NCBI GenBank assembly: GCA_960531495.1
Contig: OY482860.1
Location: forward strand, 734,501-798,500
Direction: 5' to 3'
Length of the DNA stretch: 64,000 bases
From: Zeus faber
Taxonomy: Eukaryota > Chordata > Actinopteri > Zeiformes > Zeidae
How positions within the stretch are numbered: position 1 is the stretch's first letter; each line of letters opens with the position of its first letter. Positions 1 through 64,000 of the stretch are shown here, piece by piece. Made by a program: the position numbers and the translations under genes. Below the pieces are notes generated by a model. That model did no database searches. It saw nothing but the letters and a program-made list of their open reading frames with translations, and had not been told where the DNA came from.

Positions 1-106
1 CCACTTACCCCAAAACACCACGACATTGCACCGACTTAGGAAGACTCAAGTATTAAATCATGGAGTTATGTCAGTGATAAAAGTAGCCGATATTTCATGA
101 AATGAA

Positions 107-715
107 TCAACATTGTTTTGGGATATTGCTAATTAATAACTGCAACCATTGGGATGTGGTGAGATTATCTCTCTTTTTCCAATTGAGTAATATTGTTTTC
201 TTGGCAATTGTTAAGGGGATCAAAATGGGTTGGTGGTGCTTCAGTGGTGGGTCGACTGAGGAGAGGTCACCAAGAAGACATATAGACGGGGAGACTGGAA
301 TGCTGTGACCCAGAAGGGTTGATAGCCTCTTGGTGATGTTGGTCCAGAATGCTAGGAGAGGTGGGCAGAGCCAGAAGCTGGTATCAAGGAAACAGTGAGA
401 GCAAAATGTATTTTTATCCACAAAACCCATTTTGAACATTTTGTGTTACGTGATATGGGCTCTGTGCAAGATCTTATATTGGATGAGTTGCATTTTGGAG
501 TTGTGGGTCATAGAAAAGGTGTTGTTCCAAATAAGCTTCCACAGGTTGATATCGGTGGGGACAGCAAGGTCTCTTTCCCATTTCATTGTAGGTAAAGATA
601 AAGTGTCATCTGCTTTTAATAAAAGTTTGTATATTCTGGAGAAGCGATTTTTCAAGTGACCGATATGAGTGAGATGTTTAATCATTTGAGATGGTTGTAG
701 GATGTTGTTCATCAT
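107..715 (-). pseudogene. L1 ORF2 C-terminal region
   Basis: Two overlapping frames (446-715 and 107-439) carry LPTMKWERDLAVPTDINLWK and CPPLLAFWTNI with AKKTILLNWKKR, the C-terminal part of L1 ORF2 including its cysteine region. A frameshift lies near 440. Confidence 0.82.
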
Positions 716-890
716 TTGATTTTAACTTTTAGATACTGCTGTAAATGAAGGATTATTGAAGGATATTATACCTTTGGGATAAGATTGGGAAGGATATAAG
801 CTTGTATTCAAGCTCACCATTGTTTTCAAAAGTGTGTTCCAGATGAGTAATTCCTTGTCTTTTCCAAGACCTAAACATTATTGGTCTGTT

Positions 891-1364
891 TTAAACCAGG
901 AAATCTGGGTTGTACCAGATTGGTGTGAATTTGTTTGGAAATAGAGTGTGACCACTGAATTTGAGGAATTTCCACCGGGCTGACAGAGTTGTTGCGATAA
1001 ATGGGTTTTTAAAGCAATTATGTTTCCTTATCGATTCAGTAAGGAATGGGAGATCGGATAATGATAACTCCTGACATTCAATTTGTTCAATGTCTCGCCA
1101 TCCATGGGCCAGTCGTTGCTCTGGTTGTAACCATTTAATTATAAATTGAAGATGGTTTGCTAGTAAGTAGTATCTAAAGTTTGGGGCTCCTAGGCCTCCA
1201 CAGTCTTTGTTTTTCTGTAGTGTTGCGAGTTTAATTCTCGGTTTGTTGTATTTCCAATAAAATTTGTTGACTATTGAGTCGAGAGTATTAAACCAATGTA
1301 CTGTTGGTTGCACTGGGGTCATTGAAAATACATCAATTATTTTTGGAAGTATATTCATTTTCAC
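891..1364 (-). pseudogene. L1 ORF2 post-RT fragment
   Basis: The frame starts KMNILPKIIDVFSMTPVQPT and contains FYWKYNKPRIKLATLQKNKD, a stretch characteristic of fish L1 ORF2. The same stretch recurs on the plus strand at 6148-6300, showing both pieces belong to one family. Confidence 0.85.
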
Positions 1365-1406
1365 TGCTGCTATCCTGCCAATTAATGAGATGATTAGGGT
1401 GTTCCA

Positions 1407-1850
1407 TCAAATGAAGTCTTCTACAATGGATTTGAGCAATGGAGTGAAATAAAGGGTAAACAAATCTGACAGAATGGTGGAGATATCAATACCAAGGTAT
1501 CTAATATTGCCCGTTGTGATGGTTAAGGGAAGTTTTTGGGTTACAGCATTGCATTTCCCCCCACTGAGTGGTAAGTCTGTGGTTTTAGTCCAATTCATTG
1601 AATAGTCTGAGATAGTTGAGAATTTAGATATTAGATTGAACACCTCTGGTAGGGATGATATTGGGTTCCGTACGTACAACAAGATATCGTCAGCACACAA
1701 AAAGTTTGTGTAGCAGACAAACAAACATAGAGAAGAGCGCTTTCCTGAGTTGTTCAAGAGTAGCGGTTGATCTAAGGTGGTAGCCTGCTCCGTCGAAAGT
1801 TTAGGAAGGTCAATATCATTAAGGAATGAGTGAATGTTTGATATATTCAA
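1407..1850 (-). pseudogene. L1 ORF2 reverse transcriptase fragment
   Basis: The segment contains NFLCADDILLYVRNPISSLP, the RT catalytic box, then NWTKTTDLPLSGG and NIRYLGIDIS. Sequence before it jumps from the region after the endonuclease, so most of the RT fingers and palm are deleted. A frameshift separates it from the downstream piece at 891-1364. Confidence 0.85.
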
Positions 1851-2636
1851 TTCATTATCCGAGGTACTGTATATAGGTTATTATAAAAGTCTCTAAATAT
1901 GTTATTGATGTCTTGTATGTTATTCTACCCTGTGAATCTTTGATGGCTGTAATAAGTGATTTTTCTCTATCATGTTTCAATTGATTGGCAAAAAATTTAC
2001 CTGATTTGTCATTAAATTCAAAATAATTTGCTCTTGTTTGTTTCATAGGGAATTGTCTCTTTTGGAATTGTGTCTTTTGATGGATGATAGTTTCAAGTTG
2101 AGATGTAATTGTCCTGATCTAATTTCGGATTTGCTCAGAAGATGAGTGGGCTTGTTGGGAATGCAACTCCTTCAGTCGCTGTTTGAGTTTATTTTGGCAT
2201 TCTTGTCCTTTCCTTTTCTTGTGAGTGGAGAATGAAATAATACTACCTCTTGGAACTGCCTTAGCTGTTTCCTAAAGTATGGATGGTGATATTTCTGGGG
2301 AGACATTCAGTTCGATGAAGGAAGTCCATTTACTTGAAAAGAGATGATTAAATTTTTTTCTGTCAAAAGTGAGGTGCTAAACCGCCACCTCCCGGGAACG
2401 TTCCGGTTCATTTCATTTATCAGGTTGAAACCAATCGGCCCGTGATGGGATATTACAATAGGGTGGATTTCTGGATTAGTGATTTTGGACAGTGCAGAGT
2501 TACTTGTTAAGAAAAGGTCGACTCTAGATAAACTTTGGTGGGGTGGTGAGAAATATGTGTATTATCTAGAATGTGGGTTATTTGATCGCCAACAATCCCC
2601 AAGAGCAAGATCACTTATGTATTGTTTTATAGTGTC

Positions 2637-2960
2637 CTACAAACGCCAGGATTTGGAAATATTTCTAGTTTGAGAATGGTCTAAATTTGGATCCAGTACT
2701 GTGTTTAAGTCTCCTCCCAATATGATTATTGATTCAAAAAATTCTAAAAGTTTTGAAAATATATTGTGAAAGAAATTTGGGTCATTAGCATTGGGGCCAT
2801 AAATATTAGCTATGGTTATTTTGATGTTACCTAAAATCCCATTAATCATTATGAAACGCCCTTCTGGGTCTGATATTGTGGTTTTATTTTGATATAGGAT
2901 ACTTTTATTGATCAATATAGATACACCTCTTTTTTTTGAGTTGTATGATGCGGGAAACAT
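2637..2960 (-). pseudogene. L1 ORF2 endonuclease fragment
   Basis: The frame contains KRGVSILINKSI, ANIYGPNANDPNFF and IILGGDLNTVLD, landmarks of the apurinic-like endonuclease domain. The catalytic N-terminal part upstream is not intact. Confidence 0.82.
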
Positions 2961-3411
2961 CTGATTAACCCATTTAGCTTTTTAGCTAATTGGGTTATTT
3001 AGCCATTTAGGGTGTGATGGCACAGTGCATGCAGAGCAATAGCTATACCACCGTTCCCATGCTTTCCCATAGATAAGTCTGGGGTGTCCTCCTTTATATT
3101 CCTTTTCACTGCCATAGTATTATAGGAAGTTTGTAGGGATACATAACTAAACAAACAACTGACGAGTAGACAAAGAAAAACACAGAGCATTGCCGGATTA
3201 CACATACATAAAGTGACAGTATAGAGTGAGAGTGATAGGAGAAGTTAGGAGAGAGGGTTTAGGGAGGTGAGATGATGAGAAAAGTATGGAGGGGGAATTA
3301 GGAAGGGGAGATGAGAGTAAGCGATATTTTAAATCCTGACATAGATAGCATGCCTATTCCTACATCTTGCAGTATATAATAACTGGAATTACAAGAATAC
3401 ATACATTATGA

Positions 3412-3771
3412 TCAGAATAACCAGGGTGTGGTGGAGGAGTCTCGGTATAACTGACTGTCTATATATAATTTGTCAGCAATCATCGATACATGTTTACCCT
3501 TCTGCCGGTTCTCCTTCAGGACAGGATACAGCACCTTTCTTCGGTTGTTGATCTCCCGAGGGAATTGATCGTTCATATCCAGCGTGGTTCCTTTCAGCTC
3601 CCATCCTTTGCTTTTAACCAGCTCCTTGTGCTTGAAGCGTTCCAAATTAGCAATGATGGAGTGGGGGTGGTTCCCCAAGCGGTGTCCCAGTCGATGAACA
3701 CAGTGAAAGGTGATCTGCTTCATGGTGTCCATCGGGAGTTTAGGGGTGGTGAGGGGGAAGTCTTTCACCAT
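3412..3771 (-). pseudogene. L1 ORF1p C-terminal domain
   Basis: The open frame carries HSIIANLERFKHKELVKSKG and FPREINNRRKVLYPVLKE, the conserved nucleic-acid-binding region of L1 ORF1 proteins. The upstream coiled-coil portion is in another frame (3869-4054), so the original ORF1 is broken. Confidence 0.85.
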
Positions 3772-4213
3772 ATTTTCTGGGGACTCGGTTGTTCTCTGGG
3801 ATCCCAGAAAAGATGAGGTTGTCCCTTCTGGATTGTATATCCAGGATGGTCTCTTTCATTATTTTATTTTATTTTTTTACAACTTCGATTTCCGTTGTGA
3901 GACACTTCACAGAGGTTTTTAGATCCACGTTGTCTTTTTGCATCTCGTCGACCGTGCGGTGCAGGAAATCAAGACTGGCTTTGATGTCGGTAATATCTTG
4001 GAGAAGTGGACCGAGCATGTCCAGCTTTTTGTTAATCTCATCCAAGACACTCACCTCTACAGCAGAGATCGTCTGTGTCCGTTGCTGAGTCGGTCTTCTT
4101 CCTTTTCGTGGGATTATTGTGGTCCTGGGTGTCTTCCATCATGTATGCGTTATAAAAAAAACAATATAATCCTCGAGATCCTCCACTTTGCTTTCATGCA
4201 GTGTTCCCTTTTA

Positions 4214-4282
<69 letters not shown>
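4214..4282. repeat. (TA)n microsatellite
   Basis: An uninterrupted TA/AT repeat of nearly 70 bases lies just upstream of the 5' end of the minus-strand L1. Confidence 0.97.
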
Positions 4283-4286
<4 letters not shown>

Positions 4287-4439
4287 TTTGCAATTCGCTT
4301 TGTTATTTTGTCTGGAGGTGGAGCTGCCGGTGTGTTAGTTAGTGTAGCAGGGTGCCGCCATGTTGGGTCTTCCACTCACTACTCACTTCCGTCTTCTCGT
4401 GAGATCACAGTATGCTCCTGTCCCCTCCAAATTCTCAGT

Positions 4440-5780
4440 TTTTTTATTATTGAATTGAATTACAAAGTTTAATAGCTTTGTCATGAGAGCACTCAAACTA
4501 AGCCTATATAATTATAGTTTCAAGTATATTGACAAATACTTGATAACAATTCAAGCATCATTACCAATCATGAGATTCTTAGTCTCAGAGCCAACTCAAC
4601 TTTACAAAATAAGTAAAATAGGGGCATAGTAGTGATTAAAATAAAACAGTATTTAAAAACAGAATTTAAAGAGTATTTGAACAGTATTTAAAAACTGTAT
4701 TAAAAAAATCTAGAAAGCAAAGGAGGAGTGTAGTATAAATACGATTAAATTAGATTAAACTAATTGTCATTGCACAGAGTACAAGTACTAAGGCAACAGA
4801 ATGTATTTCTCTACATTTTACCCATCTGAGTAACTGACGTATCTAGGGTTGGGTAGGGTTGATGTAACAGTAAAAACAATTTACCTAAAAGAAAGACAAG
4901 ATAAAATACAGAGAATAATGACAGTGAGTCAACATGATAGTCGACATCTTAAATTGTCGTGGGCCACAACAATACAGTGTAACACTGAATGGTAAGATAG
5001 ACACATTGTTGTAAGGCAAACACGGCAATGTACTACTAAGAGGTAAGACAAAACTGGTATGCAATGCATGTCATGATACATCAAAATGGCTAGTATGTAA
5101 ATGGCAGTTTTCCTTCTTTTTAAAGTGGCCAAGTGTGTGGATTAATAGGTTCCAGTCTTTGGCCTTTTGATTTCAAAATAAAGGTCTTTGAACCATCAAA
5201 TTTTATTTTACTTGAAATAATTGTGAAATATTGCAAAACAATTCTACATTTGTGCCTCTCTCTTGGATAAGCAGTCCCCATCAGCCGCCCCAACCTACAT
5301 TGAATAGATTGATTTTCCAAATTCCAAAAAACAATAGCACAATAAAAAATTAAAAAACAATAAATGAATGTCAGTAGAATAAAATCAACACCAGGGTCAT
5401 AGTAATTTGTACAAACTTTAAAGAGACTAAACAGTGTATGGATCCTTTGGAAGACTCAAGATTGCTTTACTGATGAGACAGTTAAAACTCCATGGTTTAC
5501 TTCACAGATTAGTTGCCAACAATTAAATAAATCGCCAACTATTAATTAAGAATTGTTAAGAAGTCCTATATGACGGTAAACTGAATATTTGATTCCCCCT
5601 ACAGAGAGGGAGAATACAGAGAGGGGGCCATTGGTCGGGTGGGATTTTTCACCTCTCAGTGCAATAGGGTTGATTGCTCCATTGGAATGTGGAAGTTTTC
5701 GTCAACGGGTCAGCGTTTGCATATGTATGGGTTAGGTGTGAGGGCTTCCAGACCTTTTGGGTGACACAGTGATCGGCCAT
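4440..5780. other. No gene seen: AT-rich sequence between two L1 copies
   Basis: The stretch is AT-rich with short open frames only. I see no domain, splice-bounded exon or named repeat in it. Confidence 0.6.
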
Positions 5781-5792
5781 TGGTTGTATGGT

Positions 5793-5795
<3 letters not shown>

Positions 5796-5832
<37 letters not shown>
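5796..5832. repeat. (TA)n microsatellite at L1 boundary
   Basis: A TA repeat of about 36 bases sits directly against the start of the plus-strand L1 fragment; the flanks CAACCATACAA and TTGTATGGTTG are inverted copies of each other. Confidence 0.95.
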
Positions 5833-5834
<2 letters not shown>

Positions 5835-5836
<2 letters not shown>

Positions 5837-6960
5837 ACCATACAACCCAATATCATCCCTACCAGAGGTGTTCAATCTTATGTCTAAATTCTCAGCTATC
5901 TCAGACTATTTAATAATTTGGACTAAAACCACAGACTTACCACTTCATTGGGGAGGACTGTAATGTTGCAACCCAGAAACTTCACTTAACCATCACAACG
6001 AGCAATATTAGATACCTGGGTTTTGATATCTCCCCCAATCTATCAGATTCGTTTACCCTTAACTTCACTCCATTGCTCAAATCCATTGAAGAAGACCTCA
6101 TTCGATGGAACAACCTACCCATCTCATTGATTGGCAGGATAGCAGCAGTGAAAATGAATATACTTCCAAAAATAAACGATATATTTTCAATGACCCCGGT
6201 GCAACCAACGGTATATTGGTTTAATACTCTCGACTCAATAGTCAACAAATTTTATTGGAAATACAAGAAACCGAGAATTAAACTCGCAACACTACCGAAA
6301 ACTTTAGATACTACTATCTAGCAAACCATCTTCAATTTATAATTAAATGGTTACAACCAGAGCAACAATTGGCCCATGGATGGCTAGACATTGAACAATC
6401 TGAACGTCAGGAGTTATCATAATCTGATCTCCCATTCCTTACTGAATCTATAAGGAAACATAATTGCTTTAAAAACTGTCAGCCTGGTGGAAATTCCGCA
6501 AACTCAGTGCAGAGGCCTCATTTCACCGGTCACCATCCAAAGCATGTGTGTGTGGTGTGTTGTGTGATAATTAGATTACCCTTCTTCTGGTTAAAAACAG
6601 ACCAATAATCTTTAGGTCTTGGAAAAGACAAGGAATTACTCATCTGGAACACATTTTTGAAAACAATCGCTTATATCCTTCCCAACTTTAGCTTAAAGGT
6701 ATACTATCGGTGGCCACGGCTTCCTTCAATTCCTTCAATTACAGCAGTCTCAAATCAAATTGACGAACAACATCCTACAACCACCTGAAATGATTGAACA
6801 TCCCACTCATATCGGTCACTTGAAAAATCCCTTTTCCAGAATATACAAACTTTTATTTAAAAAAGACGACAACTTATCTTTACCTACAATGAAATGGGAA
6901 AGAGACCTTGCTGTTCCCACCGATATCAACCTGTGGAAGCTTATTTGCAACAACACGCTG
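5835..6960 (+). mobile_element. L1 ORF2 fragment, plus strand
   Basis: Pieces read NPISSLPEVFNLMSKFSAIS, then KMNILPKINDIFSMTPVQPT with FYWKYKKPRIKLATL, then LPTMKWERDLAVPTDINLWK. They match the copy at 107-1850 in the same order but on the opposite strand. Multiple frameshifts and a small internal loss are present. It stops abruptly at about 6960, where the GC-rich block starts. Confidence 0.85.
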
Positions 6961-7445
6961 GGTGCTCGCTGCTGTGTGTGTGGGCGCTTGGCACTCACGC
7001 CTGGCAGGGCGGGGCGTCTGGTCGGCTGCAGTGGGGCGGGACTCCCCCCTTGTGTGGGGCGTGGGTGGGCCTGGGGGTCCTGCTGGCCCGCCCTCTGGGC
7101 GGGCGGCCTGGGCGGGGTGTCAGTCTGTCACCGTGGGGCCATGATCCGGGCCCGCGGTCTATGCCTTGCGCCCATGGCCCGGGTTCTGTGCCGGCGGCTG
7201 CGTCTTGTGCCTACGCCCGGGGGTTGGTTGTATGTGTGCGCCCCTGGGGTGCGGGGTCTCCTCGTACTCCTCGGGGCTGGGCGTGGGAGTTGCTCCACGG
7301 CCCTCTTGCTTCTATGGGAACCCGGGGGTCTTCCGCTGCCGCAGGGCAGGGAACCCAGGGATCTCCTGCAGCCAAGAGTTGTCTGCGGGGCTGTAGAGTT
7401 CGGGGGGGCTTCGGGGCCCCTTGCGCTGCTTGGAGGCGCCGCGAC
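6960..7445. other. GC-rich block, function unknown
   Basis: Roughly 490 bases of strongly GC-rich, G-rich plus-strand sequence interrupt an L1 piece. Long frames are open on both strands here because few stop codons can occur in such composition; I do not regard them as genes. It could be inserted repeat sequence or a fragment of a GC-rich locus. Confidence 0.5.
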
Positions 7446-8038
7446 ATAATACTGACCTTCTACACCAGTACCAATGGGGATTAGTCATGTACACTCACCG
7501 GTGGACATCTTACACACACACGCACGCATGCATGTACGCACGCACACCTGCTTGGAGTGCACCCCAGCAACCTCCTGGTTGCATTCCTCTCCTTTCCTCC
7601 CTCATTTACTGCCATAACTATGACAGGAAGAGGCCACGTGACCAGTTGTAGTTCCAGTTTTCCTGGACCTAATTCAGTTTTTCAATACATGTTGTCGTCC
7701 AATGTTCATGTTTTTGTGTAAATTGTTTTTATGTTTATTTGTTACACCGTGGTGATTCTCCCCCTCTTGGAGTAGTGATCAGTTGTTTATAGACCCGAAC
7801 ATGATAAATAATTCTCCAAAGAGCGGGGTTGGTGGTGGCAAACCAAAAACTGTGCTCTTGTCATTCTACAGGTCATCCACAGGACATAGTTATTGCAGCA
7901 GTTCTTGATGATTTAAGAATTAATAAAGAGTTGCATTGCAGGTTGAGAACCTAAACTCCACTTGCAGACTAACTAAATCCTGAATGCAAGGGCATACAAA
8001 TACTCTGTGTTGTATGCCCAGCATGCTGACAGCACAGG
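7446..8038. other. No gene seen; short CA/CG-type microsatellite
   Basis: A (CACG/CATG)-rich tract lies near 7513-7550. The rest is AT-rich and shows no coding or repeat identity that I recognise. Confidence 0.55.
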
Positions 8039-8854
8039 TTAGAAAAAAAGGTGCTGGTTCCACTGGGCAGTCCTAGGCAGGGTGGCCTTGATGTCCCTGC
8101 AAACCTTGCAACAGCGCCGGATATGGAGCTGCACCGACAGCACTGCCACTTCCTCCTCCTGGGCCAGGAACAACAGGGGCTGGTTGCCTCGGGAGGACTT
8201 GAAGGGAGAAAGACCAGTAGCAGAGGATGAGTGGGAGTTGTACACGTACTCTACCCAAGCTAACTGGGAACTCCTATCTGAGGTGTTGGAGGAGACAACA
8301 CAACGGAGAGCCGCCTCGAGTTCCTGGTTATCACGTTCAGACTGCCCGTTGGTTTGCAGGTAGAAGCAGGAGGAGAGGCTGTCCATGGCTCCCAAGGCCT
8401 GACAGAACAGCTTCCAGACCTGGGAAATGAACTGGGGGCCACGGTCAGAGACCATATCCATGGGAGACATCCCCCACAACACAAGTGGAGGGCAGAATGG
8501 TGTCGGGACTGGGTGGAGCCTCTCCGGAGTCAAACTGGCGGGAGAGGGTGTCAGGCTTGATGTTCTTGGACCCCAGGCGATACGTGATGGTAAAATTAAT
8601 TGTCCAAAGAGCAGGCCCCAATCGGGTCGTTTGGCAGACTCAATATAGGCAAGGTTTTTATGGTCCGTCCAAACTATGAATGGCTGTTCAGCTCCCTCAG
8701 GCCAGTGCCTCCACTCCTCCAGCGCGAGCTTAATAGAAAGTAGCTCCCTGTTACCTACATCATAGTTGTTGCCCGCCGGGGAGAGACGATGTGATAAGGC
8801 ACAGGGATGAAGTTTGTAGTCAGGATCAGAGTGCTGGGAGAAGACAGTCCCCAC
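8039..8854 (-). pseudogene. gypsy RNase H-integrase remnant
   Basis: The open frame has FIVWTDHKNLAYIESAKRPD from RNase H, then MVSDRGPQFISQVWK and TNGQSERDNQELE from the integrase core, giving the second catalytic aspartate and the glutamate. The zinc-binding domain and first catalytic aspartate are absent, so sequence was lost between the two parts. Confidence 0.85.
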
Positions 8855-8870
8855 TCCTATGTCGGAAGCA

Positions 8871-9076
8871 CCAACCTCAGGAGGTAGAGCTGGTAGTCTA
8901 GTAATCTAAAGGTTGCTAGTTCGATCCCAGGCTCCTCCTGCTAGGATGCTGTAGTGTCCTTGAGCAAGACACTTAACCCCTAATTGCTCCTGATGGCTGC
9001 GTCCTTCGGTGTTTGAATAATTGTAAGTCGCTTTGGATAAAAGCGTCTGCTAAATGTAATGTTATATAATGTAACC
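8871..9076 (+). mobile_element. tRNA-derived SINE, copy 1
   Basis: A tRNA-like head with TTCGATCCC (B box) is followed by a central region with CAAGACACTTAACCCC and a tail containing TTTGGATAAAAGCGTCTGC. The 3' end has AATGT-type repeats. It interrupts the gypsy element between RT and RNase H. Two further copies lie at 29598 and 60204. Confidence 0.85.
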
Positions 9077-9841
9077 AGGACGGAAGCTGAAAGGAAGTGT
9101 TCCTTGAGCCGGCAGAAGGCTTCTTCAGCAACAGGGGTCCAGGCGAAGGGAACCGTGTGGGAGGTGAGCCTGGTGAGAGAGGCTAGACCTCGGCTGTATT
9201 CCCTAATCAAACGGCGGTAGAAATTGGCAAAGCCCAGGAATTGCTGCGGCTTCTTCCAGGTGGAGGGAGCCGGCCATTCAGCGACCACGTGGATCTTCTC
9301 TGGGTCCATCCTCGCCTGCCCACACTCAATGAGGGAGCCCAAGTAGCACGGAGTTCACAAGGAACTCGTACTTCTCCGCTTTCACAAAATGTCTATTTTC
9401 CAGGAGCCCCTGGAGCAACCAGCGGACATGGAGCTTGTGTTTTGCCAAATCATGGGAGAAGATCAGAATGTCGTCTAAGTAGACGAAAACAAGGTGGTTC
9501 ATGAAGTCCCTCAGTATGTCATTGACGAGGGCCTGGAAGGATCAGCTGTGCCACAACGGTGTCCTTGGAGAGGCCGAAAGGCATCACTAGAGACTCAAAG
9601 TGGCCTAGTGCGGTGTTGAATGGTGTCTGCCACTTGTCCCCCTCCCGGATGTGGACCAGGTGGTAGGCGTTTCGCAGGTCCAGCTTGCTGAAGTCTGTGG
9701 CACCATGCAGGGGTTCAAAAGCAGAACTCGTAAGAGGCAGAGGATATTTGTTTTTAACTGTAATGTTATTAAGTCCGCAATAATAAATACACGGTCGTAG
9801 GGACTGTCCTTCTTCTGAACAAAGAAGAATCCTGCTCCCAC
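8980..9841 (-). pseudogene. gypsy reverse transcriptase remnants
   Basis: The piece at 9342-8980 carries [20 protein letters not shown], the RT thumb signature of gypsy elements. The piece at 9841-9605 starts [16 protein letters not shown], the early palm. Frameshifts between them remove any intact catalytic core. Confidence 0.8.
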
Positions 9842-10257
9842 AGGGGAAGAAGAAGGTCGGATGATACCTGTAGAGAGTAACTCAGTGATGTACCTCTCCT
9901 TGGTTTCACGCTAAGGACGGGAACAGGTTGTAGAGATGGCTGGAGGGCAGGGAGGCACCAGGCAGTAGATCAATCGCACAGTCCTACGGGCGAATGTATT
10001 CTTGGTGGTTCCCAGACAATATGAGCAGCAGGGGTTCTGTTTGGTGTGTTACCTGCACCAGAGTGCTACCATCCAGAGCATCAACATTCATGGGAGACTA
10101 AATGTGAGTCGAGAAAACTTTGTTCGGCATCGGAATACACCAAAGCTAACGATGGAAGGGCTATTAGATTGTGGCACAGGGTGGCTTGGACTTGCAACCT
10201 AGGGGGTGTGGTCTTAGGTTTGTTAGTGTCGTTCACCAGTCTCCCCACAGCTACCGC

Positions 10258-10945
10258 TGAGCGTTGTCTTTTGGCCGAATAGGACAGGAAGCCAGGAAAT
10301 TACCTGACTTTCCACAATATAGGCATTTCCCTGCACCCCTCACACCTTTGCAGGCGTGAGGAGGGCTCTACCTACTTGCATCGGCTCCTCCTGTGGAGCC
10401 ATGAGGGTGTGAGGAGAGCTGGAGACAGTCTGGGTACCAGAAGTGACTCTCGTGAGAGTTGGGGACTGAGCAGGAGTGCTGGAGGTGGAGGTGGAGCAGG
10501 AGTTGTTGTTCTTTTTGCGGTTTCTCTCCCGTATGTGGTGGTCCAGCTGGAAAGAAAGAGAGATCAGATCGTCCAGAGAGGTTAATGCATCCCGCAGTGA
10601 TAATTCATACTTCAGGTTTTCGTTCAAACCGTGCAAAAATACGCCACAAAGGGCCTGCTCATTCCATCTGGTCTCCGTCGCCAGAACCCGGAAATCTACC
10701 GAGTGGTCAGCGACGCTTTGTGGACCCTGTTGGAGGTTGAGCAGTCTCTTTGCAGCGTCCCCTGCATGGACCGGATGATCAAACACCTTCTGGAATGCAT
10801 CAAGGAACTCAGAAAAAGGTACAGAATGTTTGTTATTCCTGCTTAGGGTTGCTTGTGCCCAATCTAAAGCTCTCCCCCGTAACAGTCCCGCAACATAGGA
10901 TAACTTGGAATAGTCTGAAGCATAGGTGGTTGGTTGTTGGTCCAA
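10258..10945 (-). pseudogene. gypsy gag with zinc knuckle
   Basis: The frame from 10945 to 10340 has the retrotransposon gag fold signature, with YVAGLLRGRALDWAQA, FSEFLDAFQKVFDHP and a polar serine/threonine tail. A CCHC knuckle, CLYCGKSGNFLASC, follows at about 10320-10270 but one frame away, so the gene is broken between the two. Confidence 0.82.
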
Positions 10946-11264
10946 AACCAGCGTACACTGGAGGAGAAAACCCTGGTATCGTCCCAGATCCCCTGCCTAG
11001 GGTTCAGGTGTGGGCACATGGAGCTCTCGGATGGAGGAAGGCGGCTGATGAGAGGGATCTTGGGGGGGGGGCATAGAAGAAGGGGTTATCTTAGTTGACA
11101 GTCTTTAGCATTTCCCCAAGTTGTACTACCTGAGCACCCAAGGCATGTTGCGTGTCGATGAGTCCTCAAATGAGCTTGCGGTGCCGGTGGAGGACATTGT
11201 CGTGGGTGGAGATAGTCTGATAAATGGGGGTAGTGGCTGCTGGGTCCATGTTGGGGTCTGATTT

Positions 11265-11768
11265 TTCTGTCATGAATGACACGGATAGGACCCAAACGCA
11301 GCACACACCACGGGCAGAGTATAAAAGGTGTATTTATAAAGGGAGGAATAATAATGATCTGGGAATGGGATAAAGGTAACGTGGGTTGTTCGAGGGTCCG
11401 GGCAGGCAGGCTGAGGGCACAGGGCTCGGACTATGGACAGGCTATTAGTGAACCATAGGCAGGTAGGCAGGCACGAGGGAGATTTTCTGGAGATGAGGAG
11501 AGGACAGGGTCAGACAAGACAAGGAGCAACAATATACTAGCATTCGTGGCGAGCGGTCTCGAGAATATCATGCTATGTGTCGGAACGATCAGACGAGGTC
11601 TGGATGAGGAGCCAGGGTTCTTATGGAGAGTGGTGATGAGTGTGACGAGGATCAGCTGTGCCAGCCAGACCTCAGGTATAGACATGGATATACCAGATAC
11701 AAAAGGGAAAGGGAGGAAAGGCACATAGGGAGACCAGGGGATTGAAGGGCACAGCTGGGGCTGTGACA
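11265..11768 (-). repeat. Possible LTR of the 8-11 kb gypsy element
   Basis: The stretch begins TGTCATGAATGACACGGAT and ends GCTGTGACA, with inverted TGTCA/TGACA ends, and lies 5' of gag for a minus-strand element. No second copy was found near 7.5-8.0 kb, so the LTR identity is not proven. Confidence 0.35.
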
Positions 11769-11769
11769 A

Positions 11770-12814
11770 CAATACGACAAATTTGAGGCGAGAAATAGTA
11801 AATCCAGTTGCTGAATCTTCACTCATATTAGATCTACAAGATATAATTTAAAAGTTTGTTACAAATTTCGTAAGGCACAGGCTCGGATCCGGACACCGCA
11901 CAGGGACTTTTTGTTTCATTCAATTAACGTTGTAAAATGAAATAATTGTTTTGTACATTTTTATTTGTCATTTAAAAAAAAAAAATTCCACTGAGTGTAC
12001 ATGGAGCGATGCGACTCGACCGGGCGGGCTCCCAGGGACCGTGGACTTAGGTCTGGATCAATCACCAGCACTTACATCACTGAAGGTTCCATTTGTGCCA
12101 TATAGTCCCTGCCCTGGGGTAGGAGAACAACCAAGAACAACGATTGTTTCTACAGTAGTTCCTGCAGTGTGGACACTTTAGTGTGGACACAATAAAAGGG
12201 ACGGTTCCTGCAAAATGTTCTTAGATCTATGAAAAAGTTCTTGCCGTGCGAAAACGCATGATATGGGGAGTTTTACAGTAGATTAAGTATTGTGATTAAA
12301 TTTGTTGCAATAATTCATAATTATTATATGTAAAATACTTTTTTATTTTTTTTATATCTAATTTAAGGTGTGAAGTGCGGTTTCCTGGTCCGTCTGAACG
12401 GCTTTTAGAAATAAATGTTAATTGTCTGAGCTGCGCAGTGCCAGCTGAATAGATCCACAGTGAAGTGCTCTTCGTCTAGAAGGTATTGGAGGCAGATGAT
12501 CCGCTGTGGCGACGCCTAACAGGAGCAGCCGAAAGAAAAAGAAGAAGAAGAAGAAGTGCTCTTCGTCCACATGGAGGAGCGGGGTTCAGGCACGGAATTG
12601 CGCAAAGCACATACCAGTCAACATTTGGATTTACTGACAGGTAACTGAAGTAACTGACAAGGTGTCCATGTTACACACGGTTACACACAGTGTTTTCATT
12701 AGTTTCATACAATTAAATACATCTACAATTAAAAAAAAACACTGATTTATTCATTCTTTAAAATCATTCGTTCTTTAAAGTCAGAGATTTAGATGTACTA
12801 TGTACCTCTTAGAT
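11770..12814. repeat. Repeat-derived sequence, MITE-like remnants
   Basis: The block at 12130-12260 contains GTTCCTGCAGTGTGGACAC and AAAAAGTTCTTGC, which recur in similar form at 30655-30760. A second short block around 12500-12560 (CAGCCGAAAGAAAAAG plus an AAG repeat) has the look of a retroposon tail. No gene is seen. Confidence 0.5.
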
Positions 12815-14176
12815 CACGTGTCAAACTCAAGGCCCATGGGCCGAATCAGGCCCCCCACGTCATTTTATGTGGCCCACAAGAGCATAAAAGGCATATGATT
12901 GTCTTAAAATAAAAGGCTATGCTGCTTAACAGCATACAGTGACCAACAACTACTTCTCCCACAATGCATGTCAATTTTTTGACCCACAAAATGACAGCAT
13001 CCTGCTACTAGATTGCAGTATTTCCATATTGGCGTTTCACTAAAGCAGTTTTCTAACATGTGATGGAGTTGAAAAAGATGTATAAATAATCCCTAAATGT
13101 CCAACAAGAGAAAATTTGATGCAGAGGGAAGGCAATTTAATGAAAGATGGGAAAGCGAATACATGTTTGCGCTTCAAGGAGAAAAAACGATATGTCTTCT
13201 GTATTACAAGGCAGTGTCGGTGATGAACGAATACAATTTACGTCTGCATTTTGACACCAAACACTGAGCCAAGTAGGCTAAATTTACCTTCCAAGAAAAA
13301 CATCAAGTTGTCCAAGAATTAAAAGGCAGACTGCAATCGCAACAGAATATGTTTACAAAAGCTACAGCCAAAAATGATGCAGCAGTGAAAGCTAGCTTTA
13401 TTGTGGCTGAAGAAATCGCCCGAGCTTCCAACTGTTTTGCAGACGGTGCATTTTTGAAGCAGTGCATGCTAAAGGCCCCGACCAGATACAGACTTTTCAA
13501 ATGTAAAAGTTTGTCAAGAAACACCATCGCAGACCGAGTTAAGGAACTAGCAGGCGATCTGACAACACAGCCGGCCAAAGAGACACGCAGTTACCATGCT
13601 TTTTCATTAGCTGTTGATGAAAGCACAGACAACCCGGATACAACTCATCTATCCAATTTTATAAGAGGCGTGAAGGCAGACTTCACTGTCAGTGAGGAGC
13701 TCTTGGATGTAGTTGCCATGCATGGGATGACGACGGGGAGGGACATTTTTAATGCGGTGGAGAGGTCCGTAAGTAAAACTAAATGATCCAGGGAAAAGTT
13801 GGTGGAGCTAACTACCGATGGCGCACCTGCAATGTGTGCATCACCTCATCAACTTCACCCAGAACTTGACCAATATAGCTGTGAACTGAGACAATCCTAT
13901 TTTGAGTTAATTACGTCTGTCACACATGTTCTTTGAATGGAGTAATGTGGTTTTTTTTTACCTGATAAATTAAAGGGATTTATGTTATGATAACACAGAG
14001 CAATTTGCTTACATATCATTTTACATTTATGTAAATGCATGTACAATATTTGAATAAATAATAATCAAATGCAGAGACTGACTAAGGAGTAGTTACATTT
14101 ATACAGTGTGACCAGCCCTTTGAGGGCAACCATAATGCTGATGTGGGCTGGGCTGAAAATGAGTTTGACACCCCTG
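12815..14176 (+). mobile_element. hAT transposon, GTF2IRD2/ZBED-like, internally deleted
   Basis: The ends are imperfect inverted repeats: GTGTCAAACTCAAGG at left and ATGAGTTTGACACCCCTG at right. Between them lies a damaged transposase. The element is about 1.36 kb, much shorter than a full hAT, because the catalytic core is largely deleted after 13850. Confidence 0.8.
13097..13890 (+). pseudogene. hAT transposase, N-terminal part
   Basis: Translation starts MSNKRKFDAEGRQFNERW at 13097. Two stops lie in frame near 13266-13277. The frame then reads [20 protein letters not shown] and [20 protein letters not shown], the DEST motif typical of GTF2IRD2/ZBED-type hAT transposases. A TGA at 13784 interrupts before KLVELTTDGAPAMC. 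It cannot make a working enzyme. Confidence 0.85.
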
Positions 14177-15400
14177 TAGATGTACAGAAATATGTTCAGT
14201 TCCAAAACATGTATATTTTTCATTAAACAAATGCAAGATTATCCCGTATAGGCGAGTTGCTTTACGCTTTGAGCCACTGCTCCTCCCGGTGGATAGATAA
14301 AGCATTGCAACTGCTTTTGCGTAGATTACGTCATCGAGGGTGATATCATTACAGGCAAGATCTGAGCAGGGACCCGACAGGGACCCAGCAGGGACACTGT
14401 ACGGCAATTATTTTGCTATTCTTTTACAATTGTTGAATGTCTATTGTTTTCTTTTCTTCTGTCTTTTATTTGTATTTTATGTGTTTCTACATTATTTGCT
14501 TTTACATTATTTGTGTACTTGGTATTTTAGGCCTGTTCAGAACTTTGGTCGACCACTATTGTTTTAAATGTGCTATATAAATAACCTTTGACTTAATTGT
14601 TTTATAACAATGATCGTTTTAAGAAAGTGGCACTTTTCAGACAAAATTTGTGTTTTCTGGGCACACCCCGCTGCCTGGAGATGATGTTTTCACGGGAAGT
14701 GAAATTTTCTGCTTTGGTGTTTATTTGTGCTTGTTTCTTAAAAAAAATAAATTATGGAGGTGATGTCAGTTTTTATTCTTCGCATGCTTTTGAGCCTGCG
14801 TCTTCGCCACAACATTTTTTTTTACTATGCGATGAATACCCGGAATAGTCCAGGTTCATTTATAACCTTATTTTATCAAAACGGTTTCTCATTCTCACAT
14901 GGGATCACACAATATCAAAGGATTATCTTGCTGTGCATGTGCGCATCAAAAGAACTGTAAGATAGCCGTTTGTGCTCTTGTTTTGAGTTTAACAATGGGT
15001 GAGTAATTCCAAAACTCTGTTTCGAAAATAGTTGAGAGATTTAAAAAAAACTTGAGGAACATACGCAGGATTGGGGGAAAATATCATGCATTTTGAATGT
15101 TAGCCCACCACTAACTTTTTAGTCCCGTCTCCTCTCGTCCACAAAAACAAAAAATACACTAAGATCTATTTCCAGAGCTACAAAGCAGAAGGTGCTGTGG
15201 CAGACGATAGTACTTTGAATCGTGTATGTTGTTCCGTGAAACTTTTGTTCATCATAGATGAACAGAAACAAGCATGGGTTTTGTTTATGGGAAGGGTTTC
15301 AAATGAAACTCTGGAACGACAGCCAGTGAAACCAAAGATGCAAATTGATCACCACACCCAGACAATGCGCCGCAGATGAGACTAAAACAATCTTACTTTG
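14177..15400. other. No gene seen: AT-rich
   Basis: Short frames only. No repeat family, exon or domain is recognised. Confidence 0.5.
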
Positions 15401-15406
15401 ATGACA

Positions 15407-15458
15407 AACAATTTTAGGATCACTAAATACTTGTATATTTAGTGATCCTAAAATTGTT
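15407..15458. repeat. Perfect inverted repeat (hairpin)
   Basis: A 23-base arm (15407-15429) and its exact reverse complement (15436-15458) flank a 6-base loop. The stem core is AGGATCACTAAATA. It may be the remains of a palindromic transposon end. Confidence 0.9.
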
Positions 15459-17385
15459 GTTTGTTATATTGAGTGGATTCTTCAACATTTAAACTTTTGT
15501 AATATGAATAGAAAACAAAAAACACACATAAAAAAAAAACTTTCTTGTTGATTTGCGGGACTTCGAGTTTATTGACTTGGTCCCCTTTTCACCAGACGCT
15601 GTCACATATTCTCTCTCAAAGTCCAGGCGGCCCTCACGACAATGGTGCTAGTTTGTGACATGAAAGGTAAATGAACCAAACAGCTCTGTCTTGGGTCCCT
15701 TATTGAAACATCAGATGGGCATAGGTCCTGCAATGTTTGACCGTGTTTACTGTGATCATTTGTTTTTACTGTGTATTTATACAGTCAGAACGGTAGAACA
15801 GCACATACATTGTTCTTTCTGAGGACTTACAGAGTAGTACTCTGTACTTACAGAGTAACAACAGGATAACAATGGACACTTCATAATCCGGCACGCCCCC
15901 TGTTGTTACTCTGTACAACAGGCGAACAGTGGTAATGTCAAAATCCGGCCCGCCCCCTGTGGTTACTCTAACATATGTATATTATTACATTACTGTAGTG
16001 TTAGTTTTTCATCCTCGGATGACAATTCAATTAAGCCTTTCAGAGAGGTAAGTTATGCTTTCTACTTTAGCCTGCCCATTATGATTTGTTGCAGTGCTGG
16101 ACGAACATGCCTGCTAGGAGCTTATTTTTCAAAGTATAGACCCATTTTCTCGACTTGTTCTTATTCAAAATCATACAATGAAGTAGGAGACATAAGCAAA
16201 ATAAACCCCTGGAGTGTGGGTGAAGCTTGCCTGCCAAATTCACGTGTATAAAAAATGATTGTCACAACTAATGTCAGAACTTCATTACGGCAATATTTTA
16301 TGACACGGTACTTTTCGTTACCTGCATGCACATGGGGTGCAAATGTAAAGAAAGATAGCAGAACACAGCACTTGGGGAAATACAACATTTGGCCGTCTGC
16401 TACAAAGAAGGGGCAACATAAGGTGAGGATGAATTAAAGTTTAGTCCTTAAATTTTGCACCATCAATTTATACTGTGGGCAGGGTAATACAGGGAAAGGC
16501 TTAGGGTTCGGAACTGTGGTTGCTTGATACCACCTTATACCACCACCATAAAATGGTATACCTTTACATCTCTAGTCACAACTGCCATGAGCAAAGGGCA
16601 AAGCATTTGTTTTTATTGCACTTCATCCATATACATTTATGATTCATACGAGGAAGTTGCACCATCAGTTTTGGGACATTACACAGTACATGTCTGGAAC
16701 TTACACTCTAAATCCCTAAGGAAGTTACACCGTAACTTCGGGGAAATCATACGGTAAGTGATGCAAGCAACAGTGATGCAACAGCCACACCATTATCTCC
16801 AAACGACACCCCCACGTTCACAACGTGCAAATGGAGAATCAGAATCCAGCCTTTGAAATGGGCTAAAGGCCAAGAACTACTTTCCCCAAGATGGATTAAT
16901 AAAGTATCTAAGATAAAAAGTCTGTCAAATGTAGTTGCACCAATTTAGATACATAAACTGTCCATGATGCATTGGCATCCAACCAACCTCTTATCAGACT
17001 TATTTTCTTTACTTTTTACTTTCACTGCCAGGGTTCATCACAATTAACGGTATGAGATCAAATTCAAAACCCATTCCAGAGTCATTGAGAGGTGAAACTC
17101 AACAATTACTAAATTAAACAGAGCAATGGGTTTGAATCTCCAAGAGGGAATGGACACACGGCCTTTTAACGCAGCAGCAGCAGTAGCTTCCAGGAGAAGT
17201 AATGAACAAATTCAGCACTTTACTGCAGCAGCTTAAACAAAAGCTGGCACATGTATTCATCCCACTGTGTCCTCCTCCTGCACAGAGCTGGTTAATAGTC
17301 TAGTGGATGAGCTTCTGTCACTCACACATCTTTAAAGCAGCGAAAGAAATGAAAAGTGGACCAATTCCTAGTGAATAAAACAGAA
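15459..17385. other. No gene seen; short local duplication
   Basis: Around 15880-15970 a block with ATCCGGC.CGCCCCCTG and TTACTCT occurs twice in tandem with differences. The rest is unremarkable non-coding sequence. Confidence 0.5.
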
Positions 17386-17390
17386 AATAC

Positions 17391-17618
17391 TGTAGCGAGC
17401 GGCGGGGTGAGATACAAAATGACAAAAAAAGAAAACTCACTTGTCAACCAAAACTGAATGTTTTATTGAACACGCAAACAACTCTACTTCGTGAACTTTG
17501 TGAACTCTAGCCAAAACACGAACACCAAGCACGAGCTTCCGCGTCCGTCACCCCAACTCCTCCCTCTCTCACCCTGGGCATGCTGGGAAATGTAATACCC
17601 CCTGCTCGGGATGCTACA
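17391..17618 (-). repeat. LTR (3' LTR of minus-strand gypsy element)
   Basis: It begins TGTAGCGAGCGGCGGGG and ends GGATGCTACA, giving the usual TG...CA ends. It aligns along its length with 20408-20625, sharing AATGTTTTATTGAA and ATGCTGGGAAATGTA. Confidence 0.88.
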
Positions 17619-17714
17619 CTGCCCTCCCAAGAGATAAGCTGTCCTCAGCAACCCATCAGTGCAATACAAAGTCCTGGAGATAATGAGGAAGTCGGCGCTG
17701 CTGCCGGGCCTCTC

Positions 17715-18313
17715 CTACCAAAACAGTGGTAGGAGTGGTCGGTTGGAGCTGGTCCTCAGCTCCCGATACCTCGTCGGTTGGAGCCAGGGGCTGGTAGGCA
17801 GCGAGCTGGTCACGGTGGAGGGCAAACACCTGGTTCTGCTTGACCAGCCCACCCCTTCTAAAAGGTCTTCCAGCAAGGTGCAAGGCCCAGCCCACTGGCT
17901 CGACAGCTTGGGGGAGAGGCCCTTCTTTCTCTCCAGACAGTAGACCCACACCTGGGTCCCGGGTGCAAAGTCTGTTCCCTGCCAGCGGGAGTCGTAGTCC
18001 CGCTTCTGTCGAGACCCGGCATCCATTTAGTCTTGCCTGGTCAACCCGTGCACCTCTCGTAGCCTTTCCTGGAGGTTGTGGAATTAGCCCAGGCCAGGCT
18101 CCTCCCACACCTCTGGCTCCAGGGGCAGCCCGAACACCAAGTCGACCCGGGATACAGAGTCGGTGTAAGCACTGCGGAAGTGCACTTTGTGGACTCTTGA
18201 ACTGCAGTGCAGTACGCCCACAAGACAAGGGGCAGGTGGAGGTCCCAGTCTCGCTGCTGGCGGTTGGTCACAATTTCAAGCTGGGTGGCCAGCTTGTGGC
18301 TGAAATACTCCAC
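17715..18313 (-). pseudogene. gypsy integrase C-terminal region
   Basis: Two frames carry QQRDWDLHLPLVLWAYCTAV and then SRQKRDYDSRWQGTDFAPGT with VWVYCLERKKGLSPKL, the end of the integrase core and its C-terminal domain. A frameshift separates them near 18030. Confidence 0.82.
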
Positions 18314-18942
18314 CAGCCCATCGCTTTGGGGGTGCAGAGGTGTGGTCCTGGTTTTCTTGACCCCCAGCCATCAGCAGACCTTACTGAACACAGAGGCCTA
18401 GTAGTTCCGCCACTAGTCGATGTGCAATTCCTCTGGCGTACCGAAGCGGCAGAACTTCTCATTGACCAGGTGTTCAGTGGTGGTGGCGGTGGTCTGGTCA
18501 GGGACCAATTACGCCTCTGGCCATTTGTTGAAGTAGTCCACGGCCACAAGTATGTAGGGGTTCCTCCGGTCGGTACTGCTGCAGTGGGGCATGATGTGAG
18601 CACCGTGTTGGTCCATTCTTGGAAGTACAGGAGTCGCATCGGCGACTCCATTGACAAGCTGGAGGACGCGGGGCTGCAGCTTGCGAGGAACCAGGAGCTG
18701 GAGGACCTCGCACGGGCCCGCTGTGGCCTGCTAGCGCTGATGGAGGAGACTGGCTCTGATGGCAAGGCAGGAACTCTGCGTAGAGGGTCTTGGTCTTGGG
18801 GTCAAGACCAAGACCCTGGTCGTTGGCCAGACCCCACCCAGGACTGGACATGGGAGAGAACTGGGTCTTGCTCCTGGAAATCGAGGGTCTCCAAGCTGTC
18901 AGAGCCGCTTCCATCTGCTAAGGCGGTCCAGTGGGGTGCCTG

Positions 18943-19203
18943 TCACCCCGTCCTAAATGCGCTGGCGGTATCGGCACGTTTCCTCCTCACAGGGGCGTCG
19001 GGACAGGGCGTCTGCGTTGACATGGATGCGACCAGCCCAGTAGCGGATCTCAAAGCCATATTCCTGCAGCGCCAGCGAGCCAGCTGGCTCTCTGGGTCCT
19101 TAAATTTGAGGAGCCAGGTGAGGGAGATGTGGTCTGTGCGCAGGAGGAACTTTCCCCCGTAGAAGTAGGGCTGGAAGTGGTGAAGCCCCCATATCACGGC
19201 CAA
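18943..19203 (-). pseudogene. gypsy RNase H fragment
   Basis: The frame reads HHFQPYFYGGKFLLRTDHIS and LTWLLKFKDPESQLARW, which matches the RNase H end of gypsy polyproteins. It follows gag directly, marking the RT deletion. Confidence 0.82.
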
Positions 19204-19286
19204 AAGCTCCTGTGCAGCACCAGGTCCTCATCATTGGCAGCAAAGATGTCAGAAAACGCCTCAAGTAACTCCCGCAGCTGGTCCCT

Positions 19287-19946
19287 CTAGTCAGCCTTCA
19301 GAGCCTTGCAGCTCCTCTCAAACAGGTCACCGACAGCCTTCCTGGTCTCGGCCAATGGCGGCGACACCCAGTCTGATGGCAGCGATGTGGAGAACCTCTC
19401 TGCTGCTGGCGGCGTTGTGCAGGACTCCCCAGCTGCTGGCAGCGCCATGGAGGACCCCGTGAATGCTGGCAGCGATGTGGAGGACCCCTCTACTGCTTGC
19501 ATTGATGTGTAGGACCCCCTAGCTGCTGGCAGTGATGCAGAGCTCTGACGTGCCCCTTCTTCACTGCTGGAGTGGAGCGTCACAGCCTCTGTGCTCAGGT
19601 AAAGCTTGGACCTGGGGACATCCGCTGCAGCCTCCACTTGGTCAACAGGTACAGGCCGCGTGCCTGGCTTAGCCGGCTGAGCCGCAGTTGGGTGTCGGTG
19701 AGAGGGATGTAGGTTGGCAGCTGTCCCCTTGTCGTGCTGCCCTGCTTGAGTTTGACAACGGCGGGGCTCAAGGCATTGTGGAGCTGGGGCTGGACAATAG
19801 CGTGCGATGTGGACTGGCTCCCCACATCGGTAGCAGCCCCCTGTGGACTGCTGGGTTGGCCTCCCCGTCCATCGTCCAGGTCTCAGCGAGGTGGCGGGGT
19901 TGGCCTGACTGGTCATCTCCTCCCCGTCATTGTTATGGTGGTCCAC
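19287..19946 (-). pseudogene. gypsy gag nucleocapsid region
   Basis: The open frame contains a CCHC knuckle CYRCGEPVHIARYC, then a long alanine/serine/threonine-rich region with repeats of the form SLPAAxGS. The repeated unit suggests local expansion. The main gag fold upstream is missing. Confidence 0.75.
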
Positions 19947-20390
19947 AGCAGTTTCTTCTGCCGTCCAGGCATTAATTTAAGCAGCAAGCCAGACCTGAAT
20001 GAGGTAGTTTTCTATGGGTTCCTCTCCACAACATCACGACAATTTAGTGGCTCTCTGTCAGGCCCCATCTGTCTGTGCTGGTCGTGTGAGCGGGGGGGGC
20101 ATGATCCTCCGTTACTCTCGCCGACGGCAGTCTAGCAGTGGGTCACCAGCTCCACTTCACCGCGGCCTTGCAGAGGTAGAGATACCTGATGGACTCACCG
20201 TTGGTCGCAGGGCGCTGGACCAATCTGGTTGGTCGCTGTCATCTTCCTCTCAGGGGCTCCTTGGCGTCGGTACAAACTACTACTAGCCTTGTTGAGGCCG
20301 GGGTAAACAGGGTAAGCAGGCTTAGCCCCGCGCTCGCCAACTTGTAGGCGCTTGAGAATTTTTCTCCCTGACTGTAGACATTTTTAGTAT

Positions 20391-20406
20391 CCCACTTCTG
20401 ACACCA
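20391..20406 (-). other. Primer binding site, tRNA-Leu type
   Basis: On the minus strand it reads TGGTGTCAGAAGTGGG immediately inside the 5' LTR. This is complementary to the 3' end of tRNA-Leu with one mismatch as I recall that sequence. Confidence 0.75.
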
Positions 20407-20407
20407 A

Positions 20408-20625
20408 AGTAGGGAGCGGCAGGTGAGATACAAAATGACAGAAAACACTTTTGTCAACCAAAACGGAATGTTTTATTGAATGTGCAAACAACTTCACTTT
20501 GTGAACTCCAGCCAAAACAGGAGCACCTACAAACTGTTTCCCTCTTCTGCATCCATCACCCCAACTCCTTCCTCTCTCACCCTGGACATGCTGGGAAATG
20601 TAGTACTCCCTTCTCGGACACTATA
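20408..20625 (-). repeat. LTR (5' LTR of minus-strand gypsy element)
   Basis: This copy shares GAGATACAAAATGACA and the other landmarks with the left LTR but its terminal bases have changed from TG...CA. The several differences between the two LTRs suggest the insertion is not recent. Confidence 0.85.
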
Positions 20626-20978
20626 ATACAAACAGCTGTATTATTCAAAATCTGACCCGGTGCCAAAACCAGATGAACACAATGCAATTTCTCCATTTCT
20701 CTCTCCATTCTTTGATTTTTTAATATACAATGTAATATACTGTGTTCGCCGCATTAGCTTTTCTTCCATTTCTATAAATGATTCCTGAGGGTCGAAGAAT
20801 GGACAAATGTTTGCAAATGCTCTGGATGAGTCTTACCCTTGAGGCCCCAGAATTAAACTCAGAACACTCAACATTTCTCATATGTCAGTAGAAGCAGCAA
20901 GGCGGTTGAAGCGGCTTCGAGCAGAGGGAGCTGGGGTTATTTCTGAAAGACAACTCTTGGATGCACTTCAAAATTATC

Positions 20979-20988
20979 TTTATTTATT
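20979..20988 (-). terminator. Overlapping AATAAA signals, possible long-form end
   Basis: Two overlapping AATAAA hexamers occur on the minus strand about 250 bases after the stop of exon S. The spacing suits a short 3' UTR. Support depends on exon S being real. Confidence 0.35.
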
Positions 20989-21169
20989 TCGCATCTTTCG
21001 AATTTTGGCGTCTGAGCTCTACTGCTCAACACTCCCAGCCAAGTGAACAGCAAACAGGCCACCTGAGTGAGCTGGAAGTACAGGAGTAATAAGCTTGAAT
21101 TCCCCCCATTGGATAAAAGAGTAGAGCCCAACAGCAAGTAGCAAGTGGAACTTCACAAAATAAATCCTC

Positions 21170-21200
21170 CTATAATAATAATAATAATAATAATAATAAT
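21170..21200. repeat. (AAT)n microsatellite
   Basis: ATA/TAA triplets are repeated about ten times. It lies in the 3' UTR of the proposed long form. Confidence 0.9.
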
Positions 21201-21235
21201 TATATTTAAATGGCGATAGTGGACAGAGCTCTGGG

Positions 21236-21418
21236 TCAGGGCGGGTAGAAACATTCAGCCTGGATGTGGTCGTCCAGCAGATCAGAGCCCAGCGGCGGAC
21301 CACTATCACCACCACCACCACCTCCACCACCCCCACCCCACCCTGCTCCAAGGCCCAGCGGCCACAGATCCATGTCCTCGTCCGAGGTGGAGGGATGGGT
21401 GAGGATAATCCGCGGAAT
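21236..21418 (-). CDS. Possible terminal exon S of long lrrc1
   Basis: Frame continues in phase 0 from an acceptor ccggtag into 60 residues, IPRIILTHPSTSDEDMDLWP followed by a poly-glycine run and ECFYPP, then TGA at 21236-21238. A (CT)n microsatellite on this strand directly upstream would serve as the pyrimidine tract. The poly-glycine is encoded by a GGT repeat. No family match is recognised, so this could also be chance open frame. Confidence 0.4.
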   Translation of the reverse strand: MPRIILTHPSTSDEDMDLWPLGLGAGWGGGGGGGGGGDSGPPLGSDLLDDHIQAECFYPP

Positions 21419-21445
21419 CTACCGGATGATTGGCAAAGGATTGGA

Positions 21446-21446
<1 letters not shown>

Positions 21447-21487
<41 letters not shown>
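21447..21487. repeat. (GA)n microsatellite, CT on the minus strand
   Basis: About 20 GA units. On the minus strand this is a pyrimidine tract about 30 bases upstream of the acceptor proposed for exon S. Confidence 0.95.
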
Positions 21488-21490
<3 letters not shown>

Positions 21491-22205
21491 GTGAATCTGA
21501 AAAGGTTCTTTCTCCGTGATTTGACCTCACGGGATGCAAAGATGAGATGAAATGTGATGTAAACAAGGCCGAAGTGAACCTACACATTAAAAGCTACGTA
21601 CCACCATCATGCTTTTCCTCACTTGGAGTGTATTTGTTTCCCTCAAAGCCCCCAATAAGCTGCAATTAGGTACGATTGCTAAATCCACCTGGAAAATCAC
21701 AAGGAAGCAAGTGAATATAGTGAATGTTTTGAATGCATAAGAAAGCTCCTGCTCATAATTAATTTTTTGTTCGTTTTTTTGACTGGGTGTATATAAGAAC
21801 ACATTTGTATATTCTATATATTTTTATATATTTCTGTCTGGATTTTTCAGCTATTTGTGTATATTTGGAAAATTTTATTTAGATTTCATTTTTACAATGC
21901 ACCGTATTCTATTTTATTATAATTTCAATTGTATTTTATTTTTTCTTTACTTTTTATTTTGTGTTTTTACATAACTTTCATTCTATTTTATTTTATTCAA
22001 TTTGTTTTATTTTACATTACTTTTTATTCTAGTTCATTTTATTTCATTTTTTTCCATACTAATCGTCTGTAGAGAACTGCACCAATTCTGAACATGACAA
22101 ATTCCTCCTAAACGCAATATAGATAAACTAAAAATAAACTCATTAAATAAAACAAATACATTTATTCTGATTCTGCTTATATATTTGGGGAGTGGAGCCA
22201 CTCAC

Positions 22206-22469
22206 AGGTCCATTCCCGTTGCAGACCACCGCCTGGATCTTTTTGGGCAGGTGGTCCACGGAGCTCTCCAGTGCCGACCCCTCAGAGGCCATCTCTGTTG
22301 CCAGGGCAACGGGGTGGTCATAGAGATCAAGGCTGACCCCTCCGGCTTTTGGTGGTGCTGGCAGCATCCTCCTCTCCCGGAGCACCCGCATCCTAATCAC
22401 ACTGCCGGCCTTCCTCAGGGCTCCCACTGCCTGCTGGTGGCACGCCCCCTGCAGGTCGACACCGTTCAC
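22206..22469 (-). CDS. PDZ exon R: end of Scribble-PDZ1-like domain and linker
   Basis: This 264-bp phase-0 exon begins VNGVDLQGACHQQAVGALRK and continues AGSVIRMRVLRERR; Scribble PDZ1 has VNGVALQGAEHHEAVEALRG and MRVWRER. The histidine of the alpha-B helix is present, which predicts class I ligand binding. The last 50 residues are a linker ending VVCNGNGP. The acceptor is tcttttcag and the donor GGACCT|gtgagt, close to consensus. Confidence 0.9.
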
Positions 22470-22526
22470 CTGAAAAGATGGAGGAACCACGGTCACTGGA
22501 CACCCACATCAGGACCATAATTTAGG

Positions 22527-22571
22527 ACACACACACACACGCACGCACGCACGCACGCACGCACGCACACA
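22527..22571. repeat. (AC)n/(GCAC)n compound microsatellite
   Basis: CA dinucleotides pass into GCAC units. It sits in the intron upstream of PDZ exon R. Confidence 0.93.
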
Positions 22572-23609
22572 CTCATTGAAGTACCATGTCTATTCACAGA
22601 CATTAGAATCCGTTATTTATTCTCCATGTCTTGGATTATTAACATGGACGTTTACAATGCCACCTTAACCCGGATTATACTTTCTCTGGACATTGTTATC
22701 ATCTACACAGGATTATTTGTTGCCAATGAGCTTTTATAACACAATAACACTGCTTTATACTATATTATTACCAAATCATCATATTATATTAATTCATACT
22801 ATACTTCATGTATGATATTACCCTTTGGTCATTAAAAATAGTAAATACCTTATTCTCTAGTTACTTCTATAATCATTGCTGCTCTTGCCTGTACTTACTT
22901 ACTCTAGTGTAACTGCCCCTTTCCCACAGTGAGCTACTACAAGTAGTTAACACAGTGCTGCTCCATGTTAACTCTGTACAGGCCTGTGATCTGCGCTTCG
23001 CTGTGTGCACATCGGAGGGGTTTCCAAGGACATGTCCCTCATGAATGCGCATATCTTTCCCAACCAATCCACCACCCATTCATGCTTAAAAAAAACAAAA
23101 CAGGCCTGATAAAAAGGACGCCATGGGGCATCTAGGGGCATGTGCCTGCTCTATGGACAGATGTGTAAATATGTTTATTTTTATTTCACATCTTCTTTTC
23201 CCTTTCTTGACCTGCACTGCCGTGACACCTGAATCCCCCACAGGGATTAATAAAGTTGTTTTTTTTATCTTATATTGTCTTATCTTATCGCTCTAGTATA
23301 ATAAATACAATTGTCCACCTGCTCTTAATTTCCAATGACTCCATTTCTATTTCTTCTTATTGAATAGGGAATGCATTCTGCAGTCTTTAGTTTGTCTCAC
23401 ACCGTCCTCTGTAGGCCACAAGAGGAACAGCGATAACGCACACAATGCTACAGTTGTTGCTGTTGACTGTCTCCCCGTGGGTCTTTTTACAGTTTGATAC
23501 CGCTGCTGCGTCGATTGCAGACGCACTAAGTCTGTGTAGAAAATACTACAGCGGAGATTATGATAATGAAAAAAATATATAAAATAATAATAATAATCCC
23601 TTCCCAAAC

Positions 23610-23687
23610 CTCCAGCAATCTGTCTCCGACGTGGATCCCGGCCCTGTCGGATGAGCCTCCGCTGGAGACTCTGGAAATGAAGATTCC
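23610..23687 (-). CDS. PDZ exon Q: middle of Scribble-PDZ1-like domain
   Basis: This 78-bp phase-0 exon encodes GIFISRVSSGGSSDRAGIHV and GDRLLE, matching GIFISRVSEEGPAARAGVRV and GDKLLE of Scribble PDZ1. The acceptor is tcctctcag and the donor CTGGAG|gtttgg. It lies 0.6 kb downstream of exon P, with an AT-rich intron in between. Confidence 0.9.
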
Positions 23688-23755
23688 CTGAGAGGATGTA
23701 CAAGAAAGGGTTTGATTTTGATGTGCAGACGTTCAAGACTGAAGCGAATTAACCC

Positions 23756-23780
23756 AAATAATAATAATAATAATAATAAC
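23756..23780. repeat. (AAT)n microsatellite
   Basis: A run of ATA/TAA triplets in the intron between PDZ exons P and Q; a shorter one occurs at 23583-23597. Confidence 0.9.
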
Positions 23781-24298
23781 TTTACTTGTACAGCACCTTT
23801 CATACACAACATGCAAGTCGATTGATAGAAGTCGATCTAAAAGCAATAATAAAAGACAAACTACTCAAGTGGTCTTAACTTAAAACAACTTTCCTATACT
23901 AATTGTAAATACATTGACCAGTGCTGCTCCGAGATACTAAAATACTCGGATGGGTCGGATGCAGAGAAGTAGTTTCCTCCAGAGGAAATAATAATGGTCT
24001 ACATGTGCAATCAGTCAACTACATACTGTATATGTTAGTTCTAATACAGTGGTATTCAAACTGTGGGACACGGAGAAATTGCAAGGGAGGAGCGAGAGAA
24101 AAAATACAATCATAAAATTAAAGTAATAAATAAATACATTAAAAATAAAATGTATACAAATAAATAGAAAATAATACAATTTATTCATATTTAAATTTAT
24201 TTTCAATATTTGTTTTGTTGTGGGGCGTCAAGTACTTGGAACAGCCACTGATCCAATATCATGGCCAAGCCTCCCATGGATACTCCTTCAGGACCCAC

Positions 24299-24388
24299 CT
24301 CGTCATGTTCCCTGTACGGTAGAGATCCTCTTCCCCCGGCGATGCTGATTCCCAAACTGCTGTTCTGCCCCGAAACTCTGACCTGTAA
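24299..24388 (-). CDS. PDZ exon P: first part of Scribble-PDZ1-like domain
   Basis: This 90-bp phase-0 exon encodes LQVRVSGQNSSLGISIAGGR then GSLPYREHDE. Scribble PDZ1 has GGLGISIAGGKGSTPY ending DDE at the equivalent place, so LGIS is the carboxylate-binding loop. The acceptor is ctctgcag and the donor GACGAG|gtgggt. The splice point after D-E immediately before G-I-F is where the next exon resumes. Confidence 0.88.
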
Positions 24389-24587
24389 CTGCAGAGCAAG
24401 AGGGGGGAGGTCACCAGCAACACAGAATGGAACGCCATTTTAGTCAACATTAAATAAAATAAAAAAATAAATAAATGTGTTTATGAAATAAATAAGAGGC
24501 AATAAATATATACATAAATGTAAATATGAATATATAAATGGTTAAATATAGTTCAATAATAAATATAAATAAATATATTTCTATTTT

Positions 24588-24875
24588 AAAATGTCCCGAA
24601 AGAAGAGGTCCTACGATTCCCGAGGCCAGGGAACAGACTTTCCACCCGGGACCCAGGTGTGGGTCTACTGTCTGGAGAGAAAGAAGGGCCTCTCCCCCAA
24701 GCTGTGGAGTGAGCGAGCTGACACCTGCACTGTGCTGGAACAGCTGTCGGACGTGGTGTACAGGGTGCGGCTGGTCAAGTGGAACCAGGTGGTGCCCCTT
24801 CACCGTGACCGGCTCACTCCCTACCCGCCCCTGGCTCCAACCGAGAAGGTATCAGTAGCTGAGGACCAGCTCTGA
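24588..24875 (+). mobile_element. gypsy integrase tail fragment, plus strand
   Basis: The open frame reads SRKKRSYDSRGQGTDFPPGT and VWVYCLERKKGLSPKL with VVPLHRDRLTPYPPLAPTEK, clearly related to 17715-18026 but on the opposite strand. It is a truncated piece lying within the intron between linker exon O and PDZ exon P. Confidence 0.82.
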
Positions 24876-25472
24876 GCAACCACCCTTATTCCTACCACTG
24901 TTGCGTAGGAGAGCACCAAGGGAGGCCCCAGTGTGTGTGTTCCCTGTCTCTCCGCCAGCTCTGAATCTGTGACATAACCACATCCCATTCATTTGCATTT
25001 AAGGATTGGAAATATTGCATCATGAAATAAATATGCCATGTGGAATTATGAAAAACAAGTCCCCACCGTTTTAAAAATAAAAAGATATTTATTTATTGAA
25101 CTATATTTACTCTTTTATATATTTACATTTAATTCTATATTTATTGCCTCATTCATTTAATTTAGGATTTATTTCATGGACATGTTTCATTATTTATGTA
25201 TTTATGTATAATTATTTCAAATGGTGTTCCATAACACAGAGCCTCTACAGTGGTACATTTCAGTGTTTCTGATAGACCTGAATACCTTTTTTTTTTGAGA
25301 GAGAGATTTAACTCTTCAGTTATTGACCCAATTCAAAGTTTGAAAAACTTTAGCTTGAAACCGTTCCTGCTGATATGTTTGGACCATGAGGAAAAACAGC
25401 TCTTTGAACTGTTTGAACATGTTTTTCTGTTTTTATGAAAAACTGACTGACTGAATTGTAGGTTAAGACAAC

Positions 25473-25840
25473 GGGGTGGTTTGGTGGACACAGATTAGGT
25501 CTAGTTTTAAAACTAAATCACACTTTCTAACCGGACTAACTGAAATGGCCTTTCTCTGTCATGGTTTTGAAAAACCTGATTTTCAGAAGGAACATTACAG
25601 CTAATCTCAGTCTAAGTGAATCTTAAATTAAACCTATGGATTAAAGGACGTGGACCTGGACTAGATGGACTAGAAGACCAGCACCAAGACCAGACGAGTC
25701 CATCACCTTAGTCTAGGATTTTCTGGTCTTGAACCAATTCATCTTAAATTAAGCAACGTCTCAGAAAGGTATTTTTAAATTCATCTAAGTAGGATTATCT
25801 TTGTCCTGATTTAGATTCAACCCTGTCTGCAAAACCCTGT
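25473..25840 (+). mobile_element. Dispersed repeat with inverted ends, copy 1
   Basis: It starts GGGGTGGTTTGGTGGACACA and includes CCGGACTAACTGAAATGGC. The same order of sequence is found at 56731-57170. No protein is encoded; it behaves as a non-autonomous element. It lies in the intron of the proposed long lrrc1. Confidence 0.75.
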
Positions 25841-26022
25841 CTCACCCTGTCCTACCTCACAATGAAAAAATAATGTTATTTTTTTCGTTTGTTACGCGTT
25901 TTGGGCGGTTCAACATACACTCCGAAATGTCCGCGGTCATTTTGACCCGTGGACATTTTGGTCGTCCTTAACAGTGGAACATAACAGGAGGGTTTTTAAT
26001 AAAGGTGTAGCACTCAGTTTAC

Positions 26023-26232
26023 TCTTAAAGGCACTTGGGAGAGAGACATCTGCTCAGCCAAATCTCCCCGAAATCTCATATTCTCGGCAGGAGTAGGAGG
26101 ATCTTCTCGGTGGAGGTCCCCCGTGCTCAAAGCTCTCTGCCGAGGTAATTTCCTGTCAGCGCGACTCGACTCGTCTTCTCTGCGGTGACAAAGACGTGCA
26201 GCATTGCTCTCCAAAAACGGGTTTACCCCGTC
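26023..26232 (-). CDS. Proposed linker exon O of long lrrc1
   Basis: A strong pyrimidine-rich acceptor (ttccctccag) opens a 70-residue reading frame, phase 0 at both ends, ending AGA|gtaaac. It contains KLPRQRALSTGDLHRED and AENMRFRGDLAEQM and is rich in charged residues. I do not recognise a domain. The intron between it and exon N would be 131 bases, a common size in fish. The frame runs directly into the PDZ exon at 24388. Confidence 0.45.
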
Positions 26233-26363
26233 CTGGAGGGAAGTGGGTGAGGACAGGGGGAAGGACATGGGGAAGGAGTGGATTATCTTTGGAATGTGAG
26301 GAACCCTGCATCTAGGGAAAAGGCCGGACCTCCTGGAAATGTTAGGTCGAGACCCAGACCAAC

Positions 26364-26635
26364 CTCCTTCTCCGCTGGGGCCAGTCCCAGTCCTTCAACG
26401 TCGTTTTCCTCCTCCTCCTCTGGACTGGAGCAGTGTTCGGCTGCCATGTTGTTTCCAACCAACCAGGATGCCGGGGGTCCCTCAGGCCAATGCTTCCAGT
26501 GGCCAGACCCCCTCCAGGAGCCTGAGGGGCCCAACAGGGACCGGTCTGGGCGACTGGCCCCAAAGGATGGTTTTTTAGCCAAATAAGTTCTACTTTCCTG
26601 GAGACAAGTTGGAAGGTGGAAGAGACCGGTCACTG
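26364..26635 (-). CDS. Proposed linker exon N of long lrrc1, with acidic run
   Basis: The stretch is open for 272 bases on the minus strand between an acceptor ttattttcag and a weak donor GAG|gttggt. It encodes VTGLFHLPTCLQESRTYLAK, a tryptophan- and glycine-containing middle, and an acidic run SSPEEEEENDVEG. Entry in phase 1 and exit in phase 0 fit the neighbours. Scribble has a similar glutamate-rich linker before PDZ1, but there is no clear residue-level match. An alternative acceptor gtctccag at 26597 would shorten it in the same frame. The exon boundaries are tentative. Confidence 0.45.
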
Positions 26636-26669
26636 CTGAAAATAACCTGTCTCACCTCTGTCAAGATGT

Positions 26670-26686
26670 CCCCCCCCCCCCCCCCA
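26670..26686. repeat. Poly(C) tract
   Basis: A homopolymer run of C, on the minus strand poly(G), 35 bases upstream of the exon N acceptor. Confidence 0.95.
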
Positions 26687-27204
26687 ATTTGAACTAAAGG
26701 ATTTTTCAAAGAAGAATTGTTTTCACCTTTTCTGTCTGATTACCATGTCCTGTAGAGTATCAGCAGAGGAGACACACAAGGTTCTCACTGCAGAAGGTTA
26801 ACAGGATTGTTGTTCCCCCAACAGCAACAAAAAGTTTTCCCTAAATAAAATTATATCTGATCTTAACCTTAATGTAGAAATTTTACAATTCGACACAAGT
26901 CCAACAGGAGAAGACTGTCATTGTCGGGAACTTCAAAATGTAAATTATGTATACAGTCTAAGTAATGTATACTGGGTGTGCAATGGATTTCCAAAAGCAT
27001 ATTTTAGTCGTCTTAACTTTCCATCACACACACACACACACAATGAATAAAATATGATCATGTAAATATCAATATTATAATATAAAATCGTACACAATTT
27101 CCATCAAAGTGAAAAGCTGATGTCACAGTCTTCTTTAATGTTTCCACGTTGCCTGGACATGATGACACCTACAGACAGCACAGACAGCTGCTGGACACAA
27201 CACA

Positions 27205-27305
27205 CTTGAATCCACAGATGGAGCAACAGACGGAGCAACAGGCAGGGCAACAGAAGGCACAAAAGATGGAACAACAGACAGAGAAACAGAGGAAATAACA
27301 AAGTG
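27205..27305. repeat. Minisatellite of 15-base units
   Basis: Units of the form GAGCAACAGACG / GAACAACAGACAGAG recur about seven times with substitutions. Open frames through it on the minus strand are repeat artefacts. Confidence 0.8.
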
Positions 27306-27574
27306 AAAAACAGACACAACAGGTATGACAGACAGAAATGTGCGCCTCAACAACACCATACTGGTCCCGTCTAACCATTCAAAATCCAGTTTAAATCCCG
27401 TCGTTTTATAGTTGTTTTTATTGTGAATAGATTAGGATTGGAATGAGAGACTTTGGAAAAACAAAGTTTGAGCAAATGTGTTTGGATATTGAAATGTTGT
27501 GATTCACATTGACAAACACTGATACTGTTATAAAGCTTAAACTACAAAGAATAACAAAACAGGGGGTTTTTTCA

Positions 27575-28807
27575 TAAAATTTTAACACCCATTTTATTGG
27601 ATCAGTGGTTTTAAAAAGTTGAGCAGATCTCTCGGCTCATGAGTTCACGCCTTTTTGTGCAGTTTGATCATGACAATAAATACTTTAAAAGATATATTTT
27701 TAAATCAATCAACATTTGGACTGTTAGTTCATCTGAGCCCTTCTCTTAGAATCAAAAGAAAATAAAAATAAAACCAATTGAATAATGTACCATAGAAAAA
27801 GCACGCTAGAAACGTGAAGTGCATTTTATACTTTGACGTCTAACAATCAACTTATTAAAAACAAAAAGTGATCATTCTGCATAGTACTGCTGGTTAGAAT
27901 GACAAAACATCTCCTTTCGGCATCTATATTTTATAAACATTGCAAAAAAGACTCAGATTGTAGTGAGATTGTAGTTTGACGGCCTTGAAACTGCCAAAAT
28001 AAATGATATGCATTAAGTTACACCAGTCAAATGAACTGTAGTGTTTAAATATTGTAGTTTTTATATTAAAGGGAGCAGGGGGAGAGGAGTCAAGCTGCCT
28101 ACATTTCAATAAGACAACAGTACATGCATTTTGTTCATCGCTTTGCTTTTAAAGAGTAAAATTTAAAAAAAAAAGGTACCAAGTTTCAAGAATAATTTTT
28201 TAGAAAATCTAAAAACCGATGAAGACATTCTTCTATACATTTTATTTACATCCGAGCTGCCGAAAAGTAAAAAAAAAAAGAAAAAAGTATTATTCTTATT
28301 ATTATTATTATTATTATTCACAAATGACTACACAATGATCCTTAATCAGTAGGTAAAAAAACAAACAAACAAAGAAAAACTCCTGGCTTTATATATACCC
28401 AAAATAGTAAAAAGAGTCACCCAGTGTTTAAAAAAAATAAAGAATATATAATACATTTAAGAAGTTTTTGACAATATTATCATAATAGTGCAACTACCCA
28501 ATGTATATTTTTCTTATTTACAAAAAAACAAGCCGTTAAAAAAAAATAAAATAAAAATATTAAAATCTTTAAAATATCACTTAAAAAATATCACTGTGCA
28601 GGTTATATCCGTGGAAATGTTTGTTTTTTTTGAAAGACGAAGAAGGCACATTGGCCCTGGACTACAGGCATGGTGGTAAGGTGTTGGTGTTCCAGAGTTT
28701 GGGGTGCAGGTCAGTACAACAGGAGGATGTGGTGACAAGACACAGGAGGTAAGAACATTTCGGAGGTAAAAATTTAAAAAATGAAAAAGAAAAAAAATAA
28801 AGAAAAA
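27575..28807 (-). other. lrrc1: 3' UTR of short lrrc1 transcript
   Basis: From the TGA the minus strand continues without a recognisable coding exon to an AATAAA at 27593-27598, a length near 1.2 kb. It is AT-rich with many short A and T runs and an (ATT)n tract near 28300. The exact cleavage site is a guess placed about 20 bases past the signal. Confidence 0.6.
27593..27598 (-). terminator. polyadenylation signal AATAAA, short lrrc1 form
   Basis: On the minus strand the sequence reads CCAATAAAATGG here, about 1.2 kb after the lrrc1 stop codon. It lies before the first proposed linker exon of the long form. Other AT-rich hexamers nearby make the choice uncertain. Confidence 0.5.
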
Positions 28808-29285
<478 letters not shown>

Positions 29286-29286
29286 A

Positions 29287-29597
29287 TGTAGTGCTGGGCG
29301 ATGAAACGATAATGAAAATTATCGTAATCAGTTTTTCCTTGATGTCTAAATAAAACAACCTATGATTTAAAGTTCATGTTAAAGAGATTATTTGTCACAT
29401 ACATGACCGTATGTACTGTATATTTATGTGACAAATAATCTCTTGAACTTTAAATCATTCTTGTTGGGCGGATATGTTCGTATATTTAGGCAAGTGGTCA
29501 CAAAAAGCCAATCAATTTGGATCTAAAGCTGATCTTTGACCTTTCACCTCTAGCCAAATACGCTTGTCGATACAGGAAAGAAGCCTCTCCCCCTCCC
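29287..29597. mobile_element. MITE-like sequence with internal inverted repeat
   Basis: GTGCTGGGCGATGAAACGAT is a start seen in hAT-type elements. Inside, GATTATTTGTCACA (about 29387-29400) and TGTGACAAATAATC (about 29428-29441) form inverted arms, extended outward by GATTTAAAGTTCA and GAACTTTAAATC. Confidence 0.6.
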
Positions 29598-29811
29598 TCA
29601 TGGGTAGATTGCTCTTGTAAACACTCTTGTGGTCTAGTGATCTAAAGGCTGCTGGTTCGATCCCAGGCTCCTCCTGCTAGCACGCTGTAGTGTACCTGAG
29701 CAAGACACTTAACCCCTAATTGCTCCTGATGGTTGCGTCCGTCGGTGATTGAACAATTGTAAGTCGCTTTGGATAAAAGCGTCTGCTAAATGCAATGTAA
29801 TGTAATGTAAA
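29598..29811 (+). mobile_element. tRNA-derived SINE, copy 2
   Basis: The B box GGTTCGATCCC, the central GCAAGACACTTAACCCC and the tail TTTGGATAAAAGCGTCTGC match copy 1 at 8871. The end is an AATGT repeat. It lies in the intron between lrrc1 exons 13 and 14. Confidence 0.88.
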
Positions 29812-29814
29812 GAA

Positions 29815-30125
29815 GGAGAAAGACGATTTATCGTTGACAAATGAGAGCCACATGCATTGATAGTTTGGCTCTTTTTTTGGGATATTTAAGTTCCGATCCA
29901 AAGCAGACGCTAAATATCCATTGTGCAAAATATGTCGACGAGACGTGCCAACAGAGACGGAGCAACACCACAAGCTTTATTATTTATTTAGATTTAAACT
30001 GACAATATTTATATTGATTTTGATTTTATCTACATTTTACTTAAGTGAAATTTTATTTCAAGCAGCTGCACTTGTTACGTCTTGTTCACTTCTTACTTAT
30101 GTTACGAGTGCTGTGCAATAATCAT
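29815..30125 (+). mobile_element. hAT relic with BED-finger fragment, copy 1
   Basis: The plus strand encodes KFRSKADAKYPLCKICRRDV, a BED-type zinc-finger start. Sequence from about 29870 to 30090, such as GTTCCGATCCAAAGCAGACG and CAGCTGCACTTGTTAC, recurs at 60676-60880. Confidence 0.65.
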
Positions 30126-30639
30126 TATATTAAAATAATGCATAGCAATTTATCTTCTGATTTTTTTCCCTCTATTATTCTTTGATATTTATTATTTTTA
30201 AAAAAGAGGATGCTAAACGCTGCAAAGTTTTGTTGTAACTTTTTTCTTTTTTACAATGAAGATTTTTGTTTTAAGACTCGTGTTTATTTTGGGAAATTTC
30301 ATTCCACAAATAAATGTGTTTTTAAAATGCATCATGGCATACAACTGTCTTCTTTTTTTAAAAGAAATCTAACATTTAAAATTAAAATGCGATTTATATG
30401 TAGATGTGTGTATATGCAGATGTGTGTATATTAGGGGTGTCATGATTCAGATTTGAAAATCGAAAATCAATAAAAAATGTGTGTTTGATTTAGAACGTCG
30501 AAATCACAAGCAGGTTCGCGATTCTCCCCGTATTTTTGTGGGTAATATTGTCTGACATGGCTCTTGACCGCCAAGACAAAATAAATGTGATCTCTAATGT
30601 AACGGTATCTGAAAATAAACTACGTTCTGTAACGATAAA

Positions 30640-30765
30640 GGGGAGCTTTGGAGGGGAACGTTCCTAGTTCCTGCAGTGCGGACACTAAAAATAAGACCAG
30701 TTCCACCAAAAGTTCTTAGAACTATAAAAAAGTTCCTGCGGTGGGAAAATGCCTGCGGTGTCTTC
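30640..30765 (+). repeat. MITE-like repeat shared with 12130-12260
   Basis: AGTTCCTGCAGTGCGGACAC followed by AAAAAGTTCCTGC matches the left copy closely. The origin is unknown but the ends look like a short inverted-repeat transposon. Confidence 0.6.
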
Positions 30766-31305
30766 ATGCAGCAGAACCTCTATTGACTTGTGATGGACTG
30801 TGAAGAAATGCTTATTGATCGTCTGCCCCTGTATTGTTGTTTCTGTGTGATGAACGGGGTCATTTGTTGTATTTGTTATTATTTTGTTTTAAATGCCGTC
30901 AGCATCTCAAATTTAGCTTGTGGGACATCATAGTTTGAGAATTGAAGTTAAATATATTTGCGTAGAAAGTTATAAATGTTTTATTATTATGTTACTCATT
31001 TTTATTACTTCTTATTGTAGTATATTATTTTAACCTTGTTGTCTTTTTGATTGCAATATATGTTGAGATGCTCGTATGTGATGTGAACTCAACTTAAATA
31101 AGCCCAAATTCTTCACTTTGGGGTGGTGTGGGGATGTGCAGATTGGGCAACAAATCCAAACTGCTTGAACAATCAACTGATTCTTAACTGAGGGAACAAT
31201 GGCAAAGTGGGAGGAGGTTCAGATTTACCATTTGGCTGTCCAGCAATTCTTCCATGTGGGAGGGGAAAAAGGAAAATTTGGTTTCCTGCAAGGGTGGACA
31301 CCACC
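30766..31305. other. Intron, no feature seen
   Basis: AT-rich lrrc1 intron between exons 13 and 14, with no recognised repeat or exon. Confidence 0.5.
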
Positions 31306-31309
31306 TCAC

Positions 31310-31455
31310 CTTTTCGTCGTCGTCCTCGTCCTCGTCGTCGTCCTCCAGGAAGTGGATGGCACTGATCCTGTTCACGGCTCTGTCGGTCCAGTCGTCATCC
31401 ATCATGTCGTTCACCAGGCTCTGCAGTGCGCCGCAGCGGGCCAGGTTATCTGACC
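31310..31455 (-). CDS. lrrc1: lrrc1 exon 13: LANO-specific acidic segment
   Basis: This 146-bp exon encodes GSDNLARCGALQSLVND and DRAVNRISAIHFLE, then an acidic run of aspartate and glutamate. It closely matches the NLPRCGALENLVND and [21 protein letters not shown] region of human LRRC1, which sets LANO apart from Scribble. The acidic run is encoded by a near-pure GAC/GAG/GAA tract (31311-31350), so its length may vary. The donor is GAAAAG|gtgagg, phase 0. Confidence 0.97.
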
Positions 31456-31459
31456 CTGG

Positions 31460-32832
<1,373 letters not shown>

Positions 32833-33107
32833 TTATTTAAACCTGTAACAATACAAGCAGCCATACTGCCACTTACTCCCAGCTGCTGCCTTTTAATCGG
32901 ACTAATCCTGGAGACAGTATCGCTTCTTGATTTTATATATTCTGTATATATTTTTGTATATTTGGATTTTTGTGCTTTGTTCTTTTTGATAATCTTAGAA
33001 TCATTGTCCATTATTTATATTAGTATATCTATTAAATATATCTATAATCTTATATAAGGAAGTTGGACAATTACGAATTTGACTCGATACAATAGTATAG
33101 TATGCTA

Positions 33108-33320
<213 letters not shown>

Positions 33321-34980
33321 TCATTATATTTTACAGCCTTTACATAATCCAGACTAAAGCTACATGTCCAAACAGTATATAACAAGGTGAATATTGGTAA
33401 TTCGTTTCATTTATTGTGACAGACAGATTAAAAAAAATAAAAATATGAAAAAGAAAAGTGGCAATATATGAGGAAAATAATTACATACAATATTACATAA
33501 AATAATTACATACAATAAAACTCAGTTTTAGAAAAAGTTCAGAATATAATGCGATTTTTTGCACAGGATTGGCTATTGGTAGGGGCATGCATCTCTCCCT
33601 TATAAGAAAAACCGATAAGTATCTAGATACATGGGTTATGATACGGAACAATTCGGTGTGATTCGATACAATGCAATCTGGAACATTTCTTAAAATGTGT
33701 TTAACGTAGACATTAATTTCCCATTCTAAATTAAAATAAGCCAATTCTATAAAAGTATATCTTAAATATCTGATAATTTGGCAATTTTTCTCCATACAAA
33801 TTATATATATTATATAGATATTATTACAGATCTGACATTTCAATTATTCATTTTTTATCCTATTAAAATATATATTTTTTTTTTTCTCCTTTTTTTCTGG
33901 ACTGTTAAGCTTTTTAATTTTTAATGTTTATGGTCTTAATGTTCACCGAACCTCACAGAAGAAATTCCTAGTACATGTAAATGTACCTGACGAAAATCAA
34001 TTCTGATTCTAAAAGTGGCATTGCCTTACCTTTATGAGCATGAGGGAGAAGTGTTCGGTTGTCGGTTCAACGGTGTGAAATTAACCTCTTGAATCTTGAA
34101 TCTTAACTTGTAACATTAGATCAGTGAGTCTTCCGCAGCAGCGTAGTTTTTACTCAAGTAGAATGAGCAGCAAAGCTTCAGGCAAACAATTTAGAATTGG
34201 GCCATCGACCGTATCGTGGCACATTTAGATCGATCCAGGGGTATTTAGACTGTAAATTATAATTATAAATTATTCTATGTAGTGTAGGTAGGCATGTATT
34301 CTATGGGGGCTGTATTCTATCTACAGGGAACTAAAATTAGATGCAATTAGTCCCATTGGTGAGTTAACAGACTGAAGGCTCTTCATCTGCTTGGAAACTG
34401 GCATCCGTCACATTATCATGTTAAAAAGGGAAAGATGAGACTAGAACCTGACGTCAGTCCATCTGATTTGACACATGAGAATGTAAGGATGATTTCATAG
34501 CATCCATGTTCAACACATGACGTGATTTAATGATATTTTTCTTCATGTTAGCGATCACGTGGCGTTACATGATTGACATGTCACACACACAAAAAAAACA
34601 TGCAGACACATATATCCCAGGGTGGTAATCAGCCATCAAATTAATAATAAATAAATCACATTAACAAAACTGAGTCTTTGGTCAAGTTGTGGCTCAATAC
34701 CTAGCCCTGGAGTTCACTAAGATCTGTTGGGAACGTGGTGCTGCGCTCATGCTTTGGAGAGACAGTGAGAGACTAATATCTGGGCCAAGTGTGTCAGACG
34801 GTTAGTCTCTTCCCACTGTATTGCATCGCGGAGACACAGGAGCCATTGTGTAAGCCGTTTGAAAAGGCCTTTCAGATTCACACCAACCCAGAGACGGCTG
34901 CACTTTAACCGACAAGAGCTTTTCTAACACAATATCATGTCCCATTACAAAGCAAATAATGAGAATAATGGTATAAATCA

Positions 34981-35181
<201 letters not shown>

Positions 35182-36151
35182 TCACTTTAAAACAGCTTGT
35201 TATTTCTGAATCAAATAAGAATCCTGAAGGATCGTATCGGCATTAAAACAGAAACTTAAACATTAAATATTTTGATTTTCTTACATTCAAATGTAAAATA
35301 CATTCAAGTTGTTGTTTTTACTGCTGATCTACAAATCATTGCCAAAAGTATACTCCAATTTTGAACAAAGTGTTGGTAATCATACCCTTTGTAGTAATAC
35401 AGTCAACTTTGCAACATATTACCTTTTACCTGATCTTGACCTGTGTAGGAAACCCAACCTAACCTGAAGATGAGCTCCAGTAATATGGGAAGATATGTAT
35501 TTTATATAAAGCTATTTTATATCTAGGTTTTTATTACGTTAAATAAAATAAAGACAAAAGAGCCTTCAAAACCAGTCTGGAATATGATGACAGAAGCACA
35601 ACAAGGCATTCTCAAAAGCCCTGAAGGTACCTCGGCATCTCCATCGTACAGAAGAGGAAACAGCTCGAAACTACAGTCACTCGGCCTCGGTCAGACCAGC
35701 CCTCGAAAACTTAGTTACCCAAGAGGAACGGCACTTGTTGGGAGAAGCTACAGAAACACAAACTGTCTGAGCATGAGACTGAAAATGAGGTATAAATCTA
35801 GCTTAACAGCTAGATATGTAGCACCACAAGGTAGCACCACCACACTGAACAGTTTGGTGGTGGAAGCATGGAACTGGAGACCTTGATGAAAGTGGTTGAT
35901 GGAAAGATGAATGGTGGATTTTTTTTCAAATTGTGTACTTTATGTAGGAGGAAATATGGTCTATGCATTTGACCCATCTTAGTATCTAAGAGCAGAGGGC
36001 TGCAACAGAATGATCAAAACCCAGAGCTGTGATGATAATTTATGTGGAAAACAAAAGGGTTAGGGGCTGATTACTTGAATACTGATTGGAAAACGCACTT
36101 TGATTAATCATGTTAGTATTTTATAAACATCTGTGTGAGAACATGTATATA

Positions 36152-37750
36152 CAGTGGGGCAAAAAAGTATTTAGTCAGCCACCAATTGTGCAAGTTCTCC
36201 CACTTAAAAAGATGAGAGAGGCCTGTTATTTTCATCATACCTCAACTATGAGAGACAAAATGAGAAAAGAAAATCCAGAAAATCACATTGTCTGATTTTT
36301 AAAGAATTTATCTGCAAATTATGGTGGAAAATAAGTATTTGGTCAATAACAAAAGTTCATCTCAATACTTTGTTATATACCCTTTGTTTGCAATGACAGA
36401 GGTCGAACGTTTTCTGTAAGTCTTCACAAGGTTTTCACACACTGTTGCTGGTATTTTGGCCCATTCCTCCATGCAGATCTCCTCTAGAGCAGTGATGTTT
36501 TGGGGCTGTCGCTGGGCAACACAGACTTTCAACTCCCTCCAAAGGTTTTCTATGGGGTTGAGATCTGGAGACTGGCTAGGCCACTCCAGGACCGTGAAAT
36601 GCTTCTTGCGAAGCCACTTCTTCATTGCCCAGGCGGTGTGTTTGGGATCATTGTCATGCTGAAAGACCCAGCCACGTTTCATCTTCAATGCCCTTGCTGA
36701 TGGAAGGAGGTTTTCACTCAAAATCTAACGATACATGGCCCCATTCATTCTTTCCTTTACACGGATCAGTCGTCCTGGTCCCTTTGCAGAAAAACAGACC
36801 CAAAGCATGATGTTTCCACCCCCATGGTTCACAGTAGGTATGGTGTTCTTTGGATGCAACTCAGCTTTCTTTCTCCTCCAAACACGACAAGTTGAGTTTT
36901 TACCAAAAAGTTATATTTTGGTTTTATCTGACCATATGACATTCTCCCAATCCTCTTCTGGATCATCCAAATGCTCTCTAGCAAACTTCAGACAGGCCTG
37001 GACATGTACTGGCTTAAGCAGGGGGACACGTCTGGCACTGCAGGATTTGAGTCCCTGGCGGCGTAGTGTGTTACTGATGGTAGCCTTTGTTACTTTGGTC
37101 CCAGCTCTCTGCAGGTCATTCACTAGGTCCCCCCGTGTGGTTCTGGGATGTTTGCTCACTGTTCTTGTGATCATTTGGACCCCACGGGGTGAGATCTTGC
37201 GTGGAGCCCCAGATCGAGGGAGATTATCAGTGGTCTGGTATGTCTTCCATTTCCTAATAATTGCTCCCACAGTTGATTTCTTCACAACAAGCTGCTTACC
37301 TATTGCAGATTCAGTCTTCCCAGCCTGGTGCAGGTCTACAATTTTGTTTCTGGTGTCCTTTGACAGCTCTTTGGTCTTGGCCATAGTGGAGTTTGGAGTG
37401 TGACTGTTTGAGGTTGTGGACAGGTGTCTTTTATACTGATAACGAGTTCAAACAGGTGCCATTAATACAGGTAAGGAGTGGAGGACAGAGGAGCCTCTTA
37501 AAGAAAAAGTTACAGGTCTGTGAAAGCCAGAAATCTTGCTTGTTTGTAGGTGACCAAATACTTATTTTACCGAGGAATTTACCAATTAATTCATTAAAAA
37601 TCCTACAATGTGATTTCCTGGATTCTTTCCCCCCATTCTGTCTCTCATAGTCGAAGTGTAGCTATGATGAAAATTACAGGCCTCTCTCATCTTTTTAAGT
37701 GGGAGAACTTGCACAATTGGTGGCCGACTAAATACTTTTTTGCCCCACTG
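36152..37750 (-). mobile_element. Complete Tc1-type transposon
   Basis: Inverted repeats start CAGTGGGGCAAAAAAGTATT at 36152 and end with the reverse complement at 37750. Each is flanked by TA (36150-36151 and 37751-37752), the Tc1/mariner target duplication. The length of 1.6 kb is normal for the family. The transposase is on the minus strand. The element lies in the lrrc1 intron between exons 9 and 10. Confidence 0.95.
36362..37384 (-). pseudogene. Tc1 transposase with two premature stops
   Basis: Reading from 37384, [20 protein letters not shown] and [20 protein letters not shown] give the two helix-turn-helix regions. The first catalytic aspartate is in VIWSDKTK, the second in HDNDPKHT, and the glutamate in NPIENLW. 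A TAA follows SDKTKI near 36908, and a TAG follows AMYR near 36726, in the same frame with no shift between. All catalytic residues are retained, but the protein is truncated before the second one. Confidence 0.93.
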
Positions 37751-37754
37751 TATA

Positions 37755-38280
37755 CATATATACATTTACACATAAATTAACCACCACAACAATTTATGTG
37801 GAAACAGGACGACAACAATTTCCACTGCAACACATTTGTTTGGTAGCACCATTATTATTTACCAATATGAGATGTAAAAACAAAAAAATTTAAATTTAAA
37901 TAAAGTCAACATCAATAACCATCCAAGTTATTAACATATAAGAAACAATTGCAATAGTTAATACAGTTAATACAACCCCATCCATTATTTAGTCAGAGCA
38001 GCAAAAAAAAGTCGCCAGATAGAAGAAGAATCTCTTAGTTCCTGTTCTTGGACTGATTAATTTAGACTTGTCTTTGTTGTCTTTATCTATTTAGACTAAC
38101 TATTTAGACTACTATGTTTTAGAATCACCTATTTAGAAGTTTCTGCTCAAGAGTCGTTTGTGATTCCAGCCATTTGCAGTCCTTGACATTTATATAGTTT
38201 ATATATTAACAGAGGAACTTAAAAAGACCAAATCCTTGTGTCGTTATATTATTATGGATTAAATATTAAAAGATGTCTCC
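37755..38280. other. Intron next to Tc1, no feature seen
   Basis: AT-rich intronic sequence with no recognised repeat. Confidence 0.5.
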
Positions 38281-38316
38281 CTTCTGCCGCTTGTGCAGAT
38301 TGTTAAAATGCCGTAC

Positions 38317-38435
38317 CTGCAGCTGGTTCTCTGTCAGCACTAGCTCGGTCAGGTTCTCACAGCTGCCAATGCTATCTGGAAGCTGGATGAGCCGGTTCTG
38401 ATCTGCCTTGAGGATCGAGAGCCGTCCCAGTCTTC
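38317..38435 (-). CDS. lrrc1: lrrc1 exon 9: LRR segment
   Basis: This 119-bp exon encodes RLGRLSILKADQNRLIQLPD and then CENLTELVLTENQLQ. The acceptor is ccttacag and the donor is CTGCAG|gtacgg in phase 0. It reads continuously with the exons on either side and matches the SILKVDQNRL and LTELVLTENQL repeats of human LRRC1. Confidence 0.96.
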
Positions 38436-38739
38436 CTGTAAGGAGAGAAAACACTATATCAGGTACATTCTGTGCAGCAACTGGAGAAATTATGGAATTC
38501 ATCTCCTTAATCCCTTTTAATTCAAGTTGAAAAGGGTCAAATAAATATCCCAATACACCAGCCATGGAACACCACTGTGTTTTCAGTAGTGTTCATGAAT
38601 GTTAATGTAGGTCTCTGTTGTGCAAACATCTCAGTTCTAACTCCGGGGACAAAAAGCACAAATTTGATAAAGAAGAGCTTTTCTTCCCCATTTCCCAGCA
38701 GCTATGTCAGTCAGATAGAGAGATACACAGAGAGATACA

Positions 38740-38762
38740 CACACAGAGACAGAGAGAGAGAT

Positions 38763-38835
<73 letters not shown>

Positions 38836-38855
38836 CAGAGAGACAGAGAGATAGA

Positions 38856-38886
<31 letters not shown>

Positions 38887-38895
38887 CGCGAGAGA
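38740..38895. repeat. (AG)n with interspersed (ACAG)/(ATAG)
   Basis: A long purine-rich microsatellite on the plus strand. The RERERE and SLSLSL frames through it are artefacts. Confidence 0.97.
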
Positions 38896-38959
38896 GAGAT
38901 TCACCCCCAGGGAAATGCAGCGTCAGCAACAGCTTAAATTGTAATTTAAAAAAATTGAA

Positions 38960-41815
<2,856 letters not shown>

Positions 41816-41820
41816 CTTAC

Positions 41821-41895
41821 TGCAGGTATTTCGGCCAATTGGTTTCCGTCCAGCCACAGGTCCCTCAGGCTAACAAGGCAGCCTATTGTCTGCGG
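41821..41895 (-). CDS. lrrc1: lrrc1 exon 7: LRR segment
   Basis: This 75-bp exon, phase 0 at both ends, encodes PQTIGCLVSLRDLWLDGNQL and AEIPA. The acceptor ends in gtag and the donor is GCA|gtaagc. The LRDLWLDGNQL core is diagnostic of the LAP subfamily. Confidence 0.95.
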
Positions 41896-42242
41896 CTACA
41901 TAGGAGGAAGAAATGCAGAAACGGAGAAAGTGAGAGAGCGAAAGATAAGAGACAGATATAGATGTGGAGTAAAGAAAAAAAAAAGAATGTCTGTTTGAGT
42001 CATCTATTTGGTAGACTCTCTGAGGTACAGAATGATTCAATTAAATTTAAGTGTAACTCAATGGACATTTGTGGGGGAGGATTGTTTCTAAGAAAGAGTT
42101 GCACACTCTTGCAAGGAATCAATTAATTCCTAATGGTACGATTTTAAGTCAGTTATCGGTCTTCATGGGAAACTAATTAACCCCGACGGTACACCAACAA
42201 GGAAATGGGAGAACAAAAATCTTCTGTAAACATCACACTTAC

Positions 42243-42306
42243 CAAACTGTACAGTTCATTGTTTCCCAGATCGAGCTCTTCAAGTCTTTCCAGTTGTGAC
42301 AGTGAA
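42243..42306 (-). CDS. lrrc1: lrrc1 exon 6: LRR segment
   Basis: This 64-bp exon encodes SLSQLERLEELDLGNNELYS plus a leucine and ends in phase 0 at TTTG|gtaagtgt. The LEELDLGNNE core is shared by LANO and Scribble. The preceding acceptor is ttaacag. Confidence 0.95.
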
Positions 42307-42962
42307 CTGTTAATTACGAAAAGAGACAAATTCATTTAAACCGGAAAAATCTGCAAAATCTTTTAGGGGGCTTTAAACTGAATCCGACAAACGACAACAC
42401 AACAACAAACAGGAAGCCTAATTCATTTCTCCGGAGAAGTCGGATTCTGCACGAGAAACACTCCGATACTCTGCGGCTCCAAATTTCCACGTCCAATCGA
42501 GGCTTTGGGACAAGTTCAGATTTTTTAATTCTTGCGACAAATTTTGGATCCGACACTACGATCGGAAGTCACTTTTTTTCATTGGAACTGGATTTAAATT
42601 TAAATAAGTCTGTTCATACAATAATGACATTCAAGTTGGATGTCACCATATTCAGCATTAATAAATCTACTTTTATATTAATAATTTGTACATTGGTTTT
42701 TTGCACTTCACTCACATTCAGTGAAAACGTTAAATGTCCAGACGAGCAAACCACTAATCTGTATAAGAACCAGCTCCGCCGACTTCTAAAACATATTTTG
42801 TGATTTTGCAAAATCCTGACACATGAGCTACCAACGGCGGCCTTAGAGGATGTGGGGGGTTCTGACAGTCAGATCAGTTTTGGGATTCTTTGTGAAGCCA
42901 GCTTTTGGAGGAGGATGGTTAAATATTGTTTAAAAAATTGTAGGCCGTGTTTCAATACTCAC

Positions 42963-43019
42963 TCTGGTAAGAAGGTCAGCATGTTTTCTCTGAGCTCCAG
43001 CGAAACCAGATTAGACAGG
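42963..43019 (-). CDS. lrrc1: lrrc1 exon 5: LRR segment
   Basis: This is the smallest exon, 57 bp, encoding LSNLVSLELRENMLTFLP. The acceptor is gttacag and the donor is CCAGA|gtgagt, phase 2 in and out. The segment is one LRR unit with the usual LxxLxLxxN spacing and matches the LENLASLELRENLL-type repeat of LANO. Confidence 0.95.
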
Positions 43020-43404
43020 CTGTAACGACAAACAGAGCAAAAGGGATCATGGGTAATGTGTAAAACTGGGATACTTAAAAATTAAAAAATTAAATAAAAT
43101 AGCATTTGTCCAGAGCCCAACGGGAAATCTTTCCCCCGCTGGGAGTAGATTTCTGAATCCAGGAAGTCATTTTGAGGCGTAGTGTCACTCTTATCAAAGC
43201 GGTAAACTCCAAGGCAGCATCAACAAAGCCTTCACTTTAAATCAAGTTGCCATGACAGCATTTGGCTTGGATGACCACAGAGTAGGATTTTTGTTCTAAA
43301 AATTGGATGTGTCAAAAGCAAAATGTGTAATACACCATATGCTTAGGGTGCACATAACATCCATATATTTTCTTCTCCGACGGCCAGAAAGCTTTTACAG
43401 TTGG

Positions 43405-43870
43405 AAAGTTCTCATTCAGACATAGATTTTAAAACCTGTGAAAACCTGGCCTGAAGGAGTGTCTCTACAACTGCAGGACTGTTTCCAATGTACCAACTGG
43501 GACCTGTTGTCTGATCAACATGTAGAGGAATACACCTCAACAGTACTCTTCTACATCAGGACCTGTGTTGAAAATGTCACCATCAAACGCATGTGTTTTC
43601 GCAAACAGGAAACCAAACAAAGGAGGTCCAGATCCTTTTGAAGACCCACAAAGCAGCCTTCAGGTCTGGTGACAGAACAGTACGCCAGACAGTATGCCAG
43701 ACACAACCCGAAGAAAGGCATCAAATGTGCAAAGGCCGCATACAAGAAAAAGATTGAGGACCACTTCACCAATAGGGATCCAATGCGTGGATCGTTGCAG
43801 GCAATCAATCCAGCCAATCATCAATTACAGGAGCAACACCCTCAGGCAACAAAGCCTTGCTGGTAAAATA
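43405..43870 (+). mobile_element. Non-LTR retrotransposon fragment (EN-RT linker)
   Basis: The translation reads LQDCFQCTNWDLLSDQHVEE and then ARHNPKKGIKCAKAAYKKKI, the stretch between endonuclease and RT in CR1/Rex-like LINEs, with a stop near 43640. The family level is approximate. It lies in the large lrrc1 intron. Confidence 0.65.
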
Positions 43871-44659
43871 ACTTAATTTTCCTATTCCCACTTTGAGGCA
43901 AAAAGGGTAGCTACACCCCGCAGCTACCACCAATCACGTACTTACCATACAGACACAGGAGGTAAGGCAAATTCTCAGCATTGTGAACGCTGGAATCTCA
44001 TCGGGGGGGGGGCAGTGACGGAGATATTGTTCCCATTACGCACAGTGTTTTTTTGGTTTCATATAACAATAACTCATCTACAATAAAAACACAGACGGTG
44101 AACTTGAACTTGAACCTTTAAAGCCGGGTCACGCAGAGCGTGGGCGTTCACGTAACGTGCAAATCAGTGGGTATTACAATAACAGGATAAAACAGACAAC
44201 GCTTACAAAATGCACAGGGATAACATTTCAATTTGGAATTATAAATAAGGGGAATAATAATTATTTGTTCCATACGCATGTTTCGTTCCATAAGCAGATG
44301 TAAAATAAAATAACCTACATCTAAAATAAAAACACATTTGTTTTGGCGCAGGGATCGTCGGTGTCGTCGGAGCTGCTACTAATCACCATCTATGCCACAC
44401 GCACCACCACATCCAAATCATCCATCTGCTTCCATGCTGTTGCACCACTGCACGCATACATCCACATACTGTACATCCTCTCTATGTGCGCAAGTGTATG
44501 AGCTCTGTCCGTCACTTCCTGTGGTCCCCCAGACGAGGAATACATATGCAATACCATAAAAATATTGCATATGGTGGCAAATATCGTGGTATGGAATATT
44601 ATCAAATATCGGCCCAAGCCTACCACAGAGAGTGTACTGACAATATATTACAATATGAT

Positions 44660-44895
44660 ATTCCAACTGTTAAGCAGCAGACAGAAGAACTTTTCGGAGA
44701 GTCATAAACATAGCCCAGAAAATAATTGGACTTCCCCTGCCCTCAATGGAAGACACTGCCTCTGCAGAGCCAGCAGCAGCTGAAGGATGCTACTCATCCA
44801 TATCATCATCGCTTCTCTCTGCTGCCATCTGGAAGGCGCAAAGGTCTCAAAGACCCGCTCAGAAACACATAGCCCCAGATTAAAAACATTTGGGG
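44660..44895 (+). mobile_element. LINE 3' terminal fragment
   Basis: Frame-shifted pieces read IIGLPLPS and SLLPSGRRKG, the conserved C-terminal motif after RT in many fish LINEs (LLPSGRR). It may be the 3' end of the fragment at 43405 with the RT lost between. Confidence 0.6.
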
Positions 44896-45179
44896 TTGAG
44901 CTACAACCTTTGTTTTATGAATGAAGAACAAGAGTTCTTACTATGCCTTGAGCTAGCGTAACTCTGTACGCAGGCTAACACCTGGCACTGTCAAAACAGC
45001 CTGTGCCAGTGCTGACGCCGTCATGTCGAGACTGTAGGATCTGGCTGACGTGTGTGGTGTAGACCAAGAAGCAGTAGTAAAAATAAAAAAATAAAAAAAT
45101 CTTGAAATCTAGTGCATACCCCCTTGACTGAAACTCCTCATTAAAACAGCCACGAGGTAGCCACATTCCTAGTTGAATA

Positions 45180-47540
45180 TACTTTAATACCCTCTGGGGG
45201 TCAGCCAAAATCTCAGGCCGCCTCGACACTCATGCATAATGGTTAGTAGCCAGGAGAGGTCCCTGGATGGACGCACCCACTGTTTTATAAACCAGCGTTG
45301 CAGGGCTCTCATCCTGAACAGACACAGTGGGACTGTAGCTGAGGCAGCTGCCATCAAGGCCAGCAGGACCATAACCTGACGTGCCCTGGCGACCTTGCAC
45401 AGGGACAGCATGCAAGCAGCAATGGCAACAACCAACCTCCTTGTCGGAATCAGCTGTACACGCATCGACCGCGAGTCTAGATCGAGGCCCAGAGAGACTG
45501 AACAGGAGAACGCAATACTCATATGCCCCGTCCTGAAGGGCAAACCTCATATTTCCTGTGCCTTTCCACGATTGGTATGTGAAAGTAAGCATCTTTCAAA
45601 TCCCCTGATGTAAACCAGTCTCCCCGTCAGATAGATTTGAACAGGTGACTGTGTGTTAAAATTTGAAGCGGGAGCTTTCTCAATGTTTTGTTTAAAATTC
45701 TCATATCGGATTGGTCTCTGAGCGGTCTTTTTTTGTAATAAGGAAATATCTGCTGTAGAAGCCGCAGTTTCTCTCTCTCTCCAGTACCAGGCGAATGCGC
45801 CCTTCTCCAGCAAAGACTGAATCTCCCCTTCCAGGATGGAGGACATTAAGCCCAAGAATTCCATCTGTGAGACTCGAGCGAACACTGGTGGACGCAGGGC
45901 GAACTGCAGTGCATAGCCCTTTAAAACTGTCCTCTCTAGCCAGGGAGAAACTTCTCATACACTCAAGCGGAGAGGCATGGTTTCTGTCAGTGATGGTACC
46001 AGGGCGGATTCGCCCACAAATTGAGCCTCTGGCCACATAATCTGGGCAAGAGGCTCACACCCCTGTTTATGTGTTTGGTGATATTTTCCTTTTGGGCCAT
46101 GACACTCATATCTCTGCGTGGACAGGGGGCCTCGATCAACACACCGGGAAAACACACTTAAGGGAGGGAGGGGAAATAAAGACTATTTTGTGTACATTAA
46201 CTGCACAGCATTCACTGGCACGGGAATTGGTACAGCAGAATGTCTTTTTCATGCTAGAGGTAGAGGCGATAGTCCAGCAGCACCCAGAATCCCCTCTCTG
46301 TAGTGCCTCAGGTCCTCTGCACCTTCCTGCCGCTCACCCCCGAAGCCTGCGGCTGCTTGGGATGGCGGAAAGGATTGCTGTTCCAGCCCTCCATCCCATC
46401 AGCCAAGGCTGGGATGTCTTCTTGGTCGGAGCCGGACAGGAACTGGATCGAACAGGCCCGACACCTTCCCTGGAGCTTCCAGGAGCCTGGTCTTCTCCTC
46501 AGATATCTTAGATAGGTTCAGCCACAGGTGGCACAGTGTCACCACCAAAAACCCCATCACATTGGCCTGTGAGCGAAGACGGTGGCTTTGCACAGTTCCA
46601 CACAGGTCTTGGGGGTTGGCCTTCTACTCCAGGTCCCATAGGAGCCTGGTCTGGTAGGCCTGTAGCAGGCAGATGTTTTGCAGCGCCGCAGCCTGCCCTG
46701 CGACCTTGTATGACATTTCAGCCGAATTTGCCGTCTGCCTGCATGCCCTGGACGGCAATCAAGTTTTTTCAGCGGTGAGAGGGGGGCACAGGTGGACAGC
46801 TACCAGTTCCTGTGGGGGGGTGGGGGGGGTCGTCAGGTATCCCAACTCTGGGCTCAGTTTCCAGTGTCAACCATTGGTTGAACGCCTGGAGAGGGGAGCG
46901 CATCTTGTGGGGAGCGCCCTAAGACGACCTTACCTCCTTGGTGAAATCCTCCAGCACTGGGAGGGGACCTGGGCGGAGAGTCCGATCTCCAGCCTACGTA
47001 AAATATGACCCAGACAGCATGGAGGGAGCCGTGGGTTCGGGGTCTGCCCAAGGGATCCCCAGCTCCAGGAGGCGCAGCAACTTCAGGTGAAACGGCCCCT
47101 GGGAGGCTTTGTGAGCAGCACCATGTGTCCCCTCACCTGGCTCTTCTCCTTCCCCCACCTCCTCCACCTCTGAGCCCCACTGGGCTGTATTGTATGGAAG
47201 TCCTGCAACTCCTGGTGCGTGGCCAACTCCTCCTGATCCACCTGGCACCGATACTAAGGGAGATAGATAGAGGCAGGGGAGCGTGGCCTTGAAACAAGGC
47301 CGAAGGACGGGAGAGCCGATTCCTCCTCTTCGCCCTCCACCATGACGCTCCTAGGCCCTTGGCAGAAGATGTCAGCCCAATGGCAGCAGCAGCACCACCT
47401 CCATGGGCCTGTGCATGGCATAGGCAGCGGACGCACGGCACAGGCAGCAGACGCACAACGGATGAGTATCCCTGCAGGTCATGTGTGCGCTGCAGCCCGC
47501 ACATGCCTTTAAGACTGCAGCAGATATGATTATTTTCCTA
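45180..47540 (-). mobile_element. DIRS1-like retrotransposon fragment
   Basis: The minus strand carries an RT start with FYSRYFLITKKDRSETNPI (about 45720), then MRFALQDGAYEYCVLLFSLS (45500s), and VLLALMAAASATVPLCLFRM (about 45350), in the order found in DIRS-type elements. Frames are shifted between them and the YLDD-type box is lost. Upstream 46.2-47.5 kb is GC-rich, with proline and arginine-rich frames that may be its gag. Terminal repeats were not identified. Confidence 0.7.
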
Positions 47541-47585
47541 ATTTTCTCTGGTCTTTCTTTTCCTAATTTTCACTTCTCAATTTGG

Positions 47586-47815
47586 TGTGGCACGGTGGCG
47601 CAGTGCATTGCACTGCTGCCTCACAGCAAGAAGGTCCTGGGTTAGATTCTTTCCCAAATAGGAGCCTTTCTGTGTGGAGTTTGCATGTTCTCCCCGTGCT
47701 CACATGGGGTTTCCTCCACCTCACGTCAGTAAGGACCCCCACCAAAAAAAGTGTGTGTGTTTGTGCAAGCATGTGTTGTGTTGCGTGACGAATAAAGACT
47801 CTTTCTCTTTCAGTA
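47586..47815 (+). mobile_element. tRNA-like SINE-type repeat
   Basis: It starts GGCACGGTGGCGCAGTGCAT and includes CTGCCTCACAGCAAGAAGGT with a decayed B box (GGGTTAGATTC). The middle holds GTGTGGAGTTTGCATGTTCT, and the tail TGTTGCGTGACGAATAAAGA carries a polyadenylation-like hexamer. The tail recurs at 52195-52240. Confidence 0.75.
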
Positions 47816-48806
47816 ATAGAGGGCTTGCTTCCAACAGTAAGGAGCTGAATAACCAAAGAGGAAGTATGACAGGTGGTGGCCCAGTATATACAGTATACAG
47901 GGGGCGGGCCTCATGTGGCCCAATCATAGCCTGTCAGGGCCGAGTATAGACTTGATTGGTTTAAAAGGGCTTTCAGCATTATTCAGTGGAGCTGTCTGGA
48001 GACAGCTTTAGACATAGTAAGAACTGAAGTTTGAAGTGAAGTAAGACAGCTTTTACCCCAGAGCCATCATTGAACTGAACTCCACAAAACATTGTCCGCT
48101 TAACAAAATCCCCCAACATCATCTCAACACTCCACAGGGCTAAAAACTTGAATAGTATTTCCATACAATGAGGAAATGTGCAATAACATCTGTAAATATT
48201 CGTATATAAAGTGAAATAATATTTATAAAGTGCAATAGCATTTGGTACAACGTACAATATTAGCTTCTGATATGCCACATACCTTGTTTTATCTTTTTAT
48301 CTTTCTATTACAATAATTTATCTGTATGAGCAGGTGTGCATGTGTGGAATGTTAAATGAACTGTTTTAGGAGCTGCAGAGGAATATTTTATTGTACAATG
48401 TGCAATGACAATGAAAACATTCTATGCTATTACCACTTATATCAGCAAAAAACCCCAGATTAAGAGAATCCAGTCGGTGCGTTGTGCTTAATCTAGTGGA
48501 GAGGGATTTCTACAGCGACCGAACAGGGTCACTGTGTCGAGGATTTAAAAAGGCAGAACATCCATTTTTAATATTTTCTTGCTCAATTTGAACGATATGG
48601 TGAGAAACCTTCCTTAAAATTATTTCCAGGTCGCACTGACAACTGACAACCACAGTAACATGTACAGTATTTTTCGCAAAGTTACTTTATCATTTTGCTG
48701 TATTTGTGTATGTTAATCCCATTTGAATAAGGTGGAAGCACCTTAGAAAATAGAGAAAATATTATTAGATAGAAAGAATATATACATACTCTGTGTGAGC
48801 ATATGC

Positions 48807-48811
<5 letters not shown>

Positions 48812-48870
<59 letters not shown>
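48812..48870. repeat. (TA)n microsatellite
   Basis: About 30 TA units in the large lrrc1 intron. Confidence 0.97.
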
Positions 48871-48874
<4 letters not shown>

Positions 48875-48879
48875 CATTT

Positions 48880-51800
48880 AGAAACAAACAAAACAATCCA
48901 AATAAAAAAGTTCAAATGTTATAATTGATCAGCTTATCTAAAGTGTGCCGACTAGTAAACGGCCTAAAACTCAATTTGACACAGCTAAACTAAATCTCCT
49001 TGAAACTAACTGTTTTCCCCCAAACTGTTGCCATCATGGTTTCCATTTCCTGTGTTCCTCAGCAGATAGCAGATTTTAACTCCCTGCGTTACGTAACAGC
49101 TACGGGAAACACATGCCGGGCACATGCCGTACCGAGGGAGGAAGACAGATCCATGACTGACAACGCCACATGAGCACGAGGCTTCATTCTTCCACTAAAG
49201 TGTAGAATAATTTAAATCCCACAATAGGACCGATGTGATGATAAATCAAAACAAAACAACGTGCAGCGCTTTCTACGTAGAATTATGCCTTCCCCAGCCT
49301 TCTTATGAGAGAGAGATATAGTATGTTAACAATTAACGGACTATCGATTAATTGCTAATAACAGTTTTATCAACGTTGCATAAGTCCCCACGTGCGATGG
49401 CCCCACCCTGTGGTGACGTCATGCCTGCGTTTATGTTATCAATTAATTGACAGTTAACAACTGTCGATAAAGAAAATTCATTTAGATATGCATCCCTTAG
49501 ACAGACAGACAGACAGACAACTATAAAAAAAAGAAAGTGACAATATATGTGGAAAAATGTGGGAATATACAATAATTCCTAATTATCTGTACCTAATAAA
49601 ATATGACAATATACACTAAACCTAATGACAAACAACAACAAAATTACAGAAAAACAATTTAAAAAAAAAAATCGAAAAATATTTAAAAAAAAAACTGAAA
49701 CATATACAATAACTAATGAAATTAAGCTAGACGTGAACCAGGAAAATTAACCTAAAAATAAGAAAGAAAATCACATCATGAATCACTGAAGCAGGCATCT
49801 GGTTGAGCGCTGCATCATCACTCAGGGGTGAAGCAATAATCCCTAAATCATGTCAGTGTGGCAAGTCCCAACACCACAGCCTCCGTTATTTAACAGTGTA
49901 AACAGGCTCACCAGATATAGGGAACGGATGGAGCGGCAGAGATCCATCTCAGCTGTTCTGAGTCAGAGGAGGGTCTAAAGAACACCTCATTTTGCAATAC
50001 GCCCATTCCACATCCCAACGCTATATAAATGGACTTTAACACCAATAACTGACTTTAGCAGCAAAGGTTTAAACATGTCCAGCTGCATTTTAACCCCGTG
50101 CTTGGGAAACAGCAACGTATGATTACCCAAGATGGCACCACACCCACACATCAGGAAACTAGAAGCATTTCCTCCCACTAGTTCTGCCTCTCAATGCATC
50201 CGAGTGTCCAGCTGAAGTCTATTGAGCCAGACATCAGTATCTTTATCTACATATCTATATTTAAAAATCCCCCACCTCAAGTGCTTATGCTTGGGTGCTC
50301 CGTTATCTGGCTGCCGTGGCCATGCTACGAAGATAAGTTCATTATAAACAACTCTTTTTCTGTTTGGAGGATTTTGAAGGGGGCGGGGCTAAACGTGAAC
50401 CTGGCTGGACATCACCTTCAACACGAGTCTTACTAATGTTACAGGTATAACAAAATTGCAGGTATTTTGCGAATACTTTGGGGTTTTCAGTGAAATTAGC
50501 TTTTCCATCTTTGACACCTAATTGTCAAGAAGCCACCTGCATTTATACGGAAGAGATAAAATCGGAACCTGCGTCTGAAATGGCACATTAGCATATACTG
50601 ATCAGTGCACCACATGAGTAGGTTAACGTGTTGAGTATTTGGCTGTAAAGCGTATCCCATAATGCGCTGTGAGCTTCTATACAGTGTTGTCAACTCATTA
50701 TTTTTCCTCACACGCTTAAATATGCTGGACAATGGTAGTCACATGTAGTATGTCACCTAGGGTTTAGTTATGAAAGGCTGTGTGCCAGATGTTAACCCTA
50801 TGGGGCAACAGAATTTACCGATTAATGTATTGTAACCAATATATGTGCCTCGTTGGATTCTGTGTAAATCCAACTTTGCAACAAGAACAATTGTGTGGAA
50901 AAAGTGTGATCAATGCATACCAAATTTAAATCCAGTTGTTGATGATTCCAATGTCTTATTTGATACATAGATGCAGAAAGGAAGGAAACCTCCAAAGAAA
51001 TGTTCGAAGCTGAACTCTTTGATTTTTGACTTAATGACAAAGGTGAAAAGGCTGATTTAATCGTGAAGAGGATGTTTTAGTGCTAGGGTGAGAAACCTTC
51101 ATCCTCTGTTTAGTATAGTATCGCAGTTTAACGCAATAAAAGAAAAAAGTTTTGTATTATACTATTATTATATTAACATAACACCATCCGCTCTGTGGAT
51201 ATCTTTAAACAGCAACTGAAAACATACACATTTACTCTGGCATTTAACTAGTATGACTGTTCTTGTAACTGTTGTTTTTTTTTCTCCTCAAATGAACTAT
51301 TCATTCACTTTAAATAATTCATTACTGTAAATGATTAATTGCTAAATGTCAGTTAAAGCACTTTGAACTGCAAATTTAGCATGAAAGGTGCTATAAAATA
51401 AAGATTATCATCATTATATATCTAAAAAAAAAATTTACTTATATTGACAAACCACTTGTTGAGGCAGAAATGCAGGAATGAAAGGCTGGTGCATATTAGA
51501 GCTTAGAACTGCGGAAGCCTTTTTTAAAAGCAAACATAATCCGACTTTGAATTGTTCTTGCACTGATGGTCAGTAAAAGTGGATTATTTTATTGCTGGTA
51601 AATGGACGGGTGGCGAGCAACGATTCTTGGAAAGTTGTTTATCTCTAGCCCCGAAAATCAGCTTCAGCCAGGTGTGTTTAGATATATATGAGGAATTTGT
51701 CATGGTGGTTTATTGGTGCATTTCTACAGAAGATGAGATTTTTAAAAAGCATGACAGTAAAAAAAGTAAATAAATAATAGAAAAATACAAAACATAAGTA

Positions 51801-52080
51801 GTCAAATATATAAAATAATACAGACAATCTAGCAGAATACACATCTCCCAAGAATAAAAGATATAAAAACACATAAAATGGCTAGTAGTACCTGGATAAT
51901 ACTGGCTCAGTATAATAGCTCAAAAGTGAGTTTTAGGAAGTGAAAATCCCATTCATTGTCATAACCATCCAAGGTAGGCTTACAAGTTATGAGATTGGGA
52001 AACAATTGTATATGCACCTGTAAAAGCCACAAGTCTGTATGATATGAACCATGTTTTCATTTATCACCTGGTCCCCGGGC
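48880..52080. other. Large lrrc1 intron, no gene seen
   Basis: A (GACA)n tract lies at 49500-49519 and A-rich tracts at 49640-49700. No further repeat, exon or domain is recognised. Confidence 0.5.
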
Positions 52081-52084
52081 GCGT

Positions 52085-52255
52085 CCACGTATGCTGCCCA
52101 CTGCTCCTGGCTGTGCCCCCGGAGGAAGGACAAGCCAGGATGGGTCAAAAGCAGAGGATCCATTTCACCGGCCACCATCAAGCATGTGCATGTGTGTGCA
52201 AGCATGTGTTGTAGTGTGGTGTGTTGTGTGACGAATAAAGACTGTTTCTTCTTCT
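52085..52255 (+). repeat. Retroposon tail related to 47586-47815
   Basis: The block GCTGCCCACTGCTCCTGGCT leads into CATTTCACCGGCCACCATCA and ends GTGTTGTGTGACGAATAAAG, the same 3' end as the SINE-type repeat at 47.6 kb. A shorter relative lies at 6515-6570. Confidence 0.7.
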
Positions 52256-52677
52256 CTCTGTTTCTAATCCTACAGTGTAGTCTCTTTTTCATCATTGAAT
52301 CCGGGTAGGTAGTTCCTCCACTCTTTAAATAATGATGTACAGAGTCTTGTACCTTATGCTTTTTTTCCCATTTTTCAATTTTAAGATCCTCCGAATCTTA
52401 TGTTTTATGGTCACAATTCATCTGGTAGTTGGTTGGCTTGGGTCCAGGCTTAAAAGTCTTTCTATAAGATTTTCTGAAACGTCAATGGAGTGAATAAATG
52501 AGAAATTCACTTCCAGAAACTGAGACGTTCAAAAAGTGGGCGGTCACTGCTGAGCGCTAGATAACCTCTCTCCATCTCAAAAATATATATTTAACAAAAA
52601 ATGAAGGCTGTGTATTAATAAAAGGTATTCAACAGATATTATAAAAAAATATATATATTGGAAATATTGGACACTTA

Positions 52678-52794
<117 letters not shown>

Positions 52795-53764
52795 TTAGTT
52801 ATTTTTGTAATTACTATGATTTAGAAAAGGTCATAAAAAGAAAAATATAACTTTCCTTAATAAATTATTACTTAAAAAAAAAAATGCAGAATTGTCATAT
52901 AAAGAGAGAACACTATTTATTTTCCCTGCAGAAACCTTGTGTAAAAATATATTTAAAAAGATGCCTGTCTAAGTACAATAAAGACAGATTCTTAGTGGCG
53001 TGGTGTTTTTTCAGATTTTAAAGCTTTCAATGTGGCTGTAGATCAGGCTCATGCTGACGTAGCTGACCTTCTGCTCAGTGACAGATCTAGTTGCAAATGC
53101 AACATCAATCAATAGATTATTTTTTTGATTTGATTAATCTATGAAACTAATCTATACTGTATAATTATTGTAAATTCTGGTAAAATGGTGAAAAATGAAT
53201 GAGGAGCACTGTATCTGAACCCAAACAGGCATCTTGAAGTTACTTAATGTTTTGCCGGAAGTCTTAAGGCATGATTTCTTAATTTTAGAACGCAGAACAG
53301 AGACATGCATTCACATGTTTATCTTTAGAATGGTGCATAAAAGAACCTTTTCCAAAACACATCCCAAACCAGAGCATTACAAAAATCATCCGATTCATTG
53401 TAGGGCTACACAACTAATTGTATATTGATCGCAATGTTGATATTGGCCTTCACAATTAAACACACAGGAAACCAGCAACTACTGTTTTATAGAAGTGCAT
53501 AAGTAGTTAATTAGTTTTATCATCAGAGACATTTCCATACTTTTTATTCAGGTAAGCTAATTTCCTTTTCTTATCAGTGCATCTCTCTACAGTCAGGTTT
53601 CTAAACCTGTACATTTTGCTTCAAAGCACCTTCCGTTTTATGACAATAATTTTTCTTTTCATATTCGTTTTTCTAATCAGTGCATTTGGTTCTTGGCATT
53701 TCATGTATTTAGAAGTCATCGCCAATATACGCTGCATATCAATGGGAACAGTGGAGCTGTTCTC

Positions 53765-54110
53765 ACTGCTTTGTCGGCATATTCAAGTCTGGTAGAATTT
53801 TTGAAGTAGAAATCCTCAGTATGGCAAGCAAAAGTTCATCATTCAACCTGGATCTGTGCTTTGACTTGTTGATGTTCATGACTAAGGTTTGCTCGCAGAT
53901 GTAGGTGGATCCAAACAGGTTGCCTTGTGTTTGGAAACTTGGCCTCACTCAAAGAGGCGTAGAACTCAGGCAGAGTCTCAAACTTGTGTCTGACCGTAGA
54001 ATCGCAGAAACGTAGATACTTGATATTTTCTAATGTTTTGACAAAGCAATCACTCCTGGAAACAGCAGGGGGCGTCTGCCTCTCCTCCTGCTGCATAATG
54101 GCCTATTACA
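53765..54110 (-). mobile_element. hAT transposase C-terminal fragment
   Basis: The minus strand reads FGSTYICEQTLVMNINKSKH and SRLNDELLLAILRIST, the C-terminal dimerisation region of GTF2IRD2/ZBED-type hAT transposases. It begins with a frame containing FETLPEFYASLSEAKFPN and then shifts. It is in the intron between lrrc1 exons 3 and 4. Confidence 0.82.
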
Positions 54111-54857
54111 CAGAGACAATGGCAGGAGAATGGCTGAACAAACTGATAACCCCAAATGCTATAATTCTGATCATTAAGTTAATGTAATAATAAGATCAAA
54201 AAATATTTTCATTTATTTTGTTCCCCTAGTTTCTTACTTGTATGGAAGTGAAAAATGTAAACATAACTAAGAGAATTGGAGTGGAGTTTTCTCCTCCAGA
54301 CAGTGGTGCGCCATGTGATAGAAGGATGAAATTGGTAATGACCTCCTCGTCCGTAGCTCAGTAAAACTGATAAAAAGCGAATTACCCCCCAAAAAAACTG
54401 TTTCCCTTTAAGATGGAATCTGCCTTGGCTCTACCTACAGATCCATCTGATAAGACTGGAAGAGGGAAAGACAGACACAGCAAACTCAACAAAACATTGC
54501 ATCCGTTTGCTGTGTCAACACTGTTTAGAAGTGCCAGATCTGAATCTGCGTAATAATACTTTACATTCGGCACTTCCAAACAGAGGCAGAGCACTGCGGT
54601 TCTACCCCTGCTAAGGTGCAAATTAACCCAGACCCCAGCCAAACAAAGATAAATCAAGAGGCAGAGGGCAAACATTTACACGACCTGTCGAGAACAGTGC
54701 ATGTGTATTCACAAGGACCACTGTGTTTATTTAAGGTGATTTAAACGCAGGGCTAAAATGCAAAATCAAAGAGAAGAAACCCCCAAATTGAAACTACTAA
54801 ATGTAGATGGATAGTAATAGCTTGTTCCATTTGTGAACATTTGTTTTGTATCGATTA

Positions 54858-56725
<1,868 letters not shown>

Positions 56726-56730
56726 CACAA

Positions 56731-57170
56731 TGGGGCGATTTTGTGGACACAGATTAGGCCTAATCTTAGACTAATTCACTCTTTTAATCCGGACTAACTG
56801 AAATGGCATTTCTTTGTCATGGTTTAAAAATTTCTCAGACTTGCCTAGTCTTGGTTTAAAAAAATCTTATTTCAAGAAGGAAGATTAGAGCTAATATAGG
56901 TCTAAGTCAAGGCTTAAATTAAACCTTTGGATTAATGGATGTGGGCTTCCAGGTCAACCACGACAACAGAGGAAATGGATTATCTGGATCAAAACCAGCC
57001 AGAAGGAGCTGACTAGTCCTTCATCACCTTAGTCTAGGACTTCCTAGTTTGGAACTAATTCATGTGAAGTTAAGTCAAGTCTCTGAAAGGCATTTTTAAA
57101 TTTTGGATTAATTTACATAGGATTAATTTAGTCCTGATCTTGATTAAACACCATCTGTGAAACCACCCCA
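56731..57170 (+). mobile_element. Dispersed repeat with inverted ends, copy 2
   Basis: It starts TGGGGCGATTTTGTGGACAC and ends ATCTGTGAAACCACCCCA, so the ends are imperfect inverted repeats. The interior (CCGGACTAACTGAAATGGCA) matches 25473-25840. It is non-coding and lies in lrrc1 intron 2. Confidence 0.78.
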
Positions 57171-57474
57171 AATGTGGGTTTTTTTTCCCCCCCATTCTTT
57201 TTCTTTTTCTTTTTGGTGGTATCCACTTTATGTCTTGGACAAAATATAATTATTGTCATATTACCAACACTGAACCACAACCCATTTTAATAGCTGATTT
57301 GCTGACAGATGAAGCACAGAAGACAGGATGGTGCACATCGCCTGACCATACAGAAAAAAACACATTCACAAATTAAAACTTATTGTTGGAATTGATTAAG
57401 TCCTCAGAGAGCGAAATTCAACCTCATTGACGATCCCTGGTCTACACGTCTGTTGCTAAGGTTAACCACCATCA

Positions 57475-57741
<267 letters not shown>

Positions 57742-58378
57742 CTAGAGATAAGCAAATAATAACAATAGAGTGTCCAGAAATATTATATATATGATAAACG
57801 ACATGAATGAAAACAAGATCCAAGCTTGGTATTAATGAAGCCAACATGAGGATGCTCAGCTTTGTACACTTCAAGTCACAGTAGTTTACCAGCATACTGT
57901 GTACAACTTACACAGTTTACTTCAAAAGAAGAAAGAACTTAACAAAAAAGAACCACCAGTAAACATGTCCCACTAACGCCATTGCCAGTCCATCCTATAC
58001 ATGAAGCATGTTCTCAACCATACAGTTAGGAAAGGAACGGGAAAACAAAGTTGAACTCTGAATCCTGATGCAACAAACCATGAGATAAGATAAGAACACT
58101 TGATGGTACATGTACTTCTTACGTATTATTCACAAAACACAAGCAAAAAATCTTTCTTTAGTATGACCAACACAACATTGGACACAGTCAACATATAAAC
58201 TGCTCTTTCCAATATGCCAGGCTTACGTGTTAGGTTGAAACAAGATGAATTGAGGCATGAATTGAGATGAAAAACATTTTTATTTAACAACTGAATTGTA
58301 AAAAGATGACTGTGACTGATATTGTGATGCAGTCCTGGACAAATCTCAGGATACACAATATTATCATCGTTGTTGATG

Positions 58379-58396
58379 GGGGGGGGGGGGGGGGGC
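58379..58396. repeat. Poly(G) tract
   Basis: An uninterrupted run of about 18 G. Confidence 0.95.
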
Positions 58397-58556
58397 AGTG
58401 ACGGAGAAAGTGTTCCCATTACGAATGGTTGTACACAGGTTTTTTGGTTTCATTCAATTACAATAAATACTTCTACAATAAAAAAAATAAAAAAACACAA
58501 TAGACCAGGGGTGCCCACAGTTTTTCGGCTTGTGAGCTACTTTTAGAATGACAAGG

Positions 58557-59800
58557 TCAAAATAATCTACCTGCATTAAAAAATGCAGCGAGCGATTGAC
58601 TCGAGTAGAGCAATGTCTTGAAACCATTTGTCAAAGTCTCACAGACAGTTTCCAATCTGCTCTGTGTAGCACCAACTGTCAAGTTGCGTACACGCAGCCT
58701 TCCCTTGGTCAGATCAGTTAAAAATGCCAAGTCTAGCAGCCACTGATCATCATTAAGTTGCATGTATTTTGCATTTTTCCTGACAAGGAGAAACTCATCT
58801 ATCTCTGGACAGAGCTCTTGAAATCTCTGCGGGAATTCCCCCCTACGAAGCCATCTCACGTCAGTGTGTAGCACGAGGTCAGAGTAGTTGCAGTCAGCCT
58901 CCCAGTGCACGGAACAGGCGTCTTTGAAGAGATCTCGCTTGAAAAGAACGGGCGATTTTCGTTGCCACATCCATTATCTCTTTCATGTTTAGCATTTTTG
59001 CACATAATGCTTGTTGGTGTATTATGCAGTGGTAGTTAAGGAAGTCTGGGAAAGCATCGTCCTCCTTGCACTTAGTAATAAATCCATTCAAGCGGCCCAC
59101 CATTGCGAGCGCACCATCCGTGATAATTGACATCAATTTACACACTGGGAGATGGTTTTGTCGATAAAGTTTTTGAAAGACTGAAAAATGTCCTCTCCTC
59201 GTGTGTGTTGTTTCATGGGCAGTATTGTGAACAGCTCCTCTTTTGCAGTCATATCTCTAAACACCATACGAATAAAAATGCACAATTGTGCTGTATCCCT
59301 TATGTCCGTAGACTCGTCTACTTGCAATGAGAAACACTCACAGTCCACGATGTCCTTCCAAAGCTGCTTTGTCAAATCATCGCCCCTTACTTCACAGCGC
59401 CGTGTAACAGTACTTCTTGATAGCTGAAGAGCTTTAATTGGAGATAATATTTCTGGTTTAGGCCTCAACGAGGGCCTCTTTTACCATCTCTCCATCTTGA
59501 AAGGACTTCTTACGCTTAATGATGGCGTGACTCACCTGGACCGATGCTTCGGTGGCTGCCTTTGCTTTGGGATTCAGCTTTGTGAAAAATGACTTGTGTT
59601 CAATTAACTGAGTTCAGTTCAGTCACCTTTCTCTTTCTCAGCTCGCTCTTCGGAGGAAAAACAGTGTCGTATTTTTTATGAACAGTTCGAAAATGCCTTT
59701 CCACATTTCCCTTTTTTGGAATAGCAATGGTAGATTGACAGATCAGACAAACGCACTTCAAGTATGACATGGTGGAGAACAAAAAAAGTCCTCCTCTCAT
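58557..59800 (-). pseudogene. hAT transposase, GTF2IRD2/ZBED-like, broken
   Basis: The BED-type finger is at 59770 down (VCLICQSTIAIPKKGNVERH). Next comes SLQVDESTDIRDTAQLCIFI (59350 region), then SIITDGALAMVGRLNGFI and YHCIIHQQALCAKMLN, then HTDVRWLRRGEFPQRFQEL. This is the normal order of the hAT transposase. Frameshifts or stops separate at least four pieces, and the hATC C-terminus is missing. Confidence 0.88.
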
Positions 59801-59969
59801 TTCCCATGGAAGTAGTAAGCTTTTGGTTTCTTACTTGGTCCAGCTCCCCCACTCATTTTTTATATCCCTTTTTTAGTAGATATAAATTGGAAGGCTAACT
59901 AGGTCACTTAGCTCGCTATAGTTTTGCAGTAGCTCACGCGTTTTCTATGTGGTGACCCATGTGTTAGAA

Positions 59970-60195
59970 GAGAGGAGATCTAAGTAGTTGTGATTGTAAC
60001 CCAATGAACAAAGTTTTAAGCAACATTAGATTGGCTGCCCTGTATGTCATTCAAGTGTCAAACGCCAAAAGCAGGATAGATGATGGGTTAAGAGAGGAGA
60101 TCTAAGTAGTTGTGATTGTAACCCAATGAATAAAGTTTTATGCAACATTAGACTGGCTGCCCTGTACGTCAATCAAGTGTCAAATGCCAAATGGA
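59970..60195. repeat. Tandem duplication of about 110-120 bases
   Basis: GAGGAGATCTAAGTAGTTGT and GGCTGCCCTGTA each occur twice, followed by TCAAGTGTCAAA. The copies differ at several bases. The repeat is internal to the hAT element. Confidence 0.9.
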
Positions 60196-60203
60196 GGATA
60201 GAT

Positions 60204-60412
60204 TCATTTCATTTCATTTCATTTAGCAGACGCTTTTATCCAAAGCGACTTACAATTATTCAAACGCCGACGGACGCAGCCATCAGGAGCAATTAGGGGT
60301 TAAGTGTCTTGCTCAAGGACACTACAGCATGCTAGCAGAAGGAGACTGAGATTGAACCAGCAACCTTTAGATTACTAGACAACCAGCTCTACCTCCTGAG
60401 CTAAGTACGGTA
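60204..60412 (-). mobile_element. tRNA-derived SINE, copy 3
   Basis: The reverse complement of copies 1 and 2: GCAGACGCTTTTATCCAAAG, then GGGGTTAAGTGTCTTGCTC, then a B box remnant. Its 3' tail is TTTCA repeats at 60209-60229. It is inside the hAT element, so it is younger than that insertion. Confidence 0.87.
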
Positions 60413-60589
60413 GTTGTGATTGTAACGCTGATCTACCCGCACTACCTTCGCGATCGACCTATTGGGCACCCCTGCAGTAGACACACACATACACGGACGC
60501 ATGCACACACACAGAACAGAACAGAATCAGAATCAGAAACACTTTAATAATCCCTGGGGGAAATTACTAATTACTACGAACTCTGAGAG

Positions 60590-60900
60590 AGAAAGACGAT
60601 GTATCGTTGGGACACAAACATCTGAGGAGAAACAGAAAAAGGATGTATCGTTGGAACACAAACATCCATAGTTTGGCGTTTTTGGGGGATATTTACGTTC
60701 CGATCCAAAGCAGACGGTAAATATTCATTGCGTAAAATATGTTGACAGGATGTCCTGACGAAGACAGACAACAGCACAAACTTTATTGTTAATTTAGACC
60801 TACTGTACTTTCCATATTGATCTTGTTTTTAATTTGATCAAAATTCTATTTTAGTGAAATGTTAAAGCAGCTGCACTTGTTACTTATTGTTCACAAACTG
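60590..60900 (+). mobile_element. hAT relic with BED-finger fragment, copy 2
   Basis: ACGTTCCGATCCAAAGCAGA and AAATATGTTGAC, followed by CAGCTGCACTTGTTAC, match the copy at 29815-30125. It is a fragment with no usable frame. Confidence 0.6.
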
Positions 60901-60904
60901 AAAT

Positions 60905-63900
60905 AATTTGATTTCAAGTAATAATTTTCGTAATTTTTATTTATTTATTTTTTAAATGGCGTTTACTGACAGGACTTATGATTATTTTTGAATATTCAAT
61001 AAAAATATTATACATCTACATGCCTTGATGATGTCATAGCCTGCTTATTAATTGTTTTTAAGCTCAATAAACACATAATATTTGCTCAGAATCTCTCCCA
61101 ATTGCCCGGGAAATTGAAATCTTCCAGGATCAGCACCAAATGGAAACTCTGCCTAAAGTATGTGTTTTTTATGTGCCAATCGGCAATTAAGCTGCATGCT
61201 GTGTTGACATTTCACTTATTGTTTATATCCCCAGTAAATATTATCTTTCAAAATAAACATTCATGTAAAATCATTTAAGTCACCCATTAACCACCAGGGA
61301 AATCGCTATAAGAGCAATGTCTTTATGATGTTGTCACAAGCCTGAACTGGATTTTATTTATTTTTTAGGTTCCTTCTAGGTTCCAAAGGTAAGCTCCCTT
61401 TTAGAAAATGCAGAACCATGACAGCCAAGTGCACATAAAGGCCTTCAGAAACCATCTGCATTCAAAGAACTCTAGACCTAAAAAGGGAGACATACACAAA
61501 ATCCACCTGTAGTTTCATGAAATGAGGGTGTTGAAACATGGTTAGATGTGTTGGATCAAGTTGTATATCTTGATATGCAAAATTCTTGTCTGGGGATTGA
61601 ACTCCCTGGGGGACACAATCCACGTGTACCTCTGATTCCATTTCCCTGTTTTTATACTGTATTTTATTTATTAGTGCAATGCTGTTGAGCCTGCACCAAA
61701 GTTTTTCCACTTCACCGTACTGTATAATGAACTTGAAAATAAAACTCTTTAAACTTGAATCAAATAGACTCCAGCACAGAGTTAAGGTGACCATTTACTG
61801 GAAGTGATACGACACCAAGGATGAACTCTGAACGAACCAGGCTAAAAAGAAACTCAATAAATTCAATCTTTTCACCATTTTTCTCCTAACTACAGATTTT
61901 GAAATTCCAGACATTTTTATAAAAAGAAAGCAAGACGGTGATCCATCATGCTTTTATTGTTCACTCTTCTCTCAGCATTCTCTCAATATTAGTGAATCTC
62001 CCTTTAACACACTGACAGCGAACCAGTTCAGCTGGTTACTGTTTCTCACCCTCTGGGTGTCATGCATGTCTCACAAAAAAAAAAAAAAAAAAAAAACGAA
62101 ACCGGATGACCTCACCGATAATAACGTTGATATCTTAATTCTCAAGCCAATATATTAATCCCCAATCTTATTGACTTTTGCATTGGTATGCCAGTGCTTT
62201 AAGAGACTTACAAAGTGCCAATCTCAACTAATGCAGGGTTAAAGAACAGATACGACTGTGTCTAACACTTTTGTTGGGTGGGGGGGGGGGTCTAATTCAG
62301 TTTTCGGGTGAATGTCATTGGCCTTTTGGCAGAGATAAACAGGACTTTGAGGAGAAACTGATCACAGCACAAGTCATGAAAGTCATTGAACTCTCACATA
62401 GACTGATGGCACACTGCTTATCAATGGGGAATCTAGATTTTTCCAGTATCAGTGTATAAGGTACTTATGGTTGAGGACTGGTATCAATAGAGAGAGTGAT
62501 ACGATATATACCGATCTTTAACAGACATACTTTAGTCATTTTGTTCAAATTAAAAGGCATTGTCAGACATCCACTACCTAAAATAGCCAAAATTTCTAGG
62601 CTTTGCACTTCCATAAGACTTGGCTTCTGTGAGAAATGCCTCATTTTAATCTTAGCAAGCTACATACCAGCATAGGTGGAGATTTTTCAAACCTCAGTTT
62701 TCTGCGTATTCGTGTGGACCGGAGAAACAGAGGTTTTGCCAGATGATGACGTCATGACCTTGATTTACAAATGCGCAATTGTTGTTTCACACATTGAGCA
62801 TGCGCCAGAAACCTACAAACAACGGCGGACTACTGGTCTGTTCACTTACGGGTAGTACTGTAAGGTTTAATGTAGAGTATTTTCCCGTAAATATCCTGTA
62901 TTATTGGTCACTGCGCATCCCCGCTTCCAGTTACTCCAAACAAAACCAATAATAAGAGTGTATTTTTATTGTAGATGTATTTATTCTGAAACAAAAACAT
63001 ACACTGTGCGAAACAGGGTGCTTGAAATGCCAATGCTGTGCTGTGTTGTTGTTTTCGCCGATCAAGAAGAAGCCCATCAATGTGCATGTTCCCAATGTTC
63101 TTGATTGTGGTGTTTGACAAAGTTTTATCACCCCCCTACTGGCCTTGCATGCTTGTCAGCATTTTTAATTGTTTTTGCGATCTTATGTGGACAGAGATGT
63201 TTTCAAAAACACCGTTGGTGTGAACAGGAATTTTTTGAAGACAGAGGGGGAAAATAATATGTTTTAAAAAATACCCGTATACGGGCCTTCGTCTTGAGTT
63301 CACTCAGCAAGCATAGATGGAATAAGTAACATGCCACAGAGTACAATAAACAGTTTTTTGTCTTCTTGTCTGAACCCCCCTCTTTTAGCTAAACGTACTT
63401 ACAATATTACTAAAATAAGTCCTGGAAATAACTATTTGTTATGCAACAACATGACTCATCAGTTCAATGGGACACACCTGCGCTCACTTCCTGAGACTGT
63501 GAAATGCAGGTTTGGTTTGGTCAGCCCCGTGAATAAGTACTGATCTAACCATCTCTACTTCTCGTGTTCATCTAAAGATAGGGCTGGAGTTTACAGCTTG
63601 GGTCAATGTTTCATTACATCTTGGTGGGGGATACAAGAACACAGCCAGCGTTATGATTAAGGCAGAGCTAAAAGTGGAGGAAAAATAGCTCAATGCTTCA
63701 CTAATATTCAACCCGACACCCTGATCCTCTGGCCATAGTGCGTAACATGAAACACCTCACCAAGGTCACCTTATGTAACCTCAACACCAATGTACTTTGG
63801 ACATGTGAAGCCTCAAAACATCCCTATAACTGTACAGCTGCAGTTTTGATGATTAATTATGTAGTCAACATTGATTTGGTGCACTTTAAATACAAGAGGT

Positions 63901-64000
63901 TTTCCTTTGGGTTTATGGTAGAGAGTCTTAAACAGACACGGCCATCTAAAGGATGCCATGCTAAGGCACAAATTCCCTGTCCATCGCCACTTTAATCCAA
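60905..64000. other. Intron 1 of lrrc1, no gene or exon 1 seen
   Basis: Both strands were checked for the LRRC1 N-terminus (an MFHCIPLW-like start and an ELLLDANQLRELPE-like segment) without success. A-run 62077-62096 and G-run 62281-62291 are the only repeats noted. Confidence 0.55.

Follow-up and report, generated by a model that had tools for sequence, protein, structure and literature searches.

The window analysed here is a stretch of 64,000 nucleotides from Zeus faber (C16:734501-798500, in a genome of 803,497,848 bases and 153 contigs), and its minus strand carries an lrrc1 gene that was modelled in spliced form, with AG/GT ends and consistent phases. Exon 1 falls outside the window (L015:2889-3047), where tblastn located it at 85% identity to residues 1-53 of LANO; here and in all identity figures that follow, LANO and SCRIB stand for human working reference sequences. 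The first exon inside the window is exon 2 (57507..57624), followed by exons 3 to 13, which span 31310..55027 (E3-E6 at 55027-54949, 52768-52679, 43019-42963 and 42306-42243; E7-E10 at 41895-41821, 40498-40354, 38435-38317 and 35148-35065; E11-E13 at 33272-33157, 32752-32583 and 31455-31310), and by a short LANO-type last exon, E14S (28808..28975), that ends in TTSTSV and a stop codon. Joined in phase, E2 to E14S (57624 to 28808) give an open frame of 476 residues. Its LRR part is 75% identical to human LANO over 474 columns and 60% identical to human SCRIB over 457 columns, and since it is nearer to LANO, we identify the gene upstream of the PDZ exons, on the same strand, from its sequence as lrrc1 and not scrib. 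The published length of hLano, 524 residues (PMC10333293), equals that of the LANO sequence used here.

By coding score E14S exceeds 99.7% of 1,500 open stretches, and its start aligns with the TPHP exon of scrib (60% over 30 amino acids). The short form of the protein has a class I PDZ ligand (STSV) at its C-terminus, after the TPHP region, and no PDZ domain; exons for one begin 4.4 kb further downstream. When the genome was searched with the LRR protein, 70 matches came up, and among the 89 of 219 candidates that were scored there was one lrrc1-like locus and no second lrrc1 copy. Upstream of lrrc1 there is a BTB-Kelch gene (L017:4756-6932, plus strand), which we take to resemble KLHL31, and KLHL31 presumably also adjoins human LRRC1.

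Beyond the stop codon of the short form, three further minus-strand exons were found, all in phase 0: P1 (24299..24388, 90 nt), which carries the carboxylate-binding loop LGIS, P2 (23610..23687, 78 nt) and P3 (22206..22469), whose 3′ end reads ...KKIQAVVCNGNGP|gtgagt. From the final base of that stop codon (28808) to the start of P1 (24388) the distance is 4,420 bases, in line with the 4.4 kb of the original prediction, whose coordinates, strand, phase and exon breaks (DE|GIF and LLE|VNG) likewise held. It had further claimed that these exons encode a whole PDZ domain, and a profile search bore this out: joined, they make 144 amino acids with one complete PDZ domain, matching PF00595 with an E-value of 1.2e-18 and 67.6 bits (cut-off 23.2). 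Alone, P2 reaches 26.8 bits with the same profile, and neither P1 nor P3 alone matched any Pfam family. The joined exons contain no stop codon and no frameshift, and all six PDZ splice sites are present. Searching the genome with the joined 144 amino acids, with 124 of 124 candidates scored, gave 11 matches at E ≤ 0.001, three of them the window exons and two on C19; the window exons were the only near-identical places in the genome. We saw nothing that would speak for an assembly error or a chance resemblance, and such an origin is hardly credible given the E-value and the single-copy, ordered exons on a contig of 31.7 Mb.

Compared with the four PDZ domains of human SCRIB, the joined exons are closest to PDZ1 (56/89 positions identical), ahead of PDZ2 (41/77), PDZ3 (35/87) and PDZ4 (39/74). 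A phmmer search of the PDB found Scribble chains with a PDZ1-type sequence to be the closest solved single domains (103-106 bits), and we take these chains to be PDZ1 from that sequence; other Scribble chains, whose PDZ number is unstated, scored about 73-75 and 55-56 bits. The top PDB row was a DLG4 chain at 127 bits, which is the sum of three PDZ domains, the best single one reaching 48.7. The scrib gene of the same genome (C19:2022001-2049000; L069, L070 and L071) was used as a control; it contains LRR exons, a TPHP exon and linkers, together with parts of four PDZ domains. In this scrib the first PDZ1 exon has 90 nt and the second 78 nt, with breaks at DE|GIF and LLE|VNG, as in P1 and P2 of lrrc1. 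The original prediction had matched each exon to PDZ1 of Scribble and had placed the exon breaks at these two points, and both agree with these comparisons, to which the equal exon sizes can be added; that the domain next to lrrc1 is a Scribble-type PDZ1 is well supported. The third PDZ1 exon of scrib, which P3 matches at 59% over 37 amino acids, continues into the start of PDZ2. P3 ends near the point where this happens, and by eye its last residues resemble the start of scrib PDZ2.

The shared exon structure would also be seen if a segment of scrib from the same genome had recently been duplicated next to lrrc1. A recent copy should side with the scrib it came from, and the site pattern does not follow this: lrrc1 PDZ1 is identical to the scrib of its own genome at 54/89 positions and to human SCRIB at 56/89, whereas that scrib and human SCRIB are identical at 75/89. 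With the three sequences side by side, 52 of the 89 positions are alike in all and 8 differ in all, lrrc1 alone differs at 23, and lrrc1 sides with human SCRIB alone at 4 and with its own scrib alone at 2. On these sites a recent duplication is disfavoured to the point of being very improbable, and lrrc1 PDZ1 looks like an old paralogue and not a recent scrib copy, an age that we regard as well supported. We rest the age argument on the site patterns because the maximum-likelihood tree left the PDZ1 fork open. Such a tree with the SCRIB PDZ domains had been proposed in the original prediction, and it did group lrrc1 PDZ1 with the PDZ1 and PDZ2 rows; long branches meet elsewhere in the tree.

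The original prediction had also suggested that this lineage kept part of an ancestral Scribble-like tail. The site pattern fits an old paralogue. PDZ2-4 were not found: tblastn with human SCRIB detected none of the three in the window, where those among the matches listed were off-target only (E 0.49 or weaker), and none in the 60 kb below it. A SCRIB-type four-PDZ tail was not found at lrrc1 across the window and these 60 kb. Queries with scrib linker peptides gave no convincing counterpart of the scrib linker exons or the GVSFD exon in 20000-31500. It is possible, though in our estimate rather unlikely, that the PDZ exons are a relic that once belonged to lrrc1, with the short end having taken over and the exons silenced too recently to decay. 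The loss of PDZ2-4 and the weak or lost linker exons fit this reading, as do the retroelement-like open frames in and below the tail and the fact that the scrib exon matching E14 continues while E14 of lrrc1 ends in a stop codon. In the tree, the lrrc1 PDZ1 branch (0.49) is much longer than those of scrib PDZ1 (0.08 and 0.11), a difference that we count against the explanation we prefer. The lack of stop codons is weak evidence alone and does not decide against a relic, because about 10% of 3,000 neutral simulations without indels, run on 144 codons to 62% amino acid identity, also stayed free of stops.

What does weigh against a relic is that P1-P3 have neither frameshift nor stop, that their six splice sites are all present, and that both their codon pattern and their peptide contacts appear constrained like the LRR. 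Between lrrc1 and scrib, the 89 PDZ1 codons differ at 28 first, 21 second and 52 third positions, with a dN of 0.37, a dS of 1.46 and a dN/dS of 0.25 (NG86), while the LRR differs at 70, 39 and 126 such positions over 238 codons (dN 0.28, dS 1.33, dN/dS 0.21). These values support the view that the PDZ1 exons have been about as constrained as the LRR exons, the recent past excepted: dN/dS averages both lineages and dS is near saturation, so that function lost over the most recent tens of millions of years would leave no trace in them. When each exon was ranked against 1,500 open stretches by coding score, P2 fell in the top 0.5%, P3 in the top 1.1% and P1 in the top 6%.

Twelve peptide-touching residues have been published for Scribble PDZ1 (PMC10333293), and 11 of these 12 are kept in lrrc1 PDZ1, including H793, the one change being T749 to L. 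The residues for class I peptide binding are thus present, and binding of such peptides by lrrc1 PDZ1 is predicted. The same study tabulates four peptides with Scribble PDZ1, and two of them end in T-S-V (PMC10333293), the last three residues of the short lrrc1 form. In a further study, binding of one such ligand was abolished when H793A (PDZ1) and H1170A (PDZ4) were combined (PMC6773690).

Splice sites were scored by a position matrix built on general splice-site frequencies. Only two donors in 20800-31400 score above 6.5, one at 31310, the end of E13, and one at 28942, inside E14. The E13 donor is in the top 0.1%, and E13 ends in phase 0. Ranked among all AG in the window, the PDZ acceptors lie in the top 0.1% (P1), 0.7% (P2) and 0.4% (P3), that of P1 being the highest score in 20800-31500; unrelated strong acceptors occur at 28256 and 24667, and the P2 donor is middling (top 10.6%). 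Use of the inner donor (CCG|GTGAGT, phase 1, PWM score 7.2) would leave a possible shortened E14 at 28942..28975 on the minus strand. The same codons (P-G/S-E-L) in the TPHP exon of scrib (L071) read GTGAGC and score 2.6 versus 7.2 for lrrc1 (28938-28945, minus strand), and the exon that contains the donor-like GTGAG of scrib is read through. Because the matching scrib codons also make GTGAG, the donor at 28942 is maybe partly a by-product, and coding constraint may be a partial cause of its strength. By eye, the scrib TPHP exon seems to be in phase 0 at both ends, so skipping an E14 of this type would keep the frame, and skipping appears likelier than the inner donor as a route to P1-P3.

Two candidate linker exons, both weak, could lie between E13 or E14 and P1 on the minus strand. 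The first, T1, is tentatively placed at 26364..26597 or 26364..26635; its acceptor at 26597 is in frame from E13 and in the top 2.1% of all AG, and the alternative at 26635 is in frame from 28942 and poor (top 45% of all AG). The T1 donor is in the top 5% and its coding score in the 6% tail. The second, T2 (26023..26232), combines an acceptor in the top 0.2% with a donor that ranks low (top 28% among all GT) and a coding score in the 22% tail. Whether E13 is joined to 26597 or 28942 to 26635, the frame stays open across T1, T2 and P1-P3. A speculative last exon (candidate exon X, VDLAIVPNC...VVRSF and a stop codon, at 21587..21688 on the minus strand) has an acceptor in the top 1.1% and was rejected, as it has no coding signal (47% tail). 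Between T2 and P1 there is an open stretch on the plus strand (24573-24875) with an unremarkable coding score, which we take to resemble the tail of a retroelement integrase. Long open stretches on the minus strand at 894-2981, 8042-9881 and 17659-19976 presumably resemble LINE and Ty3-type retroelement proteins.

With these results in hand, we lean towards the explanation that P1-P3 are a retained and still constrained part of lrrc1, usable as an alternative 3′ end, and we consider it likely that they belong to lrrc1 transcripts, as the phases permit. The 4.4 kb that separate the PDZ exons from the LANO stop codon, and the in-frame ATG codons within T1 and T2, could instead point to a separate small gene or transcript, with its own promoter, that uses the PDZ exons without the LRR. 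This seems improbable to us, since the order and strand of the exons are as in scrib and no CpG island was found at 22-28.5 kb in 500-base bins, a scan that CpG-poor promoters would escape. If the PDZ exons are an alternative end of lrrc1, reading exon 14 to its stop codon would give the LANO protein with its STSV ligand, and either skipping exon 14, which would join E13 and P1-P3 in phase 0, or using the inner donor would place the linker and PDZ1 exons after the LRR. One locus would then make either an LRR protein with a PDZ ligand or an LRR protein with a PDZ domain. Because T-S-V ends occur among the peptides tabulated with Scribble PDZ1, the short form, or other tails that end in T-S-V, might by analogy be ligands of the long form. 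More tentatively, and with some doubt on our part, the choice of last exon could decide whether lrrc1 yields a PDZ ligand or a PDZ domain fit to bind it, and each form could then associate with the other, alternating at the basolateral membrane between the roles of cargo and scaffold. From the general history of the family together with the comparison made here, we infer that a Scribble-like tail with this PDZ1 was already present in the ancestor of SCRIB and LANO.

LANO, a polarity protein with LRRs alone, is in part redundant with Scribble and Erbin. Among the LAP proteins, mammalian LANO alone is described as lacking a PDZ domain (PMC12731447). No PDZ domain in a vertebrate LRRC1 came up in the titles and abstract openings that were searched; such a form may already be present in automatic annotation. 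The lrrc1 gene described here is like mammalian LANO in the identity of its LRR and in a short form that ends in T-S-V, and unlike it in having PDZ1 exons that follow the gene. LANO counts as the LAP protein that has no PDZ; a constrained PDZ1 in its gene would, if true, represent a halfway stage in the parting of LANO and Scribble, and nature would thereby offer a way to test what a polarity protein with LRRs alone gains from PDZ1. In the PDB, a PDZ chain has been deposited under the name Leucine-rich repeat-containing protein 1 in 8boj, 8buw and 8bv7; 8boj shares that name with the gene studied here and scores 57 bits with phmmer, far under the Scribble PDZ1 chains. The likeness to SCRIB PDZ1 itself lies in the identity, the 90 and 78 nt exons, the breaks and phases and the contact residues, and SCRIB differs in that the lrrc1 tail has one PDZ domain, with P3 stopping where PDZ2 begins, in that the lrrc1 linker exons are not alignable with its own, and in that PDZ1 here stands behind a LANO-type LRR. 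ERBIN and densin-180 (LRRC7) have one PDZ domain each and are LAP proteins with the one-PDZ layout of the proposed long form; they are likened to it by layout alone, whereas in sequence and exon structure the lrrc1 PDZ is like Scribble PDZ1.
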